A stretch of DNA of 64,000 nt, from assembly GCA_964020155.1 (NCBI GenBank), contig OZ026551.1, forward strand, positions 1 to 64,000. Reading direction: 5' to 3'. The position numbers and the translations under genes are program-made. The notes beneath the pieces were generated by a model. That model was not told the DNA's origin, did not search any database, and saw only the letters and a program-made list of their open reading frames with translations. This stretch comes from Chondrilla cf. caribensis (lineage: Eukaryota; Porifera; Demospongiae; Chondrillida; Chondrillidae). Shown here in pieces: positions 1-64,000 of this stretch (its first letter is position 1; every line of letters starts with the position of its first letter).

Positions 1-880
1 TGTTGTTGTTATTTTAGTAGTTATTTTTACTTTTGATCTCTTTGTAGGGTATAACAGAGAATTGTGACTTACTAAATCTATTACAATACATCTAATACAT
101 TGTTGCGGCCATTTTATTTTCTTTGTGCAGTTGCCACATGTTCCATCAAGAGAAGAACCTTCACCATTTGAATCCACCCAATCCCAGTGTAAGATTAATC
201 AGATTGTGCTAAAAGTTGTTTATTGTTGTTATTTTAGTAGTTATTTTTACTTTTGATCTCTTTGTAGGGTATAACAGAGAATTGTGACTTACTAAATCTA
301 TTACAATACATCTAATACATTGTTGCGGCCATTTTATTTTCTTTGTGCAGTTGCCACATGTTCCATCAAGAGAAGAACCTTCACCATTTGAATCCACCCA
401 ATCCCAGTGTAAGATTAATCAGATTGTGCTAAAAGTTGTTTGTTGTTGTTATTTTAGTAGTTATTTTTACTTTTGATCTCTTTGTAGGGTATAACAGAGA
501 ATTGTGACTTACTAAATCTATTACAATACATCTAATACATTGTTGCGGCCATTTTATTTTCTTTGTGCAGTTGCCACATGTTCCATCAAGAGAAGAACCT
601 TCACCATTTGAATCCACCCAATCCCAGTGTAAGATTAATCAGATTGTGCTAAAAGTTGTTTATTGTTGTTATTTTAGTAGTTATTTTTACTTTTGATCTC
701 TTTGTAGGGTATAACAGAGAATTGTGACTTACTAAATCTATTACAATACATCTAATACATTGTTGCGGCCATTTTATTTTCATTGCGCAATTGCCACATG
801 TTCCATCAAGAGAAGGACTTTCACCATTTGAATCCACCCAATCCCAGTGTAAGATTAATCAGATTGTGCTAAAAGTTGTT
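1..880. repeat. 220-bp tandem repeat, four copies
   Basis: Four consecutive copies start near 1, 221, 441 and 661, and a decayed fifth start follows at 881. Copies 1-3 are almost identical, and copy 4 differs at several bases around 781-816. On the plus strand each copy has a pyrimidine-rich tract ending in GTGCAG, a 58-base open segment (131-188 in copy 1), and then GTAAG, so it looks like an exon with acceptor and donor. Copy 4 has GCGCAA in place of GTGCAG and so lacks the acceptor AG. On the minus strand each copy carries a YY1-like AAAATGGCCGC (105-115, then every 220 bases) and a 62-codon ORF. Whether either strand is expressed cannot be decided here. Confidence 0.9.
131..188 (+). other. 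Exon-like module repeated every 220 bp (unproven)
   Basis: A pyrimidine-rich tract ends in TTTGTGCAG directly before 131, and GTAAG follows at 189, with a branch-point-like TTACTAA about 60 bases upstream. The 58-base segment is open in two frames; one reads as a polar peptide (PHVPSREEPSPF...). The same module recurs at 351-408 and 571-628; at 791-848 the acceptor AG is lost. Because 58 is not a multiple of three, joining successive copies would shift the frame, so they could only be alternative exons. It may instead be chance or a pseudogene remnant. Confidence 0.3.
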
Positions 881-1233
881 GTTGTTGTTATTTTAGTAGT
901 TATTTTTACTTATAATCCCTTTTTAGGGTACAACAGAGAATTTGACGTTAAAGGTAGAGCTGCCATTTGAATCCATCCAATCCCGTGCTACTTGTAATCA
1001 CTTCTTAGGATGAAACAAAGAATTTTGACATGAAAGGTGAGTAATTTCAAGTGTTCACCATCTTATACCTCTAATATATAATCCTATAACCTTTTATATT
1101 ACTCCAAATGTCCCTGTGAGTCACAAGCCTCCCAATTCACGTAAACTCCCTGGTAACTTCATTTGTAATGTTATTCTAGGTCTGCCTTCTCTAAAGGACT
1201 CTAAGTAGCCATCAGAGAAATATAAAGGTAGGA
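881..1233 (+). other. Non-coding stretch with further exon-like micro-segments
   Basis: No ORF of note. Three short segments are bounded by AG and GT signals: 927-953 (27 bases, then GTAGAG), 1009-1036 (28 bases, then GTGAG) and 1180-1227 (48 bases, then GTAGG). The first two resemble each other and the start of the 220-bp repeat (ACAGAGAAT/ACAAAGAAT). The third has stops in all frames, so it is not a coding exon. They may be decayed copies of one module. Confidence 0.3.
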
Positions 1234-1237
1234 TATG

Positions 1238-1543
1238 TCCCTTACATTGGGACATCAACATTTACCATATGTATATCCCTAATTCAAAACATTTATTGAG
1301 TCCATTCCTTATCCTATGAGGGACATGTAATATATATATGTCCCTTACATGGGGACATCAACATTTACCATATGTATATCCCTAATTCAAAACATTTATT
1401 GAGTCCATTCCTTATCCTATGAGGGACATGTAATATATATATGTCCCTATAGTATAAGTCAGCCTTAGCTAGAATATTACTTCAAAAAATTTATTGAGTC
1501 CATTCCTTATCCTATGAGGGACTTGTAATATATATATGTCCCT
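1238..1543. repeat. 103-bp direct repeat, about 2.6 copies
   Basis: Copy 1 runs from 1238 to about 1340 and copy 2 from 1341 to about 1443. A partial third copy at about 1483-1543 follows a short unrelated insert. Each copy ends in an inverted repeat of GGGACAT and ATGTCCC around a TAATATATAT core, which could form a hairpin. The same GGGACAT motif is scattered through 6760-7390, so the two regions may share an origin. Confidence 0.85.
1490..1495 (-). terminator. Possible polyadenylation signal of the SET-recombinase gene
   Basis: AATAAA on the minus strand, about 280 bases past the stop codon at 1776. Another lies in the 103-bp repeat (about 1390). No nearer canonical AATAAA was seen between 1500 and 1775. 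Position and motif are the only evidence. Confidence 0.3.
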
Positions 1544-1640
1544 ATAGTATGTCAGCCTTAGCTAGAATAAATAGTGGAGTTGACTGATAAGTTAATAAAT
1601 ACATAATAATCATACACAATGTATTATGACAATGTGCCAC

Positions 1641-1752
1641 AAATAATATGATAATAAAATAATAATTAAATAAATAAATAAATAATAAAATAAAATAAAT
1701 AAATAAATAAATAAATAATAAATAATAAAATAATATAATAATACGAGTATCA
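1641..1752. repeat. AT-rich microsatellite (TAAA/TAA)n
   Basis: Almost pure A and T made of AAAT and AAT repeats, lying in the 3' flank of the SET-recombinase gene. A 75-codon minus-strand ORF across it is hydrophobic only because of the base composition. Confidence 0.9.
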
Positions 1753-1775
1753 ATAATAAAGAATGACAATAATTT

Positions 1776-2693
1776 CTATAATTGTTTCAGTTTGTCCTGG
1801 ATTTGCTTTGCCGTCCTGTTTATGTCCGGATAAGCTGACAGAAATTGACGGCATCTATCCAGCGAGGACTTCCTTGCTTCTCCAAAATATTTTATCATGG
1901 CACCCACTTCTTCAACAGTAAATTTCATTCGCTTCCCTTTTGTCCGTGCTGCTGGTTGTGGCTCTGGTTCACAATCTGTCTCCTCTTCACTTGAGGATAT
2001 TCTACTCCTTTTCCTGATGGATGATATGGCATTGTATGCCTTAATCCTCTGTTCTGCTTGACCAATGTGCTGGTAGTATGTGGCGGCAGTTTTCTCCGAG
2101 TGAGACATCTGTGTGGCTACTAGTCTCTTCTCAATATCTGTGCCAGACCCAGCTGCTAGGCTTGATGTTGCCTTCCTCACCGCTGTTGGCCCCAACACAA
2201 CTGATTCATTAATCTCTGCAGCAAGCTGCTTAATATCCGTACTGATGTGGCTGGGCTTTTGTCCAGTTGTTGTAATGAACAAGGGCCGCCAATCCTCCAT
2301 GTAACCCAGTTGAGGGCGAATGTGGTCCCGAAATGTCTTAAACATTTGATATACTTCTGCAGACATTACCAGCTTTGCTGATCCATATACCAGGCTTGTT
2401 TTATGTTCCTTTACGTTGACAATGGCGTACACTTCTTCGGCTTTGTGCACTTCTTGCACTTGATTTGCCTCTTTGACCGTCATGTTGATAATGGTTCCAG
2501 GCCTCTGGCCGTTTCGATAGAGAAGCTGCATTGCAATGTATCGTCGACAAAAGGTGTAGTCTGGTCCATCCACTTCATCATTTTGTGCAATTTCCTCGAA
2601 TCTGGCTTGTAACACTTCTGACTCCGTCAATCGTTGTACAAAACCCATCTCATTAACAATTGCTGGAATGCTCTCCTTCTTCTCCATTTGCAT
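1776..2693 (-). CDS. Exon 5: tyrosine recombinase catalytic domain and Myb/SANT-like tail
   Basis: 918 bases, acceptor TTGCATTTAG, ends in TAG. Catalytic landmarks in order: RNGQRPGTI (R805), EHKT (K839), TAVRKATSS (R914, with T in place of the usual H of HxxR), MSHSEKTAATYYQH (H939 and, nine residues on, Y948, the nucleophile position). The spacing of the last motif matches the HS-x7-Y arrangement of XerD-type enzymes. A serine/acid-rich linker and a basic patch (KGKRMKF) lead to a C-terminal helical tail like the Myb/SANT-like end of related animal proteins. It could stand alone as an ORF, but the in-frame join to exon 4 argues that it is part of the fusion. Confidence 0.87.
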   Translation of the reverse strand: MQMEKKESIPAIVNEMGFVQRLTESEVLQARFEEIAQNDEVDGPDYTFCRRYIAMQLLYRNGQRPGTIINMTVKEANQVQEVHKAEEVYAIVNVKEHKTSLVYGSAKLVMSAEVYQMFKTFRDHIRPQLGYMEDWRPLFITTTGQKPSHISTDIKQLAAEINESVVLGPTAVRKATSSLAAGSGTDIEKRLVATQMSHSEKTAATYYQHIGQAEQRIKAYNAISSIRKRSRISSSEEETDCEPEPQPAARTKGKRMKFTVEEVGAMIKYFGEARKSSLDRCRQFLSAYPDINRTAKQIQDKLKQL

Positions 2694-5300
2694 CTAAATG
2701 CAATAAACACAGTAAACATTTCAGTAAAATAGTGCACTTTAACATCCCAACCCTGACATAGTAACTTGAACATTTTGATTAAACAGTGCACTTAGGTAAA
2801 ATAACCATAACCCTAAATCTTTTGTATGTGATGCTTTTTACCTTGTACTTCTGTTTGGCAAAATGTGAATGCCAGGCCTTCAATTTCGTGATCATTCTTT
2901 GCACTTTTGCATAGTCTTGGCTGCTTGGGTCCATGTCGTTCGTGAGAAAGTCAAGGAAATTTCTCAAGCGAAGTATCTTTACGAGGATGCCCGCAGCTGT
3001 GATGCCGGTGTCCTTCAGAGTGGTCAAATAGTTGTTAAATTTGGCTGGGTCGTATGCTGAACACGGCTCTACATCATTGTCGTTACAAAAATGCAGATAT
3101 TTTGATATGTCGACTGCATTTTGTACAGCCTGGCTTCGTGATCTCTCTTTTCCGTCTATGCTCATTAGCCATTGAGTGTAATCATTGAGGATCCCAGTAT
3201 CAATGGGATGTTGGCCAAAGTTCCTTGTTGTACCAGCTCTGCGAGTACTTCCTATTGACTCCGTAATAGACCTCTCTTCTGCTGCCATTTTCATTTTCGG
3301 GGTAATTCGCCGTGTTGGGAGGACGGTCTTTGCTATGTTTAGCAACCTCTGACGTTCGGCAGGTGGCAACTGGTGCTTTTGTTGCAGATGCTGTGAAAGT
3401 TTGAGGACTGATGCCAAACAGCCTGGAACCGGGCAGTCTCGTCTTATTCGATTAGGCTTCTGTGGTCCAGGCTGGAGTTTTGCATCGGAAAATGTCCATT
3501 GCAGTTCCTCATCTCTGTAGATAATGATGTAATTTGTCAATACATTTGGCTAACACTAACCCTAATCACACACATTACTGTCAGTTGATCCTCTGACCCT
3601 TATCCTGAGTATACACTTACCGAATGCCATAGTCATAGAACAACTCCTCATCCTCCCTTATGTCTCGGCTTGCCACAAGGGCCACTCGTTTGACACCATT
3701 GATGGTGACAGGGTTATGGAGCTTCAAATTGGTGTTCTTGGCAGCATGGTTGACGAGTCTGCCAATTCTTCTAAATTGCCTAGTCCCATCAATGGCCACG
3801 TCCCTGCTGATATGGAGTATGAAGCAGCCTTCTTTATTTCCTCTGTATTCCTCCTCTCTCTTGTCAGCCTCTTCCATGGTGATAATGTCACCAGAGTATT
3901 CACAAACAAATTCTCCCTTACGGAACCTCTTCTTGGTGTAGACTCCACGCTGATTGTCAGACCTGATGATCACTTTCAGTGTTGAAGTCTCAAGATTTTC
4001 AGCCATAGAGAGATCATCAATCAGTTTCTCCAAAGGAGACATCGGCCACATGGGAGCAGGGTGCTCATCAGCTGGAATAACCTTGTCCTCTGGGTCCTCG
4101 TTGTGCTCATCAGTTTGAATATCTGTTGTCGGGTCCATGGTACACTCATCAGCTGGAACAACCTCATCCTCTGGGTCCTCGTTGTGCTCATCAGTTTGAA
4201 TATCTGTTGTCGGGTCCATGGTACACTCATCAGCTGGAACAACCTCATCCTCTGGGTCCTCGTTGTGCTCATCAGTTTGAATATCTGTTGTCGGGTCCAT
4301 GGTACACTCATCAGCTGGAACAACCTCATCCTCTGGGTCCTCGTTGTGCTCATCAGTTTGAATAACTATTGTCGGGTCCACAGTGCATTCATCAGCTGGA
4401 ACAACCTCATCCTCTGGGTCCTCGTTGTGCTCATCAGTTTGAATAACTGTTGCCGGGTCCACAGTGCATTCATCAGCTGGAACAACCTCGTCCTCATCCT
4501 CCTGGTCCTCATGCTCATCAGTTGGAGTAGGTGTTTTCAAGTCCATGGCGCACTCATCAGCTGGAATAACCTCATTCTCGTCCTCTGGGTCCATGGTGTG
4601 TTCATCAGTTGTAATAGCTATCTCTTGGTCCTTGATGGGTTCTTCCTTGTTTAGCAATCCAGATCCAGTACCTTGCAAAGGAATCTCAATACTATATCGA
4701 TTTGCATTTTGCTCAACTGGTTGTTTATCTAAAATACATATGTAAAGAGAAAGGTCAATGCTATTTCATTTTTGTAAGATATGTGTAAACTTACCAATGA
4801 ACTTCCTTGGCCACAAGACAAAGGCTCCAACATATAGTACTTGGTCATCCTCTATAGGATCCACATAGAAGGACTTCCCTCCTTCCAACACCTCTTTTAC
4901 ACTGAAAACAGCATCTTCAGGTGATACCCTATCCCCATGGAAATGTTCTCTTTCTGGATGGATCCAACCTAAAGCCATCACTTCTCCCTCTTCATTCTTT
5001 AATGCATACACAACTTCTTGTAAAGACACGATAATAACCTGGCAGTCCTTGGTAATAGACTTCTTAACCTGTGATGAAAATAACCCAAGTTAACACAATA
5101 TGTCATTAAAGTACTTGAAAATATGGACCTACTTCTTTGCCCTTGCAAAAAATTGCTTTATCTCCAAGATATCCTCTCCCAGTGAAGTTTTCTATGTTCT
5201 TCTTCAAGGTGTTAGGTGTGACTGGCTTTGGTAGATGTAAAGTTACCACTGAGTCTTGAGCTGTGGTGGAGTCTTTGACTTTGATTGAAACAAACTTCAT
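1776..5300 (-). CDS. SET domain / C2H2 / tyrosine recombinase fusion protein, five exons, 1046 aa
   Basis: Minus-strand gene with exons 5300-5133, 5068-4795, 4728-3621, 3514-2842 and 2693-1776. All four introns (64, 66, 106 and 148 bp) are GT-AG and the frame is kept at every junction, giving 1047 codons including the TAG stop. The start ATG at 5300 has A at -3. Domain order: unknown N-terminal region (1-150); acidic 27-residue repeats; KMT5A-like SET (about 393-517) with RGVY, GRLVNHA and ELFYDYG; C2H2-like finger (C544, C549, H559, H564); helical core-binding region (about 600-741); tyrosine-recombinase domain (about 790-955) with R805, K839, R914, H939 and Y948; basic linker; Myb/SANT-like tail (about 995-1046). 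SET enzymes methylate protein lysines, and tyrosine recombinases cut and rejoin DNA. The C-terminal half resembles Crypton-type or domesticated recombinases of invertebrates and fish. A mobile element or a host gene are both possible; the introns favour a host-type gene. Confidence 0.88.
2842..3514 (-). CDS. Exon 4: zinc-finger-like and core-binding region
   Basis: 673 bases, acceptor TTATCTACAG, donor TACAAG|GTAAAA, phase 0 at its end. The codon split across the exon 3/4 junction is CG|A (arginine). A C-x4-C-x9-H-x4-H finger (C544-H564) follows a basic stretch. After a linker comes a mostly helical region (DYTQWLMSIDGKERS onward) that fits the DNA-contacting core-binding domain found before the catalytic domain in tyrosine recombinases. 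Reading past the donor gives about twenty codons and a stop. Confidence 0.85.
3621..4728 (-). CDS. Exon 3: acidic repeats and SET domain
   Basis: 1108 bases, acceptor TGTATTTTAG, donor ATTCG|GTAAG. The first part encodes seven or so copies of an acidic 27-residue unit (core DEHNEDPEDEVVPADEC). The rest is a SET domain ending exactly at the exon end. SET landmarks: RGVY near 408-411, the EYSGD segment, GRLVNHA with N474 and H475 (the AdoMet-binding N-H pair), and YDYG with Y512 and Y514 (catalytic-pocket tyrosines). The pattern is closest to KMT5A (SET8), which monomethylates H4K20. The variant NHAAKN in place of the usual NHS is conservative. No pre-SET or post-SET cysteines are seen, as in KMT5A. 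Confidence 0.88.
4056..4540 (-). repeat. 81-bp coding minisatellite (27-residue acidic units)
   Basis: Five units with an 81-bp period at about 4056-4460 and at least two shorter, diverged units toward the N-terminal side. The three central units are nearly identical at DNA level, which points to recent expansion or unequal exchange. Each unit encodes aspartate/glutamate-rich sequence with one cysteine (PADEC), so the region is a long acidic linker. The opposite strand is also open for 197 codons, an effect of the repeat. Confidence 0.9.
4795..5068 (-). CDS. Exon 2 of SET-recombinase gene
   Basis: 274 bases. The acceptor is TTTTCATCACAG and the donor is ATTG|GTAAG; it ends in phase 1. The 91 full codons read from VKKSITKDC to the WPRKFIG end and give a compact globular-looking sequence with tryptophans and alternating hydrophobics. 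I do not recognise a family. With exon 1 it forms a separate N-terminal domain before the acidic linker. Confidence 0.85.
5133..5300 (-). CDS. Exon 1 of SET-recombinase gene
   Basis: 168 bases, 56 codons, phase 0 at its end. The donor is GAA|GTAGGT. It encodes a beta-rich-looking start (MKFVSIKVKD) followed by lysine-rich sequence; no known domain is recognised. It would read into a stop soon after the donor, which supports the splice. Confidence 0.85.
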
Positions 5301-5309
5301 GGTTCACAG

Positions 5310-5480
5310 GCTGAGAGTTCACGTGGGTCAAAGTTCTAGAGTTCACTTGGGTCAAAGTTCCACTTGGTTCAGAGGTTGGGTTCACTTTGGTCAGAGGTCA
5401 GGAGTTGACTTGGTTCAGAGGTCGAGTTCACTGGGGTAAGAGGTCGAGAGTTCACTTGGGTCAGAGTTCTAGGGTTCACT
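5310..5480. promoter_or_regulatory. Cluster of nuclear-receptor half-site-like words
   Basis: The leader between the proximal TATA and the ATG has many AGTTCA, AGGTCA and GGGTCA words, including GGGTCAAAGTTC twice (near 5325 and 5350), which resembles a DR1 element. The tract recurs at about 5780-5930 in the second copy. It may simply be a decayed short tandem repeat; binding is unproven. Confidence 0.25.
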
Positions 5481-5522
5481 TGAGTTGTCTCAGGGACTTG
5501 TCCCTTATGGCAAGTGAGAAGC

Positions 5523-5530
5523 TTATATAA
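5523..5530 (-). promoter_or_regulatory. TATA-like box, proximal copy
   Basis: TTATATAA, about 225 bases upstream of the ATG at 5300 in gene orientation, immediately downstream of the CCAAT array. The order CCAAT array, TATA, start is that of a metazoan polymerase II promoter. The start site would be near 5490-5500. No transcript evidence is available here. Confidence 0.5.
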
Positions 5531-5540
5531 TCAACACCCT

Positions 5541-5745
5541 GCAATCTGATTGGTCACTAACTTGCAATCTGATTGGTCTAAACTTATCCCTCTTAACTCG
5601 CAATCTGATTGGTCTAAACTTATCCCTCTTAACTCGCAATCTGATTGGTCTAAACTTATCCCTCTTAACTTGCAATCTGATTGGTCTAAACTTATTCCTC
5701 TTAACTTGCAATCTGATTGTTCTAAACTTATCTCTCTTAACTTCT
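5541..5745 (-). promoter_or_regulatory. CCAAT-box array, proximal (36-bp units)
   Basis: On the minus strand, CCAATCAGATTGC-type boxes have ATTGG (plus strand) at 5549, 5572, 5608, 5644 and 5680, then a degenerate ATTGT at 5716. Spacing is 36 bp after the first. CCAAT followed by CAG is the classical NF-Y site form. The array sits just upstream of the TATA-like box, so a role as NF-Y-driven promoter is a reasonable inference. Confidence 0.55.
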
Positions 5746-5966
5746 TACCTCTTAAAGTTCTAGAGTTCACTTCACAGGTCGAGAGTTCACTTGGGTGAAA
5801 GTTCCACTTGGTTCAGAGGTTGGGTTCACTTTGGTCAGAGGTCAGGAGTTGACTTGGTTCAGAGGTCGAGTTCACTGGGGTAAGAGGTCGAGAGTTCACT
5901 TGGGTCAGAGTTCTAGAGTTCACTTGAGTTGTCTCAGGGACTTGTCCCTTATGGCAAGTGAGAAGC

Positions 5967-5974
5967 TTATATAA
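5967..5974 (-). promoter_or_regulatory. TATA-like box, distal copy
   Basis: Second TTATATAA, exactly 444 bases from the first and again directly downstream of a CCAAT array. It could serve as an alternative distal promoter of the same gene. Confidence 0.4.
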
Positions 5975-5984
5975 TCAACACCCT

Positions 5985-6205
5985 GCAATCTGATTGGTCA
6001 CTAACTTGCAATCTGATTGGTCTAAACTTATCCCTCTTAACTCGCAATCTGATTGGTCTAAACTTATCCCTCTTAACTCGCAATCTGATTGGTCTAAACT
6101 TATTCCTCTTAACTTGCAATCTGATTGGTCTAAACTTATCCCTCTTAACTTGCAATCTGATTGGTCTAAACTTATCCCCTTAACTTGTAATTTCATTGGT
6201 CTAAA
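5985..6205 (-). promoter_or_regulatory. CCAAT-box array, distal (36-bp units)
   Basis: Seven ATTGG cores on the plus strand at 5993, 6016, 6052, 6088, 6124, 6160 and 6195, again with mostly 36-bp spacing. It is better preserved than the proximal array and has one more intact box. The last unit is diverged apart from the box. Confidence 0.55.
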
Positions 6206-6210
6206 TACAT

Positions 6211-6332
6211 GTCCCAGTTGTCCCTAATAGCAATGATATATGCCCCTGTGTCTAAAGCGTACATTAACCTAATAATTCTATTGAGTAGATTAATAATAAA
6301 TAAACATTAATGACAAACATAAAGATACTCAA
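6211..6332. other. Spacer between small gene and promoter array
   Basis: AT-rich, with no ORF, repeat or clear polyadenylation signal for the small gene seen on the minus strand. Confidence 0.5.
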
Positions 6333-6710
6333 TCACTGTTGAATCAATAAATTATATAAAACTATCAATGGATGATTATCATCAAAAGTTTTATTTGGTC
6401 CAAAGTAAGAAATACCAAAGTGAACCTCTCTTGCTATTGTTAAATAAATCCAAGGGACCTTGTGAGGTTTGGATATTAGTTGCACACAGTCTGGTCTTCT
6501 GACAACTACAGTTTTCGTGTACTCCCCAATAACTTGAATAGCTTTATAGGGGCCTTTTACAATCACCCTTGCATGATTGAAATGTTCAAAAGCATAGGGT
6601 GATTGATTTGATGACATCAAATGCCTGTGAGAAAGAAGAATTAGCAATTAGTAAATTATTAATAGGGAATAAAAGCAAACTCACCAGAACTCACACCTCT
6701 GTGCAGCCAT
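6333..6710 (-). CDS. Small two-exon protein, 105 aa, unknown function
   Basis: Exon 1 is 6710-6685 (26 bases, ATG GCT GCA...), donor TTCTG|GTGAG; exon 2 is 6624-6333, acceptor TTCTTTCTCACAG, stop TGA. The 60-bp intron is flanked by strong signals, and the TG|G codon at the junction (W9) keeps the frame. The protein begins MAAQRCEFWHLM and is rich in aromatic residues, with a mixed beta-like middle (VIVKGPYKAIQVIGEY) and basic patches (VVVRRP). There is no signal peptide, membrane segment or motif I recognise. It lies just beyond the promoter of the SET-recombinase gene, on the same strand. It may be a complete small gene or the 3' end of a larger one; the perfect start exon favours the former. 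AAAATGGCTGC at the start resembles a YY1 or short-leader initiator motif. Confidence 0.6.
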
Positions 6711-6759
6711 TTTATTGTTTTGCACTTAAACAACTGTTAATGATAAGTACCATTAGCAC

Positions 6760-7400
6760 CCTAGCCCTAATATTATGGAGGACATTAGTATTCACGTGTC
6801 CCTCATAACTAATATCCCAAGCAAACTTAACTTAATACTAAAAACTTAAATTTATCCTTATCCTAATACTATGGAGGACATTAAAATTTCAAATGTCCCT
6901 TATAAATACTACTCCGACCTAACCCTACCCTAATGTCCCCTAGCTAAACAAAAGAAGGGGACATTTAAATCATGTGTCCCCCAAAGCCTACATGGGGTCC
7001 CACAGGGTCCTAATTGGAGGGACAAAGGATTGTAATGTCCCCAAAATCAGTTGGGGTTAATGGGGTTCATAGCCCATAGGGGACATATGACAATTCCCTG
7101 AGGGACACAAAATACTTAGGAAATTTTCAAGCATTATGGGGAAGTGACATGCCCTACATACTTGTGTATAGTAAGTGGGCGTGGCTCTAAGGGACATTTA
7201 TCAAGGCAACTAAAACTACAAGACTAAGTGGAAATATGGGGGACATGTCCCTCATAATAGGGGCACCCTATAAGGGACACATAATTGGTGAGGGACACGG
7301 ACCACTGTCAAGGTCATGTCCCTCATGGTAAATATATACTATGGGGGACACTTGGAAAATCTGAGGGACACGAAAGGGACATTTAGGTAGCCTATAGAGG
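6760..7400. repeat. Non-coding tract rich in GGGACAT / ATGTCCC words
   Basis: GGGACA or its complement TGTCCC occurs many times in both orientations, often as inverted pairs 10-40 bases apart; GGACATGTCC is a full palindrome at 7241-7250. Stray CCCTAA-like words (near 6760 and 6925) occur too. No ORF in this stretch is credible. The words match those in the 103-bp repeat at 1238-1543. Confidence 0.6.
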
Positions 7401-7422
7401 GACATATCCCTAAAATCCCTAG

Positions 7423-7476
7423 CCCTAACCCTAACCCTAACCCTAACCCTAACCCTAACCCTAACCCTAACCCTAA
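7423..7476. repeat. Interstitial telomeric repeat (CCCTAA)9
   Basis: Nine perfect CCCTAA units, preceded by a diverged half unit and followed by CCAT. TTAGGG is the ancestral animal telomere repeat. The orientation is that of a left-hand telomere for the satellite on its right: the TTAGGG strand runs toward the genes at 1-7 kb. Satellite sequence starts at 7481, four bases after the last unit. Confidence 0.95.
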
Positions 7477-7480
7477 CCAT

Positions 7481-7520
7481 AGGCGTAATACACTTATATA
7501 TGAATCTACATACAAAGTAT
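7481..7520 (+). repeat. First satellite monomer, 5' fragment
   Basis: AGGCGTAATACACTTATATA and the following 20 bases match the start of the 348-bp monomer exactly. The monomer is then interrupted by the insertion at 7521-8184 and resumes at about 8190 at the corresponding point (ATTGGCAATAGGGGG). Confidence 0.92.
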
Positions 7521-8184
7521 ATGTGATGGGATATGAGAAAAGGGGTACTTCTTGTTGTGTACACAAGTGTTGGTAGAGGTCAAAATATGGTTTTGCGTTT
7601 TTGTAAACGATCTTTATTTTATTCCGGAATCATAGTCTATACCATTAGTAGAATGGTACCTGAAAGCGCCGTGATGATACGTCTTGTGATTTTGGAGATA
7701 TACTCGAATTTCTATCACCCGGAAGTACGCCATTTTTAGTTTGCGAAGTTATACAATTGCCGCACAACAAGCGCGGAATGTATAAAGACATTTGCATACG
7801 TAGGTAAATGGCTAACAGTCCACACTTTAGAGTAAATAGGAGTTTTTCAAGCCAAAATCGTACATGTAATCCTAAATAAATTCAATTAAAAGCACATAAA
7901 ATTCGCGACGATTGCGAACGCCATTTTTTAATTATGAAAATCAGTTATGATGTCACGGTTTGCGAGTATACGGAGGTTTGTGGTCAAACCTTAACTACGC
8001 TCGTTCTCACTTTCGCGATATACAGGGATGACTGCTAATTTTCCGCATAACTCGATGAGGAAGCAACGTACGGAAAAATGTTTTGCGTCATCGTAATGCT
8101 CTGGGATAGCGCTATCGACTGATACCAAAAAACGCAAAAGCACGAAAAATGAAGAAGTACCCCTTTTCTCAAATCCGTACACAT
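7521..8184. mobile_element. Non-autonomous DNA-transposon-like insertion with terminal inverted repeats
   Basis: The ends are inverted copies over 33 bases with about four mismatches. The inner 20 are identical: TGAGAAAAGGGGTACTTCTT at 7534-7553 and its complement at 8152-8171. The ~660-bp element interrupts a satellite monomer within its TATA-rich part. A TA target duplication is possible, but the TA-rich flanks hide it. No transposase ORF is present; the longest ORFs (68 and 98 codons) have no recognisable domain. Base composition (CG-containing, TTTTGCGTTTTT near both ends) differs from the satellite. It is a MITE-like element of unknown superfamily. Confidence 0.7.
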
Positions 8185-8189
8185 TAATA

Positions 8190-10553
8190 TATATATATTG
8201 GCAATAGGGGGAAATTTTGGTCGACATCAAAATGAAACTTTTTGCTATCAGAAGGTAGCTACCAGGTCCAGGAGTGTGTCTGTGCATTTGGATTTGACCT
8301 AGGATGCATCACGTGCACACAGGAGAGGCCGTGGTGACAAGACCAAAATTTGACATTTTTTGGGCTTGTCACCACGAGGCTTATAGCGCACTCAGGACAA
8401 TCAGAATGCTTACGAAATTGTGTTGGTGAGTTAGGCATGGACACTAGGTAGCCCTTGGTGACCAGCAAAGAAATCTCAAATTGCTTAGGTGATCACCACA
8501 AGGCGTAATACACTTATATATGAATCTACATACAAAGTATATACATTGGTAATAGGGGGAAATTTTGGTCGACATCAAAATGAAACTTTTTGCTATCAGA
8601 AGGTAGCTACCAGGTCCAGGAGTGTGTCTGTGCATTTGGATTTGAGCTATGATGCATCACGTGCACACAGGAGTGGCCGTGGTGACAAGACCAAAAATTG
8701 ACATTTTTTGGGCTTGTCACCACGAGGCTTATAGCGCACTCAGGACAATCAGAATGCTTACGAAATTGTGTTGGTGAGTTAGGCATGGACACTAGGTAGC
8801 CCACGGTGACCAGCAAAGAAATATCAAATTGCTTAGGTGATCACCACAAAGCGTAATACACTTATATATGAATCTATGTACAAAGTATATACATTGGCAA
8901 TAGGGGGAAATTTTGGTCGACATCAAAATGCAACTTTTTGCTATCAGAAGGTAGCTACCAGGTCCAGGAGTGTGTCTGTGCATTTGGATTTGAGCTATGA
9001 TGCATCACGTGCACACAGGAGAGGCCGTGGTGACAAGACAAAAAATTGACATTTTTTGGGCTTGTCACCACGAGGCTTATAGCGCACTCAGGACAATCAG
9101 AATGCTTACGAAATTGTGTTGGTGAGTTAGGCATGGACACAAGGTAGCCCATGGTGACCAGCAAAGAAATATCAAATTGCTTAGGTGATCACCACAAGGC
9201 GTATTACACGCATATATGAATCTACATACAAAGTATATACATTGATAATAGGGGGAAATTTTGGTCGACATCAAAATGCAATTTTTTGCTATCAGAAGGT
9301 AGCTACCAGGTCCAGGAGTGTGTCTGTGCATTTGGATTTGAGCTATGATGCATCACGTGCACACAGGAGAGGCCGTGGTGACAAGATCAAAAATTGACAT
9401 TTTTTGGGCTTGTCACCACGAGGCTTATAGCGCACTCAGGACAATCAGAATGCTTACGAAATTGTGTTGGTGAGTTAGGCATGGACACTAGGTAGCCCAT
9501 GGTGACCAGCAAAGAAATATCAAATTGCTTAGGTGATCACCACAAGGCGTATTACACGCATATATGAATGTACATACAAAGTATATACATTTTATTATAT
9601 GTGGCACTGGGGGGAAATTTTGGTCGACACCAAAATGCAACTTTTTGCTATCAGAAGGTAGCTACCAGGTCCAGGAGTGTGTCTGTGCATTTGGATTTGA
9701 GCTATGATGCATCACGTGCACACAGGAGAGGCCGTGGTGACAAGATCAAAAATTGACATTTTTTGGGCTTGTCACCACGAGGCTTATAGCGCACTCAGGA
9801 CAATCAGAATGCTTACGAAATTGTGTTGGTGAGTTAGGCATGGACACTAGGTAGCCCATGGTGACCAGCAAAGAAATATCAAATTGCTTAGGTGATCACC
9901 ACAAGGCGTATTACACGCATATATGAATGTACATACAAAGTATATACATTTTATTATATGTGGCACTGGGGGGAAATTTTGGTCGACACCAAAATGCAAC
10001 TTTTTGCTATCAGAAGGTAGCTACCAGGTCCAGGAGTGTGTCTGTGCATTTGGATTTGAGCTATGATGCATCACGTGCACACAGGAGAGGCCGTGGTGAC
10101 AAGACAAAAAATTGACATTTTTTGGGCTTGTCACCACGAGGCTTATAGCGCACTCAGGACAATCAGAATGCTTACGAAATTGTGTTGGTGAGTTAGGCAT
10201 GGACACTAGGTAGGCCATGGTGACCAGCAAAGAAATATCAAATTGCTTAGGTGATCACCACAAGGCGTAATACACTTATATATGAATCTACATACAAAGT
10301 ATATACATTGGCAATAGGGGGAAATTTTTGTTGACATCAAAATGCATCTTTTTGCTATCAGAAGGTAGCTACCAGGTCCAGGAGTGTGTCTGTGCATTTG
10401 GATTTGAGCTATGATGCATCACGTGCACACAGGAGAGGCCGTGGTGACAAGATCAAAAATTGACATTTTTTGGGCTTGTCACCACGAGGCTTATAGCGCA
10501 CTCAGGACAATCAGAATGCTTACGAAATTGTGTTGGTGAGTTAGGCATGGACA
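8190..10553 (+). repeat. Satellite block A, monomeric
   Basis: About seven monomers without clear higher-order period. It opens with 348-bp forms and then shows two adjacent 359-bp forms (around 9540-10250). It is next to the telomere-repeat junction. Confidence 0.8.
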
Positions 10554-12049
10554 CTAGGTAGCCCACGGTGACAAGCAAAGAAATCTCAAATTGCTTAGGT
10601 GATCACCACAAGGCGTATTACACGCATATATGAATGTACATACAAAGTATATACATTGGCAATAGAGGGAAATTTTGGTCGACATCAAAATGCATCTTTT
10701 TGCTATCAGAAGGTAGCTACCAGGTCCAGGAGTGTGTCTGTGCATTTGGATTTGAGCTATGATGCATCACGTGCACACAGGAGAGGCCGTGGTGACAAGA
10801 TCAAAAATTGACATTTTTTGGGCTTGTCACCACGAGGCTTATAGCGCACTCAGGACAATCAGAATGCTTACGAAATTGTGTTGGTGAGTTAGGCATGGAC
10901 ACTAGGTAGCCCATGGTGACCAGCAAAGAAATATCAAATTGCTTAGGTGATCACCACAAGGCGTATTACACGCATATATGAATGTACATACAAAGTATAT
11001 ACATTTTATTATATGTGGCACTGGGGGGAAATTTTGGTCAACACCAAAATGCAACTTTTTGCTATCAGAAGGTAGCTACCAGGTCCAGGAGTGTGTCTGT
11101 GCATTTGGATTTGAGCTATGATGCATCACGTGCACACAGGAGAGGCCGTGGTGACAAGATCAAAAATTGACATTTTTTGGGCTTGTCACCACGAGGCTTA
11201 TAGCGCACTCAGGACAATCAGAATGCTTACGAAATTGTGTTGGTGAGTTAGGCATGGACACTAGGTAGGCCATGGTGACCAGCAAAGAAATATCAAATTG
11301 CTTAGGTGATCACCACAAGGCGTAATACACTTATATATGAATCTACATACAAAGTATATACATTGGCAATAGGGGGAAATTTTGGTCGAAATCAAAATGC
11401 ATCTTTTTGCTATCAGAAGGTAGCTACCAGGTCCAGGAGTGTGTCTGTGCATTTGGATTTGAGCTATGATGCATCACGTGCACACAGGAGAGGCCGTGGT
11501 GACAAGACCAAAAATTGACATTTTTTGGGCTTGTCACCACGAGGCTTATAGTGCACTCAGGACAATCAGAATGCTTACGAAATTGTGTTGGTGAGTTAGG
11601 CATGGACACTAGGTAGCCCACGGTGACAAGCAAAGAGATCTCTAATTGCTTAGGTGATCACCACAAGGTGTATTACACGCATATATGAATGTACATACAA
11701 AGTATATACATTGGCAATAGGGGGAAATTTTGGTCGAAATCAAAATGCATCTTTTTGCTATCAGAAGGTAGCTACCAGGTCCAGGAGTGTGTCTGTGCAT
11801 TTGGATTTGAGCTATGATGCATCACGTGCACACAGGAGAGTCCGTGGTGACAAGATCAAAAATTGACATTTTTTGGGCTTGTCACCACGAGGCTTATAGC
11901 GCACTCAGGACAATCAGAATGCTTACGAAATTGTGTTGGTGAGTTAGGCATGGACACTAGGTAGCCCTTGGTGACCAGCAAAGAAATCTCAAATTGCTTA
12001 GGTGATCACCCAAGGCGTAATACACTTATATATGAATCTACATACAAAG

Positions 12050-12085
<36 letters not shown>

Positions 12086-14517
12086 ATAGGGGGAAATTTT
12101 GGTCGACATCAAAATGCATCTTATTGCTATCAGAAGGTAGCTACCAGGTCCAGGAGTGTGTCTGTACATTTGGATTTGAGCTATGATGCATCACGTGCAC
12201 ACAGGAGAGGCCGTGGTGACAAGACAAAAAATTGACATTTTTTGGGCTTGTCACCACGAGGCTTATAGCGCACTCAGGACAATCAGAATGCTTACGAAAT
12301 TGTGTTGGTGAGTTAGGCATGGACACTAGGTAGCCCATGGTGACCAGCAAAGAAATATCAAATTGCTTAGGTGATCACCACAAGGCGTAATACACTTATA
12401 TATGAATCTACATACAAAGTATATACATTGGCAATAGGGGGAAATTTTGGTCGACATCAAAATGCATCTTTTTGCTATCAGAAGGTAGCTACCAGGTCCA
12501 GGAGTGTGTCTGTGCATTTGGATTTGAGCTATGATGCATCACGTGCACACAGGAGAGGCCGTGGTGACAAGATCAAAAATTGACATTTTTTGGGCTTGTC
12601 ACCACGAGGCTTATAGCGCACTCAGGACAATTAGAATGCTTACGAAATTGTGTTGGTGAGTTAGGCATGGACACTAGGTAGCCCACGGTGACAAGCAAAG
12701 AAATCTCAAATTGCTTAGGTGATCACCACAAGGCGTATTACACGCATATATGAATGTACATACAAAGTATATACATTGGCAATAGGGGGAAATTTTGGTC
12801 GACATCAAAATGCATCTTTTTGTTATCAGAAGGTAGCTACCAGGTCCAGGAGTGTGTCTGCGCATTTGGATTTGACCTAGGATGCATCACGTGCACGCAG
12901 GAGAGGCCGTGGTGACAAGATCAAAAATTGACATTTTTTGGGCTTGTCACCACGAGGCTTATAGCGCACTCAGGACAAGCAGAATGCTTACGAAATTGTG
13001 TTGGTGAGTTAGGCATGGACACTAGGTAGCCCTTGGTGACCAGCAAAGAAATCTCAAATTGCTTAGGTGATCACCACAAGGCGTATTACACGCATATATG
13101 AATGTACATACAAAGTATATACATTGGCAATAGAGGGAAATTTTGGTCGACATCAAAATGCATCTTTTTGCTATCAGAAGGTAGCTACCAGGTCCAGGAG
13201 TGTGTCTGTGCATTTGGATTTGAGCTATGATGCATCACGTGCACACAGGAGAGGCCGTGGTGACAAGATCAAAAATTGACATTTTTTGGGCTTGTCACCA
13301 CGAGGCTTATAGCGCACTCAGGACAATCAGAATGCTTACGAAATTGTGTTGGTGAGTTAGGCATGGACACTAGGTAGCCCATGGTGACCAGCAAAGAAAT
13401 ATCAAATTGCTTAGGTGATCACCACAAGGCGTATTACACGCATATATGAATGTACATACAAAGTATATACATTTTATTATATGTGGCACTGGGGGGAAAT
13501 TTTGGTCAACACCAAAATGCAACTTTTTGCTATCAGAAGGTAGCTACCAGGTCCAGGAGTGTGTCTGTGCATTTGGATTTGAGCTATGATGCATCACGTG
13601 CACACAGGAGAGGCCGTGGTGACAAGATCAAAAATTGACATTTTTTGGGCTTGTCACCACGAGGCTTATAGCGCACTCAGGACAATCAGAATGCTTACGA
13701 AATTGTGTTGGTGAGTTAGGCATGGACACTAGGTAGGCCATGGTGACCAGCAAAGAAATATCAAATTGCTTAGGTGATCACCACAAGGCGTAATACACTT
13801 ATATATGAATCTACATACAAAGTATATACATTGGCAATAGGGGGAAATTTTGGTCGAAATCAAAATGCATCTTTTTGCTATCAGAAGGTAGCTACCAGGT
13901 CCAGGAGTGTGTCTGTGCATTTGGATTTGAGCTATGATGCATCACGTGCACACAGGAGAGGCCGTGGTGACAAGACCAAAAATTGACATTTTTTGGGCTT
14001 GTCACCACGAGGCTTATAGTGCACTCAGGACAATCAGAATGCTTACGAAATTGTGTTGGTGAGTTAGGCATGGACACTAGGTAGCCCACGGTGACAAGCA
14101 AAGAGATCTCTAATTGCTTAGGTGATCACCACAAGGTGTATTACACGCATATATGAATGTACATACAAAGTATATACATTGGCAATAGGGGGAAATTTTG
14201 GTCGAAATCAAAATGCATCTTTTTGCTATCAGAAGGTAGCTACCAGGTCCAGGAGTGTGTCTGTGCATTTGGATTTGAGCTATGATGCATCACGTGCACA
14301 CAGGAGAGTCCGTGGTGACAAGATCAAAAATTGACATTTTTTGGGCTTGTCACCACGAGGCTTATAGCGCACTCAGGACAATCAGAATGCTTACGAAATT
14401 GTGTTGGTGAGTTAGGCATGGACACTAGGTAGCCCTTGGTGACCAGCAAAGAAATCTCAAATTGCTTAGGTGATCACCCAAGGCGTAATACACTTATATA
14501 TGAATCTACATACAAAG

Positions 14518-14553
<36 letters not shown>

Positions 14554-15489
14554 ATAGGGGGAAATTTTGGTCGACATCAAAATGCATCTTATTGCTATCA
14601 GAAGGTAGCTACCAGGTCCAGGAGTGTGTCTGTACATTTGGATTTGAGCTATGATGCATCACGTGCACACAGGAGAGGCCGTGGTGACAAGACAAAAAAT
14701 TGACATTTTTTGGGCTTGTCACCACGAGGCTTATAGCGCACTCAGGACAATCAGAATGCTTACGAAATTGTGTTGGTGAGTTAGGCATGGACACTAGGTA
14801 GGCCATGGTGACCAGCAAAGAAATATCAAATTGCTTAGGTGATCACCACAAGGCGTAATACACTTATATATGAATCTACATACAAAGTATATACATTGGC
14901 AATAGGGGGAAATTTTGGTCGACATCAAAATGCATCTTTTTGCTATCAGAAGGTAGCTACCAGGTCCAGGAGTGTGTCTGTGCATTTGGATTTGAGCTAT
15001 GATGCATCACGTGCACACAGGAGAGGCCGTGGTGACAAGATCAAAAATTGACATTTTTTGGGCTTGTCACCACGAGGCTTATAGCGCACTCAGGACAATT
15101 AGAATGCTTACGAAATTGTGTTGGTGAGTTAGGCATGGACACTAGGTAGCCCACGGTGACAAGCAAAGAAATCTCAAATTGCTTAGGTGATCACCACAAG
15201 GCGTATTACACGCATATATGAATGTACATACAAAGTATATACATTGGCAATAGGGGGAAATTTTGGTCGACATCAAAATGCATCTTTTTGTTATCAGAAG
15301 GTAGCTACCAGGTCCAGGAGTGTGTCTGCGCATTTGGATTTGACCTAGGATGCATCACGTGCACGCAGGAGAGGCCGTGGTGACAAGATCAAAAATTGAC
15401 ATTTTTTGGGCTTGTCACCACGAGGCTTATAGCGCACTCAGGACAAGCAGAATGCTTACGAAATTGTGTTGGTGAGTTAGGCATGGACA
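10554..15489 (+). repeat. Satellite block B, 2468-bp higher-order repeat, two copies
   Basis: Copies at about 10554-13021 and 13022-15489 hold seven monomers each, with the same variants in the same order. These include a 359-bp monomer, one with GAGATCTCTAATTGC, and one with an expanded TA tract (12048-12078 and 14516-14546). The copies look nearly identical, so the duplication is recent. Confidence 0.88.
12048..12078. repeat. TA dinucleotide expansion inside a satellite monomer
   Basis: The GTATATACATTGG part of the monomer is replaced by an (AT)n run followed by GTATGTAATAGG. Copies of this expanded monomer occur at about 14516 and 15942, carried by the higher-order duplication. Confidence 0.85.
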
Positions 15490-15942
15490 CTAGGTAGCCC
15501 TTGGTGACCAGCAAAGAAATCTCAAATTGCTTAGGTGATCACCACAAGGCGTATTACACGCATATATGAATGTACATACAAAGTATATACATTTTATTAT
15601 ATGTGGCACTGGGGGGAAATTTTGGTCGACACCAAAATGCAACTTTTTGCTATCAGAAGGTAGCTACCAGGTCCAGGAGTGTGTCTGTGCATTGGGATTT
15701 GAGCTATGATGCATCACGTGCACACAGGAGAGGCCGTGGTGACAAGATCAAAAAATTGACATTATTTGGGCTTGTCACCACGAGGCTTATAGCGCACTCA
15801 GGACAATCAGAATGCTTACGAAATTGTGTTGGTGAGTTAGGCATGGACACTAGGTAGCCCTTGGTGACCAGCAAAGAAATATCAAATTGCTTAGGTGATC
15901 ACCCAAGGCGTAATACACTTATATATGAATCTACATACAAAG

Positions 15943-15978
<36 letters not shown>

Positions 15979-18900
15979 ATAGGGGGAAATTTTGGTCGAC
16001 ATCAAAATGCATCTTATTGCTATCAGAAAGTACCTACCAGGTCCAGGAGTGTGTCTGTGCATTTGGATTTGAGCTATGATGCATCACGTGCACACAGGAG
16101 AGGCCGTGGTGACAAGACCACAAATTGACATTTTTTGGGCTTGTCACCACGAGGCTTATAGCGCACTCAGGACAATCAGAATGCTTACGAAATTGTGTTG
16201 GTGAGTTAGGCATGGACACTAGGTAGCCCATGGTGACCAGCAAAGAAATATCAAATTGCTTAGGTGATCACCACAAGGCGTAATACACTTATATATGAAT
16301 CTACATACAAAGTATTTACATTGGCAATAGGGGGAAATTTTGGTTGACAACAAAATGCATCTTTTTGCTATCAGAAGGTAGCTACCAGGTCCAGGAGTGT
16401 GTCTGTGCATTTGCATTTGAGCTATGATGCATTACGTGCACACAGGAGAGGCCGTGGTAACAAGACCACAAATTGACATTTTTTGGGCTTGTCACCACGA
16501 GGCTTATAGCGCACTCAGGACAATCAGAATGCTTACGAAATTGTGTTGGTGAGTTAGGCATGGACACTAGGTAGCCCTTGGTGACCAGCAAAGAAATATC
16601 AAATTGCTTAGGTGATCACCAAAAGGCGTAATACACTTATATATGAATCTACATACAAAGTATATACATTGGCAATAGGGGGAAATTTTGGTCGACATCA
16701 AAATGCATCTTTTTGCTATCAGAAGGTAGCTACCAGGTCCAGGAGTGTGTCTGTGCATTTGGATTTGAGCTATGATGCATTACGTGCACACAGGAGAGGC
16801 CGTGGTGACAAGACCAAAAATTGACATTTTTTGGGCTTGTCACCACGAGGCTTATAGCGCACTCAGGACAATCAGAATGCTTACGAAATTGTGTTGGTGA
16901 GTTAGGCATGGACACTAGGTAGCCCATGGTGACCAGCAAAGAAATATCAAATTGCTTAGGTGATCACCCAAGGCGTAATACACTTATATATGAATCTACA
17001 TACAAAGTATATACATTGGCAATAGGGGGAAATTTTGGTCGAAATCAAAATGCATCTTTTTGCTATCAGAAGGTAGCTACCAGGTCCAGGAGTGTGTCTG
17101 TGCATTTGGATTTGACCTATGATGCATCACGTGCACACAGGAGAGGCCGTGGTGACAAGACCAAAAATTGACATTTTTTGGGCTTGTCACCACGAGGCTT
17201 ATAGCGCACTCAGGACAATCAGAATGCTTACGAAATTGTGTTGGTGAGTTAGGCATGGACACTAGGTAGCCCATGGTGACCAGCAAAGAAATATCAAATT
17301 GCTTAGGTGATCACCACAAGGCGTATTACACGCATATATGAATCTACATACAAAGTATATATATATTGGTAATAGGGGGAAATTTTGGTCGAAATCAAAA
17401 TGCATCTTTTTGCTATCAGAAGGTAGCTACCAGGTCCAGGAGTGTGTCTGTGCATTTGGATTTGAACTATGATGCATCACGTGCACACAGGAGAGGCCGT
17501 GGTGACAAGACCAAAATTGACATTTTTTGGGCTTGTCACCACGAGGCTTATAGCGCACTCAGGACAATCAGAATGCTTACGAAATTGTGTTGGTGAGTTA
17601 GGCATGGACACTAGGTAGCCCTTGGTGACCAGCAAAGAAATATCAAATTGCTTAGGTGATCACCACAAGGCGTATTACACGCATATATGAATGTACATAC
17701 AAAGTATATACATTTTATTATATGTGGCACTGGGGGGAAATTTTGGTCGACATCAAAATGCATCTTTTTGCTATCAGAAGGTAGCTACCAGGTCCAGGAG
17801 TGTGTCTGTGCATTTGGATTTGAGCTATGATGCATCACGTGCACACAGGAGAGGCCGTGGTGACAAGATCAAAAATTGACATTTTTTGGGCTTGTCACCA
17901 CGAGGCTTATAGCGCACTCAGGACAATCAGAATGCTTACGAAATTGTGTTGGTGAGTTAGGCATGGACACTAGGTAGGCCATGGTGACCAGCAAAGAAAT
18001 ATCAAATTGCTTAGGTGATCACCACAAGGCGTAATACACTTATATATGAATCTACATACAAAGTATATACATTGGCAATAGGGGGAAATTTTGGTCGACA
18101 TCAAAATGCATCTTTTTGCTATCAGAAGGTAGCTACCAGGTCCAGGAGTGTGTCTGTGCATTTGGATTTGACCTATGATGCATCACGTGCACACAGGAGA
18201 GGCCGTGGTGACAAGATCAAAAATTGACATTTTTTGGGCTTGTCACCACGAGGCTTATAGCGCACTCAGGGCAATCAGAATGCTTACGAAATTGTGTTGG
18301 TGAGTTAGGCATGGACACTAGGTAGCCCATGGTGACCAGCAAAGAAATCTCAAATTGCTTAGGTGATCACCACAAGGCGTATTACACGCATATATGAATG
18401 TACATACAAAGTATATACATTTTATTACATGTGGCATTGGGGGGAAATTTTGGTCGAAATCAAAATGAAACTTTTTGCTATCAGAAGGTAGCTACCAGGT
18501 CCAGGAGTGTGTCTGTGCATTTGGATTTGAGCTATGATGCATCACGTGCACACAGGAGAGGCCGTGGTGACAAGACAAAAAATTGACATTTTTTGGGCTT
18601 GTCACCACGAGGCTTATAGCGCACTCAGGACAATCAGAATGCTTACGAAATTGTGTTGGTGAGTTAGGCATGGACACTAGGTAGCCCATGGTGATCAGCA
18701 AAGAAATATCAAATTGCTTAGGTGATCACCCAAGGCGTAATACACTTATATATGAATCTACATACAAAGTATATACATTGGCAATAGGGGGAAATTTTGG
18801 TCGACATCAAAATGCAACTTTTTGCTATCAGAAGGTAGCTACCAGGTCCAGGAGTGTGTCTGTGCATTTGGATTTGAGCTATGATGCATTACGTGCACAA

Positions 18901-19170
18901 AGGAGAGGCCGTGGTGACAAGACCAAAAATTGATATTTTTTGGGCTTATAGCGCACTCAGGACAATCAGAATGCTTACGAAATTGTGTTGGTGAGTTAGG
19001 CATGGACACTAGGTAGCCCATGGTGACCAGCAAAGAAATATCAAATTGCTTAGGTGATCACCCAAGGCGTAATACACTTATATATGAATCTACATACAAA
19101 GTATATACATTGGCAATAGGGGGAAATTTTGGTCGAAATCAAAATGCATCTTTTTGCTATCAGAAGGTAG
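15490..19170 (+). repeat. Satellite block C, mixed monomers
   Basis: About ten monomers of mixed type. One carries a TA expansion near 15942-15972 like those in block B. One monomer near 18930-18960 has lost about 15 bases from the right hairpin arm (TTGGGCTTATAGCG joins directly). Confidence 0.8.
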
Positions 19171-22100
19171 CTACCAGGTCCAGGAGTGTGTCTGTGCATT
19201 TGGATTTGAGCTATGATGCATCACGTGCACACAGGAGAGGCTGTGGTGACAAGACAAAAAATTGACATTTTTTGGGCTTGTCACCACGAGGCTTATAGCG
19301 CACTCAGGACAATCAGAATGCTTACGAAATTGTGTTGGTGAGTTAGGCATGGACACTAGGTAGCCCATGGTGACCAGCAAAGAAATCTCAAATTGCTTAC
19401 GTGATCACCACAAGGCGTAATACACTTATATATGAATCTACATACAAAGTATATATATATTGGTAATAGGGGGAAATTTTGGTCGACATCAAAATGCACC
19501 TTTTTGTTATCAGAAGGTAGCTACCAGGTCCAGGAGTGTGTCTGTGCATTTGGATTTGAGCTATGATGCATCACGTGCACACAGGAGAGGCCGTGGTGAC
19601 AAGACCAAAAATTGACATTTGTTTGGCTTGTCACCACGAGGCTTATAGCGCACTCAGGACAATCAGAATGCTTACGAAATTGTGTTGGTGAGTTAGGCAT
19701 GGACACTAGGTAGCCCTTGGTGACCAGCAAAGAAATCTCAAATTGCTTAGGTGATCACCACAAGGCGTAATACACATATATATATGAATCTACATACAAA
19801 GTATATACATTGGCAATAGGGGGAAATTTTGGTCGAAATCAAAATGCATGTTTTTGTTATCAGAAGGTAGCTACCAGGTCCAGGAGTGTGTCTGTGCATT
19901 TGGATTTGAGCTATGATGCATCACGTGCACACAGGAGAGGCCGTGGTGACAAGACCAAAAATTGACATTTTTTGGGCTTGTCACCACGAGGCTTATAGCG
20001 CACTCAGGACAATCAGAATGCTTACGAAATTGTGTTGGTGAGTTAGGCATGGACACTAGGTAGCCCATGGTGATCAGCAAAGAAATATCAAATTGCTTAG
20101 GTGATCACCCAAGGCGTAATACACTTATATATAAATCTACATACAAAGTATATATATATTGGTAATAGAGGGAAATTTTGGTCGACATCAAAATGAAACT
20201 TTTTGCTATCAGAAGGTAGCTACCAGGTCCAGGAGTGTGTCTGTGCATTTGGATTTGAGCTATGATGCATCACGTGCACACAGGAGAGGCTGTGGTGATA
20301 AGACAAAAAATTGACATTTTTTGGGCTTGTCACCACGAGGCTTATAGCGCACTCAGGACAATCAGAATGCTTACGAAATTGTGTTGGTGAGTTAGGCATG
20401 GACACTAGGTAGCCCATGGTGACCAGCAAAGAAATCTCAAATTGCTTAGGTGATCACCACAAAGCGTAATACACTTTTATATGAATCTACATACAAAGTA
20501 TATACATTTTATTATATGTGGCACTGGGGGGAAATTTTGGTCGACACCAAAATGCAACTTTTTGCTATCAGAAGGTAGCTACCAGGTCCAGGAGTGTGTC
20601 TGTGCATTTGGATTTGAGCTATGATGCATCACGTGCACACAGGAGAGGCCGTGGTGACAAGACCAATTTTGACATTTTTTGGGCTTGTCACCACGAGGCT
20701 TATAGCGCACTCAGGACAATCAGAATGCTTACGAAATTGTGTTGGTGAGTTAGGCATGGACACTAGGTAGCCCTTGGTGACCAGCAAAGAAATATCAAAT
20801 TGCTTAGGTGATCACCCAAGGCGTAATACACTTATATATGAATCTACATACAAAGTATATATATATTGGCAATAGAGGGAAATTTTGGTCGAAATCAAAA
20901 TGCATCTTTTTGCTATCAGAAGGTAGCTACCAGGTCCAGGAGTGTGTCTGTGCATTTGGATTTGAGCTATGATGCATCACGTGCACACAGGAGAGGCCGT
21001 GGTGACAAGACAAAAAATTGACATTTTTTGGGCTTGTCACCACGAGGCTTATAGCGCACTCAGGACAATCAGAATGCTTACGAAATTGTGTTGGTGAGTT
21101 AGGCATGGACACTAGGTAGCCCATGGTGACCAGCAAAGAAATCTCAAATTGCTTACGTTATCACCACAAGGCGTAATGCACTTATATATGAATCTACATA
21201 CATAGTATATATATATTGGTAATAGGGGGAAATTTTGGTCGACATCAAAATGCACCATTTTGTTATCAGAAGGTAGCTACCAGGTCCAGGAGTGTGTCTG
21301 TGCATTTGGATTTGAGCTATGATGCATCACGTGCACACAGGAGAGGCCGTGGTGACAAGACCAAAAATTGACATTTGTTTGGCTTGTCACCACGAGGCTT
21401 ATAGCGCACTCAGGACAATCAGAATGCTTACGAAATTGTGTTGGTGAGTTAGGCATGGACACTAGGTAGCCCTTGGTGACCAGCAAAGAAATCTCAAATT
21501 GCTTAGGTGATCACCCAAGGCGTAATACACATATATATATGAATCTACATACAAAGTATATACATTGGCAATAGGGGGAAATTTTGGTCGAAATCAAAAT
21601 GCATGTTTTTGCTATCAGAAGGTAGCTACCAGGTCCAGGAGTGTGTCTGTGCATTTGGATTTGAGCTATGATGCATCACGTGCACACAGGAGAGGCCGTG
21701 GTGACAAGACCAAAAATTGACATTTTTTGGGCTTGTCACCACGAGGCTTATAGCGCACTCAGGACAATCAGAATGCTTACGAAATTGTGTTGGTGAGTTA
21801 GGCATGGACACTAGGTAGCCCATGGTGACCAGCAAAGAAATCTCAAATTGCTTAGGTGATCACCCAAGGCGTAATACACTTATATATGAATCTACATACA
21901 AAGTATATATATATTGGCAATAGAGGGAAATTTTGGTCGAAATCAAAATGCATCTTTTTGCTATCAGAAGTTAGCTACCAGGTCCAGGAGTGTGTCTGTG
22001 CATTTGGATTTGAGCTATGATGCATCACGTGCACACAGGAGAGGCCGTGGTGACAAGACAAAAAATTGACATTTTTTGGGCTTGTCACCACGAGGCTTAT

Positions 22101-24438
22101 AGCGCACTCAGGACAATCAGAATGCTTACGAAATTGTGTTGGTGAGTTAGGCATGGACACTAGGTAGCCCATGGTGACCAGCAAAGAAATATCAAATTGC
22201 TTAGGTGATCACCACAAAGCGTAATACACTTATATATGAATCTACATACAAAGTATATACATTTTATTATATGTGGCACTGGGGGGAAATTTTGGTCGAC
22301 ACCAAAATGCAACTTTTTGCTATCAGAAGGTAGCTACCAGGTCCAGGAGTGTGTCTGTGCATTTGGATTTGAGCTATGATGCATCACGTGCACACAGGAG
22401 AGGCCGTGGTGACAAGACCAAAATTGACATTTTTTGGGCTTGTCACCACGAGGCTTATAGCGCACTCAGGACAATCAGAATGCTTACGAAATTGTGTTGG
22501 TGAGTTAGGCATGGACACTAGGTAGCCCATGGTGACCAGCAAAGAAATCTCAAATTGCTTAGGTGATCACCCAAGGCGTAATACACTTATATATGAATCT
22601 ACATACAAAGTATATATATATTGGCAATAGAGGGAAATTTTGGTCGAAATCAAAATGCATCTTTTTGCTATCAGAAGGTAGCTACCAGGTCCAGGAGTGT
22701 GTCTGTGCATTTGGATTTGAGCTATGATGCATCACGTGCACACAGGAGAGGCCGTGGTGACAAGACAAAAAATTGACATTTTTTGGGCTTGTCACCACGA
22801 GGCTTATAGCGCACTCAGGACAATCAGAATGCTTACGAAATTGTGTTGGTGAGTTAGGCATGGATACTAGGTAGCCCATGGTGACCAGCAAAGAAATCTC
22901 AAATTGCTTACGTTATCACCACAAGGCGTAATGAACTTATATATGAATCTACATACAAAGTATATATATATTGGTAATAGGTTGAAATTTTGGTCGACAT
23001 CAAAATGCACCATTTTGTTATCAGAAGGTAGCTACCAGGTCCAGGAGTGTGTCTGTGCATTTGGATTTGAGCTATGATGCATCACGTGCACACAGGAGAG
23101 GCCGTGGTGACAAGACCAAAAATATACATTTGTTTGGCTTGTCACCACGAGGCTTATAGCGCACTCAGGACAATCAGAATGCTTACGAAATTGTGTTGGT
23201 GAGTTAGGCATGGACACTAGGTAGCCCTTGGTGACCAGCAAAGAAATCTCAAATTGCTTAGGTGATCACCCAAGGCGTAATACACATATATATATGAATC
23301 TACATACAAAGTATATACATTGGCAATAGGGGGAAATTTTGGTCGAAATCAAAATGCATGTTTTTGCTATCAGAAGGTAGCTACCAGGTCCAGGAGTGTG
23401 TCTGTGCATTTGGATTTGAGCTATGATGCATCACGTGCACACAGGAGAGGCCGTGGTGACAAGATCAAAAATTGACATTTTTTGGGCTTGTCACCACGAG
23501 GCTTATAGCGCACTCAGGACAATCAGAATGCTTACGAAATTGTGTTGGTGAGTTAGGCATGGACACTAGGTAGCCCATGGTGACCAGCAAAGAAATCTCA
23601 AATTGCTTAGGTGATCACCACAAAGCGTAATACACTTATATATGAATCTACATACAAAGTATATACATTTTATTATATGTGGCACTGGGGGGAAATTTTG
23701 GTCGACACCAAAATGCAACTTTTTGCTATCAGAAGGTAGCTACCAGGTCCAGGAGTGTGTCTGTGCATTGGGATTTGAGCTATGATGCATCACGTGCACA
23801 CAGGAGAGGCCGTGGTGACAAGACCACAAATTGACATTTTTTGGGCTTGTCACCACGAGGCTTATAGCGCACTCAGGACAATCAGAATGCTTACGAAATT
23901 GTGTTGGTGAGTTAGGCATGGACACTAGGTAGCCCATGGTGACCAGCAAAGAAATCTCAAATTGCTTAGGTGATCACCCAAGGCGTAATACACTTATATA
24001 TGAATCTACATACAAAGTATATATATATTGGCAATAGAGGGAAATTTTGGTCGACATCAAAATGCATCTTTTTGCTATCAGAAGTTAGCTACCAGGTCCA
24101 GGAGTGTGTCTGTGCATTTGGATTTGAGCTATGATGCATCACGTGCACACAGGAGAGGCCGTGGTGACAAGACAAAAAATTGACATTTTTTGGGCTTGTC
24201 ACCACGAGGCTTATAGCGCACTCAGGACAATCAGAATGCTTACGAAATTGTGTTGGTGAGTTAGGCATGGACACTAGGTAGCCCATGGTGACCAGCAAAG
24301 AAATCTCAAATTGCTTACGTTATCACCACAAGGCGTAATGCACTTATATATGAATCTACATACAAAGTATATATATATTGGTAATAGGGGGAAATTTTGG
24401 TCGACATCAAAATGCACCATTTTGTTATCAGAAGGTAG
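19171..24438 (+). repeat. Satellite block D, ~1756-bp higher-order repeat, three copies
   Basis: Five-monomer units start near 19171, 20927 and 22682; the pattern continues to about 25000. Diagnostic variants recur at this spacing: TTGCTTACGT(G/T)ATCACC, ATTTGTTTGGCTTG, a TACACATATATATATG leader, and one 359-bp monomer. Small differences between copies (such as GTTGAAATTT near 22981) mark individual units. Confidence 0.88.
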
Positions 24439-27400
24439 CTACCAGGTCCAGGAGTGTGTCTGTGCATTTGGATTTGAGCTATGATGCATCACGTGCACAC
24501 AGGAGAGGCCGTGGTGACAAGACAAAAAATTGACATTTCTTGGGCTTGTCACCACGAGGCTTATAGCGCACTCAGGACAATCAGAATGCTTACGAAATTG
24601 TGTTGGTGAGTTAGGCATGGACACTAGGTAGCCCTTGGTGACCAGCAAAGAAATCTCAAATTGCTTAGGTGATCACCCAAGGCGTAATACACATATATAT
24701 ATGAATCTACATACAAAGTATATACATTGGCAATAGGGGGAAATTTTGGTCGAAATCAAAATGCATGTTTTTGCTATCAGAAGGTAGCTACCAGGTCCAG
24801 GAGTGCGTCTGTGCATTTGGATTTGAGCTGTGATGCATCACGTGCACACAGGAGAGGCCGTGGTGACAAGACAAAAAATTGACATTTTTTGGGCTTGTCA
24901 CCACGAGGCTTATAGCGCACTCAGGACAATCAGAATGCTTACGAAATTGTGTTGGTGAGTTAGGCATGGACACTAGGTAGCCCTTGGTGACCAGCAAAGA
25001 AATATCAAATTGCTTAGGTGATCACCACAAGGCGTATTACACGCATATATGAATTTACATACAAAGTATATACATTTTATTATATTTGGCACTGGGGGGG
25101 AAATTTTGGTCAACATCAAAATGCATCTTTTTGCTATCAGAAGGTAGCTACCAGGTCCAGGAGTGTGTCTGTGCATTTGGATTTGAGCTATGATGCATCA
25201 CGTGCACACAGGAGAGGCCGTGGTGACAAGACCAAAAATTGACATTTTTTGGGCTTGTCACCACGAGGCTTATAGCGCACTCAGGACAATCAGAATGCTT
25301 ACGAAATTGTGTTGGTGAGTTAGGCATGGACACTAGGTAGCCCTTGGTGACCAGCAAAGAAATATCAAATTGCTTAGGTGATCACCCAAGGCGTAATACA
25401 CTTATATATGAATCTACATACAAAGTATATACATTGGCAATAGGGGGAAATTTCGGTCGATATCAAAATGCATCTTTTTGCTATCAGAAGGTAGCTACCA
25501 GGTCCAGGAGTGCGTCTGTGCATTTGGATTTGAGCTATGATGCATCACGTGCACACAGGAAAGGCCGTGGTGACAAGACCAAAATTATACATTTTTTGGG
25601 CTTGTCACCACGAGGCTTATAGCGCACTCAGGACAATCAGAATGCTTACGAAATTGTGTTGGTGAGTTAGGCATGGACACTAGGTAGCCCATGGTGACCA
25701 GCAAAGAAATATCAAATTGCTTAGGTGATCACCACAAGGCGTATTACACGCATATATGAATGTACATACAAAGTATATACATTATATTATATGTGGCACT
25801 GGGGGGAAATTTTGGTCGACACCAAAATGAAACTTTTTGCTATCAGAAGGTAGCTACCAGGTCCAGGAGTGTGTCTGTGCATTTGGATTTGAGCTATGAT
25901 GCATCACGTGCACACAGGAGAGGCCGTGGTGACAAGACCAAAAATTGACATTTTTTGGGCTTGTCACCACGAGGCTTATAGCGCACTCAGGACAATCTGA
26001 ATGCTTACGAAATTGTGTTGGTGAGTTAGGCATGGACACTAGGTAGCCCTTGGTGACCAGCAAAGAAATATCAAATAGCTTATGTTATCACCCAAGGCGT
26101 AATACACTTATATATGAATCTACGAATATACAAAGAATATACATTGGCAATAGGGGGAAATTTTGGTCGACATCAAAATGAAACTTTTTGCTATCAGAAG
26201 GTAGCTACCAGGTCCAGGAGTGTGTCTGTGCATTTGGATTTGACCTATGATGCATCACGTGCACACAGGAGAGGCCGTGGTGACAAGATCAAAAATTGAC
26301 ATTTTTTGGGCTTGTCACCACGAGGCTTATAGCGCACTCAGGACAATCAGAATGCTTACGAAATTGTGTTGGTGAGTTAGGCATGGACACTAGGTAGCCC
26401 ATGGTGACCAGCAAAGAAATATCAAATTGCTTAGGTGATCACCCAAGGCGTAATACACTTATATATGAATCTACATACAAAGTATATACATTGGCAATAG
26501 GGGGAAATTTCGGTCGATATCAAAATGCATCTTTTTGCTATCAGAAGGTAGCTACCAGGTCCAGGAGTGTGTCTGTGCATTTGGATTTGAGCTATGATGC
26601 ATAACGTGCACACAGGAAAGGCCGTGGTGACAAGACCAAAATTATACATTTTTTGGGCTTGTCACCACGAGGCTTATAGCGCACTCAGGACAATCAGAAT
26701 GCTTACGAAATTGTGTTGGTGAGTTAGGCATGGACACTAGGTAGCCCTTGGTGACCAGCAAAGAAATATCAAATTGCTTAGGTGATCACCACAAGGTGTA
26801 TTACACGCATATATGAATGTACATACAAAGTATATACATTATATTATATGTGGCACTGGGGGGAAATTTTGGTCGACACCAAAATGAAACTTTTTGCTAT
26901 CAGAAGGTAGCTACCAGGTCCAGGAGTGTGTCTGTGCATTTGGATTTGAGCTATGATGCATCACGTGCACACAGGAGAGGCCGTGGTGACAAGACCAAAA
27001 ATTGACATTTTTTGGGCTTGTCACCACGAGGCTTATAGCGCACTCAGGACAATCTGAATGCTTACGAAATTGTGTTGGTGAGTTAGGCATGGACACTAGG
27101 TAGCCCTTGGTGACCAGCAAAGAAATATCAAATAGCTTATGTTATCACCCAAGGCGTAATACACTTATATATGAATCTACGAATATACAAAGAATATACA
27201 TTGGCAATAGGGGGAAATTTTGGTCGACATCAAAATGAAACTTTTTGCTATCAGAAGGTAGCTACCAGGTCCAGGAGTGTGTCTGTGCATTTGGATTTGA
27301 GCTATGATGCATCACGTGCACACAGGAAAGGCCATGGTGACAAGATCAAAAATTGACATTTTTTGGGCTTGTCACCACGAGGCTTATAGCGCACTCAGGA

Positions 27401-30400
27401 CAATCAGAATGCTTACGAAATTGTGTTGGTGAGTTAGGCATGGACACTAGGTAGCCCTTGGTGACCAGCAAAGAAATATCAAATTGCTTAGGTGATCACC
27501 CAAGGCGTAATACACTTATATATGAATCTACATACAAAGTATATACATTGGCAATAGGGGGAAATTTTGGTCGAAATCAAAATGCATCTTTTTGCCATCA
27601 GAAGGTAGCTACCAGGTCCAGGAGTGTGTCTGTGCATTTGGATTTGAGCTATGATGCATCACGTGCACACAGGAGAGGCCGTGGTGACAAGATCAAAAAT
27701 TGACATTTTTTGGGCTTGTCACCACGAGGCTTATAGCGCACTCAGGACAATCAGAATGCTTACGAAATTGTGTTGGTGAGTTAGGCATGGACACTAGGTA
27801 GCCCATGGTGACCAGCAAAGAAATATCAAATTGTTTAGGTGATCACCTCAAGAAGTAACACACTTATATATGAATCTAAATACAAGGTATATACATTGGC
27901 AATAGGGGGAAATTTTGGTCGACATCAAAATGAAACTTTTTGCTATCAGAAGGTAGCTACAAGGTCCAGGAGTGTGTCTGTGCATTCAGATTTGAGCTAT
28001 GATGCATCACGTGCACACAGGAGAGGCCGTGTTGACAAGATCAAAAATTGACATTTTTTGGTCTTGTCACCACGAGGCTTATAGCGCACTCTGGACAATC
28101 AGAACGCTTACGAAATTGTGTTGGTGAGTTAGGCATGGACACTAGGTAGCCCTTGGTGACCAGCAAAGAAATATCAAATTGCTTAGGTGATCACCCAAGG
28201 CGTAATACACTTATATATGAATCTACATACAAAGTATATACATTGGCAATAGGGAGAAATTTTGGTCGACATCAAAATGCATCTTTTTGCTATCAGAAGG
28301 TAGCTACCAGGTCCAGGAGTGTGTCTGTGCATTTGGATTTGAGCTATGATGCATCACGTGCACACAGGAGAGGCCGTGGTGACAAGATCAAAAATTGACA
28401 TTTTTTGGGCTTGTCACCACGAGGCTTATAGCGCACTCAGGACAATCAGAATGCTTACGAAATTGTGTTGGTGAGTTAGGCATGGACACTAGGTAGCCCT
28501 TGGTGACCAGCAAAGAAATCTCAAATTGCTTAGGTGATCACCACAAGGCGTATTACACGCATATATGAATGTACATACAAAGTATATACATTTTATTATA
28601 TGTGGCACTGGGGGGAAATTTTGGTCGACACCAAAATGCAACTTTTTGCTATCAGAAGGTAGCTACCAGGTCCAGGAGTGTGTCTGTGCATTTGGATTTG
28701 AGCTATGATGCATAACGTGCACACAGGAGAGGCCGTGGTGACAAGACAAAAAATTGACATTTTTTGGGCTTGTCACCACGAGGCTTATAGCGCACTCAGG
28801 ACAATCAGAATGCTTACGAAATTGTGTTGGTGAGTTAGGCATGGACACTAGGTAGCCCTTGGTGACCAGCAAAGAAATATCAAATTGCTTAGGTGATCAC
28901 CCAAGGCGTAATACACTTATATATGAATCTACATACAAAGTATATACATTGGCAATAGGGGGAAATTTCGGTCGATATCAAAATGCATCTTTTTCCTATC
29001 AGAAGGTAGCTACAAGGTCCAGGAGTGCGTCTGTGCATTTGGATTTGAGCTATGATGCATCACGTGCACACAGGAAAGGCCGTGGTGACAAGACCAAAAT
29101 TATACATTTTTTGGGCTTGTCACCACGAGGCTTATAGCGCACTCAGGACAATCAGAATGCTTACGAAATTGTGTTGGTGAGTTAGGCATGGACACTAGGT
29201 AGCCCTTGGTGACCAGCAAAGAAATCTCAAATTGCTTAGGTGATCACCACAAGGCGTATTACACGCATATATGAATGTACATACAAAGTATATACATTAT
29301 ATTATATGTGGCACTGGGGGGAAATTTTGGTCGACACCAAAATGCATCTTTTTGCTATCAGAAGGTAGCTACCAGGTCCAGGAGTGTGTCTGTGCATTTG
29401 GATTTGAGCTATGATGCATCACGTGCACACAGGAGAGGCCGTGGTGACAAGACAAAAAATTGACATTTTTTGGGCTTGTCACCACGAGGCTTATAGCGCA
29501 CTCAGGACAATCAGAATGCTTACGAAATTGTGTTGGTGAGTTAGGCATGGACACTAGGTAGCCCATGGTGACCAGCAAAGAAATATCAAATTGTTTAGGT
29601 GATCACCTCAAGAAGTAACACACTTATATATGAATCTAAATACAAGGTATATACATTGGCAATAGGGGGAAATTTTGGTCGACATCAAAATGAAACTTTT
29701 TGCTATCAGAAGGTAGCTACAAGGTCCAGGAGTGTGTCTGTGCATTCAGATTTGAGCTATGATGCATCACGTGCACACAGGAGAGGCCGTGTTGACAAGA
29801 TCAAAAATTGACATTTTTTGGTCTTGTCACCACGAGGCTTATAGCGCACTCTGGACAATCAGAACGCTTACGAAATTGTGTTGGTGAGTTAGGCATGGAC
29901 ACTAGGTAGCCCTTGGTGACCAGCAAAGAAATATCAAATTGCTTAGGTGATCACCCAAGGCGTAATACACTTATATATGAATCTACATACAAAGTATATA
30001 CATTGGCAATAGGGAGAAATTTTGGTCGACATCAAAATGCATCTTTTTGCTATCAGAAGGTAGCTACCAGGTCCAGGAGTGTGTCTGTGCATTTGGATTT
30101 GAGCTATGATGCATCACGTGCACACAGGAGAGGCCGTGGTGACAAGATCAAAAATTGACATTTTTTGGGCTTGTCACCACGAGGCTTATAGCGCACTCAG
30201 GACAATCAGAATGCTTACGAAATTGTGTTGGTGAGTTAGGCATGGACACTAGGTAGCCCTTGGTGACCAGCAAAGAAATCTCAAATTGCTTAGGTGATCA
30301 CCACAAGGCGTATTACACGCATATATGAATGTACATACAAAGTATATACATTTTATTATATGTGGCACTGGGGGGAAATTTTGGTCGACACCAAAATGCA

Positions 30401-33400
30401 ACTTTTTGCTATCAGAAGGTAGCTACCAGGTCCAGGAGTGTGTCTGTGCATTTGGATTTGAGCTATGATGCATAACGTGCACACAGGAGAGGCCGTGGTG
30501 ACAAGACAAAAAATTGACATTTTTTGGGCTTGTCACCACGAGGCTTATAGCGCACTCAGGACAATCAGAATGCTTACGAAATTGTGTTGGTGAGTTAGGC
30601 ATGGACACTAGGTAGCCCTTGGTGACCAGCAAAGAAATATCAAATTGCTTAGGTGATCACCCAAGGCGTAATACACTTATATATGAATCTACATACAAAG
30701 TATATACATTGGCAATAGGGGGAAATTTCGGTCGATATCAAAATGCATCTTTTTCCTATCAGAAGGTAGCTACAAGGTCCAGGAGTGCGTCTGTGCATTT
30801 GGATTTGAGCTATGATGCATCACGTGCACACAGGAAAGGCCGTGGTGACAAGACCAAAATTATACATTTTTTGGGCTTGTCACCACGAGGCTTATAGCGC
30901 ACTCAGGACAATCAGAATGCTTACGAAATTGTGTTGGTGAGTTAGGCATGGACACTAGGTAGCCCTTGGTGACCAGCAAAGAAATCTCAAATTGCTTAGG
31001 TGATCACCACAAGGCGTATTACACGCATATATGAATGTACATACAAAGTATATACATTATATTATATGTGGCACTGGGGGGAAATTTTGGTCGACACCAA
31101 AATGCATCTTTTTGCTATCAGAAGGTAGCTACCAGGTCCAGGAGTGTGTCTGTGCATTTGGATTTGAGCTATGATGCATCACGTGCACACAGGAGAGGCC
31201 GTGGTGACAAGACAAAAAATTGACATTTTTTGGGCTTGTCACCACGAGGCTTATAGCGCACTCAGGACAATCAGAATGCTTACGAAATTGTGTTGGTGAG
31301 TTAGGCATGGACACTAGGTAGCCCTTGGTGACCAGCAAAGAAATATCAAATTGCTTAGGTGATCACCCAAGGCGTAATACACTTATAGATGAATCTACAT
31401 ACAAAGTATATACATTGGCAATAGGGAGAAATTTTGGTCGACATCAAAATGCATCTTTTTGCTATCAGAAGGTAGCTACCAGGTCCAGGAGTGTGTCTGT
31501 GCATTTGGATTTGAGCTATGATGCATCACGTGCACACAGGAGAGGCCGTGGTGACAAGACAAAAAATTGACATTTTTTGGGCTTGTCACCACGAGGCTTA
31601 TAGCGCACTCAGGACAATCAGAATGCTTACGAAATTGTGTTGGTGAGTTAGGCATGGACACTAGGTAGCCCATGGTGACCAGCAAAGAAATCTCAAATTG
31701 CTTACGTTATCACCACAAGGCGTAATGAACTTATATATGAATCTACATACAAAGTATATATATATTTGTAATAGGGGGAAATTTTGGTCGACATCAAAAT
31801 GCACCATTTTGTTATCAGAAGGTAGCTACCAGGTCCAGGAGTGTGTCTGTGCATTTGGATTTGAGCTATGATGCATCACGTGCACACAGGAGAGACCGTG
31901 GTGACAAGACCAAAAATTGACATTTCTTGGGCTTGTCACCACGAGGCTTATAGCGCACTCAGGACAATCAGAATGCTTACGAAATTGTGTTGGTGAGTTA
32001 GGCATGGACACTAGGTAGCCCTTGGTGACCAGCAAAGAAATCTCAAATTGCTTAGGTGATCACCCAAGGCGTAATACACATATATATATGAATCTACATA
32101 CAAAGTATATACATTGGCAATAGGGGGAAATTTTGGTCGAAATCAAAATGCATGTTTTTGCTATCAGAAGGTAGCTACCAGGTCCAGGAGTGTGTCTGTG
32201 CATTTGGATTTGAGCTGTGATGCATCACGTGCACACAGGAGAGGCCGTGGTGACAAGACAAAAAATTGACATTTTTTTGGCTTGTCACCACGAGGCTTAT
32301 AGCGCACTCAGGACAATCAGAATGCTTACGAAATTGTGTTGGTGAGTTAGGCATGGACACTAGGTAGCCCTTGGTGACCAGCAAAGAAATATCAAATTGC
32401 TTAGGTGATCACCACAAGGCGTATTACACGCATATATGAATTTACATACAAAGTATATACATTTTATTATATTTGGCACTGGGGGGGAAATTTTGGTCAA
32501 CATCAAAATGCATCTTTTTGCTATCAGAAGGTAGCTACCAGGTCCAGGAGTGTGTCTGTGCATTTGGATTTGAGCTATGATGCATCACGTGCACACAGGA
32601 GAGGCCGTGGTGACAAGACCAAAAATTGACATTTTTTGGGCTTGTCACCACGAGGCTTATAGCGCACTCTGGACAATCAGAATGCTTACGAAATTGTGTT
32701 GGTGAGTTAGGCATGGACACTAGGTAGCCCTTGGTGACCAGCAAAGAAATCTCAAATTGCTTAGGTGATCACCCAAGGCGTAATACACTTATATATGAAT
32801 CTACATACAAAGTATATACATTGGCAATAGGGGGAAATTTCGGTCGATATCAAAATGCATCTTTTTGCTATCAGAAGGTAGCTACCAGGTCCAGGAGTGC
32901 GTCTGTGCATTTGGATTTGAGCTATGATGCATCACGTGCACACAGGAAAGGCCGTGGTGACAAGACCAAAATTATACATTTTTTGGGCTTGTCACCACGA
33001 GGCTTATAGCGCACTCAGGACAATCAGAATGCTTACGAAATTGTGTTGGTGAGTTAGGCATGGACACTAGGTAGCCCATGGTGACCAGCAAAGAAATATC
33101 AAATTGCTTAGGTGATCACCACAAGGCGTATTACACGCATATATGAATGTACATACAAAGTATATACATTATATTATATGTGGCACTGGGGGGAAATTTT
33201 GGTCGACACCAAAATGAAACTTTTTGCTATCAGAAGGTAGCTACCAGGTCCAGGAGTGTGTCTGTGCATTTGGATTTGAGCTATGATGCATCACGTGCAC
33301 ACAGGAGAGGCCGTGGTGACAAGACCAAAAATTGACATTTTTTGGGCTTGTCACCACGAGGCTTATAGCGCACTCAGGACAATCTGAATGCTTACGAAAT

Positions 33401-36400
33401 TGTGTTGGTGAGTTAGGCATGGACACTAGGTAGCCCTTGGTGACCAGCAAAGAAATATCAAATAGCTTATGTTATCACCCAAGGCGTAATACACTTATAT
33501 ATGAATCTACGAATATACAAAGAATATACATTGGCAATAGGGGGAAATTTTGGTCGACATCAAAATGAAACTTTTTGCTATCAGAAGGTAGCTACCAGGT
33601 CCAGGAGTGTGTCTGTGCATTTGGATTTGACCTATGATGCATCACGTGCACACAGGAGAGGCCGTGGTGACAAGATCAAAAATTGACATTTTTTGGGCTT
33701 GTCACCACGAGGCTTATAGCGCACTCAGGACAATCAGAATGCTTACGAAATTGTGTTGGTGAGTTAGGCATGGACACTAGGTAGCCCATGGTGACCAGCA
33801 AAGAAATATCAAATTGCTTAGGTGATCACCCAAGGCGTAATACACTTATATATGAATCTACATACAAAGTATATACATTGGCAATAGGGGGAAATTTCGG
33901 TCGATATCAAAATGCATCTTTTTGCTATCAGAAGGTAGCTACCAGGTCCAGGAGTGTGTCTGTGCATTTGGATTTGAGCTATGATGCATAACGTGCACAC
34001 AGGAAAGGCCGTGGTGACAAGACCAAAATTATACATTTTTTGGGCTTGTCACCACGAGGCTTATAGCGCACTCAGGACAATCAGAATGCTTACGAAATTG
34101 TGTTGGTGAGTTAGGCATGGACACTAGGTAGCCCTTGGTGACCAGCAAAGAAATATCAAATTGCTTAGGTGATCACCACAAGGTGTATTACACGCATATA
34201 TGAATGTACATACAAAGTATATACATTATATTATATGTGGCACTGGGGGGAAATTTTGGTCGACACCAAAATGCATCTTTTTGCTATCAGAAGGTAGCTA
34301 CCAGGTCCAGGAGTGTGTCTGTGCATTTGGATTTGAGCTATGATGCATCACGTGCACACAGGAGAGGCCGTGGTGACAAGACCAAAAATTGACATTTTTT
34401 GGGCTTGTCACCACGAGGCTTATAGCGCACTCAGGACAATCTGAATGCTTACGAAATTGTGTTGGTGAGTTAGGCATGGACACTAGGTAGCCCTTGGTGA
34501 CCAGCAAAGAAATATCAAATAGCTTATGTTATCACCCAAGGCGTAATACACTTATATATGAATCTACGAATATACAAAGAATATACATTGGCAATAGGGG
34601 GAAATTTTGGTCGACATCAAAATGAAACTTTTTGCTATCAGAAGGTAGCTACCAGGTCCAGGAGTGTGTCTGTGCATTCGGATTTGAGCTATGATGCATC
34701 ACGTGCACACAGGAAAGGCCATGGTGACAAGATCAAAAATTGACATTTTTTGGGCTTGTCACCACGAGGCTTATAGCGCACTCAGGACAATCAGAATGCT
34801 TACGAAATTGTGTTGGTGAGTTAGGCATGGACACTAGGTAGCCCTTGGTGACCAGCAAAGAAATATCAAATTGCTTAGGTGATCACCCAAGGCGTAATAC
34901 ACTTATATATGAATCTACATACAAAGTATATACATTGGCAATAGGGGGAAATTTTGGTCGAAATCAAAATGCATCTTTTTGCCATCAGAAGGTAGCTACC
35001 AGGTCCAGGAGTGTGTCTGTGCATTTGGATTTGAGCTATGATGCATCACGTGCACACAGGAGAGGCCGTGGTGACAAGATCAAAAATTGACATTTTTTGG
35101 GCTTGTCACCACGAGGCTTATAGCGCACTCAGGACAATCAGAATGCTTACGAAATTGTGTTGGTGAGTTAGGCATGGACACTAGGTAGCCCATGGTGACC
35201 AGCAAAGAAATATCAAATTGTTTAGGTGATCACCTCAAGAAGTAACACACTTATATATGAATCTAAATACAAGGTATATACATTGGCAATAGGGGGAAAT
35301 TTTGGTCGACATCAAAATGAAACTTTTTGCTATCAGAAGGTAGCTACAAGGTCCAGGAGTGTGTCTGTGCATTTGGATTTGAGCTATGATGCATCACGTG
35401 CACACAGGAGAGGCCGTGTTGACAAGATCAAAAATTGACATTTTTTGGTCTTGTCACCACGAGGCTTATAGCGCACTCTGGACAATCAGAACGCTTACGA
35501 AATTGTGTTGGTGAGTTAGGCATGGACACTAGGTAGCCCTTGGTGACCAGCAAAGAAATATCAAATTGCTTAGGTGATCACCCAAGGCGTAATACACTTA
35601 TATATGAATCTACATACAAAGTATATACATTGGCAATAGGGAGAAATTTTGGTCGACATCAAAATGCATCTTTTTGCTATCAGAAGGTAGCTACCAGGTC
35701 CAGGAGTGTGTCTGTGCATTTGGATTTGAGCTATGATGCATCACGTGCACACAGGAGAGGCCGTGGTGACAAGATCAAAAATTGACATTTTTTGGGCTTG
35801 TCACCACGAGGCTTATAGCGCACTCAGGACAATCAGAATGCTTACGAAATTGTGTTGGTGAGTTAGGCATGGACACTAGGTAGCCCTTGGTGACCAGCAA
35901 AGAAATCTCAAATTGCTTAGGTGATCACCACAAGGCGTATTACACGCATATATGAATGTACATACAAAGTATATACATTTTATTATATGTGGCACTGGGG
36001 GGAAATTTTGGTCGACACCAAAATGCAACTTTTTGCTATCAGAAGGTAGCTACCAGGTCCAGGAGTGTGTCTGTGCATTTGGATTTGAGCTATGATGCAT
36101 AACGTGCACACAGGAGAGGCCGTGGTGACAAGACAAAAAATTGACATTTTTTGGGCTTGTCACCACGAGGCTTATAGCGCACTCAGGACAATCAGAATGC
36201 TTACGAAATTGTGTTGGTGAGTTAGGCATGGACACTAGGTAGCCCTTGGTGACCAGCAAAGAAATATCAAATTGCTTAGGTGATCACCCAAGGCGTAATA
36301 CACTTATATATGAATCTACATACAAAGTATATACATTGGCAATAGGGGGAAATTTCGGTCGATATCAAAATGCATCTTTTTCCTATCAGAAGGTAGCTAC

Positions 36401-37100
36401 AAGGTCCAGGAGTGCGTCTGTGCATTTGGATTTGAGCTATGATGCATCACGTGCACACAGGAAAGGCCGTGGTGACAAGACCAAAATTATACATTTTTTG
36501 GGCTTGTCACCACGAGGCTTATAGCGCACTCAGGACAATCAGAATGCTTACGAAATTGTGTTGGTGAGTTAGGCATGGACACTAGGTAGCCCTTGGTGAC
36601 CAGCAAAGAAATCTCAAATTGCTTAGGTGATCACCACAAGGCGTATTACACGCATATATGAATGTACATACAAAGTATATACATTATATTATATGTGGCA
36701 CTGGGGGGAAATTTTGGTCGACACCAAAATGCATCTTTTTGCTATCAGAAGGTAGCTACCAGGTCCAGGAGTGTGTCTGTGCATTTGGATTTGAGCTATG
36801 ATGCATCACGTGCACACAGGAGAGGCCGTGGTGACAAGACAAAAAATTGACATTTTTTGGGCTTGTCACCACGAGGCTTATAGCGCACTCAGGACAATCA
36901 GAATGCTTACGAAATTGTGTTGGTGAGTTAGGCATGGACACTAGGTAGCCCTTGGTGACCAGCAAAGAAATATCAAATTGCTTAGGTGATCACCCAAGGC
37001 GTAATACACTTATAGATGAATCTACATACAAAGTATATACATTGGCAATAGGGAGAAATTTTGGTCGACATCAAAATGCATCTTTTTGCTATCAGAAGGT
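24089..37100 (+). repeat. Satellite block E, 7387-bp super-repeat with nested 1760- and 1057-bp repeats
   Basis: Sequence from about 24089 recurs 7387 bp later up to about 36985. Inside the first copy a five-monomer 1760-bp unit is duplicated (about 27839-29598 and 29599-31358). The second copy has only one, so from there the offset becomes 5627 bp. A three-monomer 1057-bp repeat is nested too (25344 and 26401; 32731 and 33788). Marker variants include GGTCGATATCAAAATG, TCGGTCG and CTCAAGAAGTAACACAC. Confidence 0.88.
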
Positions 37101-37319
37101 AGCTACCAGGTCCAGGAGTGTGTCTGTGCATTTGGATTTGAGCTATGATGCATCACGTGCACACAGGAGAGGCCGTGGTGACAAGATCAAAAATTGACAT
37201 TTTTTGGGCTTGTCACCACGAGGCTTATAGCGCACTCAGGACAATCAGAATGCTTACGAAATTGTGTTGGTGAGTTAGGCATGGACACTAGGTAGCCCTT
37301 GGTGACCAGCAAAGAAATC

Positions 37320-40300
37320 TCAAATTGCTTAGGTGATCACCACAAGGCGTATTACACGCATATATGAATGTACATACAAAGTATATACATTTTATTATAT
37401 GTGGCACTGGGGGGAAATTTTGGTCGACACCAAAATGCAACTTTTTGCTATCAGAAGGTAGCTACCAGGTCCAGGAGTGTGTCTGTGCATTTGGATTTGA
37501 GCTATGATGCATAACGTGCACACAGGAGAGGCCGTGGTGACAAGACCAAAAATTGACATTTTTGGGCTTGTCACCACGAGGCTTATAGCGCACTCAGGAC
37601 AATCAGAATGCTTACGAAATTAAGTTGGTGAGTTAGGCATGGACACTAGGTAGCCCTTGGTGACCAGCAAAGAAATATCAAATTGCTTAGGTGATCACCC
37701 AAGGCGTAATACACTTATATATGAATCTACATACAAAGTATATACATTGGCAATAGGGGGAAATTTTGGTCGAAATCAAAATGCATCTTTTTGCAATCAG
37801 AAGGTAGCTGCCAGGTCCAGGAGTGTGTCTGTGCATTTGGATTTGAGCTATGATGCATCACGTGCACACAGGAGAGGCCGTGGTGACAAGACCAAAAATT
37901 GACATTTTTGGGCTTGTCACCATGAGGCTTATAGCGCACTCAGGACAATCAGAATGCTTACGAAATTGTGTTGGTGAGTTAGGCATGGACACTAGGTAGC
38001 CCATGGTGACCAGCAAAGAAATATCAAATTGCTTAGGTGATCACCCAAGGCGTAATACACTTATATATGAATCTACATACAAAGTATATACATTGGCAAT
38101 AGGGGGAAATTTTGGTCGACATTAAAATGCATCTTTTTGCTATCAGAAGGTAGCTACCAGGTCCAGGAGTGTGTCTGTGCATTTGGATTTGAGCTATGAT
38201 GCATCACGTGCACACAGGAGAGGCCGTGGTGACAAGACAAAAAATTGACATTTTTTGGGCTTGTCACCACGAGGCTTATAGCGCACTCAGGACAATCAGA
38301 ATGCTTACGAAATTGTGTTGGTGAGTTAGGCATGGACACTAGGTAGCCCTTGGTGACCAGCAAAGAAATATCAAATTGCTTAGGTGATCACCACAAGGCG
38401 TATTACACGCATATATGAATGTACATACAAAGTATATACATTTTATTATGTGGCACTGGGGGGAAATTTTGGTCGACACCAAAATGCAACTTTTTGCTAT
38501 CAGAAGGTAGCTACCAGGTCCAGGAGTGTGTCTGTGCATTTGGATTTGAGCTATGATGCATCACGTGCACACAGGAGAGGCCGTGGTGACAAGATCAAAA
38601 ATTGACATTTTTTGGGCTTGTCACCCCGAGGCTTATAGCGCACTCAGGACAATCAGAATGCTTACGAAATTGTGTTGGTGAGTTAGGCATGGACACTAGG
38701 TAGCCCATGGTGACCAGCAAAGAAATATCAAATTGCTTAGGTGATCACCCAAGGCGTAATACACTTATATATGAATCTACATACAAAGTATATACATTGG
38801 CAATAGGGGGAAATTTTGGTCGACACCAAAATGCAACTTTTTGATATCAGAAGGTAGCTACCAGGTCCAGGAGTGTGTCTGTGCATTTGGATTTGAGCTA
38901 TGATGCATCACGTGCACACAGGAGAGGCCGTGGTGACAAGACCAAAAATTGACATTTTTTGGGCTTGTCACCACGAGGCTTATAGCGCACTCAGGACAAT
39001 CAGAATGCTTACGAAATTGAGTTGGTGAGTTAGGCATGGACACTAGGTAGCCCTTGGTGACCAGCAAAGAAATATCAAATTGCTTAGGTGATCACCCAAG
39101 GCGTAATACACTTATATATGAATCTATATACAAAGTATATACATTGGTAATAGGGGGAAATTTTGGTCGAAATCAAAATGCATCTTTTTGCTATCAGAAG
39201 GTAGCTACAAGGTCCAGGAGTGTGTCTGTGCATTTGGATTTGAGTTATGATGCATCACGTGCACACAGGAGAGGCCGTGGTGACAAGATCAAAAATTGAC
39301 ATTTTTTGGGCTTGTCACCACGAGGCTTATAGCGCACTCAGGACAATCTGAATGCTTACGAAATTGTGTTGGTGAGTTAGGCATGGACACTAGGTAGCCC
39401 ATGGTGACCAGCAAAGAAATATCAAATTGCTTAGGTGATCACCACAAGGCGTATTACACGCATATATGAATGTACATACAAAGTATATACATTTTATTAT
39501 ATGTGGCACTGGGGGGAAATTTTGGTCGACACCAAAATGAAACTTTTTGCTATCAGAAGGTAGCTACCAGGTCCAGGAGTGTGTCTGTGCATTTGGATTT
39601 GAGCTATGATGCATAACGTGCACACAGGAGAGGCCGTGGTGACAAGATCAAAAATTGACATTTTTTGGGCTTGTCACCCCGAGGCTTATAGCGCACTCAG
39701 GACAATCAGAATGCTTACGAAATTGTGTTGGTGAGTTAGGCATGGACACTAGGTAGCCCATGGTGACCAGCAAAGAAATATCAAATTGCTTAGGTGATCA
39801 CCCAAGGCGTAATACACTTATATATGAATCTACATACAAAGTATATACATTGGCAATAGGGGGAAATTTTGGTCGACACCAAAATGCAACTTTTTGATAT
39901 CAGAAGGTAGCTACCAGGTCCAGGAGTGTGTCTGTGCATTTGGATTTGAGCTATGATGCATCACGTGCACACAGGAGAGGCCGTGGTGACAAGACAAAAA
40001 ATTGACATTTTTTGGGCTTGTCACCACGAGGCTTATAGCGCACTCAGGACAATCAGAATGCTTACGAAATTGAGTTGGTGAGTTAGGCATGGACACTAGG
40101 TAGCCCTTGGTGACCAGCAAAGAAATATCAAATTGCTTAGGTGATCACCCAAGGCGTAATACACTTATATATGAATCTATATACAAAGTATATACATTGG
40201 TAATAGGGGGAAATTTTGGTCGAAATCAAAATGCATCTTTTTGCTATCAGAAGGTAGCTACAAGGTCCAGGAGTTTGTCTGTGCATTTGGATTTGAGTTA

Positions 40301-43300
40301 TGATGCATCACGTGCACACAGGAGAGGCCGTGGTGACAAGATCAAAAATTGACATTTTTTGGGCTTGTCACCACGAGGCTTATAGCGCACTCAGGACAAT
40401 CTGAATGCTTACGAAATTGTGTTGGTGAGTTAGGCATGGACACTAGGTAGCCCTTGGTGACCAGCAAAGAAATATCAAATTGCTTAGGTGATCACCACAA
40501 GGCGTATTACACGCATATATGAATGTACATACAAAGTATATACATTTTATTATATGTGGCACTGGGGGGAAATTTTGGTCGACACCAAAATGAAACTTTT
40601 TGCTATCAGAAGGTAGCTACCAGGTCCAGGAGTGTGTCTGTGCATTTGGATTTGAGCTATGATGCATAACGTGCACACAGGAGAGGCCGTGGTGACAAGA
40701 TCAAAAATTGACATTTTTTGGGCTTGTCACCACGAGGCTTATAGCGCACTCAGGACAATCAGAATGCTTACGAAATTGTGTTGGTGAGTTAGGCATGGAC
40801 ACTAGGTAGCCCATGGTGACCAGCAAAGAAATATCAAATTGCTTAGGTGATCACCACAAGGCGTATTACACGCATATATGAATGTACATACAAAGTATAT
40901 ACATTTTATTATATGTGGCACTGGGGGGAAATTTTGGTCGACACCAAAATGCAACTTTTTGCTATCAGAAGGTAGCTACCAGGTCCAGGAGTGTGTCTGT
41001 GCATTTGGATTTGAGCTATGATGCATAACGTGCACACAGGAGAGGCCGTGGTGACAAGACCAAAAATTGACATTTTTAGTCTTGTCACCACGAGGCTTAT
41101 AGCGCACTCAGGACAATCAGAATGCTTACGAAATTAAGTTGGTGAGTTAGGCATGGACACTAGGTAGCCCATGGTGACCAGCAAAGAAATATCAAATTGC
41201 TTAGGTGATCACCCAAGGCGTAATACACTTATATATGAATCTACATACAAAGTATATACATTGGCAATAGGGGGAAATTTTGGTCGAAATCAAAATGCAT
41301 CTTTTTGCAATCAGAAGGTAGCTGCCAGGTCCAGGAGTGTGTCTGTGCATTTGGATTTGAGCTATGATGCATCACGTGCACACAGGAGAGGCCGTGGTGA
41401 CAAGACCAAAAATTGACATTTTTGGGCTTGTCACCACGAGGCTTATAGCGCACTCAGGACAATCAGAATGCTTACGAAATTGTGTTGGTGAGTTAGGCAT
41501 GGACACTAGGTAGCCCATGGTGACCAGCAAAGAAATATCAAATTGCTTAGGTGATCACCCAAGGCGTAATACACTTATATATGAATCTATATACAAAGTA
41601 TATACATTGGCAATAGGGGGAAATTTTGGTCGACACCAAAATGCAACTTTTTGATATCAGAAGGTAGCTACCAGGTCCAGGAGTGTGTCTGTGCATTTGG
41701 ATTTGAGCTATGATGCATCACGTGCACACAGGAGAGGCCGTGGTGACAAGACCAAAAATTGACATTTTTTGGGCTTGTCACCACGAGGCTTATAGCGCAC
41801 TCAGGACAATCAGAATGCTTACGAAATTGTGTTGGTGAGTTAGGCATGGACACTAGGTAGCCCTTGGTGACCAGCAAAGAAATCTCAAATTGCTTAGGTG
41901 ATCACCACAAGGCGTATTACACGCATATATGAATGTACATACAAAGTATATACATTTTATTATGTGGCACTGGGGGGAAATTTTGGTCGACACCAAAATG
42001 CAACTTTTTGCTATCAGAAGGTAGCTACCAGGTCCAGGAGTGTGTCTGTGCATTTGGATTTGAGCTATGATGCATCACGTGCACACAGGAGAGGCCGTGG
42101 TGACAAGACAAAAAATTGACATTTTTTGGGCTTGTCACCCCGAGGCTTATAGCGCACTCAGGACAATCAGAATGCTTACGAAATTGTGTTGGTGAGTTAG
42201 GCATGGACACTAGGTAGCCCATGGTGACCAGCAAAGAAATATCAAATTGCTTAGGTGATCACCCAAGGCGTAATACACTTATATATGAATCTACATACAA
42301 AGTATATACATTGGCAATAGGGGGAAATTTTGGTCGACACCAAAATGCAACTTTTTGATATCAGAAGGTAGCTACCAGGTCCAGGAGTGTGTCTGTGCAT
42401 TTGGATTTGAGCTATGATGCATCACGTGCACACAGGAGAGGCCGTGGTGACAAGACCAAAAATTGACATTTTTTGGGCTTGTCACCACGAGGCTTATAGC
42501 GCACTCAGGACAATCAGAATGCTTACGAAATTGAGTTGGTGAGTTAGGCATGGACACTAGGTAGCCCTTGGTGACCAGCAAAGAAATATCAAATTGCTTA
42601 GGTGATCACCCAAGGCGTAATACACTTATATATGAATCTATATACAAAGTATATACATTGGTAATAGGGGGAAATTTTGGTCGAAATCAAAATGCATCTT
42701 TTTGCTATCAGAAGGTAGCTACAAGGTCCAGGAGTGTGTCTGTGCATTTGGATTTGAGTTATGATGCATCACGTGCACACAGGAGAGGCCGTGGTGACAA
42801 GATCAAAAATTGACATTTTTTGGGCTTGTCACCACGAGGCTTATAGCGCACTCAGGACAATCAGAATGCTTACGAAATTGTGTTGGTGAGTTAGGCATGG
42901 ACACTAGGTAGCCCTTGGTGACCAGCAAAGAAATATCAAATTGCTTAGGTGATCACCACAAGGCGTATTACACGCATATATGAATGTACATACAAAGTAT
43001 ATACATTTTATTATATGTGGCACTGGGGGGAAATTTTGGTCGACACCCAAATGCAACTTTTTGCTATCAGAAGGTAGCTACCAGGTCCAGGAGTGTGTCT
43101 GTACATTTGGATTTGAGCTATGATGCATAACGTGCACACAGGAGAGGCCGTGGTGACAAGATCAAAAATTGACATTTTTTGGGCTTGTCACCACGAGGCT
43201 TATAGCGCACTCAGGACAATCAGAATGCTTACGAAATTGTGTTGGTGAGTTAGGCATGGACACTAGGTAGCCCATGGTGACCAGCAAAGAAATATCAAAT

Positions 43301-43330
43301 TGCTTAGGTGATCACCACAAGGCGTATTAC
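37320..43330 (+). repeat. Satellite block F, 3514-bp higher-order repeat with nested 1053-bp repeat
   Basis: Ten-monomer unit at about 37320-40833 and again from 40834 (second copy incomplete). Shared markers are AAATTAAGTTGG (37618 and 41132), GGTAGCTGCCAGG (37804 and 41318) and TTTTTGATATCAG. A three-monomer 1053-bp repeat (38858 and 39911) is nested. Confidence 0.85.
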
Positions 43331-44910
43331 ACGCATATATGAATGTACATACAAAGTATATACATTTTATTATATGTGGCACTGGGGGGAAATTTTGGTC
43401 GACACCAAAATGCAACTTTTTGCTATCAGAAGGTAGCTACCAGGTCCAGGAGTGTGTCTGTGCATTCGGATTTGAGCTAAGATGCATCACGTGTACACAA
43501 GAGAGGCCGTGGTGACAACTCCAAAAATTGACACTTTTTTGTCTTGTCACCACGAGGCTTATAGCGCACTCAGGACAATCAGAATGCTTACGAAATTGTG
43601 TTGGTGAGTTAGGCATGGACACTAGGTAGCCCATGGTGACCAGCAAAGAAATATCAAATTGCTTAGGTGATCACCACAAGGCGTATTACACGCATATATG
43701 AATGTACATACAAAGTATATACATTTTATTATATGTGGCACTGGGGGGAAATTTTGGTCGACACCAAAATGCAACTTTTTGCTATCAGAAGGTAGCTACC
43801 AGGTCCAGGAGTGTGTCTGTGCATTCGGATTTGAGCTAAGATGCATCACGTGTACACAAGAGAGGCCGTGGTGACAACTCCAAAAATTGACACTTTTTTG
43901 TCTTGTCACCACGAGGCTTATAGCGCACTCAATACAATCAGAATGCTTACGAAATTGTGTTGGTGAGTTAGGCATGGACACTAGGTAGCCCATGGTGACC
44001 AGCAAAGAAATATCAAATTGCTTAGGTGATCACCACAAGGCGTAACACACTTATATATGAATCTACATACAAAGTATATGCATTGGCAATATGGGGAAAT
44101 TTTGGTCGACATCAAAATACATCTTTTTGCTATCAGAAGGTAGCTACCAGGTCCAGGAGTGTGTCTGTGCATTCGGATTTAAGCCATGATGCATCACGTG
44201 CACACAGGAGAGGCCGTGGTGACAAGACAAAAAATTGACATTTTTTGGGCTTGTCACCTCGAGGCTAATAGTGCACTCAGGACAATCAGAATGCTTACGA
44301 AATTGTGTTGGTGAGTTAGGCATGGACACTAGGTAGCCCATGGTGACCAGCAAAGAAATATCAAATTGCTTACGTGATCACCACAAGGCATAATACACTT
44401 ATATATGAATCTACATACAAAGTATATACATTGGCAATAGGGGGAAATTTTGGTCGACATCAAAATGCATCTTTTTGCTATCAGAAGGTAGCTACCAGGT
44501 CCAGGAGTGTGTCTGTGCATTCGGTTTTGAGCTATGATACATCACGTGCACACAGGAGAGGCCGTGGTGACAAGACAAAAAATTGATATTTTTTGGGCTT
44601 GTCACCACGAGGCTTATAGCGCACTCAGGACAATCAGAATGTTTACGAAACTGTGTTGGTGAGTTAGGCATGGACACTAGGTAGCCCATGGTGACCAGCA
44701 AAGAAATATCAAATTGCTTAGGTGATCACCACAAGGCGTAACACACTTATATATGAATCTACATACAAGGTATATACATTGGCAATAGGGGGAAATTTTG
44801 GTCGACACCAAAATGAAACTTTTTGCTATCAGAAGGTAGCTACCAGGTCCAGGAGTGTGTCTGTGCATTCGGATTTGAGCTATGATGCATCACGTGCACA
44901 CAGGAGAGGC

Positions 44911-44956
44911 CGTGGTGACAAGACCAAAAATTGACATTTTTGGTCTTGTCACCACG
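44911..44956. other. Perfect 20-bp hairpin, example of the per-monomer hairpin
   Basis: CGTGGTGACAAGACCAAAAA, a six-base loop TTGACA, and the exact complement of the stem. Most monomers have the same hairpin with one or two mismatches (for example 8330-8376). It could extrude as a cruciform in DNA or fold in a transcript. Confidence 0.9.
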
Positions 44957-47900
44957 AGGCTTATAGCACACTCAGGACAATCAGAATGCTTACGAAATTG
45001 TGTTGGTGAGTTAGGCATGGACACTAGGTAGCCCATGGTGACCAGCAAAGAAATATCAAATTGCTTAGACAATCACCACAAGGCGTAATACACTTATATA
45101 TGAATCTACATACAAAGTATATGCATTGGCAATATGGGGAAATTTTGGTCGACATCAAAATACTTCTTTTTGCTATCAGAAGGTAGCTACCAGGTCCAGG
45201 AGTGTGTCTGTGCATTCGGATTAAAGCCATGATGCATCACGTGCACACAGGAGAGGCCGTGGTGACAAGACAAAAAATTGACATTTTTTGGTCTTGTCAC
45301 CACGAGGCTAATAGTGCACTCAGGACAATCAGAATGCTTACGAAATTGTGTTGGTGAGTTAGGCATGGACACTAGGTAGCCCATGGTGACCAGCAAAGAA
45401 ATATCAAATTGCTTAGGTGATCACCCAAGGCGTAACACACTTATATATGAATCTACATACAAGGTATATACATTGGCAATAGGGGGAAATTTTGGTCGAC
45501 ACCAAAATGCAACTTTTTGCTATCAGAAGGTAGCTACCAGGTCCAGGAGTGTGTCTGTGCATTCGGATTTGAGCTATGATGCATCACGTGCACACAGGAG
45601 AGGCCGTGGTGACAAGACAAAAAATTGACATTTTTGGTCTTGTCACCACGAGGCTTATAGCACACTCAGGACAATCAGAATGCTTACGAAATTGTGTTGG
45701 TGAGTTAGGCATGGACACTAGGTAGCCCTTGGTGACCAGCAAAGAAATATCAAATTGCTTAGACAATCACCACAAGGCGTAATACACTTATATATGAATC
45801 TACATACAAAGTATTTACATTGGCAATAGGGGGAAATTTTGGTCGACATCAAAATGCATCTTTTTGCTATCAGAAGGTAGCTACCAGGTCCAGGAGTGTG
45901 TCTGTGCATTCGGATTTAAGCCATGATGCATCACGTGCACACAGGAGAGGCCGTGGTGACAAGACAAAAAATTGACATTTTTTGGGCTTGTCACCTCGAG
46001 GCTAATAGTGCACTCAGGACAATCAGAATGCTTACGAAATTGTGTTGGTGAGTTAGGCATGGACACTAGGTAGCCCATGGTGACCAGCAAAGAAATATCA
46101 AATTGCTTACGTGATCACCACAAGGCATAATACACTTATATATGAATCTACATACAAAGTATATACATTGGCAATAGGGGGAAATTTTGGTCGACATCAA
46201 AATGCATCTTTTTGCTATCAGAAGGTAGCTACCAGGTCCAGGAGTGTGTCTGTGCATTCGGTTTTGAGCTATGATACATCACGTGCACACAGGAGAGGCC
46301 GTGGTGACAAGACAAAAAATTGATATTTTTTGGGCTTGTCACCACGAGGCTTATAGCGCACTCAGGACAATCAGAATGTTTACGAAACTGTGTTGGTGAG
46401 TTAGGCATGGACACTAGGTAGCCCATGGTGACCAGCAAAGAAATATCAAATTGCTTAGGTGATCACCACAAGGCGTAACACACTTATATATGAATCTACA
46501 TACAAGGTATATACATTGGCAATAGGGGGAAATTTTGGTCGACACCAAAATGAAACTTTTTGCTATCAGAAGGTAGCTACCAGGTCCAGGAGTGTGTCTG
46601 TGCATTCGGATTTGAGCTATGATGCATCACGTGCACACAGGAGAGGCCGTGGTGACAAGACAAAAAATTGACATTTTTGGTCTTGTCACCACGAGGCTTA
46701 TAGCACACTCAGGACAATCAGAATGCTTACGAAATTGTGTTGGTGAGTTAGGCATGGACACTAGGTAGCCCATGGTGACCAGCAAAGAAATATCAAATTG
46801 CTTAGACAATCACCACAAGGCGTAATACACTTATATATGAATCTACATACAAAGTATATGCATTGGCAATATGGGGAAATTTTGGTCGACATCAAAATAC
46901 TTCTTTTTGCTATCAGAAGGTAGCTACCAGGTCCAGGAGTGTGTCTGTGCATTCGGATTAAAGCCATGATGCATCACGTGCACACAGGAGAGGCCGTGGT
47001 GACAAGACAAAAAATTGACATTTTTTGGTCTTGTCACCACGAGGCTAATAGTGCACTCAGGACAATCAGAATGCTTACGAAATTGTGTTGGTGAGTTAGG
47101 CATGGACACTAGGTAGCCCATGGTGACCAGCAAAGAAATATCAAATTGCTTAGGTGATCACCACAAGGCGTAACACACTTATATATGAATCTACATACAA
47201 GGTATATACATTGGCAATAGGGGGAAATTTTGGTCGACACCAAAATGCAACTTTTTGCTATCAGAAGGTAGCTACCAGGTCCAGGAGTGTGTCTGTGCAT
47301 TCGGATTTGAGCTATGATGCATCACGTGCACACAGGAGAGGCCGTGGTGACAAGACAAAAAATTGACATTTTTGGTCTTGTCACCACGAGGCTTATAGCA
47401 CACTCAGGACAATCAGAATGCTTACGAAATTGTGTTGGTGAGTTAGGCATGGACACTAGGTAGCCCTTGGTGACCAGCAAAGAAATATCAAATTGCTTAG
47501 ACAATCACCACAAGGCGTAATACACTTATATATGAATCTACATACAAAGTATTTACATTGGCAATAGGGGGAAATTTTGGTCGACATCAAAATGCATCTT
47601 TTTGCTATCAGAAGGTAGCTACCAGGTCCAGGAGTGTGTCTGTGCATTCGGTTTTGAGCTATGATACATCACGTGCACACAGGAGAGGCCGTGGTGACAA
47701 GACAAAAAATTGACATTTTTTGGGCTTGTCACCACGAGGCTTATAGCACACTCAGGACAATCAGAATGCTTACGAAATTGTGTTGGTGAGTTAGGCATGG
47801 ACACTAGGTAGCCCATGGTGACCAGCAAAGAAATATCAAATTGCTTAGGTGATCACCACAAGGCGTAACACACTTATATATGAATCTACATACAAGGTAT

Positions 47901-50900
47901 ATACATTGGCAATAGGGGGAAATTTTGGTCGACACCAAAATGCAACTTTTTGCTATCAGAAGGTAGCTACCAGGTCCAGGAGTGTGTCTGTGCATTCGGA
48001 TTTGAGCTATGATGCATCACGTGCACACAGGAGAGGCCGTGGTGACAAGACCAAAAATTGACATTTTTTGGGCTTGTCACCACGAGGCTTATAGCGCACT
48101 CAGGACAATCAGAATGCTTACAAAATTGTGTTGGTGAGTTAGGCATGGACACTAGGTAGCCCTTGGTGACCAGCAAAGAAATATCAACTTGCTTAGGTGA
48201 TCACCACAAGGCGTAATACACTTATATATGAATCTACAAACATGGTATATACATTGGCAATAGGGGGAAATTTTGGTCGACATCAAAATGAAACTTTTTG
48301 CTATCAGAAGGTAGCTACCAGGTCCAGGAGTGTGTCTGTGCATTCGGATTTGAGCTATGATGCATCACGTGCACACAGGAGAGGCCGTGGTGACAAGACA
48401 AAAAATTGACATTTTTGGTCTTGTCACCACGAGGCTTATAGCACACTCAGGACAATCAGAATGCTTACGAAATTGTGTTGGTGAGTTAGGCATGGACACT
48501 AGGTAGCCCATGGTGACCAGCAAAGAAATATCAAATTGCTTAGACAATCACCACAAGGCGTAATACACTTATATATGAATCTACATACAAAGTATATGCA
48601 TTGGCAATATGGGGAAATTTTGGTCGACATCAAAATGAAACTTTTTGCTATCAGAAGGTAGCTACAAGGTCCAGGAGTGTGTCTGTGCATTTGGATTTAA
48701 GCCATGATGCATCACGTGCACACAGGAGAGGCCGTGGTGACAAGATCAAAAATTGACATTTTTTGGGCTTGTCACCACGAGGCTAATAGCGCACTCAGGA
48801 CAATCAGAATGCTTACGAAATTGTGTTGGTGAGTTAGGCATGGACACAAGGTAGCCCATGGTGACCAGCAAAGAAATATCAAATTGCTTAGGTGATCACC
48901 ACAAGGCGTATTACACGCATATATGAATGTACATACAAAGTATATACATTTTATTATATGTGGCACTGGGGGGAAATTTTGGTCGACACCAAAATGCAAC
49001 TTTTTGCTATCAGAAGGTAGCTACCAGGTCCAGGAGTGTGTCTGTGCATTCGGATTTGAGCTAAGATGCATCACGTGCACACAAGAGAGGCCGTGGTGAC
49101 AACTCCAAAAATTGACACTTTTTTGTCTTGTCACCACGAGGCTTATAGCGCACTCAGGACAATCAGAATGCTTACGAAATTGTGTTGGTGAGTTAGGCAT
49201 GGACACTAGGTAGCCCTTGGTGACCAGCAAAGAAATATCAAATTGCTTAGGTGATCACCACAAGGTGTAATACACTTATATATGAATCTACATACAAAGT
49301 ATTTACATTGGCAATAGGGGGAAATTTTGGTCAACACCAAAATGAAACTTTTTGCTATCAGAAGGTAGCTACCAGGTCCAGGAGTGTGTCTGTGCATTTG
49401 GATTTGAGCTATGATGCATCACGTGCACACAGGAGAGGCCGTGGTGACAAGACAAAAAATTGACATTTTTTGGGCTTGTCACCACGAGGCTTATAGCGCA
49501 CTCAGTACAATCAGAATGCTTACGAAATTGTGTTGGTGAGTTAGGCATGGACACAAGGTAGCCCATGGTGACCAGCAAAGAAATATCAAATTGCTTAGGT
49601 GATCACCACAAGGCGTAATACACTTATATATGAATCTACATACAAAGTATATGCATTGGCAATATGGGGAAATTTTGGTCGACATCAAAATACTTCTTTT
49701 TGCTATCAGAAGGTAGCTACCAGGTCCAGGAGTGTGTCTGTGCATTCGGATTTAAGCCATGATGCATCACGTGCACACAGGAGAGGCCGTGGTGACAAGA
49801 CAAAAAATTGACATTTTTTGGGCTTGTCACCACGAGGCTAATAGTGCACTCAGGACAATCAGAATGCTTACGAAATTGTGTTGGTGAGTTAGGCATGGAC
49901 ACTAGGTAGCCCATGGTGACCAGCAAAGAAATATCAAATTGCTTAGGTGATCACCACAAGGCGTAATACACTTATATATGAATCTACATACAAAGTATAT
50001 ACATTGGCAATAGGGGGAAATTTTGGTCGACATCAAAATGCATCTTTTTGCTATCAGAAGGTAGCTACCAGGTCCAGGAGTGTGTCTGTGCATTCGGTTT
50101 TGAGCTATGATACATCACGTGCACACAGGAGAGGCCGTGGTGACAAGACAAAAAATTGACATTTTTTGGGCTTGTCACCACGAGGCTTATAGCACACTCA
50201 GGACAATCAGAATGCTTACGAAATTGTGTTGGTGAGTTAGGCATGGACACTAGGTAGCCCATGGTGACCAGCAAAGAAATATCAAATTGCTTAGGTGATC
50301 ACCACAAGGCGTAACACACTTATATATGAATCTACATACAAGGTATATACATTGGCAATAGGGGGAAATTTTGGTCGACACCAAAATGAAACTTTTTGCT
50401 ATCAGAAGGTAGCTACCAGGTCCAGGAGTATGTCTGTGCATTCGGATTTGAGCTATGATGCATCACGTGCACACAGGAGAGGCCGTGGTGACAAGACAAA
50501 AAATTGACATTTTTGGTCTTGTCACCACGAGGCTTATAGCACACTCAGGACAATCAGAATGCTTACGAAATTGTGTTGGTGAGTTAGGCATGGACACTAG
50601 GTAGCCCTTGGTGACCAGCAAAGAAATATCAAATTGCTTAGACAATCACCACAAGGCGTAATACACTTATATATGAATCTACATACAAAGTATTTACATT
50701 GGCAATAGGGGGAAATTTTGGTCGACATCAAAATGCATCTTTTTGCTATCAGAAGGTAGCTACCAGGTCCAGGAGTGTGTCTGTGCATTCGGTTTTGAGC
50801 TATGATACATCACGTGCACACAGGAGAGGCCGTGGTGACAAGACAAAAAATTGACATTTTTTGGGCTTGTCACCACGAGGCTTATAGCACACTCAGGACA

Positions 50901-52842
50901 ATCAGAATGCTTACGAAATTGTGTTGGTGAGTTAGGCATGGACACTAGGTAGCCCATGGTGACCAGCAAAGAAATATCAAATTGCTTAGGTGATCACCAC
51001 AAGGCGTAACACACTTATATATGAATCTACATACAAGGTATATACATTGGCAATAGGGGGAAATTTTGGTCGACACCAAAATGAAACTTTTTGCTATCAG
51101 AAGGTAGCTACCAGGTCCAGGAGTGTGTCTGTGCATTCGGATTTGAGCTATGATGCATCACGTAAACACAGGAGAGGCCGTGGTGACAAGACCAAAAATT
51201 GACATTTTTTGGGCTTGTCACCACGAGGCTTATAGCGCACTCAGGACAATCAGAATGCTTACAAAATTGTGTTGGTGAGTTAGGCATGGACACTAGGTAG
51301 CCCTTGGTGACCAGCAAAGAAATATCAACTTGCTTAGGTGATCACCACAAGGCGTAATACACTTATATATGAATCTACAAACATGGTATATACATTGGCA
51401 ATAGGGGGAAATTTTGGTCGACATCAAAATGAAACTTTTTGCTATCAGAAGGTAGCTACCAGGTCCAGGAGTGTGTCTGTGCATTCGGATTTGAGCTATG
51501 ATGCATCACGTGCACACAGGAGAGGCCGTGGTGACAAGACAAAAAATTGACATTTTTGGTCTTGTCACCACGAGGCTTATAGCACACTCAGGACAATCAG
51601 AATGCTTACGAAATTGTGTTGGTGAGTTAGGCATGGACACTAGGTAGCCCATGGTGACCAGCAAAGAAATATCAAATTGCTTAGACAATCACCACAAGGC
51701 GTAATACACTTATATATGAATCTACATACAAAGTATATGCATTGGCAATATGGGGAAATTTTGGTCGACATCAAAATGAAACTTTTTGCTATCAGAAGGT
51801 AGCTACCAGGTCCAGGAGTGTGTCTGTGCATTTGGATTTAAGCCATGATGCATCACGTGCACACAGGAGAGGCCGTGGTGACAAGATCAAAAATTGACAT
51901 TTTTTGGGCTTGTCACCACGAGGCTAATAGCGCACTCAGGACAATCAGAATGCTTACGAAATTGTGTTGGTGAGTTAGGCATGGACACAAGGTAGCCCAT
52001 GGTGACCAGCAAAGAAATATCAAATTGCTTAGGTGATCACCACAAGGCGTATTACACGCATATATGAATGTACATACAAAGTATATACATTTTATTATAT
52101 GTGGCACTGGGGGGAAATTTTGGTCGACACCAAAATGCAACTTTTTGCTATCAGAAGGTAGCTACCAGGTCCAGGAGTGTGTCTGTGCATTCGGATTTGA
52201 GCTAAGATGCATCACGTGCACACAAGAGAGGCCGTGGTGACAACTCCAAAAATTGACACTTTTTTGTCTTGTCACCACGAGGCTTATAGCGCACTCAGGA
52301 CAATCAGAATGCTTACGAAATTGTGTTGGTGAGTTAGGCATGGACACTAGGTAGCCCTTGGTGACCAGCAAAGAAATATCAAATTGCTTAGGTGATCACC
52401 ACAAGGCGTAATACACTTATATATGAATCTACATACAAAGTATTTACATTGGCAATAGGGGGAAATTTTGGTCAACACCAAAATGAAACTTTTTGCTATC
52501 AGAAGGTAGCTACCAGGTCCAGGAGTGTGTCTGTGCATTTGGATTTGAGCTATGATGCATCACGTGCACACAGGAGAGGCCGTGGTGACAAGACAAAAAA
52601 TTGACATTTTTTGGGCTTGTCACCACGAGGCTTATAGCGCACTCAGTACAATCAGAATGCTTACGAAATTGTGTTGGTGAGTTAGGCATGGACACAAGGT
52701 AGCCCATGGTGACCAGCAAAGAAATATCAAATTGCTTAGGTGATCACCACAAGGCGTAATACACTTATATATGAATCTACATACAAAGTATATGCATTGG
52801 CAATATGGGGAAATTTTGGTCGACATCAAAATACTTCTTTTT

Positions 52843-53165
52843 AGGGGCTGCCGCAGGCAGCCCCTATATTGTTTTCATTTCAACTTCCGGTATGTTACGC
52901 TCGTCCGATATATATATATATATATATATAATATGTGTTCCTACGCATAACCGCAACAATGAATTTATATTATAATTTATATTGCGCGAAAACAAGATGG
53001 CCGATTTCGAACGCCGACAATTAGAAATTGGCCTAGAATTCGTGCGTTGAAGCTTCGCCGTACGTAATAACTTCAGCGAAGGTTTTTCTGAATATAAGAA
53101 AGACGCCCAAGTAATTCGAGTGCGGGGGGCGGCAGCCCCACGAGTTTTTGAACTCGAATTACTTG
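52843..53165. mobile_element. 323-bp hairpin-ended insertion in the satellite
   Basis: The left end is a perfect hairpin, AGGGGCTGCC and GGCAGCCCCT around GCA (52843-52865). The right end is a 14-bp inverted repeat, CAAGTAATTCGAGT and ACTCGAATTACTTG (53108-53165), enclosing a second GGCAGCCCC. The interior has a TA microsatellite (about 52908-52930) and CG-containing sequence unlike the satellite. It sits in a run of five T; the copies of this monomer at 49.7 and 56.3 kb lack it, and the offset between repeats grows by 325 bp (323 plus TT). Structure and T-T insertion recall non-autonomous Helentron/Helitron2-type elements, but a hairpin-rich MITE is also possible. Confidence 0.7.
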
Positions 53166-56100
53166 TTGCTATCAGAAGGTAGCTACCAGGTCCAGGAGTG
53201 TGTCTGTGCATTCGGATTTAAGCCATGATGCATCACGTGCACACAGGAGAGGCCGTGGTGACAAGACAAAAAATTGACATTTTTTGGGCTTGTCACCACG
53301 AGGCTAATAGTGCACTCAGGACAATCAGAATGCTTACGAAATTGTGTTGGTGAGTTAGGCATGGACACTAGGTAGCCCATGGTGACCAGCAAAGAAATAT
53401 CAAATTGCTTAGGTGATCACCACAAGGCGTAATACACTTATATATGAATCTACATACAAAGTATATACATTGGCAATAGGGGGAAATTTTGGTCGACATC
53501 AAAATGCATCTTTTTGCTATCAGAAGGTAGCTACCAGGTCCAGGAGTGTGTCTGTGCATTCGGTTTTGAGCTATGATACATCACGTGCACACAGGAGAGG
53601 CCGTGGTGACAAGACAAAAAATTGACATTTTTTGGGCTTGTCACCACGAGGCTTATAGCACACTCAGGACAATCAGAATGCTTACGAAATTGTGTTGGTG
53701 AGTTAGGCATGGACACTAGGTAGCCCATGGTGACCAGCAAAGAAATATCAAATTGCTTAGGTGATCACCACAAGGCGTAACACACTTATATATGAATCTA
53801 CATACAAGGTATATACATTGGCAATAGGGGGAAATTTTGGTCGACACCAAAATGAAACTTTTTGCTATCAGAAGGTAGCTACCAGGTCCAGGAGTGTGTC
53901 TGTGCATTCGGATTTGAGCTATGATGCATCACGTGCACACAGGAGAGGCCGTGGTGACAAGACAAAAAATTGACATTTTTGGTCTTGTCACCACGAGGCT
54001 TATAGCACACTCAGGACAATCAGAATGCTTACGAAATTGTGTTGGTGAGTTAGGCATGGACACTAGGTAGCCCTTGGTGACCAGCAAAGAAATATCAAAT
54101 TGCTTAGGTGATCACCACAAGGCGTAATACACTTATATATGAATCTACATACAAAGTATATGCATTGGCAATATGGGGAAATTTTGGTCGACATCAAAAT
54201 GAAACTTTTTGCTATCAGAAGGTAGCTACCAGGTCCAGGAGTGTGTCTGTGCATTTGGATTTAAGCCATGATGCATCACGTGCACACAGGAGAGGCCGTG
54301 GTGACAAGATCAAAAATTGACATTTTTTGGGCTTGTCACCACGAGGCTAATAGCGCACTCAGGACAATCAGAATGCTTACGAAATTGTGTTGGTGAGTTA
54401 GGCATGGACACTAGGTAGCCCATGGTGACCAGCAAAGAAATATCAAATTGCTTACGTGATCACCACAAGGCGTAATACACTTATATATGAATCTACATAA
54501 AAAATATATACATTGGCAATAGGGGGAAATTTTGGTCGACATCAAAATGCATCTTTTTGCTATCAGAAGGTAGCTACCAGGTCCAGGAGTGTGTCTGTGC
54601 ATTCGGTTTTGAGCTATGATACATCACGTGCACACAGGAGAGGCCGTGGTGACAAGACAAAAAATTGACATTTTTTGGGCTTGTCACCACGAGGCTTATA
54701 GCGCACTCAGGACAATCAGAATGCTTACGAAATTGTGTTGGTGAGTTAGGCATGGACACTAGGTAGCCCATGGTGACCAGCAAAGAAATATCAAATTGCT
54801 TAGGTGATCACCACAAGGCGTAACACACTTATATATGAATCTACATACAAGGTATATACATTGGCAATAGGGGGAAATTTTGGTCGACACCAAAATGAAA
54901 CTTTTTGCTATCAGAAGGTAGCTACCAGGTCCAGGAGTGTGTCTGTGCATTCGGATTTGAGCTATGATGCATCACGTGCACACAGGAGAGGCCGTGGTGA
55001 CAAGACAAAAAATTGACATTTTTGGTCTTGTCACCACGAGGCTTATAGCACACTCAGGACAATCAGAATGCTTACGAAATTGTGTTGGTGAGTTAGGCAT
55101 GGACACTAGGTAGCCCATGGTGACCAGCAAAGAAATATCAAATTGCTTAGACAATCACCACAAGGCGTAATACACTTATATATGAATCTACATACAAAGT
55201 ATATGCATTGGCAATATGGGGAAATTTTGGTCGACATCAAAATGAAACTTTTTGCTATCAGAAGGTAGCTACCAGGTCCAGGAGTGTGTCTGTGCATTTG
55301 GATTTAAGCCATGATGCATCACGTGCACACAGGAGAGGCCGCGGTGACAAGATCAAAAATTGACATTTTTTGGGCTTGTCACCACGAGGCTAATAGCGCA
55401 CTCAGGACAATCAGAATGCTTACGAAATTGTGTTGGTGAGTTAGGCATGGACACAAGGTAGCCCATGGTGACCAGCAAAGAAATATCAAATTGCTTAGGT
55501 GATCACCACAAGGCGTATTACACGCATATATGAATGTACATACAAAGTATATACATTTTATTATATGTGGCACTGGGGGGAAATTTTGGTCGACACCAAA
55601 ATGAAACTTTTTGCTATCAGAAGGTAGCTACCAGGTCCAGGAGTGTGTCTGTGCATTCGGATTTGAGCTAAGATGCATCACGTGCACACAAGAGAGGCCG
55701 TGGTGACAACTCCAAAAATTGACACTTTTTTGTCTTGTCACCACGAGGCTTATAGCGCACTCAGGACAATCAGAATGCTTACGAAATTGTGTTGGTGAGT
55801 TAGGCATGGACACTAGGTAGCCCTTGGTGACCAGCAAAGAAATATCAAATTGCTTAGGTGATCACCACAAGGTGTAATACACTTATATATGAATCTACAT
55901 ACAAAGTATTTACATTGGCAATAGGGGGAAATTTTGGTCAACACCAAAATGAAACTTTTTGCTATCAGAAGGTAGCTACCAGGTCCAGGAGTGTGTCTGT
56001 GCATTTGGATTTGAGCTATGATGCATCACGTGCACACAGGAGAGGCCGTGGTGACAAGACCAAAAATTGACATTTTTTGGGCTTGTCACCACGAGGCTTA

Positions 56101-57941
56101 TAGCGCACTCAGTACAATCAGAATGCTTACGAAATTGTGTTGGTGAGTTAGGCATGGACACAAGGTAGCCCATGGTGACCAGCAAAGAAATATCAAATTG
56201 CTTAGGTGATCACCACAAGGCGTAATACACTTATATATGAATCTACATACAAAGTATATGCATTGGCAATATGGGGAAATTTTGGTCGACATCAAAATAC
56301 TTCTTTTTGCTATCAGAAGGTAGCTACCAGGTCCAGGAGTGTGTCTGTGCATTCGGATTTAAGCCATGATGCATCACGTGCACACAGGAGAGGCCGTGGT
56401 GACAAGACCAAAAATTGACATTTTTTGGTCTTGTCACCACGAGGCTAATAGTGCACTCAGGACAATCAGAATGCTTACGAAATTGTGTTGGTGAGTTAGG
56501 CATGGACAATAGGTAGCCCATGGTGACCAGCAAAGAAATATCAAATTGCTTAGGTGATCACCACAAGGCGTAATACACTTATATATGAATCTACATACAA
56601 AGTATATGCATTGGCAATATGGGGAAATTTTGGTCGACATCAAAATACTTCTTTTTGCTATCAGAAGGTAGCTACCAGGTCCAGGAGTGTGTCTGTGCAT
56701 TCGGATTTAAGCCATGATGCATCACGTGCACACAGGAGAGGCCGTGGTGACAAGACCAAAAATTGACATTTTTTGGTCTTGTCACCACGAGGCTAATAGT
56801 GCACTCAGGACAATCAGAATGCTTACGAAATTGTGTTGGTGAGTTAGGCATGGACAATAGGTAGCCCATGGTGACCAGCAAAGAAATATCAAATTGCTTA
56901 GGTGATCACCACAAGGCGTAATACACTTATATATGAATCTACATACAAAGTATTTACATTGGCAATAGGGGGAAATTTTGGTCGACATCAAAATGCATCT
57001 TTTTGCTATCAGAAGGTAGCTACCAGGTCCAGGAGTGTGTCTGTGCATTCGGTTTTGAGCTATGATACATCACGTGCACACAGGAGAGGCCGTGGTGACA
57101 AGACAAAAAATTGACATTTTTTGGGCTTGTCACCACGAGGCTTATAGCACACTCAGGACAATCAGAATGCTTACGAAATTGTGTTGGTGAGTTAGGCATG
57201 GACACTAGGTAGCCCATGGTGACCAGCAAAGAAATATCAAATTGCTTAGGTGATCACCACAAGGCGTAACACACTTATATATGAATCTACATACAAGGTA
57301 TATACATTGGCAATAGGGGGAAATTTTGGTCGACACCAAAATGCAACTTTTTGCTATCAGAAGGTAGCTACCAGGTCCAGGAGTGTGTCTGTGCATTCGG
57401 ATTTGAGCTATGATGCATCACGTAAACACAGGAGAGGCCGTGGTGACAAGACCACAAATTGACATTTTTTGGTCTTGTCACCACGAGGCTTATAGCGCAC
57501 TCAGGACAATCAGAATGCTTACAAAATTGTGTTGGTGAGTTAGGCATGGACACTAGGTAGCCCTTGGTGACCAGCAAAGAAATATCAACTTGCTTAGGTG
57601 ATCACCACAAGGCGTAATACACTTATATATGAATCTACAAACATGGTATATACATTGGCAATAGGGGGAAATTTTGGTCGACATCAAAATGAAACTTTTT
57701 GCTATCAGAAGGTAGCTACCAGGTCCAGGAGTGTGTCTGTGCATTTGGATTTAAGCCATGATGCATCACGTGCACACAGGAGAGGCCGTGGTGACAAGAT
57801 CAAAAATTGACATTTTTTGGGCTTGTCACCACGAGGCTAATAGCGCACTCAGGACAATCAGAATGCTTACGAAATTGTGTTGGTGAGTTAGGCATGGACA
57901 CTAGGTAGCCCATGGTGACCAGCAAAGAAATATCAAATTGC

Positions 57942-58056
57942 TCATGTGAACAGAAGAAGGGTTAGGGTTAGGTTATGATTATTTGTAGGGTTGGAGATAA
58001 TATTAGGGTTAGGGTTAGGGTTAGGGTTAAGGTTAATTTTATATTCAAGGTTAGGC
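57942..58056 (+). repeat. Degenerate telomere-repeat segment (TTAGGG) within the satellite
   Basis: About 115 bases replace part of a monomer, from after AAATTGCT to before TTTTGCTATCAG. It holds TTAGGG words: about 4.5 perfect units at 58003-58029 and decayed ones on both sides (GGGTTAGGGTTAGG at 57959). The orientation is opposite to the tract at 7423. It separates block G from block H. Confidence 0.9.
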
Positions 58057-61000
58057 TTTTGCTATCAGAAGGTAGCTACCAGGTCCAGGAGTGTGTCTGT
58101 GCATTTGGATTTGAGCTGTGATGCATCACGTGCACACAGGAGAGGCCGTGGTGACAAGACCAAAAATTGACATTTTTTGGGCTTGTCACCACGAGGCTTA
58201 TAGCGCACTCAGGACAATCAGAATGCTTACGAAATTGTGTTGGTGAGTTAGGCATGGACACTAGGTAGCCCTTGGTGACCAGCAAAGAAATATCAAATTG
58301 CTTAGGTGATCACCACAAGGCGTAATACACTTATATATGAATCTACATACAAAGTAAATGCATTGGCAATAGGGGGAAATTTTATTCGACATCAAAATGC
58401 ATCTTTTTGCTATCAGAAGGTAGCTACAAGGTCCAGGAGTGTGTCTGTGCATTTGGATTTGAGCTATGATGCATCACGTGCACACAGGAGAGGCCGTGGT
58501 GACAAGACCAAAAATTGACATTTTTTGGGCTTGTCACCACGAGGCTTATAGCGCACTCAGGACAATCAGAATGCTTACGAAATTGTGTTGGTGAGTTAGG
58601 CATGGACACTAGGTAGCCCTTGGTGACCAGCAAAGAAATATCAAATTGCTTAGGTGATCACCTCAAGAAGTAACACACTTATATATGAATCTAAATACAA
58701 GGTATATACATTGGCAATAGGGAGAAATTTTGGTCGACACCAAAATGCAACTTTTTGCTATCAGAAGGTAGCTACCAGGTCCAGGAGTGTGTCTGTGCAT
58801 TTGGATTTGAGCTATGATGCATCACGTGCACACAGGAGAGGCCGTGGTGACAAGATCAAAAATTGACATTTTTTGGGCTTGTCACCACGAGGCTTATAGC
58901 GCACTCAGGACAATCAGAATGCTTACGAAATTGTGTTGGTGAGTTAGGCATGGACACTAGGTAGCCCATGGTGACCAGCAAAGAAATATCAAATTGCTTA
59001 GGTGATCACCTCAAGAAGTAACACACTTATAAATGAATCTAAATACAAGGTATATACATTGGCAATAGGGGGAAATTTTGGTCGACATCAAAATGAAACT
59101 TTTTGCTATCAGAAGGTAGCTACCAGGTCCAGGAGTGTGTCTGTGCATTTGGATTTGAGCTATGATGCATCACGTGCACACAGGAGAGGCCGTGGTGACA
59201 AGACAAAAATTGACATTTTTTGGTCTTGTCACCACGAGGCTTATAGCACACTCTGGACAATCAGAACGCTTACGAAATTGTGTTGGTGAGTTAGGCATGG
59301 ACACTAGGTAGCCCTTGGTGACCAGCAAAGAAATATCAAATTGCTTAGGTGATCACCCAAGGCGTAATACACTTATAGATGAATCTACATACAAAGTATA
59401 TACATTGGCAATAGGGAGAAATTTTGGTCGACATCAAAATGCATCTTTTTGCTATCAGAAGGTAGCTACCAGGTCCAGGAGTGTGTCTGTTCATTTGGAT
59501 TTGAGCTATGATGCATCACGTGCACACAGGAGAGGCTGTGGTGACAAGATCAAAAATTGACATTTTTTGGGCTTGTCACCACGAGGCTTATAGCGCACTC
59601 AGGACAATCAGAATGCTTACGAAATTGTGTTGGTGAGTTAGGCATGGACACTAGGTAGCCCTTGGTGACCAGCAAAGAAATCTCAAATTGCTTAGGTGAT
59701 CACCACAAGGCGTATTACACGCATATATGAATGTACATACAAAGTATATACATTTTATTATATGTGGCACTGGGGGGAAATTTTGGTCGACACCAAAATG
59801 CAACTTTTTGCTATCAGAAGGTAGCTACAAGGTCCAGGAGTGTGTCTGTGCATTTGGATTTGAGCTATGATGCATCACGTGCACACAGGAGAGGCCGTGG
59901 TGACAAGATCACAAATTGACATTTTTTGGGCTTGTCACCACGAGGCTTATAGCGCACTCAGGACAATCAGAATGCTTACGAAATTGTGTTGGTGAGTTAG
60001 GCATGGACACTAGGTAGCCCTTGGTGACCAGCAAAGAAATATCAAATTGCTTAGGTGATCACCACAAGGCGTATTACACGCATATATGAATGTACATACA
60101 AAGTATATACATTTTATTATATGTGGCACTGGGGGGAAATTTTGGTCGACACCAAAATGCAACTTTTTGCTATCAGAAGGTAGCTACAAGGTCCAGGAGT
60201 GTGTCTGTGCATTTGGATTTGAGCTATGATGCATTACGTGCACACAGGAGAGGCCGTGGTGACAAGATCAAAAATTGACATTTTTTGGGCTTGTCACCAC
60301 GAGGCTTATAGCGCACTCAGGACAATCAGAATGCTTACGAAATTGTGTTGGTGAGTTAGGCATGGACACTAGGTAGCCCATGGTGACCAGCAAAGAAATA
60401 TCAAATTGCTTAGGTGATCACCACAAGGCGTATTACACGCATATATGAATGTACATACAAAGTATATACATTTTATTATGTGGCACTGGGGGGAAATTTT
60501 GGTCGACACCAAAATGCAACTTTTTGCTATCAGAAGGTAGCTACCAGGTCCAGGAGTGTGTCTGTGCATTTGGATTTGAGCTATGATGCATCACGTGCAC
60601 ACAGGAGAGGCCGTGGTGACAAGACCAAAAATTGACATTTTTTGGGCTTGTCACCACGAGGCTTATAGCGCACTCAGGACAATCAGAATGCTTACGAAAT
60701 TGTGTTGGTGAGTTAGGCATGGACACTAGGTAGCCCTTGGTGACCAGCAAAGAAATATCAAATTGCTTAGGTGATCACCCAAGGCGTAATACACTTATAT
60801 ATGAATCTACATACAAAGTATATACATTGGTAATAGGGGGAAATTTTGGTCGAAATCAAAATGCATCTTTTTGTTATCAGAAGGTAGCTACAAGGTCCAG
60901 AAGTGTGTCTGTGCATTTGGATTTGAGTTATGATGCATCACGTGCACACAGGAGAGGCCGTGGTGACAAGATCAAAAATTGACATTTTTTGGGCTTGTCA

Positions 61001-64000
61001 CCACGAGGCTTATAGCGCACTCAGGACAATCAGAATGCTTACGAAATTGTGTTGGTGAGTTAGGCATGGACACTAGGTAGCCCATGGTGACCAGCAAAGA
61101 AATATCAAATTGCTTAGGTGATCACCTCAAGAAGTAACACACTTATATATGAATCTAAATACAAGGTATATACATTGGCAATAGGGGGAAATTTTGGTCG
61201 ACATCAAAATGCATCTTTTTGCTATCAGAAGGTAGCTACCAGGTCCAGGAGTGTGTCTGTGCATTCGGATTTGAGCTATGATGCATCACGTGCACACAGG
61301 AGAGGCCGTGGTGACAAGACAAAAATTGACATTTTTTGGGCTTGTCACCACGAGGCTTATAGCGCACTCTGGACAATCAGAACGCTTACGAAATTGTGTT
61401 GGTGAGTTAGGCATGGACACTAGGTAGCCCTTGGTGACCAGCAAAGAAATCTCAAATTGCTTAGGTGATCACCACAAGGCGTATTACACGCATATATGAT
61501 TGTACATACAAAGTATATACATTTTATTATATGTGGCACTGGGGGGAAATTTTCGTCGACACCAAAATGAAACTTTTTGCTATCAGAAGGTAGCTACCAG
61601 GTCCAGGAGTGTGTCTGTGCATTTGGATTTGAGCTATGATGCATCACGTGCACACAGGAGAGGCCGTGGTGACAAGACCAAAAATTGACATTTTTTGGGC
61701 TTGTCACCACGAGGCTTATAGCGCACTCAGGACAATCAGAATGCTTACGAAATTGTGTTGGTGAGTTAGGCATGGACACTAGGTAGCCCATGGTGACCAG
61801 CAAAGAAATATCAAATTGCTTAGGTGATCACCACAAGGCGTATTACACGCATATATGAATGTACATACAAAGTATATACATTTTATTATGTGGCACTGGG
61901 GGGAAATTTTGGTCGACACCAAAATGAAACTTTTTGCTATCAGAAGGTAGCTACCAGGTCCAGGAGTGTGTCTGTGCATTTGGATTTGAGCTATGATACA
62001 TCACGTGCACACAAGAGAGGCCGTGGTGACAAGACCAAAAATTGACATTTTTTGGGCTTGTCACCACGAGGCTTATAGCGCACTCAGGACAATCAGAATG
62101 CTTACGAAATTGTGTTGGTGAGTTAGGCATGGACACTAGGTAGCCCATGGTGACCAGCAAAGAAATATCAAATTGCTTAGGTGATCACCCAAGGCGTAAT
62201 ACACTTATATATGAATCTACATACAAAGTATATACATTGGCAATAGGGGGAAATTTTGGTCGACACCAAAATGCAACTTTTTGATATCAGAAGGTAGCTA
62301 CCAGGTCCAGGAGTGTGTCTGTGCATTTGGATTTGAGCTATGATGCATCACGTGCACACAGGAGAGGCTGTGGTGAAAAGACCAAAAATTGACATTTTTT
62401 GGGCTTGTCACCACGAGGCTTATAGCGCACTCAGGACAATCAGAATGCTTACGAAATTGTGTTGGTGAGTTAGGCATGGACACTAGGTAGCCCTTGGTGA
62501 CCAGCAAAGAAATATCAAATTGCTTAGGTGATCACCCAAGGCGTAATACACTTATATATGAATCTACATACAAAGTATATACATTGGTAATAGGGGGAAA
62601 TTTTGGTCGACATCAAAATGCATCTTTTTGCTATCAGAAGGTAGCTACAAGGTCCAGGAGTGTGTCTGTGCATTTGGATTTGAGTTATGATGCATCACGT
62701 GCACACAGGAGAGGCCGTGGTGACAAGATCACAAATTGACATTTTTTGGGCTTGTCACCACGAGGCTTATAGCGCACTCAGGACAATCAGAATGCTTACG
62801 AAATTGTGTTGGTGAGTTAGGCATGGACACAAGGTAGCCCTTGGTGACCAGCAAAGAAATATCAAATTGCTTAGGTGATCACCACAAGGCGTATTACACG
62901 CATATATGAATGTACATACAAAGTATATACATTTTATTATATGTGGCACTGGGGGGAAATTTTGGTCGACACCAAAATGCAACTTTTTGCTATCAGAAGG
63001 TAGCTACCAGGTCCAGGAGTGTGTTTGTGCATTTGGATTTGACCTATGATGCATTACGTGCACACAGGAGAGGCCGTGGTGACAAGATCAAAAATTGACA
63101 TTTTTTGGGCTTGTTACCACGAGGCTTATAGCGCACTCAGGACAATCAGAATGCTTACGAAATTGTGTTGGTGAGTTAGGCATGGACACTAGGTAGCCCA
63201 TGGTGACCAGCAAAGAAATCTCAAATTGCTTAGGTGATCACCACAAGGCGTATTACACGCATATATGAATGTACATACAAAGTATATACATTTTATTATA
63301 TGTGGCACTGGGGGGAAATTTTGGTCGAAATCAAAATGCATCTTTTTGCTATCAGAAGGTAGCTACCAGGTCCAGGAGTGTGTCTGTGCATTTGGATTTG
63401 AGCTATGATGCATCACGTGCACACAGGAGAGGCCGTGGTGACAAGATCAAAAATTGACATTTTTTGGGCTTGTCACCACGAGGCTTATAGCGCACTCAGG
63501 ACAATCAGAATGCTTACGAAATTGTGTTGGTGAGTTAGGCATGGACACTAGGTAGCCCTTGGTGACCAGCAAAGAAATATCAAATTGCTTAGGTGATCAC
63601 CACAAGGCGTATTACACGCATATATGAATGTACATACAAAGTATATACATTTTATTATATGTGGCACTGGGGGGAAATTTTGGTCGACACCAAAATGAAA
63701 CTTTTTGCTATCAGAAGGTAGCTACCAGGTCCAGGAGTGTGTCTGTGCATTTGGATTTGAGCTATGATGCATCACGTGCACACAGGAGAGGCCGTGGTGA
63801 CAAGACCACAAATTGACATTTTTTTGGCTTGTCACCACGAGGCTTATAGCGCACTCAGGACAATCAGAATGCTTACGAAATTGTGTTGGTGAGTTAGGCA
63901 TGGACACTAGGTAGCCCTTGGTGACCAGCAAAGAAATATCAAATTGCTTAGGTGATCACCACAAGGCGTAATACACGCATATATGAATCTACATACAAAG
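58057..64000 (+). repeat. Satellite block H, similar to blocks E and F
   Basis: About 17 monomers returning to the GTGCATTTGG type. CTCAAGAAGTAACACAC leaders (58663, 59010, 61128) match block E, and the shortened TTTTATTATGTGGCACTGG form (60472, 61880) matches block F. No clean higher-order period is complete here. The array runs off the window end. Confidence 0.8.

Follow-up and report, generated by a model that had tools for sequence, protein, structure and literature searches.

The window, by which we mean the whole stretch of 64,000 nucleotides of Chondrilla cf. caribensis DNA that was analysed, carries a spliced gene on the minus strand, running from 5300 to 1776 close to a chromosome end. 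Joined translation of its exons gave 1046 residues in a single frame, in agreement with the original prediction of five exons and four GT-AG introns. All four introns (64, 66, 106 and 148 nt) had GT-AG borders, and the exons of 1108, 673 and 918 nt were open to their ends. We infer the exon structure from the sequence; the predicted architecture of one gene, from SET domain through recombinase, is well supported.

Table 1. Positions in the window of the gene, the regions of its predicted product and the surrounding DNA
Feature	Positions	Strand	Remarks
Exon 5	1776..2693	-	recombinase catalytic domain and C-terminus; includes stop codon
C-terminal basic stretch, possible Myb/SANT-like domain	1776..1946	-	coordinates counted back from stop
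Phage_integrase match	2064..2558	-	residues 787-951; R805, K839 (or K836), T911/R914, H939, Y948
Exon 4	2842..3514	-	zinc finger and SAM-like core-binding region
SAM-like core-binding region (Phage_int_SAM_1)	2941..3129	-	residues 646-708; below cut-off
C-x4-C-x9-H-x4-H finger	3373..3435	-	residues 544-564; C2H2-like
Intron 3	3515..3620	-	junction between SET and finger/recombinase; 106 nt
Exon 3	3621..4728	-	acidic repeats and SET domain
KMT5A-like SET domain	3621..3961	-	about residues 404-517; Y425, N474, H475, Y512, Y514 kept
81-bp (27-codon) tandem repeats	4064..4579	-	in frame; encode acidic units of TDEHNEDPEDEVVPADECTMDPTTDIQ type
Exon 2	4795..5068	-	with exon 1, part of N-terminal region of ~147 aa
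Exon 1	5133..5300	-	start codon 5298-5300; residues 1-56
TATA-like box	5524..5529	-	229 nt upstream of start codon
36-bp tandem repeats and five CCAAT boxes	5550..5743	-	254 to 385 nt upstream of start codon
GGGACA[TC]-rich block	6799..7416		chromosome-end DNA; copies on contigs C9 and C18, 88-92% identity
Telomere-like (CCCTAA)n tract, short	7417..7478		left-chromosome-end orientation; gene on distal side
348-bp satellite array	8190..64000		also at other contig ends; last exact word near C6:70,750

The region upstream of the start codon looks promoter-like, and no ATG was present in the 231 nt between the start codon and the TATA-like box. Further out, GGGACA[TC] words occurred 9 times in 900-1775 and 19 times in 5301-8189, with none inside the gene. 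The two flanks share a 14-nt perfect inverted match, which was reached by 6 of 200 resampled flanks. Except for a 52-bp piece, flanks 900-1640 and 5300-6240 occurred only once. Contig C9 repeats the order of block, tract and satellite; there the GGGACA[TC] block continues in the absence of the fusion gene and must therefore be taken as chromosome-end DNA, not as proven element ends. A different recombinase-like frame adjoins the shared block on C9. This frame is present five times, each close to a contig end; it matched a core-binding model under the cut-off (E 0.0062), and no sequence relation to the fusion gene was found. The opposite end of the gene's own contig had a bacterial look (63% G+C, two long frames).

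Domains of the predicted protein

The SET domain was detected at residues 408-515, far above the curated Pfam cut-off in the whole protein (E 7.4e-18, 65.3 bits; cut-off 22.4). Its closest relative in the PDB was KMT5A with 90 bits, followed by the next family with 58; SETMAR scored 38.5. Residues Y425, N474, H475, Y512 and Y514 are retained, which we take to be the equivalents of the catalytic KMT5A residues Y245, N298, H299, Y334 and Y336. Judged by these comparisons the domain is KMT5A-like, as had been proposed. The host has a separate KMT5A-like gene (C3:1772279-1772948), whose SET region is interrupted by an intron, whereas that of the fusion gene lies within a single exon. The fusion-gene SET domain compared at 39.4% with this host gene and at 43.5% with human KMT5A. 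As it is no closer to the host gene than to the human one, recent capture of the host gene was not supported.

The C2H2-like finger announced for the region after the SET domain was found there, although none of the Pfam finger families matched it. A degenerate form of its pattern gave 39 and 69 matches across the genome compared with 28 and 24 for controls, and was uninformative.

Tyrosine recombinases are characterized by the catalytic set R-K-H-R-H/W-Y. The Phage_integrase model scored 19.5 bits in the whole protein and 22.7 bits (E 9.6e-5) with exon 5 alone, not reaching the Pfam cut-off of 27.1. Phage_int_SAM_1 also remained under its cut-off (E 0.051 in the whole protein, 0.013 with exon 4 alone), as did the XerC model on the SAM-like region (E 0.0069). 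These weak matches follow the usual order, with the core-binding half (exon 4) ahead of the catalytic half (exon 5). Against a small profile of four other tyrosine recombinases, exons 4 and 5 together scored 15.0 bits; among 2000 composition shuffles the highest score was 9.4. R805, R914, H939 and Y948 were in register with reference recombinases. For the lysine, K839 is the probable residue, which lines up only with the DIRS-like row, and K836 is the other candidate; the histidine position of the HxxR motif is occupied by a threonine, T911. Structure prediction for exon 5 gave a mean pLDDT of 37 and a pTM of 0.20. On sequence grounds, we consider this region to be a divergent tyrosine recombinase with most catalytic residues. 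The earlier description of a "full" recombinase was generous, because the Phage_integrase match is under the Pfam cut-off and the HxxR histidine is replaced; the recombinase signal itself exceeds what the shuffles give.

For the N-terminal region encoded by exons 1 and 2, no significant match was found (best Pfam E 0.019, best PDB E 0.32), and a ubiquitin-like reading of exon 1, made by eye, was unsupported by the Pfam and PDB comparisons. The C-terminal basic stretch matched Myb_DNA-bind_4 with E 0.027, so that a Myb/SANT-like domain is a lead only; a TRF2-like Myb tail (E 0.45) was lost with a shorter query.

Copy number and possible sources

Exon 5, exon 4 and exons 1-2 each found only themselves in the 137 Mb genome, indicating that the coding parts searched are single-copy; these searches scored the best candidates in unmasked sequence. 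A SET search of the genome identified 5 further places, all distant. Among 5.8 billion proteins, residues 395-960 had no homologue at E <= 0.001 (7993 candidates), and a homology search with 3816 candidates returned only the window's own exon-4 frame, which is on record from two contigs, the longest of 431 kb. A further search of the 5.8 billion proteins, with only 64 candidates, yielded one plant SET protein (E 5.6e-3). Phage and giant-virus origins were also considered and not retained: exons 4 and 5 had no relative in the "phages" set, and exon 5 and the SET domain none in "viral_contigs", in scans that find close relatives only.

The original prediction had also hinted at an origin from animal Cryptons, and this did not hold. 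No DUF3504 match was listed for the whole protein or its exons at E <= 10 in Pfam, whereas all four recombinases scanned of eight from the same genome (L011, L013, L015 and L022) carried this domain with 115-127 bits. An hhalign comparison with the eight gave a probability of 0.4%, with only 39 columns aligned, outside the catalytic domain. We therefore reject a CryptonA/DUF3504 origin, a statement that concerns the CryptonA branch only. Pfam also revealed no reverse transcriptase of DIRS or Ngaro retrotransposons in the 1046 residues and no DDE (mariner) transposase domain of the SETMAR type in the fusion protein, and positions 1-12000 contained no frame longer than 105 aa outside the gene.

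Host gene or mobile element

The most likely reading, which we put forward tentatively, is that the fusion gene encodes a DNA-tethered lysine methyltransferase, a chimeric chromatin protein fixed as a host gene. By means of the finger and the recombinase fold, perhaps together with the Myb-like tail, the protein would be anchored to particular sites in the DNA. Its SET domain would methylate a lysine at these sites, and histone H4, the substrate of KMT5A, is the most likely target. The acidic repeats provide a linker. The recombinase would stem from a mobile element that has since become a fixed part of the genome, and it may serve chiefly for DNA binding or still cut and join DNA. The original proposal of a system that marks chromatin at its sites of DNA binding or recombination may hold. 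This reading is suggested by the spliced frame, the KMT5A-nearest SET domain with its key residues, the recombinase signal, the single copy and the TATA-like and CCAAT boxes, and also by the separate host KMT5A-like gene with its intron-split SET region. We count against it that the SET domain is no nearer to the host's KMT5A-like gene than to human KMT5A, that the recombinase matches stay under curated cut-offs, that the structure prediction is poor, and that more catalytic residues are retained than a pure DNA-binding role would need. Moreover, the chromosome-end DNA is partly repeated on two contigs, on one of them beside the five-copy recombinase-like frame, so that a mobile unit would fit too.

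A possible but less probable explanation is that the gene represents a tyrosine-recombinase mobile element with a single intact copy, one that perhaps favours chromosome ends and carries the SET gene as anti-silencing or targeting cargo. The retained R, R, H and Y with the likely lysine would suit such an element, as would the GGGACA[TC] words on both sides of the gene but not inside it, the inverted match between the flanks and the frame next to the shared block on C9. SET genes are known to ride on HarbingerS and MuDR of Phytophthora (excerpts of PMC12730594). According to excerpts of PMC3212892, animal Cryptons lack terminal repeats, and missing clear ends therefore do not exclude an element. 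However, the coding parts searched have no second copy and the gene has four introns, the GGGACA[TC] block extends on C9 where the gene is absent, and the C9 frame is unrelated in sequence, with only a sub-cut-off core-binding match. On a bolder and rather unlikely reading, recombinase-type genes of at least two families would reside at this animal's chromosome ends, and the fusion would be a self-marking recombinase that binds a DNA site, methylates histones nearby, cuts and rejoins the DNA there, and may act on the ends or spread via them. The place of the gene at a chromosome end, a location that other recombinase-like frames share, raises the question of telomere-dwelling recombinases.

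Two adjacent genes, one for the SET domain with its stop within intron 3 and another for the recombinase, appear improbable. Retention of intron 3 would indeed lead to an immediate stop after ...YDYGIR, right behind the SET domain. However, this short intron has the donor TCG|GTAAGT and, like the other three, contains neither AATAAA nor ATTAAA. In addition, the exon-4 frame is limited upstream by '*PNVLTNYIIIYR', and its first possible ATG does not come before residue 591, past the finger. Without an in-frame ATG ahead of the finger, exon 4 requires an upstream exon. Together with the usual order of the recombinase halves, these observations bear out the claim of one gene rather than two. It is still less probable that the SET domain is real and the "recombinase" either an orphan domain without relation to recombinases or a degenerate recombinase that serves only to bind DNA. 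Every recombinase family match under its cut-off, the threonine in HxxR, the uncertain lysine and a homology search that finds only the window's own protein would agree with this, but the correctly ordered core-binding and catalytic models, the score beyond 2000 shuffles and the match in register of both arginines, the histidine and the tyrosine to the reference recombinases argue against it. An assembly artefact, in which a foreign or misplaced piece was attached to the chromosome end, is the least credible explanation: the contig's other end is bacterial-looking and the gene segment lies beyond the telomere-like tract, but the window is free of N, introns and promoter are of eukaryotic type, the exon-4 frame is recorded from two contigs and on C9 block, tract and satellite follow one another as they do here.

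Comparison with known systems

The host-gene reading has its closest parallel in SETMAR (Metnase) of primates, also a host gene, in which a SET lysine methyltransferase and a DNA transposon's recombination enzyme are fused in frame and whose product reaches its chromatin targets via the transposase (excerpts of PMC8327481). SETMAR differs in having a mariner DDE transposase instead of a tyrosine recombinase, and its SET domain is farther from ours than that of KMT5A. We know of no finger between its SET and transposase parts. The Phytophthora transposons HarbingerS and MuDR, with their SET histone methyltransferase genes, belong to other transposase classes and other hosts (excerpts of PMC12730594). 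Crypton-derived WOC/ZMYM, QRICH1, KCTD1 and KIAA1958 resemble the fusion gene in that a tyrosine recombinase domain became fixed in an animal gene next to other domains, but they are of the DUF3504 type and have lost most of the catalytic residues; in the paper describing them, "SET domain" and "methyltransferase" do not occur (PMC3212892).

In the literature, we found no report of a SET domain and a tyrosine recombinase in one protein, while SET with transposase is known from SETMAR and HarbingerS; the combination of SET domain, zinc finger and tyrosine recombinase thus appears not to have been described. The SET domain closest to that of the fusion protein belongs to KMT5A (SET8), which is linked to H4K20 and to the stability of the genome and is not known to have a recombinase. 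PRDM9 likewise combines a SET-type methyltransferase with zinc fingers and marks recombination sites, but a different protein introduces the break, and PRDM9 is not known to have a recombinase domain. SETMAR-like fusions of chromatin enzyme and transposase illustrate the way in which a host gene comes to encode a targeted chromatin factor, and also how an element may escape silencing. A SET domain on a tyrosine recombinase would, if true, be an independent case in which the coupling of histone methylation and strand exchange becomes askable, and the KMT5A type, with H4K20 as its mark, would make this question a concrete assay.

Gene model and domains of the predicted protein

As the original prediction had it, five exons on the minus strand join in frame into 1046 residues across four introns (64, 66, 106 and 148 nt; GT-AG in four of four), which contain neither AATAAA nor ATTAAA. 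No ATG occurs in the 231 nt that separate the start codon from the far edge of a TATA-like box (-229). Beyond it, at -254 to -385, are five CCAAT boxes in a stretch of 36-bp repeats, and a 444-bp tandem duplication provides a second copy of this region farther upstream. A possible two-exon gene (window 6333-6712, minus strand, 105 aa, no Pfam match) also lies upstream.

Coordinates of the fused gene and related features (C3 to C12, contigs of the same genome; C6, contig of the window; C9 frame, see text)
Feature	Location	Strand	Remark
Exon 1	window 5133-5300	minus	
Exon 2	window 4795-5068	minus	
Exon 3	window 3621-4728	minus	
Exon 4	window 2842-3514	minus	
Exon 5	window 1776-2693	minus	
348-bp satellite array	window 8190-64000		>150 copies; last exact word near 70.75 kb of C6
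Host KMT5A-like gene	C3:1772279-1772948		separate from fused gene
C9-frame copy	C5:10353-10763		near contig end
C9-frame copy	C9:5768088-5768498		near contig end
C9-frame copies (three places)	C12:5254298-5286459		near contig end

The SET domain proved KMT5A-like, as predicted. Residues 408-515 of the whole predicted protein matched Pfam SET with 65.3 bits, and among the best 60 of 114 PDB matches, KMT5A/SETD8 chains ranked first (83 to 90 bits), followed by the KMT2A family (58 bits). Y425, N474, H475, Y512 and Y514 are kept at KMT5A-equivalent positions, which we take to be catalytic. A genome search with this domain found 5 further places, all distant. The SET domain of the host's own KMT5A-like gene is interrupted by an intron and is 54.7% identical to human KMT5A. 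That of the fused gene, contained in a single exon, shares 43.5% identity with human KMT5A and 39.4% with its host counterpart. Recent copying from the host gene is therefore not supported. Two closely similar frames 33 kb apart on contig C1 (L006, C1:731287; L008, C1:764757) carry MORN-like repeats, recognized by eye, before a SET domain, an arrangement that is presumably SET7/9-like.

The description of the remainder as a full tyrosine recombinase holds in part. Core-binding models matched exon 4 (Phage_int_SAM_1, E = 0.013; XerC, E = 0.0069) and the Phage_integrase catalytic model exon 5 (E = 9.6e-5), which is the usual recombinase order, and R805, R914, H939 and Y948 align with catalytic positions in a custom profile of four recombinases (two Xer-type PDB chains, the phage-like integrase L010 and the DIRS-like L023). 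Against this, Phage_integrase scores (19.5 bits in the whole protein, 22.7 for exon 5) were under the Pfam cut-off of 27.1, and T911 occupies the place of the HxxR histidine. The catalytic lysine is harder to place: K839 lines up with that of the DIRS-like row, the XerA row is gapped at this position, and K836 is possible. With the custom profile, exons 4 and 5 scored 15.0 bits; among 2000 shuffled sequences, a control for composition alone, the top score was 9.4 bits. A single-sequence structure model of exon 5 (pLDDT 37) was too low in confidence to use. The phage-type integrase L010 lies with neighboring long frames on a 10.7-kb contig (C29) that is probably phage or bacterial.

A Crypton-derived recombinase, at which the original prediction had hinted, was not borne out for the CryptonA/DUF3504 branch, the one compared here. 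A Phage_integrase profile search of the genome returned 52 places at E <= 10, the window's own recombinase not among them; long frames were inspected for 20, eight were aligned, and four were scanned with Pfam. All four were DUF3504/QRICH1-type elements (DUF3504, 115-127 bits). The window's recombinase had no DUF3504 match in Pfam, and hhalign against the eight genome recombinases indicated no relation (probability 0.4%). Other SET-recombinase neighbors were not found in the genome, none of 22 SET places lying less than 89 kb from any of the 52 recombinase places.

Elsewhere in the protein, exons 1-2 (147 aa) matched nothing significant in Pfam or PDB, and exon 3 encodes acidic 27-residue repeats in frame, with seven TDEH units. 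The last 56 residues matched Myb_DNA-bind_4 (E = 0.027) and the TRF2 Myb domain (E = 0.45, the latter gone with a shorter query); we treat this putative Myb-like domain as a lead only.

Copy number and chromosome-end setting

Our best account, held tentatively and on sequence grounds, is a single-copy, DNA-tethered lysine methyltransferase. A KMT5A-like SET domain would have been fused with a finger-recombinase module that would target DNA, and the SET domain would act on a histone substrate; transcription of the gene, like any strand exchange, is presumed. Searches of the 137-Mb genome with exon 5, with exon 4 and with exons 1-2 each found a single copy. Flank 900-1640 likewise occurs once, and so does flank 5300-6240, apart from a 52-bp piece elsewhere at 85%. 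All of these copy searches scored best candidates only, with masked stretches present.

The window is the beginning of contig C6. A short (CCCTAA)n tract in left-end orientation (7417-7478) precedes the satellite, and the gene is distal to this tract. The GGGACA[TC]-rich block at 6799-7416 has further copies, 88-92% identical, at C9:5766357-5767376 and C18:4924273-4925293. The flanks contain 28 GGGACA[TC] words, of which 9 fall in 900-1775 and 19 in 5301-8189, and the gene itself contains none; for comparison, 59 other loci that overlap in part and total 254,911 bases have 19 GGGACAT. The gene thus sits among chromosome-end repeats. In 19 further contig-end pieces of C1-C10, which include one all N, one half N and the far end of C6, satellite words were present in 10 and long CCCTAA or TTAGGG arrays in 12. 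TTAGGG telomeres, the DUF3504/QRICH1-type elements, the KMT5A-like gene and the size of the genome point to an animal. The far end of C6 (L062, C6:5986136-5991135; 63% G+C, two long frames) is probably a bacterial piece scaffolded onto the chromosome, and the scaffold is therefore not clean. At the extreme contig start, downstream of the gene, lie 220-bp tandem repeats (window 3-946). Window 7521-8184 looks like a small non-autonomous transposon: its inverted repeat arms, 33 nt each, are separated by 598 nt, and satellite sequence lies on either side.

The main rival, a lone mobile element carrying the SET domain as cargo, is somewhat less likely than this account. No repeat pair marking clear element ends was found around the gene. 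A 14-nt perfect inverted match between the two flanks has a length reached by 6 of 200 resampled flanks; with one free base, the 14-mer has six genomic occurrences, and this locus accounts for four (control, three). Some support for such an element comes from the shared block on C9. In the 4.9 kb inspected there, the order is that of the window: coding frame, GGGACA[TC]-rich block, telomere-like tract, 348-bp satellite. The C9 frame (381 codons) begins with proline-rich repeats, its terminal stretch matches Phage_int_SAM_1 (E = 0.0062, below cut-off), and comparison with the window's gene showed no relation. Its final 137 residues occur five times in the genome at 100% identity, with the three C12 copies in the last 34 kb of that contig (5,287,732 long); this genome therefore has other recombinase-like frames close to contig ends, which makes the mobile-element reading somewhat more likely.

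The intron 3 junction

Intron 3 is the decisive junction between one gene and two. Two separate genes, one for SET and one for the recombinase, are improbable: retained intron 3 does give a stop immediately past the SET domain, so that a SET-only product is conceivable, but the exon-4 frame is open upstream only as far as '*PNVLTNYIIIYR' and has no ATG before residue 591, so a separate recombinase gene would lose the finger (residues 544-564), and the core-binding and catalytic matches follow the usual order across exons 4 and 5. ATG position, finger position and domain order agree with the predicted one-gene architecture.

Relatives and known systems

Among 5.8 billion proteins searched, the only hits were to the frame of the window itself and to a single, weakly matching SET protein from a plant; distant homologs may be missed because the search needs shared five-residue words. 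We found no literature pairing Crypton with KMT5A or SETD8, or tyrosine recombinase with KMT5A, and in the available parts of two reviews naming Crypton, "SET domain" and "tyrosine recombinase", the terms stand apart. Among the papers listed by broader searches, no SET-tyrosine-recombinase fusion appeared by title or abstract start; an earlier description is possible, because the literature covered included few subscription journals and no Repbase Reports.

Animal Cryptons are without terminal repeats, and the Crypton recombinase was absorbed into several animal genes (PMC3212892). HarbingerS and MuDR transposons of Phytophthora are described as containing SET genes (PMC12730594). SETMAR combines a SET domain and a mariner transposase in one protein and binds transposon ends (PMC8327481); its SET partner is thus a mariner transposase, whereas that of the window's gene is a divergent tyrosine recombinase.
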